A stretch of 64,000 bases of DNA, from NCBI GenBank assembly GCA_948144175.1, contig CANXME010000532.1:3967001-4031000 (forward strand). The letters run 5' to 3'. The DNA comes from Closterium sp. NIES-65. Taxonomy: Eukaryota > Streptophyta > Zygnematophyceae > Desmidiales > Closteriaceae. Position numbers and translations under genes: made by a program. Below are positions 1 through 64,000 of this stretch, in pieces. The notes under the pieces were generated by a model, which saw only the letters and a list, made by a program, of their open reading frames with translations, searched no databases and was not told the DNA's origin. Every line of letters begins with the position of its first letter. Position 1 is the stretch's first letter.

Positions 1-1311
1 CTTGTTTATAAGCACCTGCGAATCCTTTTTAGCTACCTACGAACTGACGAAACTTATGCGAAATGCTCGTTACAGCTTATACGCCCCCTTCATAAGGCAA
101 CCGGGAGGGGCTCAAACAGGCATCAATTGTAATAGCATTGAGGCTGATTATAGCCTACCCTACCAACGCATCAGGCAACGTGCTCGTGCTCGTGCATCGC
201 CTCTGCTCATGTCGGCGGCGTTCCAGTGTTTTTGTCACGTGCAGCGCATGGTTGTTTCTGCTCTGCTGATCTCATTTCATTTTGTCGTGTGTGTGATTAC
301 CGTTCTGTACCCATTTTCTCGCATGTGTGCCGATTTTGTTAGTTTTGGATTTGCATTTCAAGCGATTCGATCGTTCACCCGATCTGTATCAGGTGGGGCC
401 AAGTGCCACGCAGCTGAGCTAGCAGCAGGCAGAAACTGTTGCTTGGCGTGGCATGTGAGGATCAGACAGTGCCACACGAAACTTTCAGTACGAATCAGGA
501 ACTTCGCAATTCACACCAGTGCGTGCTGCAGATGTTTTTACAGCGAATCAGCATCAAAGTCGCCTATTCTTTACAATACATTAGCGATAATTTACATGTG
601 ACGAGATTTTGTCTTCAGAAATCTCGTAATCACGCAACCATTTCCTCAGCGTAACTGGAAGATATTCTCGACGAACGAGTGTATTTGGATGTCCCAACTG
701 TCGAAGTGAGCGTTGCTCACGTCATGGCACTCCACTGCCATCTCGGAAGTGGGCATATCGGAAAGAAACTTCCAGGAAACTTTGCTCCAATAAGCGCGCA
801 GAGTGTACCCCCGATACAAGTCTGAGGCTCAGCCTACCCTAGTAAAATTAGGCTGAAATTTCAGACAACTCATAAGAAAAAACTCTGGAAAATCAGACAA
901 GGTACATAAATAAATTCTTTGAGTTCAGACAAGGTACAAAAAAAAAGTCTGAACGGACTCTGATTCAGACTCCAAAGTCTGATATCTAGGGCACTGGTTA
1001 TGTCTCTACCTGTGTGAATCTAGGGAAAGAGGGTGTCACAGAAGTGTGTGTGAGTTGCGTGTGCATTTCGCTACCAATCAGAATTGAACACTTGTTCCAA
1101 CTGTTCCCCTTTCACAACGAGACTCGTGTGGAGTGAAAAAATAGAAATGCACAGCACTTCCAACTTTCCGAAGCGTTCCAAAAAAACTTCTGTTTTCAAG
1201 TGGACCCAACTAGAAGGGGGGGTCATTATTTTAGAAGTGGACCACCAAGAGTCCCTCGTATGAGGGTCAGACGATTTTTTTTGCTTAAAAGTTAGCAAGA
1301 GCCCTGGTCGT
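1..1311. other. No recognisable gene
   Basis: I see no conserved protein, RNA gene or clear repeat here. The longest open frame (2-601, plus) has no recognisable domain and lacks an ATG at its first codon. Between about 840 and 985 the motif tcagacaaggtaca and relatives of it recur a few times in AT-rich sequence, which looks like decayed repeat DNA. The stretch just left of 1312 is the flank into which the copia element inserted. Confidence 0.5.
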
Positions 1312-1754
1312 TGTTGGGCTGAAAAAGCCCTTAGGATCTTTGCAGGGGTGAACTCTGGGTAGAGTTGGTGTAGTAGCAGAAGCGTTAATAAGGAGTTGTG
1401 AACCACCTTGCGCTAGTATGTGAGGGCTAATTAAGTTAATTAAAACAAGGAGATACAAGATTATATATGAATACAGGGAATATGAAAAGACATAGTTATA
1501 ACTACTTTACTGTTGATGTTGCGGTTCGATACAGTGACGACTCGGGCAACTGCTCTGTAACGAGTCAGTTGTGTGTCCTTGCTGTCGCGCTGTACTTGTC
1601 AGGTTAAAGGTCACTGACCTTTGACTTTCGCGTAACCTCCAGCGGTTACTTCAACCTCCGAGGGTTGACTCGCTGGTTCCTCGATATGTTTTGCTTCGCT
1701 TGTGCCTTAGTGTTTCGACACGACAGAGGCGCTTAGGACCGATTGTTTCCAACA
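1312..1754 (-). repeat. 3' LTR of the first copia element
   Basis: Starts TGTTGGGCTG and ends TTTCCAACA in plus-strand reading, giving the TG...CA ends. It is the same length as the copy at 6971-7413 and about 97 percent identical by eye. Confidence 0.93.
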
Positions 1755-4700
1755 CTCCCCTTCGCTTCTGGACTGTCGCTGACGTGGCCCTGTCCAGTCA
1801 GCAACATGTAGTATTCGAACTTCTGCTTTCCGAGCTTCTTGGTCAAGTAGTCAGCTGCCATCTCGGACGTGGGGCAGTATGACAGCTCGAGCCTTCCTTT
1901 CTCGATCTCGTCCTTTACGAAGAAATATCGCAGGGCGATGTGTTTCGTCCTGTTCGCGAAGCCGTTCTTGTTGGCGATGCGAATTGCCGATTGGTTGTCG
2001 CAGAACAGGGTAAAGTTGGGTAAAGCGGCTAACTTCGCTTCTTCCAGTAGCTCGCGAAGATAGAGTCCTTCCTTCGTGGCTGAGCAGAGTGCAATATATT
2101 CTGCTTCAGCTGACGAGAGAGCAATTAATTCCTGCTTGCTCGATTGCCAGGAGATAGGTCCGATAGGTTCGAGGGGGTAGATGTAGCCAGTGCGGGAGCG
2201 CCTATTGTCTGAGTCGCCAGCGTGATCAGCGTCGACGTGGTCGATTAACTTAGTCGGTGTGGTTGCGTTCTTGTAGTAAGTTAGGCCGATCGTTGAGGTG
2301 CTGACGAAGTAGTGTAGAGCGCGGTCGAGCTCCGCCAGATGTTCCACTTCTGGCTTCTTGAGGTAGGTGGCGAGCTGGCTTGCGGAGTAGGATAGATCTG
2401 GGCGGCAGGTGACAGCTGCGAAGAGAAGGCAGCCCAGCTTTCTCTGGTAGTCGCGTATGCCGGCGGACTTGAGTAGAGCGGAGCCTTCCTTGTTGTTTGC
2501 TGTCGTGCAGCGGTACGGTGTGGAGATGACAGTCGGTGTGAGTGCGAAACGCTTGGCGATGGTGTCGGCGTATTTTGCGGCGCTGAGGTAGATAGCGTCT
2601 TCCTCTTCCCGGATGTTGAGGCCGAGGTACTGTGTGACGGTAGATGAAACTGTGAGCGTGAGATCCCGTTGCAGCTCCCCTTCGAACCAGGTGGTGATGC
2701 CGTCAGTTGAGCCGATGTAAAGGAGATCGTCCACGTAGACGATTAGTAGGATGTAGTCGTCGTTTTTAGTGAGCCGGTACATGCCTTGATCGTGCGGTAG
2801 TTGCTTGAAGCCGATGCGGATGAGGCGAGCGTGCAGGTACTGTTGCCACAGTCGCGGAGCCTGCTTGATGCCGTAGAGTGACTTGAGTAGCTGGCAGACT
2901 TGGTTGGGTTCTGTGTGGGAGCCGTGCGGTAGCTCGACGAAGATTTCTGCATCAACAGGTGCGTAGAGAAACGCGTTCGCGACGTCGATTTGTCGTAGCT
3001 TCTTCTTCTTCATGGCGGCGATTGCGGGGAGAATGCGTAGAGAGGTGTGGCGGCTAACCGGAGCGAAGGTTTCGGTGAAGTCTCGTCCGTGCTCTTAGTC
3101 GAAGCCGCGTACAACCCAGCGAGCTTTGAATTTGTCAATGGTGCTGTCGGCCTTTGTCTTCACACGGAAGACCCACTTCCCGGTGAGCATTGTCTTGTTC
3201 CGTGCCAAGCCGATAGGAACCACTTTCCACGTGTTGCGTTCCTCCAGTGCCTTTAGTTCCTTGTCCATGGCTTCGCGCCATTTTTCCTTATGTTCCCCCC
3301 CCAGAGCCTGCTGAACCGTCGCGGGCTCTTTTGGAGTGGTTGAGCCATGGACTGCGGTGACGAGCCCGAGAATCTGCAGTCCACTCTGTGAGTAGCGGGG
3401 AAGATTTACGTCCTCGGGATAAGCTGCTTCATCTCCCGCTTCTGGATCAGGTATGAAGTTCGGTCCTATTCGTTCTGCTTCGTTGGTGTTGACTGTCGTA
3501 GGTGTTACGTAACCGTTGTCGGCGAAATGGTACAAGGTTTCGGCGTTGGCACTTTCGCGAGGGTTGTCTTCGTCCATGGGAACGTCGACGGAGCAGAACG
3601 GGAGAGGTCCGGCTTCTTCTGATGCGTTGTCCACATTCTACTCGTCCCAGTTAGCTTCGTCCGCTGCTGAGGCGAAGGCTCGGTCACCACAAAAACCACC
3701 TGTGGGATCTTCGTCTTCTTACAGGTTGGCAAGGTACGTCTGGAGCGTGAGTCATTCGTAGAAAATTACGTCACGTGCTGCTACTATTTCCTTGGAGTGG
3801 ATGTCGAAGATTTTCCACGCGTTGTAGTTCTTTTTGATTCCCAGGTGTGGTCCCCACTGTGCTCGTTGAGAAAATCGGCCCGCTCGTGCTGCTGGGGGTC
3901 GGTACTGTACCATGCATCCGAAAACTCGTAACATTTTTGTGCTGCCCTGTTTCCCTGTCCATAGCAGAGGCGGTGATGCGTTGTTCGGAAGCGATGATGA
4001 TGACAGCAAGTTGTGCAGCATGACAGCGTGGTCCATTGCTGCAGGCCACTGGTGGTTGGGTAGCCGTATGCCACGTAACAGTTTGCGCATGCTGTTCTGC
4101 AGGGTCCTGTTCATTCTTTTTGCTACACCTTGCTGCTGATGGGCGTAGGGAAGGGAGATGAGCTGCTTGATTCCCCTTTCCGCCAAGTACTGCTTGAATC
4201 GCTGAGAGGTGTATTCTCCTCCTCCGTCTGACTGGAAGCTTTTCAGTTGCACGCCCGATTCTCTCTCTGCTACTGGTAGCCAGGCAATGAAGGCTGCGAA
4301 TGCCATGTCGCGGCTAGGGAGGTTTAGGTGCCAGACGAAACGGGTGGCGGCGTCGATGAAGGTGATCGTGTAGTTGTATGTTACTTGTCCTGGTTCCCGA
4401 TTGAATAGGATGTCGCTATACACCTTCTCGAGTGGTGCGTATGCGGGAGCGCTCGGGTTGTGATGAGGCGCCAACGGTCGATGTGGTAAGTCACCTTCAG
4501 GGCAGGTGAAGCACGTTCCGCGTACTCGTTGAAGTTCCCGTCCGTCGGTCAGTAGGAGTGAGTCCTTGTCGAGTACTTCTGCTCTTATCGTATTGTTTAA
4601 TACCGTGTTGCTTGGGTGTCCCATCCTTGCGTGCCAGGTGCTTTCGTCAGCGCGATGTCCGGGTGATCGTCGGTACATGTCGGAGTTGGAGTAGAAGTTG

Positions 4701-4834
4701 GTGGTGAAGTTGGCGCTACGATGAACTTCTCGTGGTGCTGGGTGTAGTTGTTGCGCGGGTGTTGGTGGTGTGTCGTCGATGAGGAGCGGTCTCGTTGAAG
4801 GACCAGCAATTGGTGTTGACGTTTCTGCTGCTGC

Positions 4835-4952
4835 CGTTGATGGTTCTGCTGCTGCCGATGTTGTCTCTGCTGCTGCCGATGTTGTCTCTGCTGCTGCCGA
4901 CGTTGTCTCTGCTGCTGCCGATGTTGTCTCTGCTGCTGCTGATGTTGTCTGA
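4835..4952 (-). repeat. 21-bp tandem repeat inside copia pol
   Basis: About five copies of a 21-bp unit that reads TTSAAAE on the minus strand. The repeat lies in the spacer between the protease and integrase parts of the first copia element and is probably a flexible linker. Confidence 0.8.
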
Positions 4953-6970
4953 ATTGTTGCTAACGCCCTTGTTCTTTCTGCTTCAGGGATGGTGTGTGAA
5001 TACCAGAAGCCTTCTGGACTGAAGTCTGGATCAAGGCCTGGAGGGTGTGTCCAGTTGGTGAAGTTGACGATGGCGTCGCTGTCGGCGGTGCCAAGGTCAG
5101 GAACGAAATCAAGAACGAAGACGTTGTTCTTGAGGACCGCCTTGCCGATGTAGAGTCCTCCTCTCCCGTGATACAGCTTGAATTCTTGGGTGGTGCTGTC
5201 TGCTTCGAGGTGAATCCCCTTCGCCATTAGCTGACTGACGCTCAGTAAGTTGTAGCCGAGTCCCTCCGCGATTAGTACTTTTGACATCTGCAGTATAACG
5301 TTTGTTTCCCTTGACTGAAGTTGAACTATGCCTTGTCGTCGTGTTCGCAGGTTCTGATTGTTGGCGACTGTAATGACAACTTGAAGTTGGTGTTCTCGTT
5401 GAACGAAGCGTCTCGAGGAGCACATGTGCTGTCCGCAGCAACTGTCCAAGAACCATGTGTCCCTTCCCGATGGTTCGCTTTGGGCGATGGCGGCGTATGT
5501 CGGGTTCGGCTGAAGTGACTCGCGGCGGGGTGAGGTTTCGTCGAGTTGTTCTTCCGGTGAGTAGTGTGGTGGTGACTCGGTGATGCAGGAGTCTGTCAGC
5601 TTTGCCATGCATCTGACGATGTTTCTTGCTCCTTGTGCAGGTTGTCCTGTTGAGATCGTTGAAGCTTGAATCTGAGTCGTGGGATTTACTTGCGTTGAGA
5701 CGATTTGGCTGCTTGAAGGTCGGAGTTGTCGTTGTGGGGTTGTTGACTGTTGACGATTCGGGCAGTGTGTACGCGGGTGTCCTGAAGTTTTGCAGATGTG
5801 GCAGAACGGAGGTACTGGCTTCGGTTGTTGCTGCCGGTTGTTGTTGTTGTTGTTGTAGCGTCGCTGGGTGTGGAACGCGAATTCCGGTGCTGATGTCTTC
5901 TTTCTGTGTCGTTCTTCTTGCAGGTCCATGTCTTGCTGCTCGGCGTGGATTTCGGCGCAGAGCGCTGCTTCGGAGATTCTTCCGTGAGCTCGGAGGATGG
6001 CCTTTGTGGCGCGCCATTGAGGACCGAGGCCGCCGATGATGACTGTCACGAAGGCGTCTTCAGAAATCGACCCTCCGCATCGAAGAAGCTTGTCGCGCAA
6101 CTCGCGACATCGACTGATATACGCCATTCCTTTCTCCCCTGGTTTCATTTCAACCGTTGTCAGTTGCGCCATTAACCGACTTTGACTTACGCTGTCTGTT
6201 GCTTGATACAGGCTCTTCAGGTGGTTGTACGCGAGCTCCGGGGAGTTGCCGTAACCTCGGTAAGTCCTTATGTTCTGCTGTTGAGTCGGGGTGATGTTCC
6301 TCAGTAGGATCGTATACGCCATCATTGACTGATAGGTGTACTGCTGCTTCTCGTTCTGTGTGCCGTTTGTTGGGTATGGCAGAGACCCGTCGAAGAACCC
6401 GAGTATCTGCGCGCCTTCCATCATCAGCTCGAACTCGAACGACTAGGTGAAGAAGTCATTTCCATCGAAGGGTCTTGACGTCTGCATCTTCAGAACGTGA
6501 GCGAGCTGCGACTGAACTTGCAATGCGTCCAGTGGTTTTTCTTGTCCAGGTGAGGGCTGTGGGTGTGGCATGAAGCTGATGGACCCGCGCTCGTATGGAG
6601 CAAAGGTAGGCTGCTGTTGTTGATTTCCTCGTGCATATGATGAGCCGTCGAGACTCATGGGTGTTGCTCCGTTGTTGTTGCTGTTGTGTGATTGCGCAGG
6701 TGCTGATTGCTGGTGTTGCTCGTAGAAGGACATGAAGGAGAAAAACTTCTCCATCATGCTCTGGTCGAAGTCTGCAGGTTGATTCGCGGGAGTCTCGGTA
6801 GATGTTCCTCTGGGTCTTGCTGCCGTGCCCTCCTCTGTTTGTAGGCCAGAGGCAGGAGGTGGAGTAGGAGTAGTTCCCTAGGAGCCGTTGGAGTTGCTCC
6901 TTTTTGTGTAGCCATGCTGATTGATACTGTTGGTATAGAAGTTGAATTCCCCCTGATAGCTCTCATACCA

Positions 6971-7413
6971 TGTTGGGCTGAAAAAGCCCTTAGGATCTTT
7001 GCAGGGGTGAACTCTCGGTAGAGTTGGTGTAGTAGCGGAAGCGTTAATAAGGAGTTGTGAACCACCTTGCGCTAGTATGTGAGGGAAAAGTAAGTTAATT
7101 AAAACAAGGAGATACAAGATTATATATGAATACAAGGAATATGAGAAGACACAGTTATAACTACTTTACTGTTGCTGTTGCGGTTCGATACAGTGACGAC
7201 TCGGGCAACTGCTCTGCAACGAGTCAGTTGTGTGTCCTTGCTGTCGCGCTGTACTTGTCAGGTCAAAGGTCACTGACCTTTGACTTTCGCGTAACCTCCA
7301 GCGGTTACTTCAACCTCCGAGGGTTGACTCGCTGGTTCCTCGATTTGCTTTGCTTCGCTTGTGCCTTAGTGTTTCGACACGACAGAGGCGCTTAGGACCG
7401 ATTGTTTCCAACA
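6971..7413 (-). repeat. 5' LTR of the first copia element
   Basis: Direct repeat partner of 1312-1754. The minus-strand primer-binding site TGGTATGAGAGC occupies 6959-6970, immediately inside this LTR, which fixes the orientation of the element. Confidence 0.93.
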
Positions 7414-7575
7414 GTTGTGAGCACCTTTCCACATGGTTGGATAAAGATTCTCTGGCAACCAATAAGACCACATGGAAATCCAAGAGACTACTTGGACACA
7501 GGACTGTTCCCATCAACAAGGTCTACCAGACTCAGCGTGTCCCTCAAAACTACCTAGACATCCACGCGTCATGAC
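7414..7575 (-). other. 3' flank of ATR3
   Basis: This holds the 162 bases between the ATR3 stop codon and the copia LTR. It must contain what remains of the native 3' UTR. I see no obvious polyadenylation signal that I would call. Confidence 0.4.
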
Positions 7576-10500
7576 TCATGACCATGCCTCCACCATGAGT
7601 CTTCCTGCTCGCTGCAGCGCCTTCACCCACACCCTCGCCTGCTCCTCCTCCACCCCACCCTCCCTCCTCACCACATCCTCCAGTGAGCGCATGACATCTG
7701 CCGGCATCTTATTGGCTGAGCCAGCAATGAAAACCGCGGCACCCTGCTGCAGCAAGTGCCACACCTGCCGTGCTTGCGCTCGAATCAGGTGCTGCACGTA
7801 CACCTTGGATGGCTGGTCACGCGAGAACGCCACAAACAGCCCACCTCCCTTCTCTTGCGCCAGAGGGGTGCCCTCATGCCCCTCCCTCTGCCCTCCTGCA
7901 CCGATTACTCTCGACTCCTCTGCCACCGCACCAGCCCCATTCACCCCATCCATTCCAGCTGCCTCATCAGTGCAACCCACACTGCCATTTGCCTTGACGC
8001 TCTCACTCCCTGCTATCCCCTCCTGCCAGCCGCCTCCCTCATCCAACCGCGCCTGCTGGTGCATGCCTGCAAGGCGCTCCCACTCCGCCTGGTACAGGTA
8101 GTCGCCCTGCTGTGAGCGGCACCCAAAGAAGAAGAGCACCGGTGCCGCTGCACCAGCAACACCATCTTCTGCACCAGCCGCATCAGCAGGGGCCGTAGCA
8201 CGTGAAAGGCATGCTCGTTGGTGGATGAAGGAGCGGAAGGGAGCACAGCCAGTGCCAGGGCCAACAAGAACAAGTGGCACGGAGGGGGGCGGTAGAGAGA
8301 GGGTGCCGGGCATGACCCAGATGGGCAGAGGCGGGGCTGCATGGCAGAGGGGAGCAACGGAGGCACGCACACATGGATGGGGATAGCGGCAACAGGGAGG
8401 CATGAGGCAGGCAAGGAGGGAAAGTGGCGTGATATTTGGGTGAGGGAATCGATTCCAAATTTAGTGAAGCTGTTTCCCAGGAGCCATGTGAGATTGCCTG
8501 GGGCACGCACGGGACTGGAACGATGTGTTGCGTGTGTGACCAGCAGATGGGGAAGAGGAGGCAGACTGACCTTGGCCTGGGTGCAGGGAAGCCAGCCAGC
8601 GCGAGCAGAGGCCGAGGCGCGTGCGCTTGAGGGGCGTGGTGACGCGCACGAGCGCTGCTGTGATGTGGCAGCGACCAGGGTGGGCGAGCGGGGCGGAGGA
8701 GATGGAGAAGGAGCGCGGCTGCAGGCGCGGACACAGCTGCAGCAGCCAGGGCAGAGGCAGTGCCACGGAGGAGAACTCCTGTAGCACCTGGTGGGGGGGA
8801 AGGGAGAGGGGTGAGCGGGAGAGTGCAGAGCGTGGTGGCGCACGGTTGGATGGGAATATTAGACGAAGCTGGGCAGGCAGATGTAGCTGCCACCGGGCTG
8901 GATGACAGGGTGCTTCTGAATCAGGACAACACTGCAGAGGGACAAGCGGGGAGGATAAGGTTGTGACGAAAGGCAAGGAGACAAGGGAACTGGAACAGTT
9001 GGGCAGCAAGTCACTAGGAGAGGGAGAGCAGCCTTACCTCAAGCACGGTGCGCCTCTCCCTCTGGTTGTACTCGTGCAGATCCTCACGGCCCTCTGGCGA
9101 TGCCAGCCATGCCAGCTTCTCCCGCTCCCTCTCGTCCGATGCAAAGCGCGCCAACACCTGCCCCGCACACAGCAGGGCACACAGGGCACGCACGTGGGAG
9201 GGCAGGGGAGGCAGGCAAGTACAACCACTGGCCATGGGTGAGGGTCAGTGACGGTCCATAGGGTGGAATAGAGGGCCACGGCCATGCATGTGCACAGCAC
9301 AGAGAGAGGACTGCGTTGTGGAGGGCAGCATGGGGAGAGTGATGGTGCATTGCCATGCTGACCTCAAAGAAGTAGGCGCGTGGCGATGCGGAGTTGATGT
9401 CCAGTGTGGCCGCCACGAGCGACAGCAGCGACACTGGCGTGCCCCCTGCAGCAGTGGAGGAGAGCTCGCCTGCTGGCCGCACCTGTGGTGTGGTGGGATG
9501 GTGTGCGTACACGAATGATGAGAGAGGAGGAAGGAAGTTGCCAGGCACATTGAAAAAGAGTGTGCTGCCGCTGACAATTGTACTGGGCAAGTGGAGGGGC
9601 GGGAGGGAAGGACAGAGGCGGAAGGTCAAAATAGGCGAAGCTGCAATGAGGGAATAGATGCATGCGAGGAAGGGACGGAGAGGCCCTTACACCCATTCCC
9701 ATAACACAGAGCATGGCATGAGAACAGAGGGAGAACAGCCAGGGTACGGGTTGGAAAAGAGAGGGTTAAGAGAGATGCCGTGTGTGTAAAGGGAGTGAAG
9801 TTGCAAACAGCAAGCCCTGTGGATTGCAGGGTGGGACGACCATGACTCTGTGGTTGGTGTAAATGAGAGGGTCGTGTGAGAGAGTGGTGAGAGAGGGTGG
9901 TGAGAGAGGGTGGTGAGAGAGGGTGGTGAGAGAGGGTGGTGAGAGAGGGTGGTGAGAGAGGGTGGTGAGAGAGGGCGGTGCAAGTGAGAGTGTGTGTGCG
10001 TGGTTGCAGGAGGCACTGACGAGGATTCGTGTGTGTGGGTGCAGGTGGCAGCGGTGCAGCAGAGCCAGCACAGCGGAGCGTGGCTGCGAGGGGAACACGT
10101 GCAGCACGTCCCCCGGGGAGTACTGCGGTCCCTGGGGAAGTCATGCGGGGCCCAGTGGCACGTGGAGGGGGGAGGGGGACAGAGAGGAAGTAAGAAATGT
10201 GAAGGAAAGATGGAGACAGGCGAGTGAATGAATGAGGCTATATCGAGGGTGATCACAGGGACGGTAGAGATGGGAGTGGGGCTGTACTGGGGCAGTTGTT
10301 ATAGCAGCCCAGCAGCGGCAGTGAGCTCATGGGGCACGCCACACTGTTTTGCAGCAGCAAGGAAGAGGAGCAGCAAGAAACAGGAGAAGCAGCGTACCCC
10401 ACGGGCGTCGAGCTCGATGTGCCTCACGTCCTGCCAGTGGCCCTCTGCTGTGATGCGCCGATTCACCTCCTGCCACGCGCACAGCACAGGATGGCAGGTC

Positions 10501-13356
10501 ACACACGCATCTCACTCCCTCCCCTCCTTCCATTCCATCTCCCCCTCCCTTGCCACCTGCTGCTGGGGGCCACAGGCATCACATCCTGCCAGTGGTGCTG
10601 TGAGCACAGGGAGACGCTGCAAGCTGATGGAAGCGCAGTGGCATGACGACAAGAGGGAAGAGGGAGGAGTGAGCGTGGTTGGGGCAGAGCAGGTATACCC
10701 TAGTATGAGCGCATGCATGACGCATGGTGGGGAGAAAACGAAAGGAAACGGAATGAGTTGGCATTGATGTGGCAGGCGAGAGAGAGGAGAGGCAGAAGAA
10801 GCAGAGAGGGTGTTGGTCAAAGAGCTCAGGGTTAAAACGGCTGGGTGCGGGAATCATGATTCATGTGTGTCTCACCAGCGTTGCGAGGAACGGATGGTGG
10901 CGGTCGAAAGTGGGCTGCTTGTCCCCTGCACCACCATCACCACCACCACCTGCTGCTGCTGCTGCTGCTGTTGCTGAAGTGACAGGAGACGCAGCATCGG
11001 TGGCCTCAAGTACTGGTGGTTGGTCAGAAATAGCAGCAAGTGGAGCAGCAGCAGTGGCGTCGGCAGTGCCGGCGTGCGAGGGCGAGTGGGGCGTCCAGGG
11101 CGCGGAGAGTGCAGCATCCATCATGGCCACTGCTGCCGCCATCTCGTGCGACCATGCCACCCACTCATCCGCTGCTATCGCTGGTCAAGGGGTCGAACAA
11201 ACGGGCGACAATAAAGGGATTCAGTTGATGGCTCCTACCACATGCGGGTGGCAGGGCATGGTTTGCAAGTGAGGCCATGCGGCAGGCGACACAGCCGGGC
11301 CAACACGATAGCGACAGCGACCTGCTGGTGAGGTGGGCAGTGGGGCACCCACCAGCGTCAGGTGCAGGGGCGGATGGCGGTGCTGCCGTGTGTGGTGGCG
11401 GTGCAGTATCTGCGGTGGCATCAGGCACCACTTGCACGTGTAGACGGGGGCGGTCCTCAGGGGGCAGGGCGGAGGAGGCCGAGGGGAGCCGTGGCGGTGG
11501 TGGCAGCACGGCCCACAGCGATGCCAGCCACACGTCCAGCGCTGGTGCGTACCTGCACACACGGGGGAGAAAGGGGGAAAAGGGTTAGGGGTTTTGTGGG
11601 GGGGGAAAGGGGGGGGGGGAGGGGGGGGGGGGGGGGGGGGGGGGGTTGTGTGCATGCGATGGGGATGGAGATGCGGAGAGATGGTGGGCTTTTAAAGAGA
11701 TAGGAGAATTGCAGGAGTGTGGGAGCGCGGGAGAGGGAGCACGGGCGTGGGCGTGAGCATGGGGGAGGGGGCACTCACCCACAGGGGTGCTGGTCGTCTC
11801 CCAGCCCTCTGGGCAGCAGAGGCACGGCGCCCACATCCATCATGCGCCGATCCACCTTCTTCGCTGCTGCCTGCACGCCGTGGCATGGTGGCAGGGCATA
11901 GAGCAGAGTGGCATGACACCGTTGAGAAGCATTGGGCCCTTAGAGCCCGTGTCCCAACTTGCGAGCCACGCGCAGCAGACTTGGTTTTCTGCTGTGTAGT
12001 AGAACACGGATCCGTGAAGCATGTGGTTTTACTTTGTGCAAACAATCTACCTGGCTGAATACTTGCGAGAGGCCTCGTCCAACTTTCGACTGCGGCAAAC
12101 CTGAAAGATCACCGCATGCAATTTGGAACTCCCGATACCAAACCTATCCAGAAAATTGAAGTGGGGACTTGATGAGAGAGCAGCACAGCCCACCTGGTGC
12201 AAACTTCACGTTAACCCTACAAAATTTAATCAATTTGGGCTGCGGGATTCAAGAGCAGCTACGTAGATGTGTTTCCAAATTGCAAAAAAAACAGACGGGC
12301 TGCAGGGAGGAGGAAAAGGGTTCGGATGAGCGGCCCAGAGGTGGCGCCGAGGCAGCATGCAGCGCGCCAAGACTGGCAGCGGGAGAGTGAGTGAGGGGGG
12401 CGGGGAAGAGGAGCACAGGCTTAAAGGAATTGGGAGCAGTGCAGCAATGGGGGTGCAGAGGGTGGGGGAGGGCGAGAGAGCAGAGGGCAGGGCGGGGCAG
12501 GGCAGGGCACGCACGTTGAAGTGCTGGTAGGCGGAGTCCCCCAGCCCGAACACCGCATAGCGCGTGCCGCCCAGCCAGTCGCGCGGCAGCGAGCGCCGCA
12601 GCAGATAGCGCCAGAAGCGCTGGGGGAGAGGGGAGAGCGGGCGGAGTGCAGGACGAGGTGTGGTGTGGTGAGAGCGCGTCGCTTGAAACAACACACCACA
12701 GTGAAGCATGGCATGCAATTTGTGTGGCGGGGGTGCGTGGGCATGGACCCTATTCCCTGGAATGTCCCCGTGATCCCCCTGGCCCTTATAATCTCCGTGG
12801 CCCTCATGCTCTTCCTGGTCCCCATGGCTCACCTTCATGCTGCTGGGCACCTCGCCCTGCCCCGCCGTGGCCACAACCAGCACCACCACTGCCTCCCCGG
12901 GCAGTTGCTCCTGCACGCGCGCCACACACGCAGTTGCACGGAGGGGGATTCGTGGTGAGGGGGGAGGGGGCGCATCGCGGAGTAGGAGTCATGAGTGCAA
13001 GAACAAGGCCTGCGCGCCGGGATCTGTGTTAATTACCTACTGCAATATTCGCGCTCATTCGATTCCTCCCAAACCCTTTCCATCTACCCGCGCCTCTCTC
13101 AGAATACTGCTAGCCCCCCCAACCACCTCATTCTCCTCAAAACCTCTCGCGCTCTCCTCCTCATCCGGCGCACTCTCCTCCGCTTCCCCCAGCGCGCCGC
13201 TCTCACCGCGCGGTAGTCCGCCATGGACGTCACGCGCACGCCGTATCCGCGCCGCGCCGCCTCTCGCGCTACCTGCTCCGCCGCGTCCTGCGCGTTGCCC
13301 GTCTCCGACCCCACCAGCACCAGCAGCCGCGACGGCAGCGCTCCTGCCGTCGCCAT
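7576..13356 (-). CDS. ATR3: NADPH-dependent diflavin oxidoreductase (ATR3/NDOR1/Tah18), 12 exons
   Basis: In the known family this enzyme passes electrons from NADPH through FAD and FMN to the Fe-S protein DRE2 for cytosolic Fe-S cluster assembly. Exons read by eye on the minus strand: 13207-13356, 12833-12910, 12515-12619, 11779-11870, 11239-11552, 10876-11180, 10398-10469, 10021-10131, 9363-9482, 9038-9157, 8571-8787, 7576-8336. All joins keep frame and give about 814 residues, against 623 for Arabidopsis ATR3. The order is a flavodoxin domain (GSETGNAQDAAE at residues 16-27, then TAGQGEVP and YAVFGLGDSAYQ), a long linker, an FAD domain (SFSISSAPL, GLCSRWLA) and an NADPH domain (VGPGTGCAPFR, GCRSQQGDYLY), ending in VEAWS whose Trp is expected to stack on FAD. 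The extra length is an Ala/Pro-rich linker (exons 5-6) and a Gly-rich loop of about 65 residues in the NADPH domain. The start is the ATG at 13354-13356 just before the flavin motif, and the stop is TGA at 7576-7578. The 58-bp intron 11181-11238 is the least certain join. I see no break. Confidence 0.93.
9876..9977. repeat. 13-bp minisatellite in an ATR3 intron
   Basis: Eight tandem copies of gtgagagagggtg (the first is shorter and the last has one change) lie in the 538-bp intron 9483-10020. On the coding strand the array is a long C/T-rich tract. Confidence 0.9.
11621..11645. repeat. 25-base G homopolymer in an ATR3 intron
   Basis: An uninterrupted run of 25 G, preceded by shorter G runs from 11597, lies in the intron 11553-11778. 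On the coding strand this is a C tract upstream of the acceptor at 11553-11555, so it may serve as the polypyrimidine tract. Its exact length is uncertain in any assembly. Confidence 0.85.
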
Positions 13357-14722
13357 GGCACACTCAACTTTGTCGAGACGCGCCGTGACGCGCACCTGGC
13401 TAGGGATAGGTGCCGAATGACGAGCCTGATCAAGGGTTGGGAGATGTGCTCCTATTTCTAGTGGCGTGTTCCAAAGGTGCCGTACTCTCAATGAGAACGC
13501 TGTACTGCTCATAGTCGTATGTGTGCGTGTTTGCATGGAAAAACATACGATATGGTTGAAAAAAACTACATTCACTACTTCCTCCAAGTTACAATTAAAG
13601 CCGGCGGCCAAAATTGTTCATGCTTTTAAAAGTTGACCAGAGGGAGTTTTTCTGGTGTGGGCTTTGGCGAGAGTTTCCGATTTCGTCTAGGTTCGTTTTT
13701 TTCGCGAGACCCAGCCAACCCTCGGTTTTCCCCCTGGTGAGTGAATCTGTCTTCGTAAGTCCCAAATTACAAGTGCGTGACTTTCAAAAGCTTGGACACT
13801 CAACTTCGTCAAGTTTTAAAAACTTGACCCTCGCGGCCCGCAATTTGGGACGCGGGCTTTAAGCTACCTATGTAAGAGATTGTAATTCCTTAATGTACGC
13901 GCATTTTTGCGAGTACAACCCGAGGGCCATGCGTCATATGGTTCGGCCTACAATGCCACACCCAACCCATGCCCGAATCGCTCCCGCTCCAATCGCAACC
14001 TTTCCAAACCACATTCGTCCGACCTTCACGCACAGCAAGGATTTCCCCTATCAAATCCTGTCACTTTCATCGTATCATCATTCAGTGATTTGACAGTAAC
14101 TCTGAAAGTTCATTCATAACACCTGGTAACGTAGGTAATTTTCTAGCCTACCCGTTTATTATGGTGTAATACCCCCCGGGGAGGGGGGATGAAGAAGGAT
14201 GTCATGGGGTCGAAGAGTTGCACGTAGGCCAACCAGGAGAACGAGTTAGTTGCTCCTCGCGGCCATAAATTTACGGGGCACTCCTTGGCACCGCCGGATC
14301 TTTGCCTTGAACGACCGCGATTGACTGTGACCTCCCTCCCCTCGGGCAACGGTCTTAAAGTCATGGTCTCAAGAGAATCAAGTGCTTTGCAGTCGAGGTA
14401 AAAAGGGCTGGTCTGATTGGCTTACGAATCTGAAACTAAAGTTGAGTCAAAACTAGACTCGCCAAAGAACCTTCATTTCGCAACACGAACCAACACTTCT
14501 TCGCGAAACCACTATCGACAGTGGGTGGGTGTGCAAGACAATATGTGACGACGGATTTGGTGTCGCACGCCTAACCCAGGGTTGGGTCGACTGTTTGCAC
14601 AATTTCGAGTGAGACATCCGAGACAACACACTCACCCACCAATAGTTGACCTAATCAATACTTACGCACGCGAGACCGTGTGCTGGTGGTAAGGCGACGA
14701 CGAACAGGCTGGAGTTATCATC
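13357..14722. other. Upstream region of ATR3 and intergenic DNA
   Basis: This must hold the ATR3 promoter and 5' UTR at its left end, but I can point to no specific motif. The open frame at 13614-13862 resembles nothing I know. The rest shows no gene, RNA or repeat, apart from a C/G palindrome near 14173-14188. Confidence 0.45.
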
Positions 14723-14991
14723 TGTCGAGAGTAATAAGAATGGGTAAGTTGAGAGGTAGAAAGGTGGGGCCTAGGCTTAGTAGCCTAGGCCCGAGCTTTA
14801 GGTGTCGAGCGGTTTTCTGCCTAGGTAGGAGTTCGAGTGAGTTGAGAAAAAGTTGGGAGAATGAGGAGCTTCACTATAGTTTTGAAGTACATATAGCAAA
14901 GGAAACACATAAGGTGCACCACCAATACAAAGTTTAAATAACTACACTACTGCTAGAACTACATGCAGTTATAATAAATATAATTTTGACA
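14723..14991 (-). repeat. 3' LTR of the TRIM-like element
   Basis: Ends are TGTCGAG and TTTTGACA in plus-strand reading. It contains a perfect hairpin with 10-bp arms at 14767-14792 (arm gggcctaggc, loop ttagta), which could act in RNA folding or 3'-end formation. Confidence 0.9.
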
Positions 14992-15477
14992 TCCCCCCGT
15001 AACTGCATGCAGGAATAGCTAAGTGCAGAGCACAACCTGCAGAGGTACACCAACGAACAATAAAACAAGCAACAGCAGGTACACCCCCTCCATCTCCTCA
15101 CCCTCCCCCTTCCCCTCCCCCACACTGCTGCAGAAGCAGCAGAGAAAGGGGGAAGAGAGGAGAGGTGGAGGGACGGCTGCTTGTTGCCTCACACCCGCCA
15201 CCCCGATACCACTCCCCCTACTCCCCCACATCCTCACACCCTCCTCCCCCAGCGGCAGCTGCAGCGGTGGGACTGAAAGAAGGAGGAGGGGAAGGGAGAG
15301 AGGTGACGCCACACTCCAACACCCTCCACCCCCATACCCTCCTCCCCACGGCTGCAGGGAGGCAAAGGAAGAAGGGGGGTGGGAAGGAAGAAAGCCGCAG
15401 AGCGGCGAAGAGGTGTCGGTGCAGATGGGTCAGGGGCGGCTTCAGGGAGTGCATGGGCGGAAAGAAGGCCCGTCGCG

Positions 15478-15632
15478 GGCCAGTGCCACGGGGCGCACGA
15501 CGGGTAGAATAAAAGGGCCCGATCGTGTGCCTCGGGGCACACGACGAGCAGGGCACCATCGTGTGCCACGGGGCGCACGATGGGCAGTTGAAGGGCACCG
15601 TCACATGCCACGGGGCGCGCGACGGGCAGGGA
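15478..15632 (-). repeat. Imperfect tandem hairpin repeats inside the TRIM-like element
   Basis: About four units of roughly 40 bp are each built around a short inverted repeat. The clearest is cgtgtgcc-tcgg-ggcacacg at 15524-15543. The others vary the arms together (for example gtgcc...ggcgcac), which keeps much of the stem. Confidence 0.75.
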
Positions 15633-15765
15633 AGGAGTCACACGCCCGTGGGCGGGACAAGGTAAAAATAAAATCGTCACGCGCCCTAGGCGCGCGACCG
15701 GAAAATATTAGCAGCGGAAGTGTAAAGCGGGCCCACAGGCCAGGACGAACTCAGCTCCGATAACA

Positions 15766-16034
15766 TGTCGAGAGTAATAAGAATGGGTAAGTTGAGAGGT
15801 AGAAAGGTGGGGCCTAGGCTTAGTAGCCTAGGCCCGAGCTTTAGGTGTCGAGCGGTTTTCTGCCTAGGTAGGAGTTCGAGTGAGTTGAGAAAAAGTTGGG
15901 AGAATGAGGAGCTTCACTATAGTTTTGAAGTACATATAGCAAAGGAAACACATAAGGTGCACCACCAATACAAAGTTTAAATAACTACACTACTGCTAGA
16001 ACTACATGCAGTTATAATAAATATAATTTTGACA
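15766..16034 (-). repeat. 5' LTR of the TRIM-like element
   Basis: Identical by eye to 14723-14991. The primer-binding-like site lies immediately to its left, at 15754-15765 on the minus strand. Confidence 0.9.
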
Positions 16035-16039
16035 TCATC

Positions 16040-16489
16040 GAGGTAAGTAGTGACGCCAGAGATAACCATAGGCTCTTCATTGATAGTAATGTGCTAACGG
16101 CAGCCACCGATGGCTTTGAGCCTCACGTTTCTGTGCCGCTCAAATCAGAGTGCGATTACACCGAGAACGACATGGAGTGAGTCGCCCCTCCGAAATCACA
16201 AATGACATGCGCCACGGCTTACAAGAACACGCGCAACGTAGTTAGGAATGTGATGTGGTTTTTGCGGGAACACGACGTAATCTAGCACAATCCGCATACT
16301 CAACAGGGGACGAGATAGTGACGCAAACTCGTCCGCACAGTGCCGTCACATGGCAGGCTACGCAATTGTGAAAGCGCATTTCTAATGGCCATTACGGGGC
16401 GAAATTGCTACCGGAGGCGCACACCCCTTGCACTCTACAGACTAAGCGGAATTCTTACTCTGCTCCCCCCGTCTCATCCAGGCCTCAAT
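16040..16489. other. No recognisable gene
   Basis: This is unique-looking sequence between the TRIM-like element and the next copia LTR. I found no conserved frame, RNA gene or repeat. Confidence 0.4.
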
Positions 16490-16622
16490 TGTCAAGATAG
16501 CGAGCAGGAATGATTGCATTCAATGAAATGTGGGTATAAGTACTAACCCTAACTTCGAGTTGTACCCCATATGGGCTACCCCACTAGAGCCTACACAGAA
16601 CTAACACATATATAGTTTGACA
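16490..16622 (-). repeat. 3' LTR of the split copia fossil
   Basis: About 133 bp ending tttgaca in plus-strand reading. It carries the family core accccatatgggctacc. The left boundary was set by alignment to sister LTRs and may be a few bases off. Confidence 0.65.
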
Positions 16623-17268
16623 CACCCCCATAGGCAAAGTGGGGGAGAACGGAAGACGAAGCTGACCACGCTGCTGCAACTCTCGAGCCAGGAAGTAACG
16701 CAGAGTGATGTGCTTCGTTCTGTGCTCCAGTCTGTTCTCCGGACACAAGGCAATGGCGGCCTTGTTGTCTATGTACAGAAATGGAGGAGAACGAGGCCGC
16801 TCTCCTAAGTCAGTCAGCAGGTAGGTGAGCCAGCGTAACTCCTATGCGGCCATGGCTGTGGCGCAGATCTCAGCCTCACAACTGGAGCTGAGAACAAAAG
16901 ACGAGCGGGTAGACCGCCAAGAAACAGAGCCGCAACCAAGGCTCAAAGTGTAACCCTGTGACGACCGCTGCGTAGCCAGGTCGTCAACCCAAGAAGCGTC
17001 TGAGTGACCAGTAAGGACAACTGAGCTTCGCCCTCCAAGCACGAGCCCATGCCCGATGTACTACACAAGTAGCGCAGTACCCTCTTCGCAACATCCATGT
17101 GCACCTTTCGGTGCCTACTAGGAGCCACGTAGCGTGCCAAAAGGCCAAGAGCGAGTGCAGGTCATCAGGTACATGAGGCAGCCCACTAGCTCTGGGTACT
17201 GGCCACTCGGCTCTACGGACTCGTCCGAAGGTGGAGCTGAGAGCGAGTGACCTGTAGCCAGAGGAGCG
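16490..17268 (-). mobile_element. Short-LTR copia fossil, left part
   Basis: The left end of an old minus-strand element. Its parts are a 3' LTR at 16490-16622, the polypurine region common to this family (plus-strand cacccccataggcaaagtgg), and RNase H sequence to 17268, including the conserved GHSDASWVDDLATQRSSQGY region. It is split by the plus-strand element 17269-20081 and continues at 20082-20469. It is old, internally shortened and much broken. Confidence 0.82.
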
Positions 17269-17398
17269 TGTCAAAGTATATAAATGCTTTTCATGTGTAG
17301 GCTGTAGTGGGGTAGCCAATATGGGGTACAGCCCCGCTTAGGGGTTCATACTTGTACCCTACTATTTCATAGTGCATTCATTCCTGTTGCTAGATTCT
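17269..17398 (+). repeat. 5' LTR of the nested copia fossil
   Basis: Begins TGTCAAAGTATAT and matches 19948-20077 along its length. It contains the family core gtagtggggtagccaatatg. Confidence 0.85.
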
Positions 17399-17545
17399 TG
17401 TTATGTGATGCTATCACTTGCATTCACGCCGTCTGCCTCCCATCACATGCTCGTGCGTTGCATGCGTGGTGTGAGCGTGTGCAAGAATTTGTGTTTGATG
17501 TGGTTTGGTTATTCTGAGTGTGTGTGAATGTTATTTGGCTTGAGA
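17398..17545 (-). mobile_element. hAT transposon fragment
   Basis: This closely matches the reverse complement of 40095-40258 in the hAT element further right: the same tgttatgtgatgc start, tgcctcccatcacatgctc, tgtgcaagaatttgtgt and tgttatttggcttgag blocks. It sits between the 5' LTR and the surviving pol of the copia fossil, so it marks an old insertion or recombination there. Confidence 0.8.
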
Positions 17546-19947
17546 TTTTGGTCTCTGCTTCGCCACGTTCTTAGTCTCCCTTCGTCTACTGGTCTTCCGT
17601 TACAGCCTGGCTCACCGCTGCCTGCTCCTTCTCCTTACACTGAGCAGACAGGGGGTCTTACTGAGCGTCGTGAGCCTGCGTTGCGTCCTATCTCGCCTGT
17701 CCGTTCTGGTCATTTCGGTCGTCGTGTTCCTCGTTCGCGTTAGCCGGCTGTCCCCGGCACCCACCTCGTAGTCCGTCGTCCTTCCTCTCCTCCGCAGCGT
17801 GTTCCCCTGCCGTCCCCTCCTGCGTCTTCTCTACCTACCGTTCCTGAGCCTGAGTCTGGCCGCACCCGTGCTACTCACCCTACTGTCACGCGTCTGCTAG
17901 CCACAGTTGTCACTGACCCGTCGTTTGAGTCTGCTGATGCGTCTGCCTGAGTCGCTTAGCTAGTTGACTTTGCTGCTGCGTGTCGTCCAGACTACGCCGC
18001 TAGTCTTGTTGCTGAGTCTGAGTATGTCAGTCCTCTGTCCGTCGGGGGTGAGTGTGCTCTTGGCATGGACGTCCTTGAGGACAGGCAGGAGGACCTTGAG
18101 TGTCTTGCAGCCGCTGCGCCTCATCTCGTGTCCATGCTGCTTGCCCCTGAGGGAGACCCGGATGCTCCAGACATCCTGACCCCGCACCCTTAGACTGAGG
18201 CGATCGCGGGTGAGTACTCCTCTCAGTGGCAGACAACTATGGACGCAGAGATGGCATCGTGGAAGTCCACAGGCACCTACGTTGACGAGGTTCCCCCTCC
18301 TGGGGCGAACATCGTCAGTGGCATGTGGATTTTCAGGGTGAAGCGGCCGCCAGGTTCTCCGCCTGTCTTCAAAGCCCGTTACGTTGCACGAGGTTTCAAC
18401 CAGCGAGAGGGAGTTGACTTCTTCCAGACCTTCTCCCCCACCCCGAAGATGACCACTCTTCGGGTGCTGCTGCACATTGCTGCTCAACGTGACTACGAGC
18501 TTCACTCTCTTGACTTCAGCACAACTTCCTTACAGGGCAGCCTGCACGAGGAGATCTGGCTGCGCCGCCCTCCTGGGTTCACTGGGTTGTTCCCTCCTGG
18601 TACCCAGTGGAGCCTCCGCCGGCCGGTCTACGGTCTCCGCCAGGCGCCACGTGAGTGGCATGACACACTGAGGACGACACATGCTGCTCTTGGGTTTGCT
18701 CCGTTGACTGATAAGCCGTCGCTGTTTCTACGCACCGACACTTCGCTGCCGCCGTTCTACATCTTCGCGTACGTTGACGACTTGGTCTTTGCCACTGTTG
18801 ACACTGAGGCTCTCGCCCTGGTGAAGTCAGAGTTGCAGAAGAGACACACGTGCACAGACCTGGGTGAGCTGCGCACTTACCTTGGCTTGCAGATCACCTG
18901 AGACAGAGCACGCCGCACCGTCACACTGACTCAGTCACACATGGTGCAGCAGGTCCTTCTCCTTGTCCTTGCCACAAGCCACTCCTCTGGCTACAGGTCA
19001 TTCGCTCTCAGCTCCACCTTCGGACGAGTCCGTAGAGCCGAGTGGTCCTTACCCAGAGCTAGTGGGCTGCCTCATGTACCTGATGACTTGCACTCGTCCT
19101 GACCTTGCGTACCCTCTTGGCCTTCTGGCTCGCTACGTGGCTCCTAGTCGGCACCAAAAGGTGCACATGGATGCTGCTAAGAGGGTACTGCGCTACTTGT
19201 GCAGTACATCGGGCATGGGGCTCGTGCTTGGAGGGCGGAGCTCAGTTGTCCTCACTGGGCACTCGGACGCTTCTTGGGTTGACGACCTGGCTACGCAGCG
19301 GTCGTCACAGGGTTACACGTTCAGCCTTGGCTCTGGCTCTGTTCCTTGGCGGACTACACGCTCATCTTCTGTTCTCGGCTCCAGTTGTGAGGCTGAGATC
19401 TATGCCACAGCCATGGATACACTGGCTCACCTACCTGCTGACCGACCTTGGAGAGCGGCCTCATTCTCCTCTAGTGCTGTACGTAGACAACAAGGCCGCC
19501 ATTGCCTTGTGTCAGGAGCACAGACTAGAGCAGAGAACGAGGCACATCGCTCTGCGTTACTTCCTCGCTCGAGAGTTGCAGCAGCGTGGTCAGCTTATCT
19601 TGCTCACTTGGCCACTCGGGCCAACACTGTTGATATATTCACCAAGGCACTTCCGTCTCGAGATCATCAGCGTTTTTTTAACTTTGTTAGGCCTTTTGCC
19701 AACGTTTTCTCACTTCCTGTAGACTTTGCTTGTACTGTGATCTATATATATACCTGCATGCTTGCTCTGCTAGGTAGAGATCACTGTGTTGTTATTGTTG
19801 CATATATACCTCTGCATGTGAACTAGCCTTGTGGCCCTTTGCTTGTGCTCAGTCTGTGTGGTGACGTTGTGATCCACCGTGAGCTTGCTTTGCTTCTCTT
19901 GACTAGTCTTGTGACCCCTTATTCTCCCCCACTTTGCCTATGGGGTG

Positions 19948-20081
19948 TGTCAAAGTATATGCATGCTATACATGTGTACGCTGTAGTGGGGTAGCCAATA
20001 TGGGGTACAGGCCCGTTTAGGGGTTCATACTTGTACCCTACTCTTTCATAGTGCATTCATTCCTGTTGCTAGATTCTAACA
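19948..20081 (+). repeat. 3' LTR of the nested copia fossil
   Basis: 134 bp, TG...CA, preceded by the family polypurine region (cccccactttgcctatgggg). The neighbouring sequence at 20082 continues the outer minus-strand element. Confidence 0.85.
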
Positions 20082-20469
20082 AAGTGGACTGTGGCGAGGA
20101 CCAAGTGAAGCCGAAGCGCTGAAGGACCTGCTGCACCATGTGTGACTGAGTCAGTGTGATGGTGCGGCGTGCTTTGTCCCGGGTGATCTGCAAGCCAAAG
20201 TAACTGCGCAGCTCACCCAGGTCTGTGCACGTGTGTCTCTTCTACAGCTCCGACTTCACAAGGGCGAGAGCCTCAGTGTCAGCAGTGGTAAAGACCAAGT
20301 CGTCGACGTACACAAGGACGTAGATCGGCGGCAGTGAAGTGTCGGTGCGTAGAAACAGCGACAGGTCAGCAGTGGAAGGGGCAAACTTAAGAGCCGCAAG
20401 TGTCGTCCTCAGTGTGTCGTGCCACTCACGAGGCGCCTGACGGAGACCGTAGAGTGGTCGACGGAGGTG
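20082..20469 (-). mobile_element. Continuation of the split copia fossil (reverse transcriptase part)
   Basis: Minus-strand reverse transcriptase sequence of the family, including the YVDDLVF region near 20305-20325. It picks up where 17268 left off and ends abruptly at a hAT inverted repeat at 20470. Confidence 0.8.
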
Positions 20470-20855
20470 TTAGAGACTAAGGACGTAGTCTACGAAGTTT
20501 AGGTGCCTAAATTTCTCAAAATTGTTGGCTTTGATTCTGGACAGAAAAGTCGCGCTCACAAGAAACACCGTCGACAAAAAACGCACTGTCAAAACCGCAC
20601 TCATATATGTTGTACCTCTAGTCCGTGGCTACAATGTCCAATTTGAATTGTACAAAAAGGTGAAGTATTTCTTGAGTAATCAATTTCGGCGCATAGGGGG
20701 GTATGTTGCCATAGAAACTTAACTCAATGACAAGAGTCTCACACTTACCACACAAGAAAGTTAGAGTAGCAATTAACCAGGTGGGAGGGAATGAGAAGGA
20801 CGAGAGGGAAGGTCCCAAGGGAGTCCCCAACCAAGGAAACCCCATGCCACACCAT
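20470..20855 (+). mobile_element. hAT terminal-repeat fragment
   Basis: Starts ttagagactaaggacg and follows the terminal repeat of the hAT element at 39395 for about 385 bp, in the same orientation. It is cut at 20856 by the LTR of the next copia element. No transposase sequence is attached. It could be a solo end or a non-autonomous derivative whose other end has been lost. Confidence 0.82.
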
Positions 20856-20980
20856 TGTCAGAAAGAAGGAGTGAGTTGCATTTGGAAAGTGGTGGTAAAA
20901 GTAGGAAACCCTAAACTTACTGTACCCCATAGTGACTACCCCACTACAGCCTAAACAAACTGTAGAGTAAAAGTTTGACA
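20856..20980 (-). repeat. 3' LTR of the truncated copia fossil
   Basis: 125 bp ending aagtttgaca beside the family polypurine region. It contains a diverged form of the LTR core (accccatagtgactacc). Confidence 0.75.
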
Positions 20981-23900
20981 CACCCCCATAGGCAAAGTGG
21001 GGGAGAGCAAAGAGGGGGTCACAAGACCAGTCAAGAGAAGCAAAGCAAGCTCAGGGTGGATCACAACGTCACCACACATTCTGAGCGCAAGCAAAGGATC
21101 ACAAGGCCAGTTCACAAGCAGAGGAATATATGCAACAACAACAGTACAGTGAACAAAACCTAGCAAGTGAAAGCATGCAGGTATAGATATATAGATCAGA
21201 GTACAAGCAAAGTCAAGAAGTGAGCAGGTGAGGCAAGGTAGGCACAAGGCCTAGAACAGTACAAAAAACGCTGATGATCACAAGGCGGAAGTGCCTTGGT
21301 GAAGATATCAGCAGTGTTGGCCCGAGAAGCCACGTAAGCAAGACGAAGCTGACCGCCCTGCTGCAGCTCTCGAGCAAGAAAGTAGCGAAGGGCAATATGC
21401 TTCGTTCTGTGCTCCAGTCTGTGCTCGTGACACAAGGCCAACATGGCCTTGTTGTCGACGTACAGAATTGGAGGAGAACAAGGCACCTCTCCCAAGTCAG
21501 TCAGCAGGTAGGTGAGCCAGCATAACTACTCTGCAGCCATGGCCCCTGCGTAGATCTCAGCCTCACAGCTGGAGCCGAGAACAGAAGACGAGCGCGGAGA
21601 CCGCCACGAAACAGAACCGGAGCCAAGGCTGAATGACGACCGCTGCGTAGCCAAGTCGTCAACCCAAGAAGCGTCTGCGTGACCAGTGAGGACAACTCAA
21701 GCCCGTCCTCCAAGCACTAGCCCCATGCCCGACGTACTGCACAAGTAGCGCAACACCCTCTTCGCTGCAGCCATGTGCTCCGGTCGGTGTCTCCCAGGAG
21801 CAACATAGCGTGCCAAGATGCTAAGAGGGTATGCCAACTCAGGTCGAGTTCAGGTCATCAGGTACATGAGGCAGCCAACAAGCTCTGGGTACGGGCCACT
21901 CGGCTCTACAGACTCATCCAAAGGCAGAGCTGAGAGAGAGTGGCTAGTAGACAGAGGAGTGGCCTGAGGCGAGGAGTACGTGAAGCCGAAGCGCTGAAGG
22001 ACCTGCTGCACAATGTGTGACTGAGTCAAGGTAATGGTGCGCCGTGTTCTGTCCCGGGTGATCTGCAAGCCAAGATAGCTGCGCAGTTCACCATGGTCTG
22101 TGCACGTGTATCTCATCTGCAGTTCCGACTTCATGTGGGCGAGTCCCTCAATGTCAGCAGTGACAAAGACCAAATCGTCGAGGTACATGAGGATGTAGAA
22201 CGGCGGCAACGAAGTGTCGGTGCGCAGAAACAGCGACAGGTCGGCAGTAGAAGGAGCAAACCCAAGAGCCACAAGCGTAGTCCTCAGTGTGTCGTGCCAC
22301 TCACGGGGCGCCTGGCGGAGACCGTAGACTGGCCGCCGGAGGCTCCACTGGGTACCAGGAGGAAACGACCCAGTGAAGCCAGGAGGGCGGCGCAGCCAGA
22401 TCTCCTCGTGCAGTCTGCCTTGTAGGAAAGCAGTGCTGAAGTCAAGAGAGTGAATCTCGTAGTCACGCTGAGCAGCAACGTGCAGCAGAACCCGAAGAGT
22501 GGTCATCTTCCGGGTCGGGGAGAAGGTCTGGAAGAAGTCAACTCCCTGTCGCTGACTGAAGCCTCGAGCAACGTAACGCGCCTTGAAGACAGGGGGAGAA
22601 CCCGGCGGCCGCTTCACCCTGAAAATCCACATGCCACTGACGGTGTTCGCCCCAGGAGGGGGAACCTCGTCAACGTAGGTGCCTGTGGAATTCCAGGATG
22701 CCATCTCTGCATCCATGGCTGACTGCCACTGAGAGGAGTAGGGATCCTCTATCGCCTCTGCCTAAGAGCGCGGGGTTGGGATGTCTAGTGCATCAGGGTC
22801 TCCCTCAGGTGCAATCATCATGGAGACGAGATGAGGTACAGCGGTTGCAAAGCACTCCAAGTCCTCCTGCCTGTCCTCAAGGACGTCCGTGCCAAGAGCA
22901 CACTCACCCCCGACGAACAGAGGACAGACAGACTCAGACACAGCAACCAGACTCGCGGCGTAGTCTAGACGACAGCGAGCAACAAAGTCGACAAGCTCAG
23001 CAACTAAGGCAGACGCAGTAGTGGACTCAAAGGAAGGGTCAGTGAGAGCAGTGGCCAGGAGACATGTGACAGTAGGACTGGCAGCACGAAGGGAGTCAGA
23101 CTCCGCGTCCGCAAGGGCAGGAAGAGAGGACGTAGGAGGAGACGGCAGAGGGACACGCTGTGGAGCAATGGAAGGACGAAGTGCCATCTAGTGCGTGCCT
23201 GGGACCGCAGGTGGACGGTGACGCGGAACACGACGACCAGTGCGAGCAGCACGAACAGGCGACGGAGGAAGGGACTCAGGCTCACGACGCTCAGTAAGAC
23301 CTCCGGTAGGATCAGTGTAAGGAAAAGGAGCAGGCAGTGGGGACGCACGCTGTAACAGTGACTATGACTGGACAGGCGGTGGACACTCTAAGGAAGGGGT
23401 AGGACTAGTAGAAGGTGGGAGACCAAGAAACTGCTAAAGGAGCGGAACGAAGTACAGCTGCGGCCGTGCAGCGCCCCCAGAACCAGCAGAGAAAGCACCA
23501 GCACCCTCAGCGGCGGCTCCAACTCCTGCAGCACCTCCAGCAGAACGAGCGGCAGCGCCTCCAGCTCCAGCCCCTGCAGTACCACTAGTCCAAGCACCTC
23601 CAGCGGCTCCAGCAGCACCTCCAGCGCCAACCCCAGGGTCGGCAGCGACACCAACACCAGTAGCTCCTGCGCCCTCAGCTCCAGCTCCAGGAGCACCCCC
23701 AGCTCCCACAGCACTACGTCTGCGGCGACAGTGCTGAGGGTACCACTCACGCAGCTGCAGGGACGAGAGAGCGCCCCAAGGCGCAGGACCTCTAGGCTCA
23801 GGACCTCCAGGCTCAGCACCCCCAGGCTCAGGACCTCCAGGCTCACCACCCCCAGGCTCCGCACCTCCAGGCTGAGCACCCACAGGATCCGCACCCTCAG

Positions 23901-26498
23901 GCTCAGCACCCCTAGGCTCCGCACCCCCAGACTCCGCACCCTCAGGCTCAGCACCCTCAGTCTCAGCACCCCCGATTTCAGCACCCCCAGGCTCAGCACG
24001 CTCAGGCTCAGTACCTCGCGCATGACCAGAGTCGACAGGTACCTTGACAGGCTCGAGTGGGTCTACCTGGGACACATCTGAGGGAGCAGGACCTTGGGGA
24101 GGTAGGGGGTCTACCGAAGAAGCACCTGGCGTGAGGAAGAGCGGCGGAGGGGGGAGCAGGGCAGTGCGGTAGGGGAAGAGACGGTAAAAGGGGACCAACT
24201 CGTCAAACGTGACGTCCTGAGAGGACAGAACACGGCGCGAGGTGGGGTGGTAAAACTGCCAACCAGGCGCGTCAAAGGGGAAGCCAAGGAAGACGCAGGG
24301 AACGGCACGGGAGGAGAGCTTGTTCGCGGACGTATCGCGGACAAAGGCACGAGATCCCCAGAACTGAAAGACGGACGCATCGCAAACCTCTCCCGTCCAA
24401 CGCAGTGTCGGTGAGGTCTCTGGAACGGAGACACGGAGCCAGAGGTTGAGCTGATGCGCGGCGTACCGGGCCGCAAACGGCCACAGAAAATGGGGGGCAG
24501 CCGCATGGATGAAGGAGGTACGAGCGACCTCCATGACTAAGCCAATGCGGCGCTCAGCAACCCAATTTATCTATGGAGAGGCCAGAAGCGTGAACGTCTG
24601 CTCAATGCCCTCCCCTTGAGAGAAAGCCCGCAAGAGGCCGGAGGAAAACTCACCACCTCTCTCAGAGTGCCGTCGCAGGACGGGAAGGTCCGTGTGAAAG
24701 CGCCTCTCCAGCTGGAGACGGGTAGCGCGGATCCAAGGGATAAAGACATCAGGGACCTCACCCGTGGTGCGCAAGGTGAAGATTGTGGTGTAACGCGTGT
24801 AGTCGTCAACTACCAGCAGAAAGTAGTGCTGTCCGCCCTGTCCACGGACGCGGGTTGGGCCCCACATGTTCATGTGAAGGGTCTGCAGAGGAGCCTCCGT
24901 CGGGGGGAACTCAGAGGAGTGGGGGGCAGCACGCTGCCGCCCCTCCACACAGGGAAGGCAAGGAGGGGCAAGGGACTGTGGTAGGGGAGGCAGTGACCTG
25001 GGGAGACCAGAGACAAGGTACCGGGAGTGCATGCCACGAAGGCACTACATCGAAGGGTGACCAAGGCGGTGATACCAGAGGACCATCCGGTGCAACAAGG
25101 TGCGACACGAGCAGGGGGCAGACAACTGACATGACGCTGACGCAGACGCAGCTACCTGAGGGGACTCAGTGGTCAGTGTGTACAAGTCCGACCCCGGCTG
25201 CCAACTGAAGGTAGCCAGGTGACGACCTGTCTGAGCACACGCTCGTAGGCAGGGGTGAACTGGTGAACCCCCGCGTCCTGGAGCGCGGGCCCCGCCACCA
25301 AGTTCGTAGAGAACGAGGGGAGGTAAAGACCAGACAGCGTGCCAGACGGGACAGGAGGACAAGGGAAGGCAGTGGTGGAGGTCGCAAGGACCGGACCCCC
25401 GGATGGGTCCGCCAGGGAGAAAGCAACAGGCCTAGGGAGCTGCGCTAGAGCAGTGCGGTCCCGAAAGAAACAACGGGAAGCACCTGAGTCCAGCGTGATG
25501 GTGTGCAGTGCCGCAGTGGACGCAGTACCTGAAGGCGCAGACGCACGAGCACCTGAAGCACCAGGCTCACCAGTACCTAGAGCAGACGCCTCACCAGGAC
25601 CTGGGGCAGCAGACGCACTAGCACCTAGAGCGGCAGCCTCACTGGACGCAATGCCTGGGTCGGGCGGGACACGCAGGTAAGAGTCACTCTCAACACTAGT
25701 AGACAACGTATACATAGCACCAAGGATAACATCAAAGTCAAGAGCAAAGATATCTATGTTCTTTTTAAGCAGATCAGCCCAGCGGGGCAGCTCAGAGGCG
25801 TCAGGGAATTGTGCACGCCAGGCGTCGTCGAGACGGTAAAAGTAGCGGTGCTGCGTGTGGGGCCGCCCACACGTCTGACCAGCGCGGTCACCTGTGCGGA
25901 TGACATACGGGCAGGTACCTCCACCCCCAGACCCCCCATGCTGAGAGTACCACTCACGAAGCTGCTGGGGCGTTGGGGTCTCTCCTAGACGCTGCTGTTG
26001 GCGCTGGACACCACCCGAACCCCCACGCTGCGCTGGTCCACCCCGACCACCGCCCCAGCCGCCGCCACCACACCCGCTGCCGCCACCACCACCGCCTCCA
26101 CCCCGGCCCCCTTCACCACCACTGCCGCCACCACTCCCGCCGCTGCCACTAACCCCCCCAACCCTGCCACCACCCCCAACACCGCCACCACTCCCACCGC
26201 CCCCACCGCCTCCACTGCCACCTCCACCTCCCCCACTGTCACCGCCACCACCCTTGCCCTCTTTGCCCCTACCGCCCTTGCGCCTCCCACTAGAAGCAGA
26301 TGCAGCGCCGACTTCCTCAGCACCAAGGTAGTCGACAGCGGCAGCAGAGGCGACCGAGGGGAGAAGGGGGGGAGGGGAACACCCGTCAAAGAAGGGTGGG
26401 CAGGGGTCGCCACGAGAGGTGCCTACAGCGACTATGCTAGCCTCAGCTGCAAGCAGGTGCTTCTCGAGCAGGTCAACGGTGAGCTCGGTGTGGCAGAG
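20856..26498 (-). mobile_element. Copia fossil lacking its 5' end
   Basis: A minus-strand short-LTR element. Its parts from left are: 3' LTR 20856-20980, polypurine region, RNase H about 21280-21780, reverse transcriptase about 21850-22720, a repetitive spacer about 23400-24010, integrase about 24120-25060, and protease and gag about 25200-26498 including a Gly-rich tract near 26050-26270. The N-terminal gag, leader and 5' LTR are missing because the element ends exactly at the LTR of the next copy. It is broken in many places and old. Confidence 0.88.
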
Positions 26499-26624
26499 TG
26501 TTAAAAAATGACGAATGAATGAACTAGCAAGCATGTGGGTACAAGTAGGAAAACCTAAAAGTGTTGTACCCCATATGGTCTACCCCACTACAGCCTACAC
26601 AGACTATAGCATATGAGTTTGACA
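26499..26624 (-). repeat. 3' LTR of the split copia element
   Basis: 126 bp ending gagtttgaca before the polypurine region. It pairs with 38981-39105. Confidence 0.85.
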
Positions 26625-29408
26625 CACCCCCATAGGCAAAGTGTGGGAGAACAAGGGGTCACGAGACCAGTCAAGCAAAGCAAAGCAAGCTCAGGGTGGA
26701 TCACAACGTCACCACACATTCCGAGCACAAGTTCAAGGCCACAAGGCCAGTTCACATGCAAGATCATATATAAAGGTAAACAAGCAAGTGCAGGTATAGA
26801 AAGATCACAGTACAAGCAAGGTCAAGAAGTGCGCAAGTGAGGCCAAGTAGGCACAAGACCTATCATCGTACAGAAGCGCTGATGATCACAAGGCGGAAGT
26901 GCCTTGGTAAAGATATCAGCAGTGTTGGCCTCAGAGGCCACGTAAGCAAGGCGCAGCTGACCACGCTGCTGCAGCTCACGAGCAAGGAAGTAGCGAAGAG
27001 CAATGTGCTTTGTTCTGTGCTCCAGTCTGTGCTCCCGACACAAGGCCAGCATGGCCTTGTTGTCTACGTACAGAACTGGAGGAGAACAAGGCGGCTCTCC
27101 TAGGTCAGTCAGCAGGCAGGTGAGCCAGCGTAGCTCCTGTGCAGCCATGGCCCCCGCGTAGATCTCAGCCTCACAGCTGGAGCCGAGAACAGAAGACGAG
27201 CGGGTAGACCGCCACGAAACAGAGCCAGAACCAAGGCTGAAGGTGTAATCCTGTGACGACCGCTGAGTAGCCTGGTCGTAAGCCCAAGAAGCGTCTGCGT
27301 GACCTTTGAGGACCACTGGACGTCGCCCTCCAAGCACTAGCCCCATGCCCGACGTACTGCACAAGTAGCGCAACACCCTCTTTGCTGCAGCCATGTGGTA
27401 TGGTCGGTGTCTCCTAGGAGCAACATAGCGTGCCAAGATGCTAAGAGGGTACGCAAGGTCAGGTCGTGTGCAGGTCATCAGGTACATGAGGCAGCCAACA
27501 AGCTCTGGATACGGGCCACTCGGCTCTACGAACTCATCCGAAGGCAGAGCTGAGAGCGAGTGGCGAGTAGAAAGAGGAGTGGCCTAGGGCGAGGAGTACG
27601 TGAAGTTAAAGCGCTGAAGGACCTGCTGCACCATGTGTGACTGAGTCAGGGTAATGGTGCGCTGTGCTCTGTCCCGGGTGATCTGCAAGCCAAGGTAGCT
27701 GCGCAGTTCACCCAGGTCTGTGCACGTGTGTCTCTTCTGCAGCTCGGACTTCACGTGGGCGAGCCCAGCAGTGTCAGCAGTGGCAAAGACCAAGTCGTCG
27801 ACGTACACGAGGATGTAGAGCGGCGGCAAAGAGGTGTCGGTGCGCAGAAACAGCGACGGGTCGGCTGTAGAAGGAGCAAACCCAAGAGCCGCAAGTGTAG
27901 TACTTAGTGTGTCGTGCCACTCACGGGGCGCCTGGCGGAGACCGGAGACTGGCCGCTGGAGGCTCCACTGGGTACCAGGAGGAATCGACCCAGTGAAGCC
28001 AGGTGGGCGGCGCAGCCAGATCTCCTCGTGAAGGCTGCCCTGCAGGAAAGCTGTGCTGAAGTCAAGAGTGGGAAGCTCGTAGTCGCGCTGAGCGGCTATG
28101 TGCAGCAGCACCCGAAGAGTGGTCATTTTCGAGGTGGGAGAGAAGGTCTGAAAGTAGTCAACTCCCTGCCGCTTACTGAAGCCTCGAGCCACGTAACGCG
28201 CCTTGAAGACAGGTGGAGAACCTGGCGGCCGCTTCACCCTGAAAATCCACATGCCATTGACGATGTTCGCCCCAGGTGGGGGAACCTCGTCGAGGTAGGT
28301 GCCTGTGGACTTCCAGGAAGCCATCTCTGCGTCCATGGCTGACTGCCACTGTGAGGAGTAGGGACCCTCGATTCCCTCAGCGTACGATCGAGGAGTCGGG
28401 ATGTCTGGTGCATCCGGGTCTCCCTCAGGGGCAATTAGCGTGGACACGAGATGAGGCAAAGCAGCAGCAAAACACTGGAACTCCTCCTGCCTGTCCTCAA
28501 GGACGTCCGTGCTAAGAGCACACTCACCCCCGACGGACGGAGGACAGACAGACTCAGACTCAGCAACAAGACTAGTAGCGTAGTCCAGACGAGAGCAAGC
28601 AGCAAAGTCGACAAGCTCAGCAACTAGGGCCGACGCAGCAGTGGACTCAAAGGAAGGGTCAGTGACAACCGTAGCCAGGAGACGCGTGACAGTAGGACTG
28701 GCAGCACGAAGAGAGTCAGACTCCGGGTCAGTAAGAACAGAAAGAGAGGACTCTGGAGGAGACGGCAATGGGACACACAGAGGAGTAGTGGAAGGACGCA
28801 ATGCCATCTCGTGTGTGCCTGGGACCGCAAAAGGACGCGGACGCGGAGCACGACCACTAGTGCGAGCAGCACGAACAGGCGACGCAGGACGAGACGCAGG
28901 CTCACGACGCTCAGCAAGGCCTCCAGTAGGACCAGTGTAGGGAGAAGGAGCAGGTAGGGGGGAGGCGGGCTGTAACTATGACCGCGACTGGACAGGTTGT
29001 GGACACTCTAAGGGAGGAGCAGGACCAGTAGAGGGCGGGAGACCAAGAACCTGCTCAAGGAGCGGAACGAAGTACGGCCTCGGCTGCGCAGCGCCTCCAG
29101 AACCAGCAAGGTCAGCACCAGTACCCCCAGCGGCAGCACCAGCGCCAGCAACACCTCCAGCTCCAACAGCGCCAACTCCAGCACCCTCAGACGCACCAGC
29201 GCTAGCAGAACCACCAGCGCCAACACCCCCAGCAGCTCCAGCTCCAGCAGCTCCAGCAGCACCAACTCCAGCAGGACCGGCAGCTCCAGTACCGCCAACA
29301 GCTCTTGCACTACCTCCAGCAGGACTAACTCCAGCAGCCCCAGCAGCACCCCCAGTCCCAGCAGCTCCAGTACCACCAGTACGAGCACCTCCGCGACCAG
29401 CAGCAACA

Positions 29409-29539
29409 TGTCAGAACATCATAGCTTATAATTTTGTGTAGGCTGTAGTGGGGTAGCCCATATGGGGTACAACCCAATTAGGGTTAGTACTTGTACCCAA
29501 CTGTTTCATAGTTCATTCATTGTCGTTCACACTTTCTCA
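29409..29539 (+). repeat. 5' LTR of the nested copia element
   Basis: TGTCAGAACATC...TTTCTCA, 131 bp, directly followed by TGGTATCGAGC. Confidence 0.92.
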
Positions 29540-29689
29540 TGGTATCGAGCAGGTTCCCCCGTGGGAACTGTGCCTAGGGCCCACCACATCGACCTTTTTT
29601 TTTCCTGCCCGAAGCGCGCTCCGCCCGAGTCGCACTTCGGGCTCTCACCTCTTCGAGCCGCCCTAGCGCCCCCCCCCCCCTTTCCCCTA

Positions 29690-30360
29690 GCGGCCCTACC
29701 GCACGTCGCCTTGCGGCCCCGCCGCCCTACCTCGCAGCTCCGTCGCCCTACCTCGCGGCCCCGCCGCCCTACCTCGCGGCCCTGCCGCCCTACCTCGCGG
29801 CCCCGCCGCCCTACCTTGCGGCCCCATTGCCCTACCTCGCGGCCCCGCCGCCCTGCTCAGCGGCCTCACCGCCCTTCTGCAGTGGCCTCGCCGCCCTACT
29901 CCTGCGGACCCGCTGCCCTACTCTCGCGGCCCCGCCGCCCTACTCTTGCGGCCCCGCCGCCCTACTCATGCGGCCCGGCCGCCCTACTCTTGCGGCCCCA
30001 CCGCCCTACTCCTGCGGCCCCGCCGCCCTACTCGTGCGGCCCCGCCGCCCTACTCCTACGGCCCCGCCGCCCTACTCCTGCGGCCCCGCCGCCCTACTCC
30101 TGCGGCCCCGCCGCCCTACTCCTGCGGCCCCGCCCCCCTACTCCTGCGGCCCCGCCGCCCTACTCAGCGGCCCCGCCGCCCTACTCCTGCGGCCCCGCCG
30201 CCCTACTCCTGCGGCCCTACCGCCCTACTCGTGCCGACCCGGCGCCCTACTCCTGCGGCCCCGCCGCCCTCCTCCTACGGCCCCGCCACCCGACTCCTGC
30301 GGCCCCGCCGCCCTACTCAGCGGCCCCGCCACCGTTCACCAGCGGCCCTACCGCCCTACA
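29690..30360 (+). repeat. 22-bp GC-rich minisatellite in the copia leader
   Basis: About thirty copies, some imperfect, of a 22-bp unit (ccccgccgccctactcctgc plus gg) lie between the primer-binding site and gag. Because 22 is not a multiple of three, all three frames read as the same kind of Pro/Ala-rich 22-residue repeat. These frames are not real genes. Confidence 0.9.
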
Positions 30361-33300
30361 CCGCCCGAGCTGCCAGAACAGCTCGAGCCGCCCGAGCCGC
30401 CCGAGACACCCGAGCCGCCTGAGTCGCCCGAGCCGCCTAAGCCGCCTGAGCCACCCGAGCCGCCCGAGCGGCCCGAGCCGCCCAAGCTGCCCAAGCCGCC
30501 CGAGCCGCCCGAGCCGCCTGATCAGCCGAGTTGCCGGTGCCGCGGAGCCGCAATAGCTACTGAGCCGTCCGAGCAGCCGTGTTGCCGTGTTACTGCACTA
30601 CTGAGCTGCCCGACTTGCCCTGTCTGGTGAGACCAGTGCTTCTGTCACTGCACTGCCCTTGTCCTACAGTTGGTCTCACTAGTCTACTGCTGTCATGGCT
30701 TCCCCTAGTCTTCTCGCTTTTGACGCTGAGGGTCGAGCCATTGACTTTGAGGTTTGGGTAGATGACCTGCAGCTCTTCTTACAGTGCGATAGGACAGACG
30801 GTCTCTCCCTCTTTGATCTCACCTCTGGCGCCTCTCCTGCCCCTGCTGCTGATGCTGACCCCACTGTTCGCTCCCAATGGGCCACGCGCGATGCTGCGGC
30901 ACGTCTTGCTGTGCGTCGCCACCTACCTACCTCTGAGCGCGCGCACTTTAGTCAGTACAAGAGTGCTCACACCTTATATGACGCTGTAGTTGCGCGCTAC
31001 TCTTCCCCTGCCACTGCTGCATTGAGCCGCCTCATGCTACCGTACCTCTTTCCTGACCTTGCTGCCTTTCCCACAGTCGCTGACCTCGTTACGCACCTCC
31101 GCACTAGTGACACTCGCTACCGCGCCGCACTTCCTGCTGAGTTCTGCGCCAAGAATCCCCCCCCCATGTACATCACTCTCTATTATATAGTCACTCGCCT
31201 CCCTGACTCCCTTCGCGTAGTCAGGGACCACTTCCTCTCAGTCTGTCCTACCACTCTCACTGTTGACCTCCTAGAGAAGGCCCTCCTAGCAGCGGAGAAG
31301 AGAATAGTCGCTGTAGGAGCCTCTCGTGGTGACCCTCGCACCCCCATCTTTGAGGGGTGTTCCCCTTCCCCCCTGTTGCCCTCTGTCGCCTCTGGTGCTG
31401 CGGCCGACCTCGTTGGTCTTGAGTCGGTCGGTGCGGCGTCTGCCCCTAGCGGGAGACGCAGCTCTGGCAAGGGCAAGGGGGGCAAGGGCGCGGGTGGGGC
31501 TAGCGGGGGTGGTGGAGGTGGCGGTGGGGGCGGCGGGGGGAGTGGGGGTGGCGGTGGGAGTGGTCGCGGGGGTGGAGGTGGCGGTGGCAGCGGCGGAGGC
31601 GAAGGCGGCGGTGGCGGTAGCGGTGGGAGCGGAGGCGGTGGTGGCGGCGGAGGTGGAGGCGGCGGTGGTGGAGGAGGTGGAGCTGGTCGAGGTGGTACTT
31701 CTCAGCGGAGCGGCTCCGGGAGTGGTCAGCGCCAGCAGCAGCAGCAGCGTTCTCGGGACATCCCCCCTCCTCAGCAGCTCCGTGAGTGGTACACGCAGCG
31801 TCAGCGTGGTGGGGGTTTTGGCCCGTGCACCTACGTCCTCCGCTCCGGCGACCGCGCGGGTGAGCAGTGTGGGGGTGCTCACCCCACCCAGCGCTGCTTT
31901 GGCCGCCTGACGGACGCTTGGCGTCAGCAGTTCCCGGAGGCTAGTGAGATCCCCCGCTGGGGAGAGCTGTCTAGGGCAGGTGTAGCTCTCTTTGATCTTG
32001 ACTTTGATGCTATCGTTGCTGCCATGTATGCTGTGACTATTAGTGATGAGGGTGACTGTTACCGGTGTTTCCCGCCCGACCCGGGCATTGGTACTGCTGC
32101 TTTAGGTACTGGTGAGGCTGCTGCTCTAGGTGCCAGTGCGTCCGCGCCCTCAGGTGCTGGTGAGTCTGCGCTCTCAGGTACCACGTCGGCTTCGGCCTCC
32201 CTCACCTTCACACTTGACTCAGGGGCTTCTCGCTCCTTCTTTCGAGACCGCACCACACTCACGCCACTTGGTCGGCCAGTTGCAGTCTCCCTGGTAGACC
32301 CCTCTGGGGGTCCTGTCCTCTCTCACTTCTCCACTGTCCTCCCGTGTCCGGCTGCCCCCTCTGGTACCTTGTCTGGTCTTTACCTCCCCTCGTTCTCTAC
32401 GAACTTGGTGAGTGGTGCTGACCTGCAGGATACGGGGGTTCAACAGTTCACTCCTGCGAGTCAGCGGGTGACCCACTGCACGGACGCTCGGACAGGCCGA
32501 CACTTGGCCACGTTTACACGTCGTACGGGGTCGAGTCTGTACACACTGACCACTGAGACCTCCCCAGCCTTGCTGTGGACGTGGAAACTCGGCGATGCGT
32601 CTGCGTTCCGTGTCTGGGGATCTCGGGCGTTTGTCCGCGACTTGTCTGCGGACAAGTTGTCCCCTCGTGCTGCTCCCTATGTCTTCCTTGGCCCCTCTGA
32701 CGCCCCTGGGTGGCAGTTCTACCACCCCACCTCTCGTCGTGTTCTGTCCTCCTAGGACGTCACCTTCAACGAGTCAGTACCCTACTACCGCCTCTTCCCC
32801 TACCGCACTCCTTCCCTCCCCCCGCCACCGCACTTCCTTGTGCTAGGTCCCCCCGTCCTTGAGGACAGGTTGGAGGAGTTCCAGTGTCTGGCTGCTGCTT
32901 CACCTCATCTCGCGTCCGTACTGCTTACCCCTGAGGGAGACCCGGATGCACTAGACATCCCGACTCCGCGCTCTTACGCGGAGGCCGTAGAGGGTCCCTA
33001 ATCCTCTCAGTGGGAGGCAGCTATGGATGCAGAGATGGCTTCCTGGAAGTCCACAGGCACCTACGTTGACGCTGTTTCCCCTCCTTGGGCGAACATCGTC
33101 AGTGGCATGTGGATCTTCAGAGTGAAGCGGCCGCCGGGCTCTCCACATGTCTTCAAGGCGCGGTACGTGGCTCGTGGCTTCAGTCAGCGGCAGGGAGTTG
33201 ACTACTTTCAGACCTTCTCTCCCACCCCGAAGATGACCACTCTTCGGGTGCTGCTACATGTAGCCGCTCAGCGTGACTACGAGCTTCACTCCCTTGACTT

Positions 33301-34747
33301 CAGCACTGCTTTCCTGCAGGGTAGCCTGCACGAGGAGATCTGGTTGCGCCGTCCCCCTGGCTTCACTGGGACTTGCCCTCCTTGCACCCAGTGGAGCCTC
33401 CGACGACCAGTCTACGGTCTTCGCCAGGCACAGCGCGAGTGGCACGACACACTGAGGACTACACTTGCGGCTCTTGGTTTTGCTCCCTCTACTGCTGACC
33501 CGTCGCTGTTTCTACGCACCGACACCTCTCTGCCGCCGTTCTACATCCTCGTGTACGTCGACGACTTGGTCTTTGCCACAGCTGACACTGCTGGACTCGC
33601 CCACGTGAAGTCCGAGCTGCAGAAGAGACAGACATGCACAGACCTGGGTGAACTGCGCAGCTACCCTGGCCTGCAGATCACCCAGGACAGAGCACGCCGC
33701 ACCTTTACCCTGACTCAGTCACACATGGTGCAGCAGGTCCTTCAGCGCTTCGGCTTCACGTACTCCTCGCCTCAGGCCACTCCTCTGTCTACTCGCCACT
33801 CGCTCTCAGCTCTGCCTTCGGATGAGTCCGTAGAGTCGAGTGGCCCGTACCCAGAGCTTGTTGGCTGCCTCATGTACCTGATGACCTGCACACGACCTGA
33901 CCTTGCATACCCTCTTAGCATTCTTGCACGCTATGTTGCTCCTGGGAGACACCGACCAGAGCACATGGCTGCAGCGAAGAGGGTGTTGCGCTACTTGTGC
34001 AGTACGTCGGGCATGGGGCTAGTGCTTGGAGGGCGGAGTCCAGTGGTCCTCACTGGGCACGCGGACGCTTCTTGGGCAGACGACCAGGCTACGCAGCGGT
34101 CGTCACAGGGTTACACCTTCAGCCTTGGTTCCGGCTCTGTTTCGTGGCGGGCTACTCGCTCGTCTTCTGTTCTCGGCTCCAGTTGTGAGGCTGAGATCTA
34201 CGTCGGGGCCATGGCTGCGGGGGAGCTTCGCTGGCTTACCTACCTGCTGACTGACCTCGGAGAGCCGCCTCGTTCTCCTCCGGTGCTGTACGTAGACAAC
34301 TAGGCCATGCTAGCCTTGTGTCAAGAGCAGCGCCTGGAGCACAGAACGAAGCACATTGCTCTCCGCTACTTTCTTGCTCGTGAGTTGCAGCAGGGTGGTC
34401 AGTTTCGACTTGCGTACGTGGCCTCTGAGGCCAACACTGCTGATGTTTTCACCAAGGCACTTGCGCCTTGTGATCATCAGCGCTTCTGTACTCAGCTTGG
34501 TCTTGTGCCTGTCTTGCCTCACTTGCTCACCTCTTGACCTTGCTTGTACTGTTACATATATATACACCTGCTCTTGCTTCTCTAGCTTTCTATATATATG
34601 TACTCATGCATGTGAACTGGCCTTGTGGCCTTGAACTTGTGCTTGGAATGTGTGGTGACTTTGTGATCCACCCTGAGCTTGCTTTGCTTTGCTTTGCTTG
34701 ACTGGTCTTGTGACCGCTTGTTCTCCCCCACTTTGCCTATGGGGGTG

Positions 34748-34878
34748 TGTGAGAACATCATAGCTTATGCTTTTGTGTAGGCTGTAGTGGGGTAGCACAT
34801 ATGGGGTACAACCCAATTAGGGTTAGTACTTGTACCCAACTGTTTCATAGTTCATTCATTCTCGTTCACACTTTCTCA
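34748..34878 (+). repeat. 3' LTR of the nested copia element
   Basis: 131 bp, about 96 percent identical to 29409-29539, followed by the caaca target duplication, after which the older element resumes. Confidence 0.92.
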
Positions 34879-37800
34879 CAACAGTAGTACCTCCAGCTCC
34901 AGCAGCACGGCTCCAGCGCCGGGCAAACCACTCGCGCAGCTCCTGCGGGGAGAGTAGCTCTCGCCTCGACGAAGCACCGCGAGAGGCCACACGAGCAGAC
35001 CCAGCGCCCGCAGGCTCAGTACCCCTAGACTCAGCACCCCTAGGCTCAGCACCCCTAGACTCAGCACCCCCAGGCTCCGCACCCCCAGGCTTAGCACCTC
35101 CAGACCCGGCACCCGCAGGCTCAGCACCTCTAGCAGCACCAGAGTCAACAGCTACCTCGACAGGCTCGACTGCGTCTACCTAGGACACACCTGACGGGGC
35201 AGGACCCTGAGGGGGGAGGGGGTCTACCAGGGGAGGACCTGGCGCAAGGAAGAGCGGCGGCGGGGGGAGGGGCGCAGTGCGGTAGGGGAAGAGACGGTAG
35301 TAAGGCACCGACTCGTCAAAGGTGACGTCCTGGGAGGACAGAACACAGCGCGAGGTGGGGTGGTAAAACTGCCACCCAGGCGCGTCAGGGGGGAAGCCAA
35401 GGAAGACACAGGGAACAGCACGGGGGGACAGCTTGTCCGCAGACAAGTCGCGGACAAACGCCCGAGATCCCCAGACCCGAAACGCAAACGCATCGCCAAC
35501 CTTCCCCGTCCACCGCAAGGCGGGGGAGGTCTCTGGCAAGGAGACCCGGAGCTGAAGGTTGAGCTGATGCGTTGCGTACTGAACCGCAAACGGCCTTAGA
35601 AAATGGGGGGCAGCCGCATGGATCATGGACGTACGAGCGACGTCCATGACCATGCCAATGCGGCGCTCAGCAATCCCATTTTGCTGTGGAGAGGCCGGAA
35701 GCGTAAAGGTCTAGCGGATGCCCTGTGCGCCACAGAAGGCTCCCAGACGGGCAGAGGAAAACTCCCCGCCTCTGTCAGAGTGCAGACGCAAAACATGAAA
35801 GTCCAAGCCGAAACTCTCTCTGAGCTGGAGACGAGCTGCACGGATCCAGTCGGTCAACACCTCAGTGACGTCACCCTTGGTGCGCAAGGGGAAGACTGTG
35901 GTGTAACGCGAGTAGTCGTCAACCACCAACAGGAAGTAACGCTCGTGCCCCTCGCCACCGACGCGGGCGGGGCCCCACACGTCCATGTGAAGAGTCTGCA
36001 GCGGAGCCTCTGTCGGAGGAAACTCGGATGAGTGAGGGGCAGCGCGCTGCCGTCCCTCGACGCAGGGGACGCAGGTAGGGGCAGGCCCCGAAGGTAGGGG
36101 AGGTAGGGACCGAGGGAGACTAGAGACAAGGACACGTGAGGCCATGCCTCGGAGACGAGGCAGGGAGGGGTGACCAAGGCGTTGGTGCCAAAGGAGAGTC
36201 TGGTGGGACAGGAGACGACACGAGCAGGGAGCAGACTCACGACCAGACCTGGATGCTGCAGCAAACACCTGACTCGACGCAGCTACCTGACCAGACTCAG
36301 CAACCGGAGGAGACTCAGTTGTCAGTGTGCACAGGCTCGACCCCGGCCGACGGGTAAACGTGGCCAAGTGTCGGCCCGTCTGAGCACACCTGCAGTGGGT
36401 CACCCGCTGACTCGCAGGAGTGAACTGGTCAACCCCCCTATCCTGTAGATCAGCTCCACTCACAAAGTTCGTAGAGAAGGAGGGGAGGTAGAGACCTGAC
36501 AGGGTGCCAGAGGGGGCTGCCGGGCACGGTAAGATAGTGGAGAAGCTAGCAAGGACAGGACTCCGAGAGAGGTCCGCCTGGGAGACCGCAACCGGCCGAC
36601 TAAGCGGCGTAAGCGTGGTGCGGTCTTGAAAGAAGGAGCGGGAAGCACCTGAGTCAAGGATGAAGGTGTGTAAGGCCTGAGCCGACGTGATACCTGAGAG
36701 AGCAGACTCACCAGCACCTGGGGCAGCAGACGCAGTAGCACCTAGAGCAACAGCCTCACCAGCACCTAGAGCAGCAGCCTCAATGCCCAGGTTAGGCGGA
36801 ACACACAGGTAACAATCACCCTCATCACTAGTAGACACAGCATACATGGCAGCAAGAATAGCATCATAATCAAGATCAAAGATAGCAACCCCCGCCCTAG
36901 ACAGCTCTCCCCAGCGAGGGATCTCAGTGGCGTCAGGGAACTGGTGATGCGACGCGTCCGTCAGGCGGCCGAAGCAGCGCTGGGTGGAGTGCGGGCCCCC
37001 GCACTGCTCACCAGCGCGGTCGCCGGTACGGAGGACGTAGGTGCAGGGACCAGTACCCCCACCTCGCTGATGCCCAGCGTACCACTCACGAAGCTGCTGG
37101 GGGGACGGGGTCTCACGACTGCGCTGCTGCTGCTGGCGTGGACCACCACCGGACCCACTCCTATGCGCAGAGCCGCAACCAGCTCTACCGCTGCCTCTGC
37201 CGCCTCCGCCACCTCCGCCGCCTCCGCCACCTCCGCCGCCTCCGCTCCCTCCGCCACCGCCGCCGCCTCCTCCGCCTCCACTGCTGCCACCGACACCTCC
37301 ACCCCCGCCACCACTCCCACCACCACCCCCACCCCCTCCACTGCCTCCACCACCACCTCCACCGCCCCCGCCAGCCCCTCCAACGCCCTTGCCCCCCTTG
37401 CCCTTGCCGGTGTGGCGTCTCCCGCTAGGGGCAGACGCAGCGCCGACCGACTCGAAACCAACGAGGTCGGCCGCAGCAGCAGAAGCAACAGAGGGCAAGA
37501 GGGGGGAGGGGGAACACCCCTCAAAGACGGGGGTGCGAGGGTCACCACGAGAGGCTCCTACAGCGACTATGCTCTTCTCTGCTGCTAGGAGGCGCTCCTC
37601 GAGGAGGTCAACGGTGAGTGTGGTGGGGCGAACTGAGAGGAAATGGTCCCTGACCAAGCGAAGGGAGTCAGGGAGCCGGGTGACTATGTAGTAGAGGGTG
37701 ATGTACATGGGGGGGGGGGGGTTCTTGGCACAGAACTCAGCAGGAAGTGCAGCGCGGTAGCTAGTGTCGCTAGTGCGAAGGTGCGTTATGAGGTCAGCGA

Positions 37801-38239
37801 CTGTGGGAAAGGCAGCAAGGTCAGGGAACAAGTACGGCAGCATGAGGCGGCTAAGCGCAGCAGTGGCAGGGGAAGAGTAACGTGCAACTACAGCGTCGTA
37901 CAAGGTCTTAGCACTCTTATACTGGCTAAAGTGCGCACGCTCAGTGGTCAGTAAGTGGCGACGCACAGCAAGACGGACAGCAGCATCGCGTGTGGCCCAC
38001 TGTGAGCGAACAATGCTGTAAGCAGTAGCAGGCGGGGATGGAGAGGCACTTGAGGTGAGATCGAACAGGGAGAGTCCGTCTGCCCTATCGCACCGTAGGA
38101 ACAGCTGGAGGTCGTCGACCCAGACCTCAAAGTCAACAGCACGACCCTCAGCATCAAAGGTAAGGACAGTGGGGGTAGCCATGACTGCAGTGGCCTAGCA
38201 GGGAGTGATCTCACCAGTCCGAGTAAGTAGGGCCGGGGC

Positions 38240-38890
38240 GCGTTGGTAGGAACAGTAGCGGCTGGACGGCAGGGCGGCTCGGCGGCTCGGCTGCTGGGCG
38301 GCTCAGCGGCTCGGTTGGTGGGCGGCTCGGCGGCTCGGCGGCTCGGCTGCTGGGAGGCTCGGCTGCTGGGCGGCTCGGCGGCTCGGTTGCTGGGCGGCTC
38401 GGCGGTTCGGCGGCTCGGCTGCTGGGCGGCCCGGCGGCTCGGCTGTTGGGCGACTCGGCTGCTGGGCGGCTCGGAGTCTTGGTGGCTCGGCTGCTCAGCT
38501 GCTGGGCGGCTCAGCGGTGAAAGGGCCGGTAGAGGCGGCGACGGGGCCGGTAGAGGCGGCGACGGGGCCGGTAGAGGTGGCGATGGGGCCGCGAAGAGCG
38601 GCGACGGGGCCGCTAGGGGCGGCGACGGGGCCGCTAAGGGCGGCGAGGTGGCCGCAAAGTGCGGCGACGGGGCCTCCAGGGGCGGCGACGGGGCCGCTAG
38701 GGGCGGCGACGGGGCCGCGAAGGGGCCTCGAGGTGCCTAGAGGGGCGGCGACGGGGCCTAGAGCGGCGGCGACGGGGCCGCGAAGGAGCCGCAAGGGGCC
38801 TAGAGGGGCGGCGACGGGGCCTAGAGGACGGAGACGAGGCCGCTAAGGGTGGCGCGAGGGGCCTCTAGGAGGGCGCGACGTGAGGGCGGC
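38240..38890 (-). repeat. GC-rich leader repeats of the split copia element
   Basis: Two arrays lie side by side. At 38270-38515 short units of the type ctcggcggctcggctgctgg recur, and at 38525-38830 there are units of the type gcggcgacggggccg. Both lie between gag and the primer-binding site of the minus-strand element. The sequence differs from the leader arrays of its sister copies. Confidence 0.8.
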
Positions 38891-38980
38891 CTACGGGACG
38901 CGCCTCGGGCAGGAAAAAAAAGATCGAGTTAGGTGGTGGGCCCTGAGAAGCGTTCCCACGAGGGAACCTGCTCTATACCA

Positions 38981-39105
38981 TGTGAAGAATGAGGAATGAA
39001 TGAACTAGGAAAGAGGTGGGTACAAGTAGTAAAACCTAGAAATGTTGTACCCCATATAGTCTACCCCACTACAGCCTACACAGACTATAGCATATGAGTT
39101 TGAGA
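38981..39105 (-). repeat. 5' LTR of the split copia element
   Basis: 125 bp starting tgtgaagaatg in plus-strand reading. The primer-binding site lies just left of it. Confidence 0.82.
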
Positions 39106-39394
39106 ATCGGGGATGTTACCGGGCACAACCGTGCTGTCCCATCTTTGTACCAATTGTGCAAAATGTAGACGAGGTCCGCATACTTGGCGGACTCGAGCCT
39201 GTTGCAACGGGCAGTGTGGACGCCTTCCCACTGCGCCCAGCACGTTCACATGGGGAAGCCGAGATGGGCTGAGTGAGCACCCGGCATGCTAGGGTGGCAA
39301 GCTGTGCTGTGCCAGGACCACCACTGCACCATGATCAGCTCCCCCTTCTACACTGCCTCCCTTGCAAAAAATGATGCCCAGCCTGCCAAAACTT
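39106..39394. other. Unassigned spacer between two transposons
   Basis: Sequence between a copia LTR and the hAT end. It resembles neither neighbour and shows no gene. It is not the missing 5' part of the element truncated at 26498. Confidence 0.4.
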
Positions 39395-40258
39395 TTAGAG
39401 ACTAAGGACGGAGTCTATGAACATTAGGGGCCGAAATATCTCAAAATCGTTGGACCTAATTTCTGGACAGAAATTTCGAGTTCACAAGAAACGACATCGA
39501 CGAAAATTTCACTGTTAAAACTTATATTGGATATGTTGTAGCATTAGATCATGGCTATAGTTCCCAATTTGAATCGCACGGAAAGGTGAAGTATTTCTCG
39601 AGTTATGAATTCCGGCGCACTAGTGGGTATGCTGCTACAGAATGAACTCATTGAGCACCACACAAGAAAGTTAGAGTAGAAATAAACCAGGTAGGAGGGA
39701 AGAGGAGGACAAGAGGAAAGGTCCCAAGGGAGTTCCCAACCAAGGAAACCCCATACCACACAATTCCCCTCTCTATAGGCACTCCAACTTTGACATTTGT
39801 CACTTTCCCAACCTCCACAATCCACCTCACCCCAACTTGGCCACACTTGCCAACCTGGTTTGGCTTCTCCCAACCACTTCGCATCATCTACAGTAATGGT
39901 GACGAATTTCCCAACCCCCAAAAGTCTGTTCCCCATATTGAGTCACTAGGCAAACTCCCAAAGTCGTATCAACAAAGTATAAAAATCATACGAGAACGTT
40001 CGTAACTTTCTCGTCCGTGCTCCGATCGCGACGATTCTTGGTTTGTCAGAAAACCCTTCACAAGAGCAGTCATCTCATGTATCTGCTCAAGCCAAATAAC
40101 ATGCACACACACTCAGGAAATCCCAACCACACCAAGACACAAATTCTTGCACACGCTCACACCACACATGCAACGCATGAGCATATGATGGGAGGCGGAC
40201 AGACGTGATTGCATATGATTGCATCACATAACAAAAACTGCCTTGCATGTTGATGTAG
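39395..40258 (+). repeat. Left terminal inverted repeat of the hAT element
   Basis: Pairs with 46636-46100 read on the other strand. Shared blocks include aatttctggacagaaa, cccaatttgaa, cggcgcact, aaccccat and agtgaca/tgtcact. By eye most aligned blocks match at well over 80 percent, with indels. Confidence 0.82.
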
Positions 40259-40690
40259 GCCAGCAATGCCTCCTGCAGCACAAGTGAGGCGCACCAAGGG
40301 GCGCCATTCTTACCACGCGTGAAGGTGGCATTGTCATAATGGCGCTCAATGTAGTCCTTGAACACCCGTGTGCACTCCACATCGTTCCTGAAAAAACCCT
40401 CCACCTGGTTGGCCGGATTTAGGATCCGGCCAACCACATGTATGGAGCAGGCAAGGGAGTTGTCCCATCTGTCCTTCACAATCTGGGTGATCTCTGCCCT
40501 TCCTGCCCGAGTCAAGAAGTCGGCTGCATTGTCGAGCTTGTCATTGATGTCTTCGGTAAGTTGTAGCATGATGCCATATAGCTTACGCATCATCCCCTTA
40601 GCCGTGGAGTCTGTGGCCCGCATGGCCTTGAATGGCAGCTCCATGAGAGAGTTAAAGAACGCTTCCACCCCCTAACACTTCTCATCCATC
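40087..40690 (-). pseudogene. hAT transposase, C-terminal half fragment
   Basis: On the minus strand this reads as the later part of a DUF659-type hAT transposase: a Pro-containing start (MELPFKAM, where the family often has PLV.LR), GMMRKLYGIMLQL, then DRWDNSLACSIHVVGRILNP, the family's RWD...LH.AG..LNP block, and LQEALLAYINMQGSF. It lacks the hATC dimerisation domain that should follow; after the GSF block the frame runs into inverted-repeat sequence and ends at 40087. A stop codon lies just upstream of the piece near 40673. Nothing suggests it is functional. Confidence 0.8.
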
Positions 40691-40874
40691 ACGGCAGCCC
40701 TGAAGGTCTTGGCTGCAGTCTTCTTCTACCCCACTGCCCACCCCATCCACTCGTCGCTGAGAACCATCTGCGCCAGCCCACTCCTCACCTCGCATAGCCG
40801 AGACACAGCTATGTACTATATACTGAATCTGGTCCCAGCGGGCTTGAGCACCTGTTCCCCACCCCCCCCCCCCT

Positions 40875-41005
40875 TGTCAGAATATTATAGCTTATGCTTT
40901 TGTGTAGGCTATAGTGGGGTATCCCATAGGGGGTACAACCCAATTAGGGTTAGTACTTGTACCCACTTCACTCTTAGTTCATTCATTCTCGTTCTATTCT
41001 TCTCA
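40875..41005 (+). repeat. 5' LTR of the copia fossil in the hAT element
   Basis: 131 bp, TGTCAGAATATT...CTTCTCA, next to a C-rich run in the hAT sequence and followed by TGGTATAGAGC. Confidence 0.88.
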
Positions 41006-41124
41006 TGGTATAGAGCAGGTTCCCCTGTGGGAACTGTGCTTAGGGCCCACCACTTCGAACTTTTTTTTCCTGCCCGGAGCGCGCTCCGGGCTCTCTCTCT
41101 CGATCTGTCGACCTACCCTACGGC

Positions 41125-41690
41125 TCCTAGACGCCCGCGCGCCGCCCTCAGACGCCCGCGCGCCGCCCGTCCCGGCCCTTCGACGCCCGCGCGCCGCCAG
41201 TCTCGGCCCCTAGACGCCCGCGCGCCGCCCGTCCAGGCCCCACGCCGCCCGCGCGCCGCCCTTAGCCGCCCGCGCGCCGCGAGTCTCGGCCCCTAGACGC
41301 CCGCGCGCCGCCCGTCCAGGCCCCACGCCGCCGGCGCGCCGCCCTTAGCCGCCCGCGCACCGCCTGTCAGGCCCCGAGCCGCCGTCGCGCCACCCTTAGG
41401 CGCTCGTGCGGCACCCGTTCTGGCCCGTCGACGCCGTGCGCCGCCCGTCCCGGCCTTACGCCACCCGTGCGCCGCCCATCCCCGCCGCGCACAGCCGTCC
41501 TGGCCCCTCGCCACCGTCCCGGCCCCAAGCCGCCCGTGCGTCGCTCGTCCCGGCCCCGCTCCCAGCCGCCCGTGCGCCACCCGTCCCAGCCGTGCGCCGC
41601 CGTCCTGGCCCCGCACCACCCGTGCGCCACCTGTCCCTGCCGCACGCCGCCGTCCCGGCCCCACGCCGCCCGTACGCCGCTGTGACACCC
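41125..41690 (+). repeat. GC-rich leader repeats of the copia fossil in the hAT element
   Basis: Irregular units of about 20-25 bp of the type ctagacgcccgcgcgccgcc recur between primer-binding site and gag. The position matches the 22-bp array at 29690, but the unit is different. Confidence 0.8.
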
Positions 41691-44600
41691 AACCGCCCGT
41701 GCCACCCGCGTCACCCAAGCCACCCGAGCCGCCTGCGCCGCTGAGGAGCCGAGCCGCACGAGCCGCCTGTGCCGCTGAGTGCCCGAGCCGCCCGAGCCGC
41801 CCGAGCCGCCCGAGCCGCCCGACCTGCCCGACCCGCCCGAGCCGCCCGAGCCGCTTGCGCCGCCCGAGCCGCCCGAGTCACCTGAGGAGCCGAGTCGCTG
41901 GTCCCGCGGAGCTTCTGTTGCTGCTGGGCCGACCGAGCTGCTGTGTTGCCGTGTTGCTGTGCTACTGTGCTGCCCGACCCGTCCTGTCTGGTGAGACCGT
42001 CAACTGCTGTCATGGCTACCCCCAGTGTCCTTGCTTTTGACGCTGAGGGCCGCGCCATTGACTTTGAGGTCTGGGTCGACGACCTGCAGCTGTTCTTGCA
42101 GTGCGATAGGGTAGACGACCTTTCTCTCTTTGACCGTACATCTGGTGCCGTCCCTGCCCCTGCTGCTGATGCTGACCCCACTGTTCGCTCCAAGTGGGCC
42201 ACACGCGATGCTGCTGCACGTCTTGCTGTGCGTCGCCACCTGCCTACCGCTGAGCGTGCACACTTTAGTCAGTACAAGAGTGCCCAGACCTTGTACGACG
42301 CTGTAGTTGCGCGCTACTCCTCCCCTGCCACTGCTGCACTGAGCCGCCTCATGCTCCCCTTCCTCTTCCCTGACCTTGCCGCCTTTCCCACTGTCGCTGA
42401 TCTCATTACGCACCTCCGCACAAGTGACACCCGCTACCGCGCTGCGCTTCCTGCTGACTTCTGCGCCAAGAACCCTCCCCCCATGTACATCACTCTCTAC
42501 TTTCTAGTCACTCGTCTCCCTGACTCCCTTCGTGTAGTCCGGGACCACTTTCTCGCGGTCTGTCCCACCACTCTCACAGTCGACAGCCTCGAGAAGGCCC
42601 TCCTAGCGGCGGAGAAGAGCATCGTCGCTGTAGGAGCCTCTCGAGGTGACCCCCGCGCCCCCATTTTTTAGGGGTGTTTTCCTTCCCCTCTCTTGCCCTC
42701 TGTAGCCTGTGCCGCTGCGGCCGACCTCGTTGGTCTTGAGTCAGTCGGTGCGGCGTCTGCCCCTAGCGGGAGACGCTGCTCTAGCAAGGGCAAGGGGGGC
42801 AAGGGAGCGGGTGGGGCCAGCGGGGGCGGTGGAGGTGGAGGTGGAGGCGGCGGAGGGAGTGGGGGTGGCGGTGGAGGTGGTGGCGGGGGTGGGGGTGCTA
42901 GTGGCGGCAGTGGAGGCGGAGGTGGCGGAGGCGGTGGCGGTGGGAGCGGAGGTGGCAGAGGCGGTGGCGGTGGTGGAGGAGGCGGGGGCGGCGGTGGTGG
43001 TGGTCGGAGTGGCGCTTCGCAACGGAGCAGCACTGGAGGTGGTCAGCGCCGGCAGCAGCAGCAGCAGCAGCGTTCTCGCGACGTCCCCACCCCTCAGCAG
43101 CTCCGTGAGTGGTACACGCAGCGTCAGCGGGGTGGGAGTTTTGGTCCTTGCACCTACGTTCTTCGCACTAGCGACCGCGCCGTAGAGCAGTGTGGGGGTA
43201 CCCACTCCGCCCAGCGCTGCTTTGGCCGCCTGACGGACGCTTGGCGCCAGCAGTTCCCGGAGGCCGCGGAGATCCCCCGCTGGGGAGAGCTGTCTAGGGC
43301 TGGTGTAGCTATTTTTGATCTTGACTTTGATGCTATCCTTGCTGCTATGTATGCTGTGACCATTAGTGATGAGGGTGACTGTTACCGGTGTTTCCCGCCC
43401 GACCCGGGCATTGAGGCTGCTGCTCTAGGTGCGAGTGCGTCTGTGCTCTCATGTACTGGTGAGGCTGCTCTCTCAGGTACTAGTGAGTCCGCGCTCTCAG
43501 GTACTGCGTCGGCCTCTGCCTCCCACACCTTCACCCTTCACTCTGGGGCGTCTTGCTCCTTCTTTCGGGACCGCACCACACTCACGCCACTAAGTCGGCC
43601 GGTTGCGGTGTCCTTGGCTGACCCCTCTGGGGGTCCTGTCCTGTCTCGCTTCTCCACAGTCCTTCCGTGTCCGGCGGCTCCCTCTGGCACCCTGTCTGGT
43701 CTCTACCTCCCCTCGTTCTCTACAAACTTGGTGAGTGGTGCTGACCTACAGGATGCGGGAGTCCACCAGTTCACCCCTGCTCGTCAGCGAGTGACGCACT
43801 GCACAGAGGCTAGCACAGGTCGTCACCTGGCTACGTTTACACGTCAGCCAGGGTCGAGCCTTTACACACCGACCACTCCTTCTCCTCCAGTTCCTGAGTC
43901 TGGTAGGGTCCCTTCGTCCGGTCAGGTGTTTGCTGCAGCGTCCAGGTCTGGTCCTGAGTCCGCCCCCTGTTCGTGTCGTCGCCTGTCTCACGAGACTCTC
44001 CTCTGGCACCACCGCCTGGGTCACCCCTCTCTGCTTCGGCTCAGAGGCATGGCCTCCCGTCTCCTTGTCTCTGGTCTCCCCAGGTCCCTCCCTCCCCTTC
44101 CTCAGGGCCCTGGCCCTGCGTGTGTCCCCTGTGTCGAGGGACGCCAGCGTGCTGCCCCTCACTCCTCCCAGTTTCCTCCGACAGAGGCTCCGTTGCAGAC
44201 GCTTCACATGGACGTGTGGGGCCCTGCCCGAGTCCGTGGACTGGGTCACGAGCGCTACTTCCTGTTGGTGGTTGACGACTACTCGCGTTACACCGCAGTC
44301 TTCCCCTTGCGCACCAAGGGTGATGTCACTGAGGTGCTGATCGAGTGGATCCGCGCAGTTCGTCTCCAGCTCAGGCAGAGCTTTGGCTCGGACTTTCCTG
44401 TGTTGCGTCTGCACTCGGACAGAGGCGGAGAGTTCTCCTCCGGCCTTCTGCGTGCCTACTGTCGTGCGCGAGGCATCCGTCAGACCTTCACGCTTCCGGA
44501 CTCACCGCAGCAAAATGGGATTGCAGAGCGCCGCATTGGCATGGTCATGGACGTCGCTCGTACGTCTATGATGCATGCGGCTGCCCCCCATTTTCTGTGG

Positions 44601-45005
44601 CCGTTTGCGGTCAGGTACGCAGCGCATCAGATCAACCTCCACCCCAGGGTCTCCCGGCCGGAGACCTCCCCAGCCCTGCTGTGGACGGGGAAGGTTGGCG
44701 ATGCGTCGACGTTCCGGGTCTGGGGATCTCGGGCGTTTGTCCGCGACTTGTCTGCGGACAAGCTGTCCCCTCGCGCTGCTCCCTGCGTCTTCCTGGGGTT
44801 CCCCCCTGACGCCCCTGGGTGGCAGTTCTACCACCCCACCTCTCGCCGTGTTTTGTCCTCCCAGGACGTCACGTTCGACGAGTCCGTCCCCTTCTACCGC
44901 CTCTTCCCCTACCGCACTCCTTCCCTCCCGCCGCCACCGCACTTGAGCTGGTATGAAAACTGCGCCGGAGTTGCTGACAAGGAGCACGTTGGCTTGCGGG
45001 CAGCC

Positions 45006-45275
45006 CTAACGGTCGGTCATCATGTCCGACAACACGGTGACCCAATCCCGCTTCCAGCTCCCGACAATGGGGGCGAGCGTGACCTCCATTTTGTGCCGCA
45101 CTTTCTTCAAGCCCGCCCCTCCAATGAAGCGCCTCTTGGGGGGAACATACCCTTGTTCAGCGCACGCAATGCACTGGACCGCGTAGCGGAAGACCAGGTC
45201 ATCCGCGATGCGCTGCGGAAGTTTCAGCGTCACGAACATAAGGCTGCGGGTGTATCCGCGTCCTTCTTGGCGCAC
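45006..45275 (-). pseudogene. hAT transposase, N-proximal fragment
   Basis: On the minus strand the region reads FVTLKLPQRIADDLVFRYAV, then GYVPPKRRFIGGAGLKKVRHKM and DWVTVLSDMMTDRRARQ. This matches the DUF659 part of hAT transposases (K..P.R.FIGG.GL...., followed by the ..V..SDGWTD block, here SDMMTD). The frame is open across this piece but leads only into the remaining copia sequence at 44945, so the catalytic middle is missing. A BED zinc finger expected upstream is not clear to me. Confidence 0.75.
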
Positions 45276-46055
45276 GTCGCCTCATCACTGAAGAAGTCTG
45301 TTATCTTCCCCTTCTTTTCCAAAGAACCAGTGAGCGTGCCCAGCGCAGAGTCAAGTACTGCAGTGGCCCTCGTTTAGAGCCTTTTTTTCCCCCCTTCTCC
45401 ACCTACATGGCGCGCACTTTTTCACTGACTATGGGGACACCTTCTTGCAAAGCCTGACAACGCGTTTCTCCTACCCTTTCCATTTGGGGAGGTGAACTGC
45501 GCAGCGAATGGTCTTGCCCTCAAACTAGAAGTCACAAAACTTACACATCATGGGAGTGCCTTTGGCGTGTTACGGAATAAGAAAATGTTTCAAAGTGGGG
45601 TTCGAAAGGCCAGCCTCAACAGGCTCCTTGTTGATTTTACGACTAGACGTGTGAACAGAGGCTACATTGCTCATCGCAGTAGGAAGGGTGGAGTTTGACG
45701 CCATGGCGTGCGACTAGTGAACGGTAGACTACCTGAGGAAAAATGGGAGAAGAGAGCTGCGGGAATGAAATTGAGAAGGAGAATCGACTGAAACATAGGA
45801 ACTCGTCAACCATGACATGTTCAGACGATATGTGGTGAACATTTGAGAGGGTGGTTGGATACGAGAGGTTTGGTCGGGTGGTGTTTGGTTGGGGTGGTTG
45901 GAGGTTTGGATTCTGAAATTTGAATTTCATAAGTCGGTTGGCGATGATCGCGATCACGATAACAATTTGCGAGGTCGCAAAACCGTTGCAAGTCGGTTTT
46001 GATTAAAAAAAAAAAGGGCTGTCCGGGAGTAATTTCACGATTCCCGAGCGTATTA
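45276..46055 (-). other. Upstream part of the hAT element
   Basis: Sequence between the transposase fragment and the right inverted repeat. It probably held the transposase promoter and N-terminus. The AT-rich stretch 45830-46010 shows no gene. Confidence 0.45.
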
Positions 46056-46095
46056 GCGTACCATGCACATACGCAAGCATATGTACATGGTACGC
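46056..46095. repeat. Hairpin at the inner edge of the hAT right end
   Basis: Arms of 16 bp (gcgtaccatgcacata and tatgtacatggtacgc) pair at 15 of 16 positions around an 8-base loop. Confidence 0.85.
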
Positions 46096-46099
46096 TGTT

Positions 46100-46636
46100 G
46101 TGTGATGCAATCATATGCATTCACGTCTGACTGCCTCCCATCATGTGTTTGTGCGTTGCATGCGTTGGAAAGGCAGTGGTGAGGTGGATGGCATGGGTTG
46201 GAAAGTGACAAAGGTCAAAGTTTGTTGCCTATGGGGAAGGGAATTGTGTGGCATGGGGTTTCCTTGGTTGGGGACTCTCTCTTGGGACCTTCCCTCTCGT
46301 CCTCCTCTTCCCCTCCTACCAGGTTTAGTGCTACTCTAATGTTCTTTTCTGGGACTTGTGAGTTAATTGTGATTGAGTTAAATTTCTGTGGCAGCATACC
46401 CCCTAGTGCGCCGAAAAGCATAACTCGAGATATGCTTCATTTTTTGATACGCTTCAAATTGGGAAATGTAGCCACGGTCTAGGGCTACAACATATTCGAA
46501 TTTCGTGGGATTCTAAAAGTGCACCATACGTCGACAACGTTTCTTGTGAAGTCGACGTTTCTGTCCAGAAATTGAGACCAACAATTTTGAGAAATTTGGG
46601 CACCTAATCTTCATAGACTCCGTCCTTAGTCTCTAA
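46100..46636 (-). repeat. Right terminal inverted repeat of the hAT element
   Basis: Reverse-complement partner of 39395-40258. The outermost bases read TTAGAGACTAAGG on the minus strand. Confidence 0.82.
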
Positions 46637-46962
46637 CATACGCCACCCTGCCCAAGGTGTATCTGCCAATGTAGAGGCAGACCACGTGCCTCATGATATT
46701 TGCACACATTTTGCAAAAACATTTGTAACGTCGCTATAATTTTCCTGTATAGTTCCATAAGCACAAGGTACAGCGACTGGACTGCCCCATCCTATTTGAA
46801 CATTGCCACCATTTTCTTTACCGGATGGTCCATATACCTGTTTGAAGAGTCCTCACCTCATGACTGGGGTTTTCCACTTTCATTCTCACCCTTGACTACC
46901 TTCCGTGAGTTCAGGCGTAATTAGCAGCTATTTAATCATCCAGCCAATCATCCCACCCACAA
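46637..46962. other. Intergenic flank upstream of the lectin-like exon
   Basis: Short sequence between the hAT element and the first recognisable host exon. A signal-peptide exon for the lectin-like gene could lie here, but I cannot identify one. Confidence 0.4.
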
Positions 46963-47548
46963 CTATGCTCACCAAGGGGACACTGAAGGAGATGGGAGGG
47001 AAGTTCACCACAACTCCGGTGACACAGTTTGTGTACGAGGCAGGGCAGACAGCGTCGGGGCATGGAGTGCAACTGGCCTTCCAGGTCAACTTCACCTTCA
47101 CGCTCTCGCCCCGGTCGGGCCGCACGTGTGGCGGAGGATTTGCCTTTGTCATCTCGGCAACGGATAAGCTGGGGAGTGGATCCAGTGTGGGGTATAGTGG
47201 AATGGACAGCCAGAGCATAGCAGTTGAATTCGACACTCTGCGGGACAAGCAGCGTTGAACATTCAAGGCCAGGCTAGGTCGGTAGCTGCTGTGAAGGCAC
47301 CATTTTCTTTGAACAACAAGAAGCCGTACACGGCAGGGGTGGACTACGATCCTAGGGATCCCGGCACCATCCATGTGTTCCTGGCTGCTACGGAGGTGAA
47401 GCCAGAGCTGCCGCTGCTGGAGAGGAGGCTGGCTCTGTGTGAGGTGCTGCAGGCTCGAGCGGAGTAGCAGAAATTCTTCTTTGGTTTGTGGTAGCCACTG
47501 TGAAGCCGTTCCAGATGCATGTCATCCTCACGTCGGCAGTGCACACAG
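46963..47548 (+). pseudogene. Legume-lectin-like domain, decayed
   Basis: This reads as most of a legume-lectin beta-sandwich. The blocks are LAFQVNFTFTLSPRSG, GGGFAFVISATDKLG, then GYSGMDSQSIAVEFDTL (family pattern GL...AVEFDT). After a frame change at about 47255 it continues as NIQGQARSVAAV, VDYDPRDPGTIHVFLA and LLERRLALCEVLQ. A stop codon near 47465 and another frame change near 47492 precede VKPFQMHVILTSAVHT, which ends at a GT splice donor at 47549. The residues expected between EFDT and NIQG, which in legume lectins carry the metal- and sugar-binding Asn/Asp, appear deleted. I see no signal peptide. This is a host gene piece, either the N-terminal part of the peptidase-LysM gene to its right or a separate lectin gene. 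Confidence 0.72.
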
Positions 47549-49297
47549 GTAATGACAGCCCTGTGGTGGTCCAATGATGGTAGTTATGATGGTGCTGGTG
47601 CTGGTGCAGCTGGCGGCGGCGGCGACCGCGGTGGCGGTGGCGGTCGTGATAGGCTGATGCTGATTGAGATTATCACATGCATTGGTGCTATCATCCCAGT
47701 AGCTTAAACCTGTTCATTCAGCTGCCTCAAGGATAGTTCATGGTGTCTAATATACAGTGCCACAATTGAAACTATATGAAATTGTTCAGCCCATTGAATG
47801 CTTGTTATCTCGCTATGCTCTCGACCATTTCCCATAACTTTATGGTGCTGCTCATGTGTGCCAATTTTTCAGGTCTTCCTGCTATACACAATCCAGTGGG
47901 TATCATTCCAGGTGAGCAGCCTACTTTTCTATTGCATCAACGACAAACAAACTACTCGTTGTCCATTAATCTCTCCCTCCGTGTTCCTCTTCTAAGAACC
48001 CTGGTGTCTGTATGTTACACAGAATTCATGCACTCTGTTCCCCAATCTTTCTCTCCAATGTACTGATTTGATTGAGCACGTGTATGTACTGTTAGTCTTA
48101 AAACGTACTAAGCTAGCTACTAACAAGCTTTAGGTGGCACTAGAACTCTCTCCTCGGGGTCACCTCCGAGGGTCCTTGGGTGCCTGACCAAGGTCAGCCC
48201 CTATCCAAGGGTCCGAGTGTGTAGAGAGAGAGTCGTAGCAACAGCTAAAGTGTAGTAGCAATCGTCGATTCCTTGGCGTTGTCAAGAGAATTAACTATAG
48301 CAGCTTACTTGCAGCAGGCACAGAAGAAATCCTTCACTAAAGTTATATTTTGGAACAACAAGAACAACTAGTTTTATACTAAGCTAAATCATTCTACTCC
48401 TACCTTGATCTAGGTGTTCCAAATTCACACCTCGTAGCGCGAGCAGATTTTCACGTTCCCTCCCATTCTCTTCGTGACCTGGTGCGCACTCGATGCGATA
48501 CCGAAATATTTCGTCTTTCGCGCGCGAACATTGTTGACGGTGCCGATCTGATAAGTTCACTTCGCGCCAATCTCGAACGGTTGCAATGAAGTCCGTTTAA
48601 AACCTGAACGAGTCGACATGTCGGTGGCGATCAGCATTGCGTTCGATCGCTCAACTGCTGCTCGCCACGTGCCCTCGCTCCAAACTTTCTTTTGATCTGA
48701 ACTGTCAGTTCTGCTAATAAACGTGAGCAACCGAACTTACTCGAGATCTCGATGATCTACCCTCCTGCGCTAAAGAACGATTCGCGAGCATATAGCGCTC
48801 GCGCTACCGAGCACGCTAATTAACACGCTAATGAACATGCTAATTAACACGCTAATGAACACACTCACGAACACGCTAACGAACACACTAATAACACGCT
48901 CACAAACACGCTAACGAATACGTCGCACTAGCAAGGACCAATCTCGCTCCTCGAACAGTGGCAACGCGAGCAGCTTCTCGCTCGAACTCATGAGCAACTG
49001 CCATTTCAAACGACAGCCCTTCAGAACCTCCAAGACAGCTCACTCAAAAACAAAAAAACGTCGGACTCGCTCCTTGAACACCACCAGCCGCTCCCATTGG
49101 TCAAGACCAGCCTATACTTCACCTTGGTTGTACTAGACTCGCCGCTCCATTCAGGTGCAGTTACAATACCTGAATCATAACCTTGAATTGGCAGATTGAA
49201 TTAGAGAAAAGGTATTTCTGTAAGCAACATGTACAACCCATCCCTTCCCATTTCAACAACTCCTTCCTCTGCCCTGAACCCACCTTGCCAATCTCAG
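47549..49297. other. Intron or spacer between lectin-like and peptidase exons
   Basis: No clear exon. A Gly-rich reading frame follows the lectin donor (about 47580-47660). A possible 42-bp mini-exon at 47873-47914 is flanked by AG and GT but cannot be tied to a domain. From about 48060 to 49150 the DNA is AT-richer and unlike either side, which suggests an old insertion of unknown type. Confidence 0.4.
48811..48922. repeat. 12-bp tandem repeat
   Basis: About nine imperfect copies of aacacgctaatg and variants (aacacgctaacg, aacatgctaatt) in the spacer of the lectin-peptidase locus. Confidence 0.8.
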
Positions 49298-49480
49298 CCT
49301 TAGGCCTGCGCATCTTTGTGGCGTCATATGCGCCAATAGGGGCCAACCCCTTCATGCACTACATGAGTGCGGACTACCAAGTGTCGTCCAACGAGCCCAA
49401 TAAATGGCACATCAGTAGCTCCCACTCCTGGGACACCATGTCCTTCCTTGGCTGGCCTGTGAAGAACCAGAAGAGCTGCA
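49298..49480 (+). pseudogene. Papain-like (C1A) peptidase, exon with the oxyanion Gln
   Basis: This exon follows a pyrimidine-rich AG acceptor and ends at the donor gtgagt (49481). It encodes GLRIFVASYAPIGANPFMHY, then HISSSHSWDTMSFLGWPVKNQKSC. The end matches the start of mature C1A peptidases (W...G.VTPVKNQG.C), where the Gln forms the oxyanion hole. The catalytic Cys lies just past this exon. The stretch before the peptidase core would be the propeptide or a linker and resembles nothing I know. The strand and order fit one gene with the EGF and LysM exons downstream. Confidence 0.72.
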
Positions 49481-49629
49481 GTGAGTGGGCATGGTTAGAA
49501 TGAATAGCGGGTACAAGGGAAGTTAGACTTTTCCACCCACAGAGGCTATGGTGTGTTGTGATTTTGAAGTACTATTAGTAGTTTTTTTTTTTCCCTATCT
49601 TCATCCTTCAAAACACTACCTTTTTCCAA

Positions 49630-49808
49630 ATGCGAGTTGGGCATATGCAATGGTGGCAAGTTTGGAGGCGGCATATGGCATTGGGCTGAACCACGGCTGT
49701 CATTGGACTCGCTCTTTGCAGCCATGGGGCTCACCTCCCCTGCTGCCAAGTGCACCAGAGGGAACTCCCTTGCTGCGGCCTTTGAAAAGCTCCTCACTCT
49801 ACCACGTG
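49630..49808 (+). pseudogene. Papain-like (C1A) peptidase, active-site helix exon
   Basis: This reads NASWAYAMVASLEAAYGI, aligning with GSCWAFAAVAA.E of papain-like enzymes, then after a one-base frame change LSLDSLFAAMGLTSPAAKC and AAFEKLLTLP. Two oddities stand out. The residue in the catalytic Cys position is Ser. The base pair before the exon is aa rather than the ag needed for splicing if the join keeps the C-x-x-C/S-W spacing. Both fit decay, though a Ser-for-Cys swap also occurs in natural relatives such as silicateins. The exon ends at a GT donor at 49809. The His and Asn active-site exons were not found. Confidence 0.65.
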
Positions 49809-50040
49809 GTCAGGTTCGGAAGCCATATTGTATCACTTCATTTTTTTCGATCCTTCTGGTCTCTTTTCTTCCATATCGTCTTGTCTGTAATATAAACCTA
49901 ATCCAAGTTCTTATTAATGGTTTGCCTGCATCTATTATCAAGCAAGGATGCATAATTGTGCTAGGTAACAAAGTTAGAGGCACGTTCACACTTCTCAGAG
50001 AAATCCACATCTGCCATTCTAATGATCTTTGTGGCCAAAG

Positions 50041-50213
50041 GAGCTACAAGGGCGTCGGGGACCTGCAGCCAAGCATGAACCCGTGCGGTCACTTAAGATG
50101 TAAGCCAAACACAAAGACCAAGAGAAACACCTGCAACTGCACCATACCTAACCAGGCCATAGAGCCCTTTGTTGCGGTGGCAAACGGATTGGGCACCCAC
50201 ACGTGCACATATG
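50041..50213 (+). pseudogene. EGF-like module 1 exon
   Basis: Encodes GDLQPSMNPCGHLRCKPN, NTCNCTIPNQAIEPFVAVAN and GTHTCTY and ends at the donor gtgagt (50214). The NPCG....C...C.C pattern is EGF-like and resembles the next module. The left boundary is uncertain. Confidence 0.6.
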
Positions 50214-50391
50214 GTGAGTCATATTTATGACCAAACAATTCCACTGAAAGCAACCATTTGGAGGTTTTCGTAGATGCAGATGCACCCATGGCATGTTTCT
50301 GCAAGTCCACCTTTTTTGTCAGCATCTCTTACATCGCATCTTTCACCACCCATGTTCACCCCCTATCATCAACTAAACACTTGACGTGTGC

Positions 50392-50580
50392 AGTTCTTAC
50401 GCTATGAACCCCTGCGGTGTGGGCAGGTGCGTGAATGATGGCAAGGGCGCCTACTCCTGCATCTGCCCTCCCAACTACATTAAGAGCACGACAGTTGACA
50501 ACTCCTCCACCTGTGATCCTTGTACCGCCAATCTAGCCTCACTCACTCATATGGCCCTCTTGACTGATCAGTACATTTGA
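50392..50580 (+). pseudogene. EGF-like module 2 exon
   Basis: This reads DVCSSYAMNPCGVGRCVNDG, then YSCICPPNY and TVDNSSTCDP. The six-Cys spacing and the Y.C.CPP core are typical of extracellular EGF-like domains. The split codon left by the preceding exon would join as Asp here, but no AG acceptor stands directly before it. The frame runs on to a stop at 50578 where an intron is expected. Confidence 0.65.
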
Positions 50581-51555
50581 TAGAGTATTATAGGTTGGTT
50601 GCTATCCCAGCAAGATGGACAATTTAGAGGGATTGTGCATATCAACAATCGTTCAGTATAGCATCACCAAGCTTCAGATAAGCTCATGTGCACCTTCTTG
50701 GCACCATCTAATTCGTGTGTGTCTCCTTTTCTCACTCCAACCAACACCACGGCAACTACTTTGACGGTCACTGGTGCTAACTGGTGGTGCTCTGGCGTCC
50801 TTGCTACGACCGGCCTTTCCTTCGCTAACCTCCCAAAGCTAACTGTGATGAGAAATAGCTGACCATTTCACCGTAGTATATGGATTTGCCTTTGTTGGAA
50901 AAATTATCCAGCGCTCTAGGGAACAGTCGATACATAGGTACCATCCTCTATATGTAAAGTAGATTTTCAAAAACATACATCTTCTTGCATGGGCATGCCA
51001 TAAAAACAAAAAACCCATTTTGCCCTGCAGGGAAATGGATATGGTAATAGGAGGTTGAATATGGAGACGTAGAAGGTAGACGTAAACGTGAGCCAGGCCA
51101 GGATCCGGCCTAGCTAAAGCTAGCCCTGGTTCCTAATGGGCTTGGCCAACTTTACTGACTGTTTGGACCATGGTGGGCCAGCCCCAGGCCAAGATCTGTG
51201 GTCCTGGGGTGTCCCTCTCCTTCATGAAATTTGATGTTTTCGCTCTACTTCCTGCTCTAGCAACCCATTCTTTAGGTCTCTCCACCTGCCTACTATCCTA
51301 GCCATCCAATTGGATGTCAGCTGTCCCTCAGTTGTCCTCAGGCCTTGTCAAAGTCACGAATAGGGTGGCCACAAGTGGCCTTTCCTCATTGGTCGGGCCA
51401 CAAGTAGTATATCCTTATTTCTCACGCCGTGGCCCAACTTTCTCACATTCTACGGACAACCCCAGCCAGTTCCAGCATATGCTCATTCATAGGATGCACG
51501 GATGGATAGTAGCATACATTTGCATAGAACAAGGAACCCCTCCTATGTATTGCAG
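50581..51555. other. Intron-like sequence before the LysM exons
   Basis: No recognisable exon. AT-rich sequence with short palindromes near 51099-51123. The right end supplies the tgcag acceptor of the LysM exon. Confidence 0.4.
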
Positions 51556-51651
51556 GCCGTTGATTGCAGCCAACCATTGCCTAAAGGCAAGGTGATTCAG
51601 TTGGGCAGCACTACCACAACTCCCTGCACTGCCTTCTTCTATACAATCAAT
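51556..51651 (+). pseudogene. LysM lead-in exon
   Basis: A clean exon between tgcag and gtgagt, 32 codons in phase: AVDCSQPLPKGKVIQLGSTT, then TPCTAFFYTIN. It joins in frame to GDSCSSI of the next exon, giving the Cys-x5-YTIN-GDSC pattern that starts plant LysM domains. The DCS..LPKGKVI part looks like the end of an earlier LysM repeat. Confidence 0.75.
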
Positions 51652-51918
51652 GTGAGTCGTCATTTGTAAACAGAGATTCAGTGAGTTAAAGCTGTGTTGT
51701 TGTTGTGTTTCCCCCCCCCCCCCCCCCCCCTCAAAGAACACGTATCCGTCCAAAACTATGCAAGAAAGGCCACCCTTCTACCACCCATCTCTGACCAACA
51801 CCACAGAACCCACCTGCAATGAATATCGTCAATTGTTTTCCTAGAAAATCCTGTCTCGGTGCACCGTTTCCCTTCAACAAGCACTCCTTTGCTCTCTCTC
51901 GCCCTCTCTCTCCTCCAG

Positions 51919-52238
51919 GGTGACAGCTGCTCGTCTATCAGCACCCAGCTTGGAATCTCATCGACTGATCTTATCTCTCTCAATCCCCTGCCTCGATTGT
52001 TCCGTGGCCATCAAGGTAAGCCACTCTCTGTGCCTCGAGCGCAACGCCACTTTTGCGTTCACCACCCCTAAGTGCTTGCAGTACGGCATGCTGACAGCAC
52101 AGGACACATGCGAGGGCCTTCTGCAGCAGGCCTTGGAGTCTAGTGAGGAGAAACGTGATGGGCTGGTAGTGGTGACTGCAGCTAGCTGGGTTGAGCTCTA
52201 CCGCAACAATCCTGGCCTCATCTGTCCTCGCACAGTTC
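51919..52238 (+). pseudogene. LysM domain exon, cut by a copia insertion
   Basis: Follows a strong pyrimidine tract and AG. It reads GDSCSSISTQLGISSTDLIS-LNP, then after a one-base frame change near 51995 CLDCSVAIKVSHSLCLERNA. A second LysM-like unit follows, CLQYGMLTAQDTCEGLLQQA up to WVELYRNNPGLICPRT. LysM modules bind N-acetylglucosamine polymers (chitin, peptidoglycan), usually outside the cell. The coding frame meets the copia LTR at 52239 inside this exon and would resume at 59782 (VPPSSATVASGNSVQ, donor at 59828). Apart from the single frame change and the insertion it is well preserved. Confidence 0.75.
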
Positions 52239-52372
52239 TGTGAAGAAGTGAACGAGAGAATGGGAATGACTATGAACGAAGTGAGTACAAATAGGAAACC
52301 CTAATTGGGTTGTACCCCCTATGGGATACCCCACTATAGCCTACAGAAACAAGAAAGCTATATGTTCTGACA
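52239..52372 (-). repeat. 3' LTR of the young copia element
   Basis: 134 bp with TG...CA ends, one difference from 59648-59781. Confidence 0.95.
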
Positions 52373-52584
52373 CACCCCCATAGGCAAAGTGGGGGAGAAC
52401 AAGGGGTCACAAGTCCAGTCAAGCAAAGCAAAGCAAAGCTCAGGGTGGATCACAAAGTCACCACGCATTCCGAGCACAAGTTCAGAGGCCACACGGCCAA
52501 TTCACATGCAAGATCATATATAGAGGTATACAAGAGTCAAGCAAGCAAGAGCAAGAGTATATATATGCGAAGGTACAAGCAAGG

Positions 52585-55500
52585 TCAAGAGGAGAGCAAG
52601 TGAGGCAAGACAGACACAAGACCCAACTGCGTGCAGCAACGCTGATGATCACAAGGTGCAAGTGCCTTGGTGAAGACATCAGCAGTGTTGGCCTCAGAGG
52701 CCACGTACGCAAGTCGCAGCTGTCCACGCTGCTGTAGCTCACGAGCAAGAAAGTAGCGGAGAGCAATGTGCTTCGTTCTATGCTCCACTCGCTGCTCTCG
52801 ACACAAGGCCAGCATGGCCTTGTTGTCTACGTACAGGACTGGAGGAGAACGAGGCTGCTCTCCAAGGTCGGTCAGCAGGTAGGTGAGCCAGCGCAACTCC
52901 TGTGCAGCCATAGCCCCAGCGTAGATCTCAGCCTCACAACTGGAGCCGAGAACAGAAGACGAGCGGGTAGCCCGCCACGAGACAGAGCCGGAACCAAGGC
53001 TGAAGGTGTAACCCTGTGACGACCGCTGCGTAGCCTGGTCGTCAGCCCAAGAAGCGTCTGCGTGCCCAGTGAGGACCACTGGACTGCGCCCTCCAAGCAC
53101 TAGCCCCATGCCCGACGTACTGCACAAGTAGCGCAACACCCTCTTCGCTGCAGCCATGTGCTCTGGTCGGTGTCTCCCAGGAGCAACAAAGCGTGCGAGA
53201 AGGCTAAGAGGGTATGCGAGGTCAGGTCGTGTGCAGGTCATCAGGTACATGAGGCAGCCAACAAGCTCTGCAAACGGGCCACTCGACTCTACGGACTCAT
53301 CCGAAGGCAGAGCTGAGAGCGAGTGGCGAGTAGGCAGAGGAGTGGCCTGAGGTGAGGAGTACGTGAAGCCGAAGCGCTGAAGGACCTGCTGCACCATGTG
53401 TGACTGAGTCAGGGTAATGGTGCGGCGTGCTCTGTCCCGGGTGATCTGCAAGCCAAGGTAGCTGCGCAGTTCACCCAGGTCAGTGCACGTGTGTCTCTTC
53501 TGCAGCTCGGACTTCACGTAGGCGAGTCCAGCAGTGTCAGCTGTGGCAAAGACCAAGTCGTCGACGTACACGAGGATGTAGAACGGCGGCAGAGAGGTGT
53601 CGGTGCGCAGAAACAGCGACGGGTCGGCAGTAGAAGGAGCAAACCCAAGTGCCGCGAGCGTAGTCCTCAGTGTGTCGTGCCACTCACGTGGCGCCTGGCA
53701 AAGACCGTAGACTGGACGCCGGAGACTCCACTGGGTACCAGGAGGGAAAGACCCAGTGAAGCCAGGTGGGCGACGCAGCCAGATCTCCTCGTGCAGGCTG
53801 CCCTGCAAGAAAGCTGTGCTGAAGTCGAGAGAGTGCAGCTCGTAGTCACGGTGAGCAGCAACGTGCAGCAGAACCCGAAGAGTGGTCATCTTCGGGATGG
53901 GGGAGAAGTTCTGAAAGTAGTCAACCCCCTGCCGCTGACTGAAGCCACGAGCCACATAACGCGCCTTGAAGACAGGAGGAGAACCCGGCGGCCGCTTCAC
54001 CCTGAAAATCCACATGCCACTGACGATGTTCGCCCAAGGAGGGGGAACAGCATCAACGTAGGTGCCTGTGGACTTCCAGGAAGCCATCTCTGCATCCATA
54101 GCTGCCTGCCACTGAGAGGAGTAGGGACCCTCTATCGCCTCCGCGTAAGAGCGCGGAGTCAGGATGTCTAGTGCATCCGGGTCTCCCTCAGGGGCTAGCA
54201 GTACAGACGCGAGACAAGGTGAAGCGGCGGCCAGACACTGGAACTCCTCCTGCCTGTCCTCAAGGACGTCCGTGCTAAGGGCACACTCACCCCCGACGGA
54301 CGGAGGGCAGGCGGACTCAGACTCAGTGACAAGACGAGCAGCGTAGTCTAGACGACAGCGCGCAGCAAAGTCGACAAGCTCAGTGACAAGGGCACACGCA
54401 GCAGACGACTCGAAGGAAGGGTCAGTGACAGCAGTAGCAAGGAGACGCGTGACAGTAGGACTGGCAGCACGAAGAGAGTCCGACTCCGGGTCGGCAAGAG
54501 TAGGAAGAGAGGAAGCAGGAGGAGAAGGCAAAGGGGCACGCAGAGGAGCAGTGGACGGACGCAGAGACATCCGGTGCGTGCCAGGGACAGGAGGAGGACG
54601 CTGACGCGACCCGCGACTACTAGCGCGCTCAGTACGAACAGGCGACACAGGACGAGACGCAGGCTCACGACGCTCAGTAAGACCTCCAGTCGGACCAGCG
54701 TAGGGAGAAGGAGCAGGCAAAGGGGAGGCAGGCTGTAGCTGTGGCTGCGACCGGACAGGCTGCGGACCCTCTAAGGGAGGAGGAGGAGGTGTAAGACCAA
54801 GAACCTGCTGAAGGAGCGGAACGAAGTACGGTCGGGGCCGCGCGGCGACGCTAGAAACAGCAGGAACAGCACCAGCAGCCCCGGCAGGAGCACCCACTCC
54901 AGCAGCACCTCCAGCAGCAACACCAGAAGCTCCAGAACCTCCAGCAGCAGCACTAGGAGCACTGTCAGTCGGACTGCCAACGGCAGGCTCAGCGCCAACA
55001 CCCTCAGCAGTACCATCTCTAGGAGAACTCTCAGACCCAGCAGCTCCAGCACCCACAGTACGAGCACCGGCGGGACGCGCGGCAGCAGTAACCTCTGCAG
55101 CCGAAGAACCACCAGCACCAGCAGCACGCCTCCAGCGCCTGGAAAACCACTCACGCAGCTCCTGTGGGGAGAGTGGCTCCCGGCGAGACGAAGCACCCCC
55201 AGGCACAGCACCTCCAGGCTCAGCACCCCCAGGCTCAGCACCCCTAGACACAGCACCCCCAGGCGCAGCACCTCCAGGCTCAGCACCCCCAGGCACAGCA
55301 CCCCCAGACTCGGCACCTCCAGGCTCAGCACCCCCAGGCACAGCACCTACAGGCTCAGCACCCCTAGGCACAGCACCCCCAGACTCGGCACCTCCAGGCT
55401 CAGCACCCTCAGGCACAGCACCCCCAGGCTCAGCACCCCCAGACTCCGCACCCCCAGGCTCAGCTCCCGCAGCAGCACCAGAGTCACCAGTGACCTCGAC

Positions 55501-58500
55501 AGGCTCGACCGCGTCTACCTGGGACACACCTGAAGGGGCAGGACCCTGAGGGGGGAGGCGGACTACCGGGGGGGGACCTGGTACCAAGAAGAGCGGGGGT
55601 GGGGGGAGGGACGGAGTGCGGTAGGGGAAGAGGCGGTAGTAGGGTACCGACTCGTCGAACGTGACGTCCTGGGAGGACAGAACACGTCGAGAGGTGGGGT
55701 GGTAAAACTGCCACCCAGGAGCGTCGGGGGGGAACCCCAGGAAGACGCAGGGAGAAGCACGAGGGGACAGCTTGTCCGCAGACAGGTCGCGAACAAACGC
55801 CCGAGATCCCCAGACCCGGAACGCCGACGCATCGCCAACCTTCCCGGTCCACAGCAGGGCTGGGGAGGTCTCCGGTCGAGAGACCCTGGGGTGGAGGTTG
55901 ATCTGGTGCGCAGCGTACCTGACCGCAAACGGCCACAGAAAATGGGGAGCAGCCGCATGCATCATGGACGTACGAGCGACGTCCATGACCATGCCAATGC
56001 GGCGCTCAGCAATCCCATTCTGCTGTGGTGAGTCCGGAAGCGTGAAGGTCTGACGGATGCCTCGCGCACTACAGTAGGCACTCAGGAGGCCAGAGGAGAA
56101 CTCTCCACCTCTGTCCGAGTGCAGACGCAAAACAGGGAAGTCAGAGCCAAAGCTCCTCCGAAGCTGAAGACGAGCTGCGCGGATCCAGTCGATCAACACC
56201 TCAGTGACCTCACCCTTGCTGCGCAAGGGGAAGACTGTGGTGTAACGCGAGTAGTCGTCAACCACCAGCAGGAAGTAGCGCTCCTGACCCTGTCCACGGA
56301 CGCGGGCTGGGCCCCACACGTCCATGTGAAGCGTCTGCAACGGGGCCTCTGTCGGAGGAAACTGGGAGGAGTGAGAGGCAGCACGCTGGCGCCCCTCGAC
56401 ACAGGGGACACAGGTAGGGCCAGGGCCCGGAGGAAGGGGAGGGAGAGACCGGGGAAGACCAGACACAAGGACTCGAGAGGCCATGCCTCTGAGCCGAAGC
56501 AGAGAGGGGTGGCCAAGTCGGTGGTGCCAGAGGAGGGTCTCGTGAGACAGACGACGACACGAGCAGGGGGCAGACTCAGGACCAGACCTGGACGCTGCAG
56601 TGAACACCTGACCAGACGAAAGGACCCTACCAGACTCAGCACCTGGAGGAGAAGCAGTGGTCAGTGTGTAGAGGCTCGACCCTGGCCGACGTGTAAACGT
56701 AGCCAGGTGGCGACCTGTATCCGCCTCCGTGCAGTGGGTCACCCGCTGACAAGCAGGGGTGAACTGGTGAACACCCGCATCCTGGAGGTCAGCACCACTC
56801 ACCAAGTTCGTCGAGAACGAGGGGAGGTAGAGACCAGTCAGGGTGCCAGAGGGGGCCGCCGGACACGGGAGAACAGTGGAGAAGCGAGACAGGACAGGCC
56901 CCCCAGAGGGGTCAGCCAGGGACACCGCAACCGGCCGACTCAGCGGCGTGAGAGTGGTGCGGTCCCTAAAGAAGGAGCGAGACGCTCCAGAGTCAAGGGT
57001 GAAGGTGTGAGAGGCCGAAGCCGACACAGTACCTGAGAGGGCAGACTCACCAGCACCTGAGAGCACAGACGCACTGGCACCTAGAGCAGCAGCCTCACCA
57101 GTACCTGACGCGGCAGTACCAATGCCCGGGTCGGGCGGGAAACACCGGTAACAGTCATCCTCATCACTACCAGTCACAGCATACATAGCAGAGAGAATAG
57201 CATCAAAATCAAGATCATAAATAGCTACACCAGCCCTAGACAGCTCTCCCCAGCGGGGGATCTCAGCGGCCTCCGCAAACTGCAGACGCCAGGCGTCGGT
57301 CAGGCGGCCAAAGCAGCGGCGGGGTGTGTGGGCGCCTCCACACCTCTCCCCTGCACGGTCACCGGTGCGAAGAACGTAGGGGCAGGGACCAAGCGCACCA
57401 CCAAGCAGACGCTGCAAGTACCACTCACGGAGCTGCTGAGGGCCGGGGACGGTGCGAGAGCGCTGCTGCTGCTGTGGCTGCTGCTGCGGCTGCTGCTGCT
57501 GCTGCTGCTGGCGCTGACCACCCCCAGAGCTGCTCCGCTGGGACGAGCCACTCCGACCCCCGCCTCCACCGCCACCCCCGTCTCCACTGCCACCTCCCCC
57601 ACCAGGACCGTCGCTCCCACCGCTCCCACCGCCTCCTCCGCTACCACCTCCGCCGCCACCTCCGCCTCCACCGCCACCACCAGTACCTCCACTCCCGCCA
57701 CCACTCCCACCGCCACCCCCACTCCCTCCGCCACCCCCACCGCCTCCTCCACCGCCCCCTCTAGCTCCACCCGCTCCCTTGCCCCCTTTGCCCTTGCCAG
57801 AGCGGCGTCTGCCGCTGGGGGCAGACGCCGCGCCGACCGACTCAAAACCAGTGAGGTCGGCCGCAGCGGCAGAGGCGACAGAGGGCAGCAGGGGGGAAGG
57901 ACCACACCCCTCAAAGATGGGGGTGCAAGGGTCACCTCGAGAGGCCCCTACAGCGACAATACTCTTCTCAGCCGCTAGCAGGGACTCCTCAAGGAGGTCG
58001 ATAGTGAGAGTGGTGGGACAGACAGAGAGAAACTGGTCCCTAACGACACGGAGGGACTCAGGGAGACGGGTGACGAGAAAGTAGAGAGTGATGTACATGG
58101 GAGGAGGGTTGGCGGCGCGGAACTCAGCAGGAAGGGCAGCGCGGTAGCGAGCGTCACTAGCGCGGTGGTGGGTAATGAGGTCAGCGACAGTGGGAAAGGC
58201 AGCGAGGTCAGGGAAGAGAAAAGGGAGCATGAGGCGGCTCAGCGTAGCGGAGGAAGGGGAGGAGTAGCGTGCAACTACAGCGTCGTACAAGGCCTGAGCG
58301 GTCTTGCACTGACTAAAGTGGGCACGCTCGGAGGAAGGGAGGTGGCGACGCACAGCAAGACGTGCAGCAGCATCGCGGGTCGCCCACTTGGAGCGAACGG
58401 CGGAATCAGCATCAGGAGGAGGGGCACGGACAGCGCCAGAGACAAAGTCAAAGAGAGAGACCTCATCGACCGCATCACACAGTAAGTACAGCTGCAGGTC

Positions 58501-58569
58501 CTCAATCCATACTGCAATGTCAATGGCTCTACCCTCAGCATCAAAAGCTAGGACATTGGGGGTGGCCAT
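52585..58569 (-). CDS. Copia Gag-Pol polyprotein of the young element
   Basis: One open frame of 1994 residues from the ATG at 58567-58569. Parts by residue: gag about 1-260; Gly-rich tract about 265-345; variant zinc finger C-x13-C-x3-H-x4-C at about 395-420; aspartic protease LDSGAS at about 525; integrase HHCC region from about 680; integrase core with SDRGGEFSS at about 816 and NGIAERR at about 860; a spacer of six-residue repeats (GAEPGG, GAESGG, GAVPGG) at about 1035-1135; reverse transcriptase with YVDDLVF at about 1667; RNase H with DNKAMLAL at about 1914. This is the usual Ty1/copia order (integrase before reverse transcriptase). Gag and Pol share one frame, so gag excess would have to come from splicing or processing. 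Confidence 0.93.
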   Translation of the reverse strand: MATPNVLAFDAEGRAIDIAVWIEDLQLYLLCDAVDEVSLFDFVSGAVRAPPPDADSAVRSKWATRDAAARLAVRRHLPSSERAHFSQCKTAQALYDAVVARYSSPSSATLSRLMLPFLFPDLAAFPTVADLITHHRASDARYRAALPAEFRAANPPPMYITLYFLVTRLPESLRVVRDQFLSVCPTTLTIDLLEESLLAAEKSIVAVGASRGDPCTPIFEGCGPSPLLPSVASAAAADLTGFESVGAASAPSGRRRSGKGKGGKGAGGARGGGGGGGGGGGGSGGGGGSGGGSGGTGGGGGGGGGGGGGSGGGGGSGGSDGPGGGGGSGDGGGGGGGGRSGSSQRSSSGGGQRQQQQQQQPQQQPQQQQRSRTVPGPQQLREWYLQRLLGGALGPCPYVLRTGDRAGERCGGAHTPRRCFGRLTDAWRLQFAEAAEIPRWGELSRAGVAIYDLDFDAILSAMYAVTGSDEDDCYRCFPPDPGIGTAASGTGEAAALGASASVLSGAGESALSGTVSASASHTFTLDSGASRSFFRDRTTLTPLSRPVAVSLADPSGGPVLSRFSTVLPCPAAPSGTLTGLYLPSFSTNLVSGADLQDAGVHQFTPACQRVTHCTEADTGRHLATFTRRPGSSLYTLTTASPPGAESGRVLSSGQVFTAASRSGPESAPCSCRRLSHETLLWHHRLGHPSLLRLRGMASRVLVSGLPRSLPPLPPGPGPTCVPCVEGRQRAASHSSQFPPTEAPLQTLHMDVWGPARVRGQGQERYFLLVVDDYSRYTTVFPLRSKGEVTEVLIDWIRAARLQLRRSFGSDFPVLRLHSDRGGEFSSGLLSAYCSARGIRQTFTLPDSPQQNGIAERRIGMVMDVARTSMMHAAAPHFLWPFAVRYAAHQINLHPRVSRPETSPALLWTGKVGDASAFRVWGSRAFVRDLSADKLSPRASPCVFLGFPPDAPGWQFYHPTSRRVLSSQDVTFDESVPYYRLFPYRTPSLPPPPLFLVPGPPPVVRLPPQGPAPSGVSQVDAVEPVEVTGDSGAAAGAEPGGAESGGAEPGGAVPEGAEPGGAESGGAVPRGAEPVGAVPGGAEPGGAESGGAVPGGAEPGGAAPGGAVSRGAEPGGAEPGGAVPGGASSRREPLSPQELREWFSRRWRRAAGAGGSSAAEVTAAARPAGARTVGAGAAGSESSPRDGTAEGVGAEPAVGSPTDSAPSAAAGGSGASGVAAGGAAGVGAPAGAAGAVPAVSSVAARPRPYFVPLLQQVLGLTPPPPPLEGPQPVRSQPQLQPASPLPAPSPYAGPTGGLTERREPASRPVSPVRTERASSRGSRQRPPPVPGTHRMSLRPSTAPLRAPLPSPPASSLPTLADPESDSLRAASPTVTRLLATAVTDPSFESSAACALVTELVDFAARCRLDYAARLVTESESACPPSVGGECALSTDVLEDRQEEFQCLAAASPCLASVLLAPEGDPDALDILTPRSYAEAIEGPYSSQWQAAMDAEMASWKSTGTYVDAVPPPWANIVSGMWIFRVKRPPGSPPVFKARYVARGFSQRQGVDYFQNFSPIPKMTTLRVLLHVAAHRDYELHSLDFSTAFLQGSLHEEIWLRRPPGFTGSFPPGTQWSLRRPVYGLCQAPREWHDTLRTTLAALGFAPSTADPSLFLRTDTSLPPFYILVYVDDLVFATADTAGLAYVKSELQKRHTCTDLGELRSYLGLQITRDRARRTITLTQSHMVQQVLQRFGFTYSSPQATPLPTRHSLSALPSDESVESSGPFAELVGCLMYLMTCTRPDLAYPLSLLARFVAPGRHRPEHMAAAKRVLRYLCSTSGMGLVLGGRSPVVLTGHADASWADDQATQRSSQGYTFSLGSGSVSWRATRSSSVLGSSCEAEIYAGAMAAQELRWLTYLLTDLGEQPRSPPVLYVDNKAMLALCREQRVEHRTKHIALRYFLARELQQRGQLRLAYVASEANTADVFTKALAPCDHQRCCTQLGLVSVLPHLLSS

Positions 58570-58659
58570 GACAGCAGCTGACAGTCTCACCGGGCAGGAA
58601 GAGTCGGGTAGGTCAGCGGCGCAGGTACACAGCCCAGGAGCAGCAGCAGTCCGACAGGA

Positions 58660-59580
58660 GCAGGAGAGCAGCTCCTCTGGCGGCTCGGGCAGCTCGGGCG
58701 GCTCGGGCGGCTCGGGCGGCTCGGGCGGCTAGGGCGGCTCGGGCGGCTCGGGTGGCTAGGGCGGAGCGGGCGGCTCAGGCGGCTCGGGCGGCGGCACGGG
58801 CGGCTGGGGCAGCTCGGTGGCGGCTCACGGGCGGCTGGGACGGCGCGCGGGGAGCTCACGGGCGGCTGGGCGGGCGGCCAGGGCGGCTCACGGGCGGCGG
58901 CGGCGGCGTCAGCGGCTCACGGGCGGCGTCGGCGGCTCACGGGCGACGGCGGCTCACGGGCGGCGGCGGCGGCGTCGGCGGCTCACGGGCGGCGGCGGCG
59001 GCGTCGGCGGCTCACTGGCGACGGCAGCGGCAGCGGCGTCGACGGCTCACGGGCGGCGTCGGCGGCGTCGGCGGCTCACGCGTGGCGGCGGCGGCGTGGG
59101 CTGCTCACGGGCGGCGTCGGCAGCTCACGGGCCGGCTGAAGGCCCACGGGTGGGCGGTGCGTGGGGAGCGCCGGCTCACGGGCGGGCGGCGTGACGGGCG
59201 GGCGGCGGGACGGGCGGCGGCGTCACGGGGGGGGGTGACGGGACGGGCGGCGGCGTCACGGGCGGCGGCGTCACGGGCGGCGGTTCACGGGCGGCTGCGT
59301 CACGGGCGGCGCTCACGGGCGGCGCTAAAGGGTGGCGACGGGCGGCGGCTCACGGGCGGCGCTACGGGCGGCGGCTCACGGGGGGCGCTACGGGCGGCCG
59401 CACGGGCGGCGCTAACGGGCGGCCGCACGGGCGGCGCTACGAGCTGCGCAAAAGGCGGCGCGAACGAGCAGCCGCACCGGCGGCGCTAACGGGCGGCGCT
59501 AACGGGCGGCGCGAACGGGCGGCTCGAAAGGGCGGGCGCTAGGGCGGGCGCTAGGGCGGGCACTAGGGCGGGCGCCAGGG
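58660..59580 (-). repeat. GC-rich leader repeats of the young copia element
   Basis: Dense short repeats (gctcgggcgg, then gcggctcacgggcggc types) fill the leader between primer-binding site and gag. The arrangement matches sister copies but the unit differs. Confidence 0.85.
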
Positions 59581-59647
59581 CAGAAAAAAAAATTCTAGGT
59601 GGTGGGCCCGAAGCACAGTTCCCACAGGGGAACCTGCTCTGATTCCA

Positions 59648-59781
59648 TGTGAAGAAGTGAACGAGAGAATGGGAATGACTATGAACGAAGTGAGTACAAA
59701 TAGGAAACCCTAATTGGGTTGTACCCCCTATGGGATACCCCACTATAGCCTACAGAAACAAGTAAGCTATATGTTCTGACA
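59648..59781 (-). repeat. 5' LTR of the young copia element
   Basis: 134 bp. The primer-binding site lies immediately to its left. The target duplication agttc follows at 59782. Confidence 0.95.
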
Positions 59782-59827
59782 AGTTCCTCCATCCAGCGCC
59801 ACTGTTGCGAGTGGTAATAGCGTGCAA
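59782..59827 (+). pseudogene. Remainder of the interrupted LysM exon
   Basis: Continues the frame that was cut at 52238 (VPPSSATVASGNSVQ) and ends at a GT donor at 59828. The 5 bases agttc at its start are the target duplication. Confidence 0.6.
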
Positions 59828-59951
59828 GTGAGGTTTGGAGAACAAGGGCATTTGGGTTATAGCAATGCAATGAGTATTTGCATGCCACTTCTTTTCTTGC
59901 TTTTCAACTTTTGTTCTTTTGTCCACACTGTGCATGCAACTTCTATCCCAC

Positions 59952-60155
59952 GTGTGCCTCATGGCAGACTACGGGTCCCTGAATGCTCACAGCTGCAAGA
60001 AACGTAGGGTCAAGCCTGTGTCACCATCTCTGACATGTGGGGGAGCTTTCAACTTCAATGGTGGAGCTAAGACAGGACCGGCCAGAAATTTCAATGAATA
60101 CAATGGAAAGAAATGCTCGGGAACTGTAGGTCTGGAGTTTCTTTGTGTTCCCTAG
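59952..60155 (+). pseudogene. C-terminal exon of the LysM gene
   Basis: An open 67-codon exon ending in TAG: VCLMADYGSLNAHSCKKRRV, then SPSLTCGGAFNFN and YNGKKCSGTVGLEFLCVP. The evenly spaced Cys residues and the final GLEFLCVP suit a secreted extracellular tail. The base before the exon makes ac rather than ag at the expected acceptor. No membrane segment or kinase follows, so the product would have been secreted rather than receptor-like. Confidence 0.6.
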
Positions 60156-61321
60156 TCAGGTAGTTTGTGTTTCAATGGGGGTTAGATATTTAGTTGTTTT
60201 TGTTGACATGCATTAAGGGTACTTTTGTAGGAAAATGGGCCATAGTTTGATGATCCTACATTGTAACCACCCTAGTATAGAACACCCACGGTATTGCGTT
60301 CCGTCTAAGCAAGGAGATACAGTATGCTTATGAGTAAGTTTCTATGGCCCCTGACAAGATCAACCTAATAGGTATTAGACTTCCAAAAATCATCTAAATT
60401 CAGGCTTAAGCGGACTTCTATTTTCACAATTTTGGTGACTCGCGAAGTGCAAGTTAAATCACATGGGTGATGTGGCCCGCGGCAAAGCTAGCATTGCAAC
60501 CCTGCTGCCCTAAAACACTTCCACTTGATGTGGGTCTGAAATGAAACTTGTGAACAATGTTCAATCGAGTCAGTTATCATTTTGCCATACGTTTTTGGCG
60601 CGCTAGAGAAATGCTCAACAAAGTAGAGATTTCGTGAATTTTCGGTGTGACGTGGCTTGATGTTGTGCCACGTCGGAAGCAAATTCATGTCACGCAAGGC
60701 TGGTTCTTCAATATTGGAAATTGGTGAAGAGGGAGCAATCCTTCATTGATTTGGAAGAACCAAATGAAGAATGAGCTACAGGAGAGGCCAGGAGGCCATT
60801 TTATAGTTGTGGAAGAGCGGGAAGAGGCTAGGCGGGAAGAGGCTAGGCAGGAAGAGGCTAAGTCCCCTTTCGCTCTTGCTCTCTTGGCAGAACCAACGAA
60901 AAGTGACTTGCCATTTCCAGCTCAGGCTCGATACATTCCCTCCACATGATGAGGTCCCACCGACCTTGCAACGGCAGAGGCACGACGATCTTGTCCGGTG
61001 TGAATTCAAAGTAGCCATGCTGGAGCGACCCGGACCACCATCACATGCGTTGTCGACATGGGCCTCCCACTGCTTCACTGAGGAGAGCGGTGTCGCTCGT
61101 CAACGTTGACACATAAGCTGCCTATGGCCGCCGTCGACCGCTGCACTCGTGCCTGATTCCCGCTGACACCACCATGGACGGACTTGATCGCTCCAATCTT
61201 CCTCGTGCCCTCACTGCTGCTGACCTGATCACCGCCGTCGACATCACCTTCGCTTTGCACCGGCAAGGAGAAGCAGGGCGGGAAGGATGTTCCGCCACCC
61301 ACTGCGCGCGGACCCCAGGAG
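60156..61321. other. Intergenic DNA, no gene recognised
   Basis: Contains a short purine-rich tandem repeat (gaagaggctaggcgg type, three units at about 60829-60862). Several medium frames on both strands show no domain. Nothing here ties to the neighbouring elements. Confidence 0.45.
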
Positions 61322-61448
61322 TGTCAAACATTATATATGTTATTGTTGTGTAGGCTATAGAGGGTTAGCCTTTACGGGGTATATCATTCTAGGGTTTGCT
61401 ACTTGTATCACCCAATGTTCATAGTTCAATCACTTGTTCATTCTGACA
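61322..61448 (+). repeat. 5' LTR of the right-edge copia element
   Basis: 127 bp, TGTCAAACATTA...CATTCTGACA. No partner LTR lies within the window. Confidence 0.85.
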
Positions 61449-64000
61449 TGGTATTAAGAGCGTAGGTCCTAGCCCTAGGACCGCTTACCTAAGGGCCCAT
61501 CGTTCCGCTAGTTGCGCCCTCGTGCTCCTTCTCCTAATCGCGTCCTCGTGCGCCTCACGCCTAGTGCGCCCTCGAGCGCCCCACTTTTTTTCGGCCGCGT
61601 CGCCCGCTAGTCGCTCACGCGGCCTGTTTTTTGCCCACGTAGCCCGCTAGCCGCCCGCGCACGGCCCCTTTTCTGAGCGCGCCCCGACCCCTAGCCGCCC
61701 GTGCGACCGGCGCCGCCCACGAGCAGCCCGTAGCCGCCCGTCGACCGCCGCCTAGAGCGACGCAGCCACGCTCGTAGGCCGCCGCGACGCCCTCTCTAGG
61801 CCGCCGCCCGCGCGCTAGTTAGGCCCACGCGCAGCCACGGCCCGCCCGCTACAGCCGCCCACACGCACGCCCCCAGTCGCGCACCGCCGCGTAGCCCAGC
61901 CCGAGCCGAGCCGCGCCGCCCGAACCAAGCCGCGCTGCCCTACTGTGCCCCACCTGCAGTGACTCCTGTTCCTGTTCCTACTGTACTACTGCTTCAAGTG
62001 CAACTGATACTACTCCTGCTGCTACTACTAATGTTCCTACTGCCACTATGGCCACTCCCTCTATTCTCACCTTTGACGATGAGGGCCGCCCGATTAAGTT
62101 TGAGGTTTGGTTAGATGACCTCCACCTGTTCCTCCTGATCACTGCCAAGGACGATGTCTCCCTGTATGACCACACGTCAGGCGCTGCTCCCGCACCTCCC
62201 GCTACTGCTGACACTACTGCTCGCTCCCAGTGGCAGACCCGTGATGCCCACGCTTGCCTAGCCGTTCGCAGCCACCTGCCGCTAGATGAGCGCGAGCACT
62301 TCCGACAGCATAAGACCACTAAGGAGCTATACGACGCAGTAGTTGCGCGCTACTCCTCCCCTGTCACTGCTGCTATAGGCCGTCTCTCACTGCCCTACCT
62401 CTTCCCCGACCTGTCCGCCTTTGCCACTGTAGCTGACCTCATCACCCACCTCCGTACCAGAGACCTCCGCTACCGTGCCGCACTCCCCCCCAATTTCCTC
62501 GCCAAGAACCCCCCCCGATGTACCTCACACTGTACCACCTTGTCACCCGCCTCCCTGACTCCCTTCGCACTGTCAGGGACCAGTTTCTCGCCCTCTCCCC
62601 CACTGACCTCACTGTCGACCTCCTCGAGAAGGAACTCTTAGCAGCTGAGAAGAGCATTGTAGCTGTAGGTGCCTCTCGTGGTGACCCACGCACCCCCTTC
62701 TTTGAGGGGTGCTCCCCCTCCCCCCTCCTCCCCTCCATTGCATCTGCTGCTGCTGTCGACTACCTCGGAGCTGAGGGGGTCGGGGCTGCGTCTGCTCCTA
62801 GTGGGAGGCGCAAGGGCGGCAGGGGCAAGGGGGGCAAGGGTGGTGGAGGTGGAGGTGGGGGCGGCGGCGGTGGAGGGGGTGGGGTGGGCGAGGGTGGTGG
62901 CGGAGGTGGGAGTGGCGCGGGTGGTGGGGGGGTCCGTGGCGGCACAGGGGGTGGTGGCGGCGGCGGTGGTGGAGGTGGTGGGGGCGGTGGTGGCAGTGGT
63001 GGCGGCAGTGGAGCGGGTGGCGAGCGCGGTGGAGCGGTACAATGTGGGGGGTTTAGCGGTGGCCAGAGGCAGCAGCAGCAGCGTCCTGGTGAGACTCCCT
63101 CGCCCCAGCAGCTCCGTGAGTAGTACTCTCAGCGTGGGGGGTCTGGGGGTGGGGGTGCCTGCCTGTACGTCATCCGCACAGGTGACCGCACTGGTCAGAC
63201 CTGTGGGAGGTTTCACACGGCACACCGCTGTTTCTTTCGCCTCGACGACGCCTGGCGCGAGCAATTTCCCGACGCCTCTGAGCTGCCCCGCTGGGCTGAT
63301 CTGCTTAAGAAGGGAATTGATATCTTTGCTCTTGACTATGATGCTATCCTTGCTGCTATGTATGCATTGACTGTTAGTGTTGAGGGTGACTGTTACCTGA
63401 GTGTACCGCCCGACCCGGGTATTGGGACCAGTGAGGCTGCAGCTCTAGGTGCTAGCGCGTCTGCTCCTCCAGGTCCTGTTGAGGCTGCTGCCCTAGGTGC
63501 TAGTGCGTCTGCGTCTGCTGGTATCGCACCTAGTGAGGCACTACACACCTTCACACTGGACTCAAGTGCTTCCCGCTGTTTCTTTCGCGACCGCACTGCC
63601 TTCGAGCAACTTCCTAGAACGGTTGCTGTCTCCCTGGCTGACCCCTTAGGGGGTCCGGTCCTTGCGACCTCCACCACTGCCCTCCCTTGTCCTGCTGTCC
63701 CGTCTGGCACGCTGTCGGGCCTCTACCTCCCCTCATTCTCTACGAACTTGGTGGCGGGGTCCGCGCTCCAGGACGCGGGTGTTCACCAATTCACCCCGGC
63801 ATACGAGCGTGTGACGCACTGCACGTGTGCCCGGATGGGTCGTCACCTGGCTACCTTCACTCGGCAGCCAGGGTCGGACTTGTACACACTGACCACTGAG
63901 TCCCCTTAGGTAGCTGCGTCTGCGTCTGCGTCAGGTCAGCTTTCGGCCCCCTGCTCGTGTCGCTCCCTGTCAAACAGGACTGTCCTCTTGCACCACCGCC
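61322..64000 (+). mobile_element. Copia element, 5' part only, runs off the window
   Basis: A plus-strand short-LTR element. Its parts are: 5' LTR 61322-61448; primer-binding site TGGTATTAAGAGCG; GC-rich leader to about 61960; gag from 62048 with Gly-rich tract about 62840-63030; variant zinc finger about 63155-63235; protease near 63560; and the start of the HHCC region at the right edge. It has a few breaks in the visible part. Its sequence is closer to the fossil at 20856-26498 (both read SVASAAAVDYLGAE-like gag) than to the young element. Confidence 0.9.

What the first reader, a model, noticed from the sequence alone, without database searches (positions are those of the whole stretch)
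46963..60155. Host locus combining legume lectin-like, C1A peptidase, EGF-like and LysM modules
Same-strand exons run in the order lectin-like fold, papain-like peptidase, two EGF-like modules, two LysM-like units and a Cys-rich tail. If one gene, this would be a secreted glycan-binding protease with two kinds of sugar-binding module, an architecture I do not know as described. Exons from 49298 on share strand, spacing and compatible phases; inclusion of the lectin piece is inferred from position only.
Basis: partly seen in the sequence, partly recalled or inferred. Interest (0 to 1): 0.78.

Follow-up and report, generated by a model that had tools for sequence, protein, structure and literature searches.

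The report
Broken lectin–peptidase-like–LysM gene

Summary
The modules are largely real; the 'secreted glycan-binding protease' is not supported. Legume lectin is solid (PF00139 E 1.9e-6 in one frame). One EGF-like domain (2.1e-5) and one LysM (1.8e-5 across a GT-AG intron) are solid. The papain-like part is weak (PF00112 E 0.12, below cut-off), though 20 of 20 PDB hits are papain-family; it spans 35-46 residues of the N-lobe, shows no well-placed catalytic Cys, and no His/Asn lobe was found. The other EGF-like and LysM-like units and the tail rest on spacing. Four frame breaks and one stop lie in about 1.8 kb of coding sequence, and a 7.5-kb Copia element (LTRs 133/134 identical, duplication AGTTC, open frame of 2047 codons) sits in the second LysM-like exon. 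Most likely a pseudogene. Lectin-to-peptidase linkage rests on strand, proximity and phase; the small connecting exon is not significant. C1A+LysM proteins outside vascular plants are published (passages); a legume lectin added would be a new variant, unproven. Five scans of viral and prokaryotic collections found no relative.

The parts
46965..47548 (+). Legume-lectin exon remnant with two frame breaks and one stop; donor GTAATG at 47549, 1 base left over
   Evidence: PF00139; frames; splice. Profile positions 129-145 are unaligned at the first break, with only about 30 nt of DNA between the two aligned stretches
47873..47911 (+). Possible 39-nt linking exon, phase 1-1 (GLPAIHNPVGIIP)
   Evidence: weak: 115 of 500 dinucleotide shuffles of 47549-49297 hold at least one such exon
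49298..49484 (+). Exon: linker plus start of papain-like N-lobe (GWPVKNQKSCS)
49637..49813 (+). Exon: rest of papain-like N-lobe, one frame break near 49686
49979..50213 (+). First EGF-like unit, by Cys spacing only
   Evidence: no EGF model hit; VWC2L_2nd E 0.03, below cut-off
50386..50550 (+). EGF-like domain (extent as submitted to the search; exon ends not settled)
   Evidence: PF00008 E 2.1e-5, 3.3e-5
51556..51651 (+). LysM exon, first part (ends TPCTAFFYTIN, phase 0)
51919..52238 (+). LysM second part (GDSCSSISTQLGISSTDLISLNP), frame break near 51987, then second LysM-like unit up to the retrotransposon
   Evidence: second unit not recognised as LysM by Pfam; 57-aa single-sequence model pLDDT 58.6 with two helices
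52239..59781 (-). Copia LTR retrotransposon: LTRs 52239-52372 and 59648-59781 (134 bp, 1 difference), primer-site-like TGGAATCAGAGC, target duplication AGTTC, stop-to-stop open frame 52588-58728
   Evidence: RVT_2 1.5e-47, SH3 2.1e-17, rve 1.2e-10, gag_pre-integrs 8.6e-9; Retrotran_gag_2 8.3e-4, below cut-off
59787..59827 (+). Continuation of the second LysM-like exon after the element (right-hand duplication copy is 59782-59786); frame continues across the empty site; end by eye
59968..60155 (+). Candidate last exon, Cys-containing tail with stop
   Evidence: translation, start by eye; no Pfam or NCBIfam family for the tail

Best explanation
A decayed (pseudogene) copy of a eukaryotic, probably streptophyte-algal, gene that once encoded a modular glycan-binding protein. 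C1-like N-lobe, EGF-like and LysM exons belong to one gene, with the legume-lectin exon probably, not certainly, its N-terminal part. The locus lost its reading frame at several points, and a Copia retrotransposon inserted in the second LysM-like exon before, during or after that decay. In an intact relative I would expect an extracellular protein that binds wall or microbial glycans through lectin and LysM modules, with the papain half-domain acting as a non-catalytic scaffold. Shown: domains, frame breaks, insertion. Inferred: single gene, organism, extracellular location, non-catalytic role.
For: Domain hits. Papain-family PDB hits only, 20 of 20, against one shuffled control. Frames overlap or abut, leaving no room for an intron, near 47253, 49686 and 51987. 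Assembly error is unlikely as the cause: at the host lesion rate (4 frame breaks and 1 stop in 1763 model coding bases) the element's 6141-nt open frame should hold about 17 lesions and holds none, P about 3e-8. The empty-site reading frame is continuous. A six-frame papain motif scan over 49600-52238 and 59782-61000 gave 3 loose matches, none in a papain context by eye.
Against: No transcript, intact relative or parent genome was available, so 'one gene' and 'pseudogene' rest on one sequence. Repeats can be polished differently from single-copy DNA, so the lesion-rate comparison is not airtight. One route with a donor at 49494 puts Cys before the Trp, though with C-x4-C spacing. The donor with the GTGAGT sequence (49481) leads to Ser before the Trp by four routes. 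Four exon joins do not fit by hand, which could also mean missed exons.
Confidence: 0.68

Rival explanations
1. Two neighbouring loci: a broken legume-lectin gene or fragment, and a separate C1-like/EGF/LysM gene beginning at or before 49298. (Compatible with the pseudogene reading; rivals only the single-gene part.)
For: The 1.75 kb between them (47549-49297) is long beside the two short introns placed here (152 and 267 bp); phase agreement alone is a 1-in-3 event; the linking exon is not significant (115 of 500 shuffles). The passages on C1A+LysM proteins (PMC6362431) do not mention a legume lectin in them.
Against: No start codon context or signal peptide evident at 49298 (by eye); strand, order and phase fit one gene; the exon at 49298 seems to open in mid-protein.
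Confidence: 0.35
2. A functional gene in the population; the frame breaks are sequencing errors and the Copia element is a recent insertion in this allele only.
For: LTRs differ at 1 of 134 sites and the element holds a 2047-codon open frame, so the insertion looks young; the second LysM-like exon reads on across the empty site.
Against: Four frame breaks and one stop spread over three modules, against 0 in the 6.1-kb open frame beside them; at the first lectin break 17 profile positions are unaligned over about 30 nt, more than a one-base error would give unless that loop is naturally short.
Confidence: 0.15
3. The C1 match is chance or convergent, and the gene is lectin/EGF/LysM without any peptidase ancestry.
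For: PF00112 E 0.12 is below the curated cut-off; only profile positions 15-53 align; no PDB hit has E below 0.023; NCBIfam gave no peptidase.
Against: 11 of 11 and 20 of 20 PDB hits are papain-family, against 2 unrelated hits for one shuffle; C1A+LysM is a published pairing.
Confidence: 0.1

Closest known systems
C1A peptidase + LysM proteins of Archaeplastida outside vascular plants (PMC6362431, passages; species not named in those passages)
   Same: C1A-type module and LysM in one protein
   Different: Here C1 is an N-lobe fragment without a well-placed catalytic Cys; EGF-like and possibly legume-lectin modules are added; the copy is broken
EGF-like + lectin (GNA, ricin B) proteins of chlorophytes and/or bryophytes (same paper, passages)
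   Same: EGF-like module beside a lectin module
   Different: Legume lectin and LysM instead of GNA or ricin B
Lectin_legB + kinase proteins of Zygnematophyceae and land plants (PMC9915684, passages)
   Same: Legume lectin recombined into a multi-domain protein
   Different: No kinase domain among the Pfam hits of this locus
Bacterial C1A with fused lectin domain (mentioned in PMC10380794, passages)
   Same: Papain-type peptidase joined to a lectin-like domain
   Different: A bacterial surface-layer-associated protein (reference title); a different lectin fold (recalled)

Membership tests
Peptidase family C1A (papain) | Catalytic Cys directly before Trp in Q..CxxCW (motif recalled; seen in falcipain alignment) | tested here: not met
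   Of 9 stop-free splice routes into the WAYA frame, the one closest to papain spacing gives Asp before Trp, 6 give Ser, 1 Ile and 1 Cys (donor 49494) with C-x4-C instead of C-x2-C spacing
Peptidase family C1A (papain) | C-terminal lobe with catalytic His and Asn | tested here: not met
   Six-frame motif scan of 49600-52238 and 59782-61000: 3 loose matches, none papain-like by eye; no C1 hit in the + strand ORFs submitted from there; ORFs under 45 aa and the - strand were not given to Pfam
Peptidase family C1A (papain) | Sequence similarity to the N-lobe | tested here: inconclusive
   PF00112 E 0.12, below cut-off; 20 of 20 PDB hits papain-family, best E 0.036; 11 of 11, best 0.023
Legume lectin | PF00139 domain | tested here: met
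   E 1.9e-6 in one frame, 28 bits over a cut-off of 26.3; 4.1e-12 joined. PDB phmmer of the joined reading: no hit at E 0.01
Legume lectin | Intact metal- and sugar-binding loop after VEFDT (residues recalled, not from a call) | tested here: inconclusive
   Profile positions 129-145 are unaligned at the frame break; the loop was not examined residue by residue
EGF-like | PF00008 match with six Cys | tested here: met
   50386-50550, E 2.1e-5; the unit at 49979-50213 has Cys spacing only
LysM | PF01476 match | tested here: met
   First unit E 1.8e-5 by splice alone; second unit no LysM match (DUF5441 E 0.21)
Secreted protein | Signal peptide | tested here: inconclusive
   None evident by eye at the first ATG (46965); no predictor was run and the true 5' end is unknown
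Copia LTR retrotransposon (insert) | LTRs, target duplication, primer site, integrase before reverse transcriptase | tested here: met

The most novel reading that the evidence does not exclude
Intact relatives exist in which a legume lectin, a catalytically dead papain half-domain, EGF-like modules and LysM modules form one secreted protein: a pseudo-protease glycan receptor or wall protein of streptophyte algae combining two kinds of sugar-binding module.
Probability: 0.3. Interest if true: 0.55.

Novelty: new variant of a known kind. Interest (0 to 1): 0.27.

Why it matters
If intact relatives keep lectin and LysM around a dead papain half-domain, they would be a new algal glycan-binding architecture, and if the organism is a streptophyte alga, one from near the origin of land plants, relevant to how such lineages sensed or remodelled walls and microbes. 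As it stands the locus is mainly an example of host-gene decay with a recent Copia insertion.

Tried and rejected
Tried and led nowhere: three viral-contig scans (9, 5 and 2 pattern matches, 0 confirmed) and two genome-contig scans (14 pattern matches each, 0 confirmed). These collections hold viral and prokaryotic contigs, not algal genomes, and the scans reach close relatives only, so this is weak evidence of absence. PDB search with the joined lectin gave no hit at E 0.01 although Pfam was positive. NCBIfam gave a monooxygenase model (E 0.15) for the C1 piece and murein transglycosylase D (E 0.11, over the first LysM) for the LysM piece, both far below cut-off. Pfam on 59874-60149 gave ZIP transporter E 0.028, below cut-off, not repeated with the tail alone. 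Single-sequence AlphaFold of the second LysM-like unit was poor (pLDDT 58.6), so no fold search was made. A linking exon at 47873-47911 looked persuasive, but 115 of 500 shuffles contain at least one. Papers whose passages gave nothing on this architecture: PMC10407611, PMC11289646, PMC7941945. Considered and rejected: active secreted protease; the 52.2-59.8 kb stretch as an ordinary intron. That the organism is a Closterium-like zygnematophyte is a recall-based guess (element density, GC, gene style), untested.

Full report
What was checked. The region 46.0-64.0 kb was read on the + strand and translated in the + frames (ORFs of 45 aa or more, chosen stretches); ORFs of 150 aa or more were listed on both strands of the whole window. 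One search found no tRNA. No parent genome is held for the window.

Domains. Pfam recognises a legume lectin in two overlapping frames: 46896-47252 (E 1.9e-6, profile 58-128) and 47228-47461 (E 0.003, profile 146-208, below cut-off); joined with X, E is 4.1e-12. EGF (PF00008) is found near 50.4 kb (E 3.3e-5, 2.1e-5). LysM (PF01476) appears when exons 51556-51651 and 51919 on are joined across a GT-AG intron of 267 bp, phase 0 (E 1.8e-5; intron). The first EGF-like unit, the second LysM-like unit and the tail matched no Pfam family above cut-off. NCBIfam, given the C1 piece, the LysM pieces and the tail, returned two sub-threshold models, one of them murein transglycosylase D over the first LysM.

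The papain-like module. The three single-frame pieces that cover it and the 122-aa splice gave no Pfam hit; a trimmed 81-aa query gave PF00112 as the only family at E up to 10, with E 0.12 and 12.9 bits (cut-off 20.7). In the PDB sequence search all 11 and all 20 hits at E up to 10 were papain-family chains (for the entries named only 'cysteine protease' the family is recalled), best E 0.023, while one shuffled query gave two unrelated hits. I accept papain ancestry, but only for the N-lobe stretch around GWPVKNQKSC...WAYAMVASLEAAYG. Of nine stop-free splice routes into that frame, the one closest to papain spacing (49485/49636) places Asp before the Trp, six place Ser, one Ile, and one (donor 49494) Cys but with two residues too many between the two Cys. 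No papain His/Asn lobe was found: a motif scan over 49600-52238 and 59782-61000 gave three loose matches, none in papain context by eye, and Pfam found no C1 in the + strand ORFs submitted from there. An active protease is therefore not supported.

Lesions. Frames change near 47253, between the stop at 47462-47464 and 47485, near 49686, and near 51987. At the first, lectin profile positions 129-145 are unaligned over about 30 nt. At three of the four the two frames overlap or abut, so an intron cannot explain them. Counting five lesions (four frame breaks, one stop) in 1763 model coding bases, the neighbouring 6141-nt open frame should carry about 17 if they were assembly errors, and carries none (P about 3e-8). 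The caveat is that repeats may be polished differently.

Insertion. 52239-59781 is a Copia element on the - strand: LTRs of 134 bp with one difference, target duplication AGTTC, primer-site-like TGGAATCAGAGC, and a stop-to-stop open frame of 2047 codons with GAG-pre-integrase, integrase and reverse transcriptase matches and a sub-threshold gag match. It interrupts the second LysM-like exon; across the empty site the frame runs on (CPRTV then PPSSATV). One LTR difference suggests that it is young. Whether the frame breaks came before or after it is unknown.

Linkage of the lectin. The lectin exon ends with one base over and the exon at 49298 starts in matching phase; a 39-nt phase-1 exon could lie between. 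A phase match is a 1-in-3 event and at least one comparable small exon occurs in 115 of 500 shuffles. I hold one gene to be more likely than two, but not shown. Four other joins (49813 to about 49980, 50213 to 50394, about 50516 to 51556, 59827 to 59968) gave no clean phase fit by hand reading, which fits decay or missed exons.

Relatives. Three viral-contig scans and two genome-contig scans confirmed none. No collection of algal genomes was available, so intact relatives could not be tested.

Literature. Passages of PMC6362431 report C1A peptidase associated with LysM in Archaeplastida, not retained in vascular plants, and EGF-like with GNA or ricin B lectins in chlorophytes and/or bryophytes. 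Passages of PMC9915684 report Lectin_legB with kinase in Zygnematophyceae and land plants. Passages of PMC10380794 mention a bacterial C1A with a lectin domain. In the listings of searches and the passages read I saw no report of legume lectin with C1A and LysM in one protein (for the three Pfam names, gave 0 papers). The library excludes most subscription journals, and supplements, where PMC6362431 lists its architectures, were not read.

Verdict. Real modules, probably one ancestral gene, now most likely a pseudogene with several frame breaks and a recent Copia insertion; the protease is at best a papain half-domain. Modest interest, hinging on intact relatives.

Noticed in passing
1736-3094 (-), 3755-6442 (-), 18194-18898 (+), 30683-32752 (+), 33002-34300 (+), 35714-38194 (-), 42672-45374 (+): Copia-type ORFs and fragments (RVT_2, rve, SH3, gag models): 7 of the 10 ORFs submitted there; the window is rich in retrotransposons.
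   Followed up: partly
13102-13617 (-): Start of a flavodoxin domain (Pfam E 8.1e-6), perhaps the first exon of a diflavin reductase gene.
   Followed up: no
40090-40671 (-): 194-aa open frame with protein-like sequence but no Pfam family at E 0.01.
   Followed up: no
46931-47521 (-): A 197-codon open frame antisense to the lectin exon; not searched.
   Followed up: no
48798-48921: 12-bp tandem repeat (AACACGCTAATG-like, about 8 units) inside the long putative intron between the lectin and C1-like exons.
   Followed up: no
58650-59590: Very GC-rich GGC and GGCTCACGGGC repeat tract inside the Copia element, next to its 5' LTR (read).
   Followed up: no
46055-46096: 20-bp inverted repeat, 90% complementary, with 2 nt between the arms, upstream of the lectin exon.
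   Followed up: no
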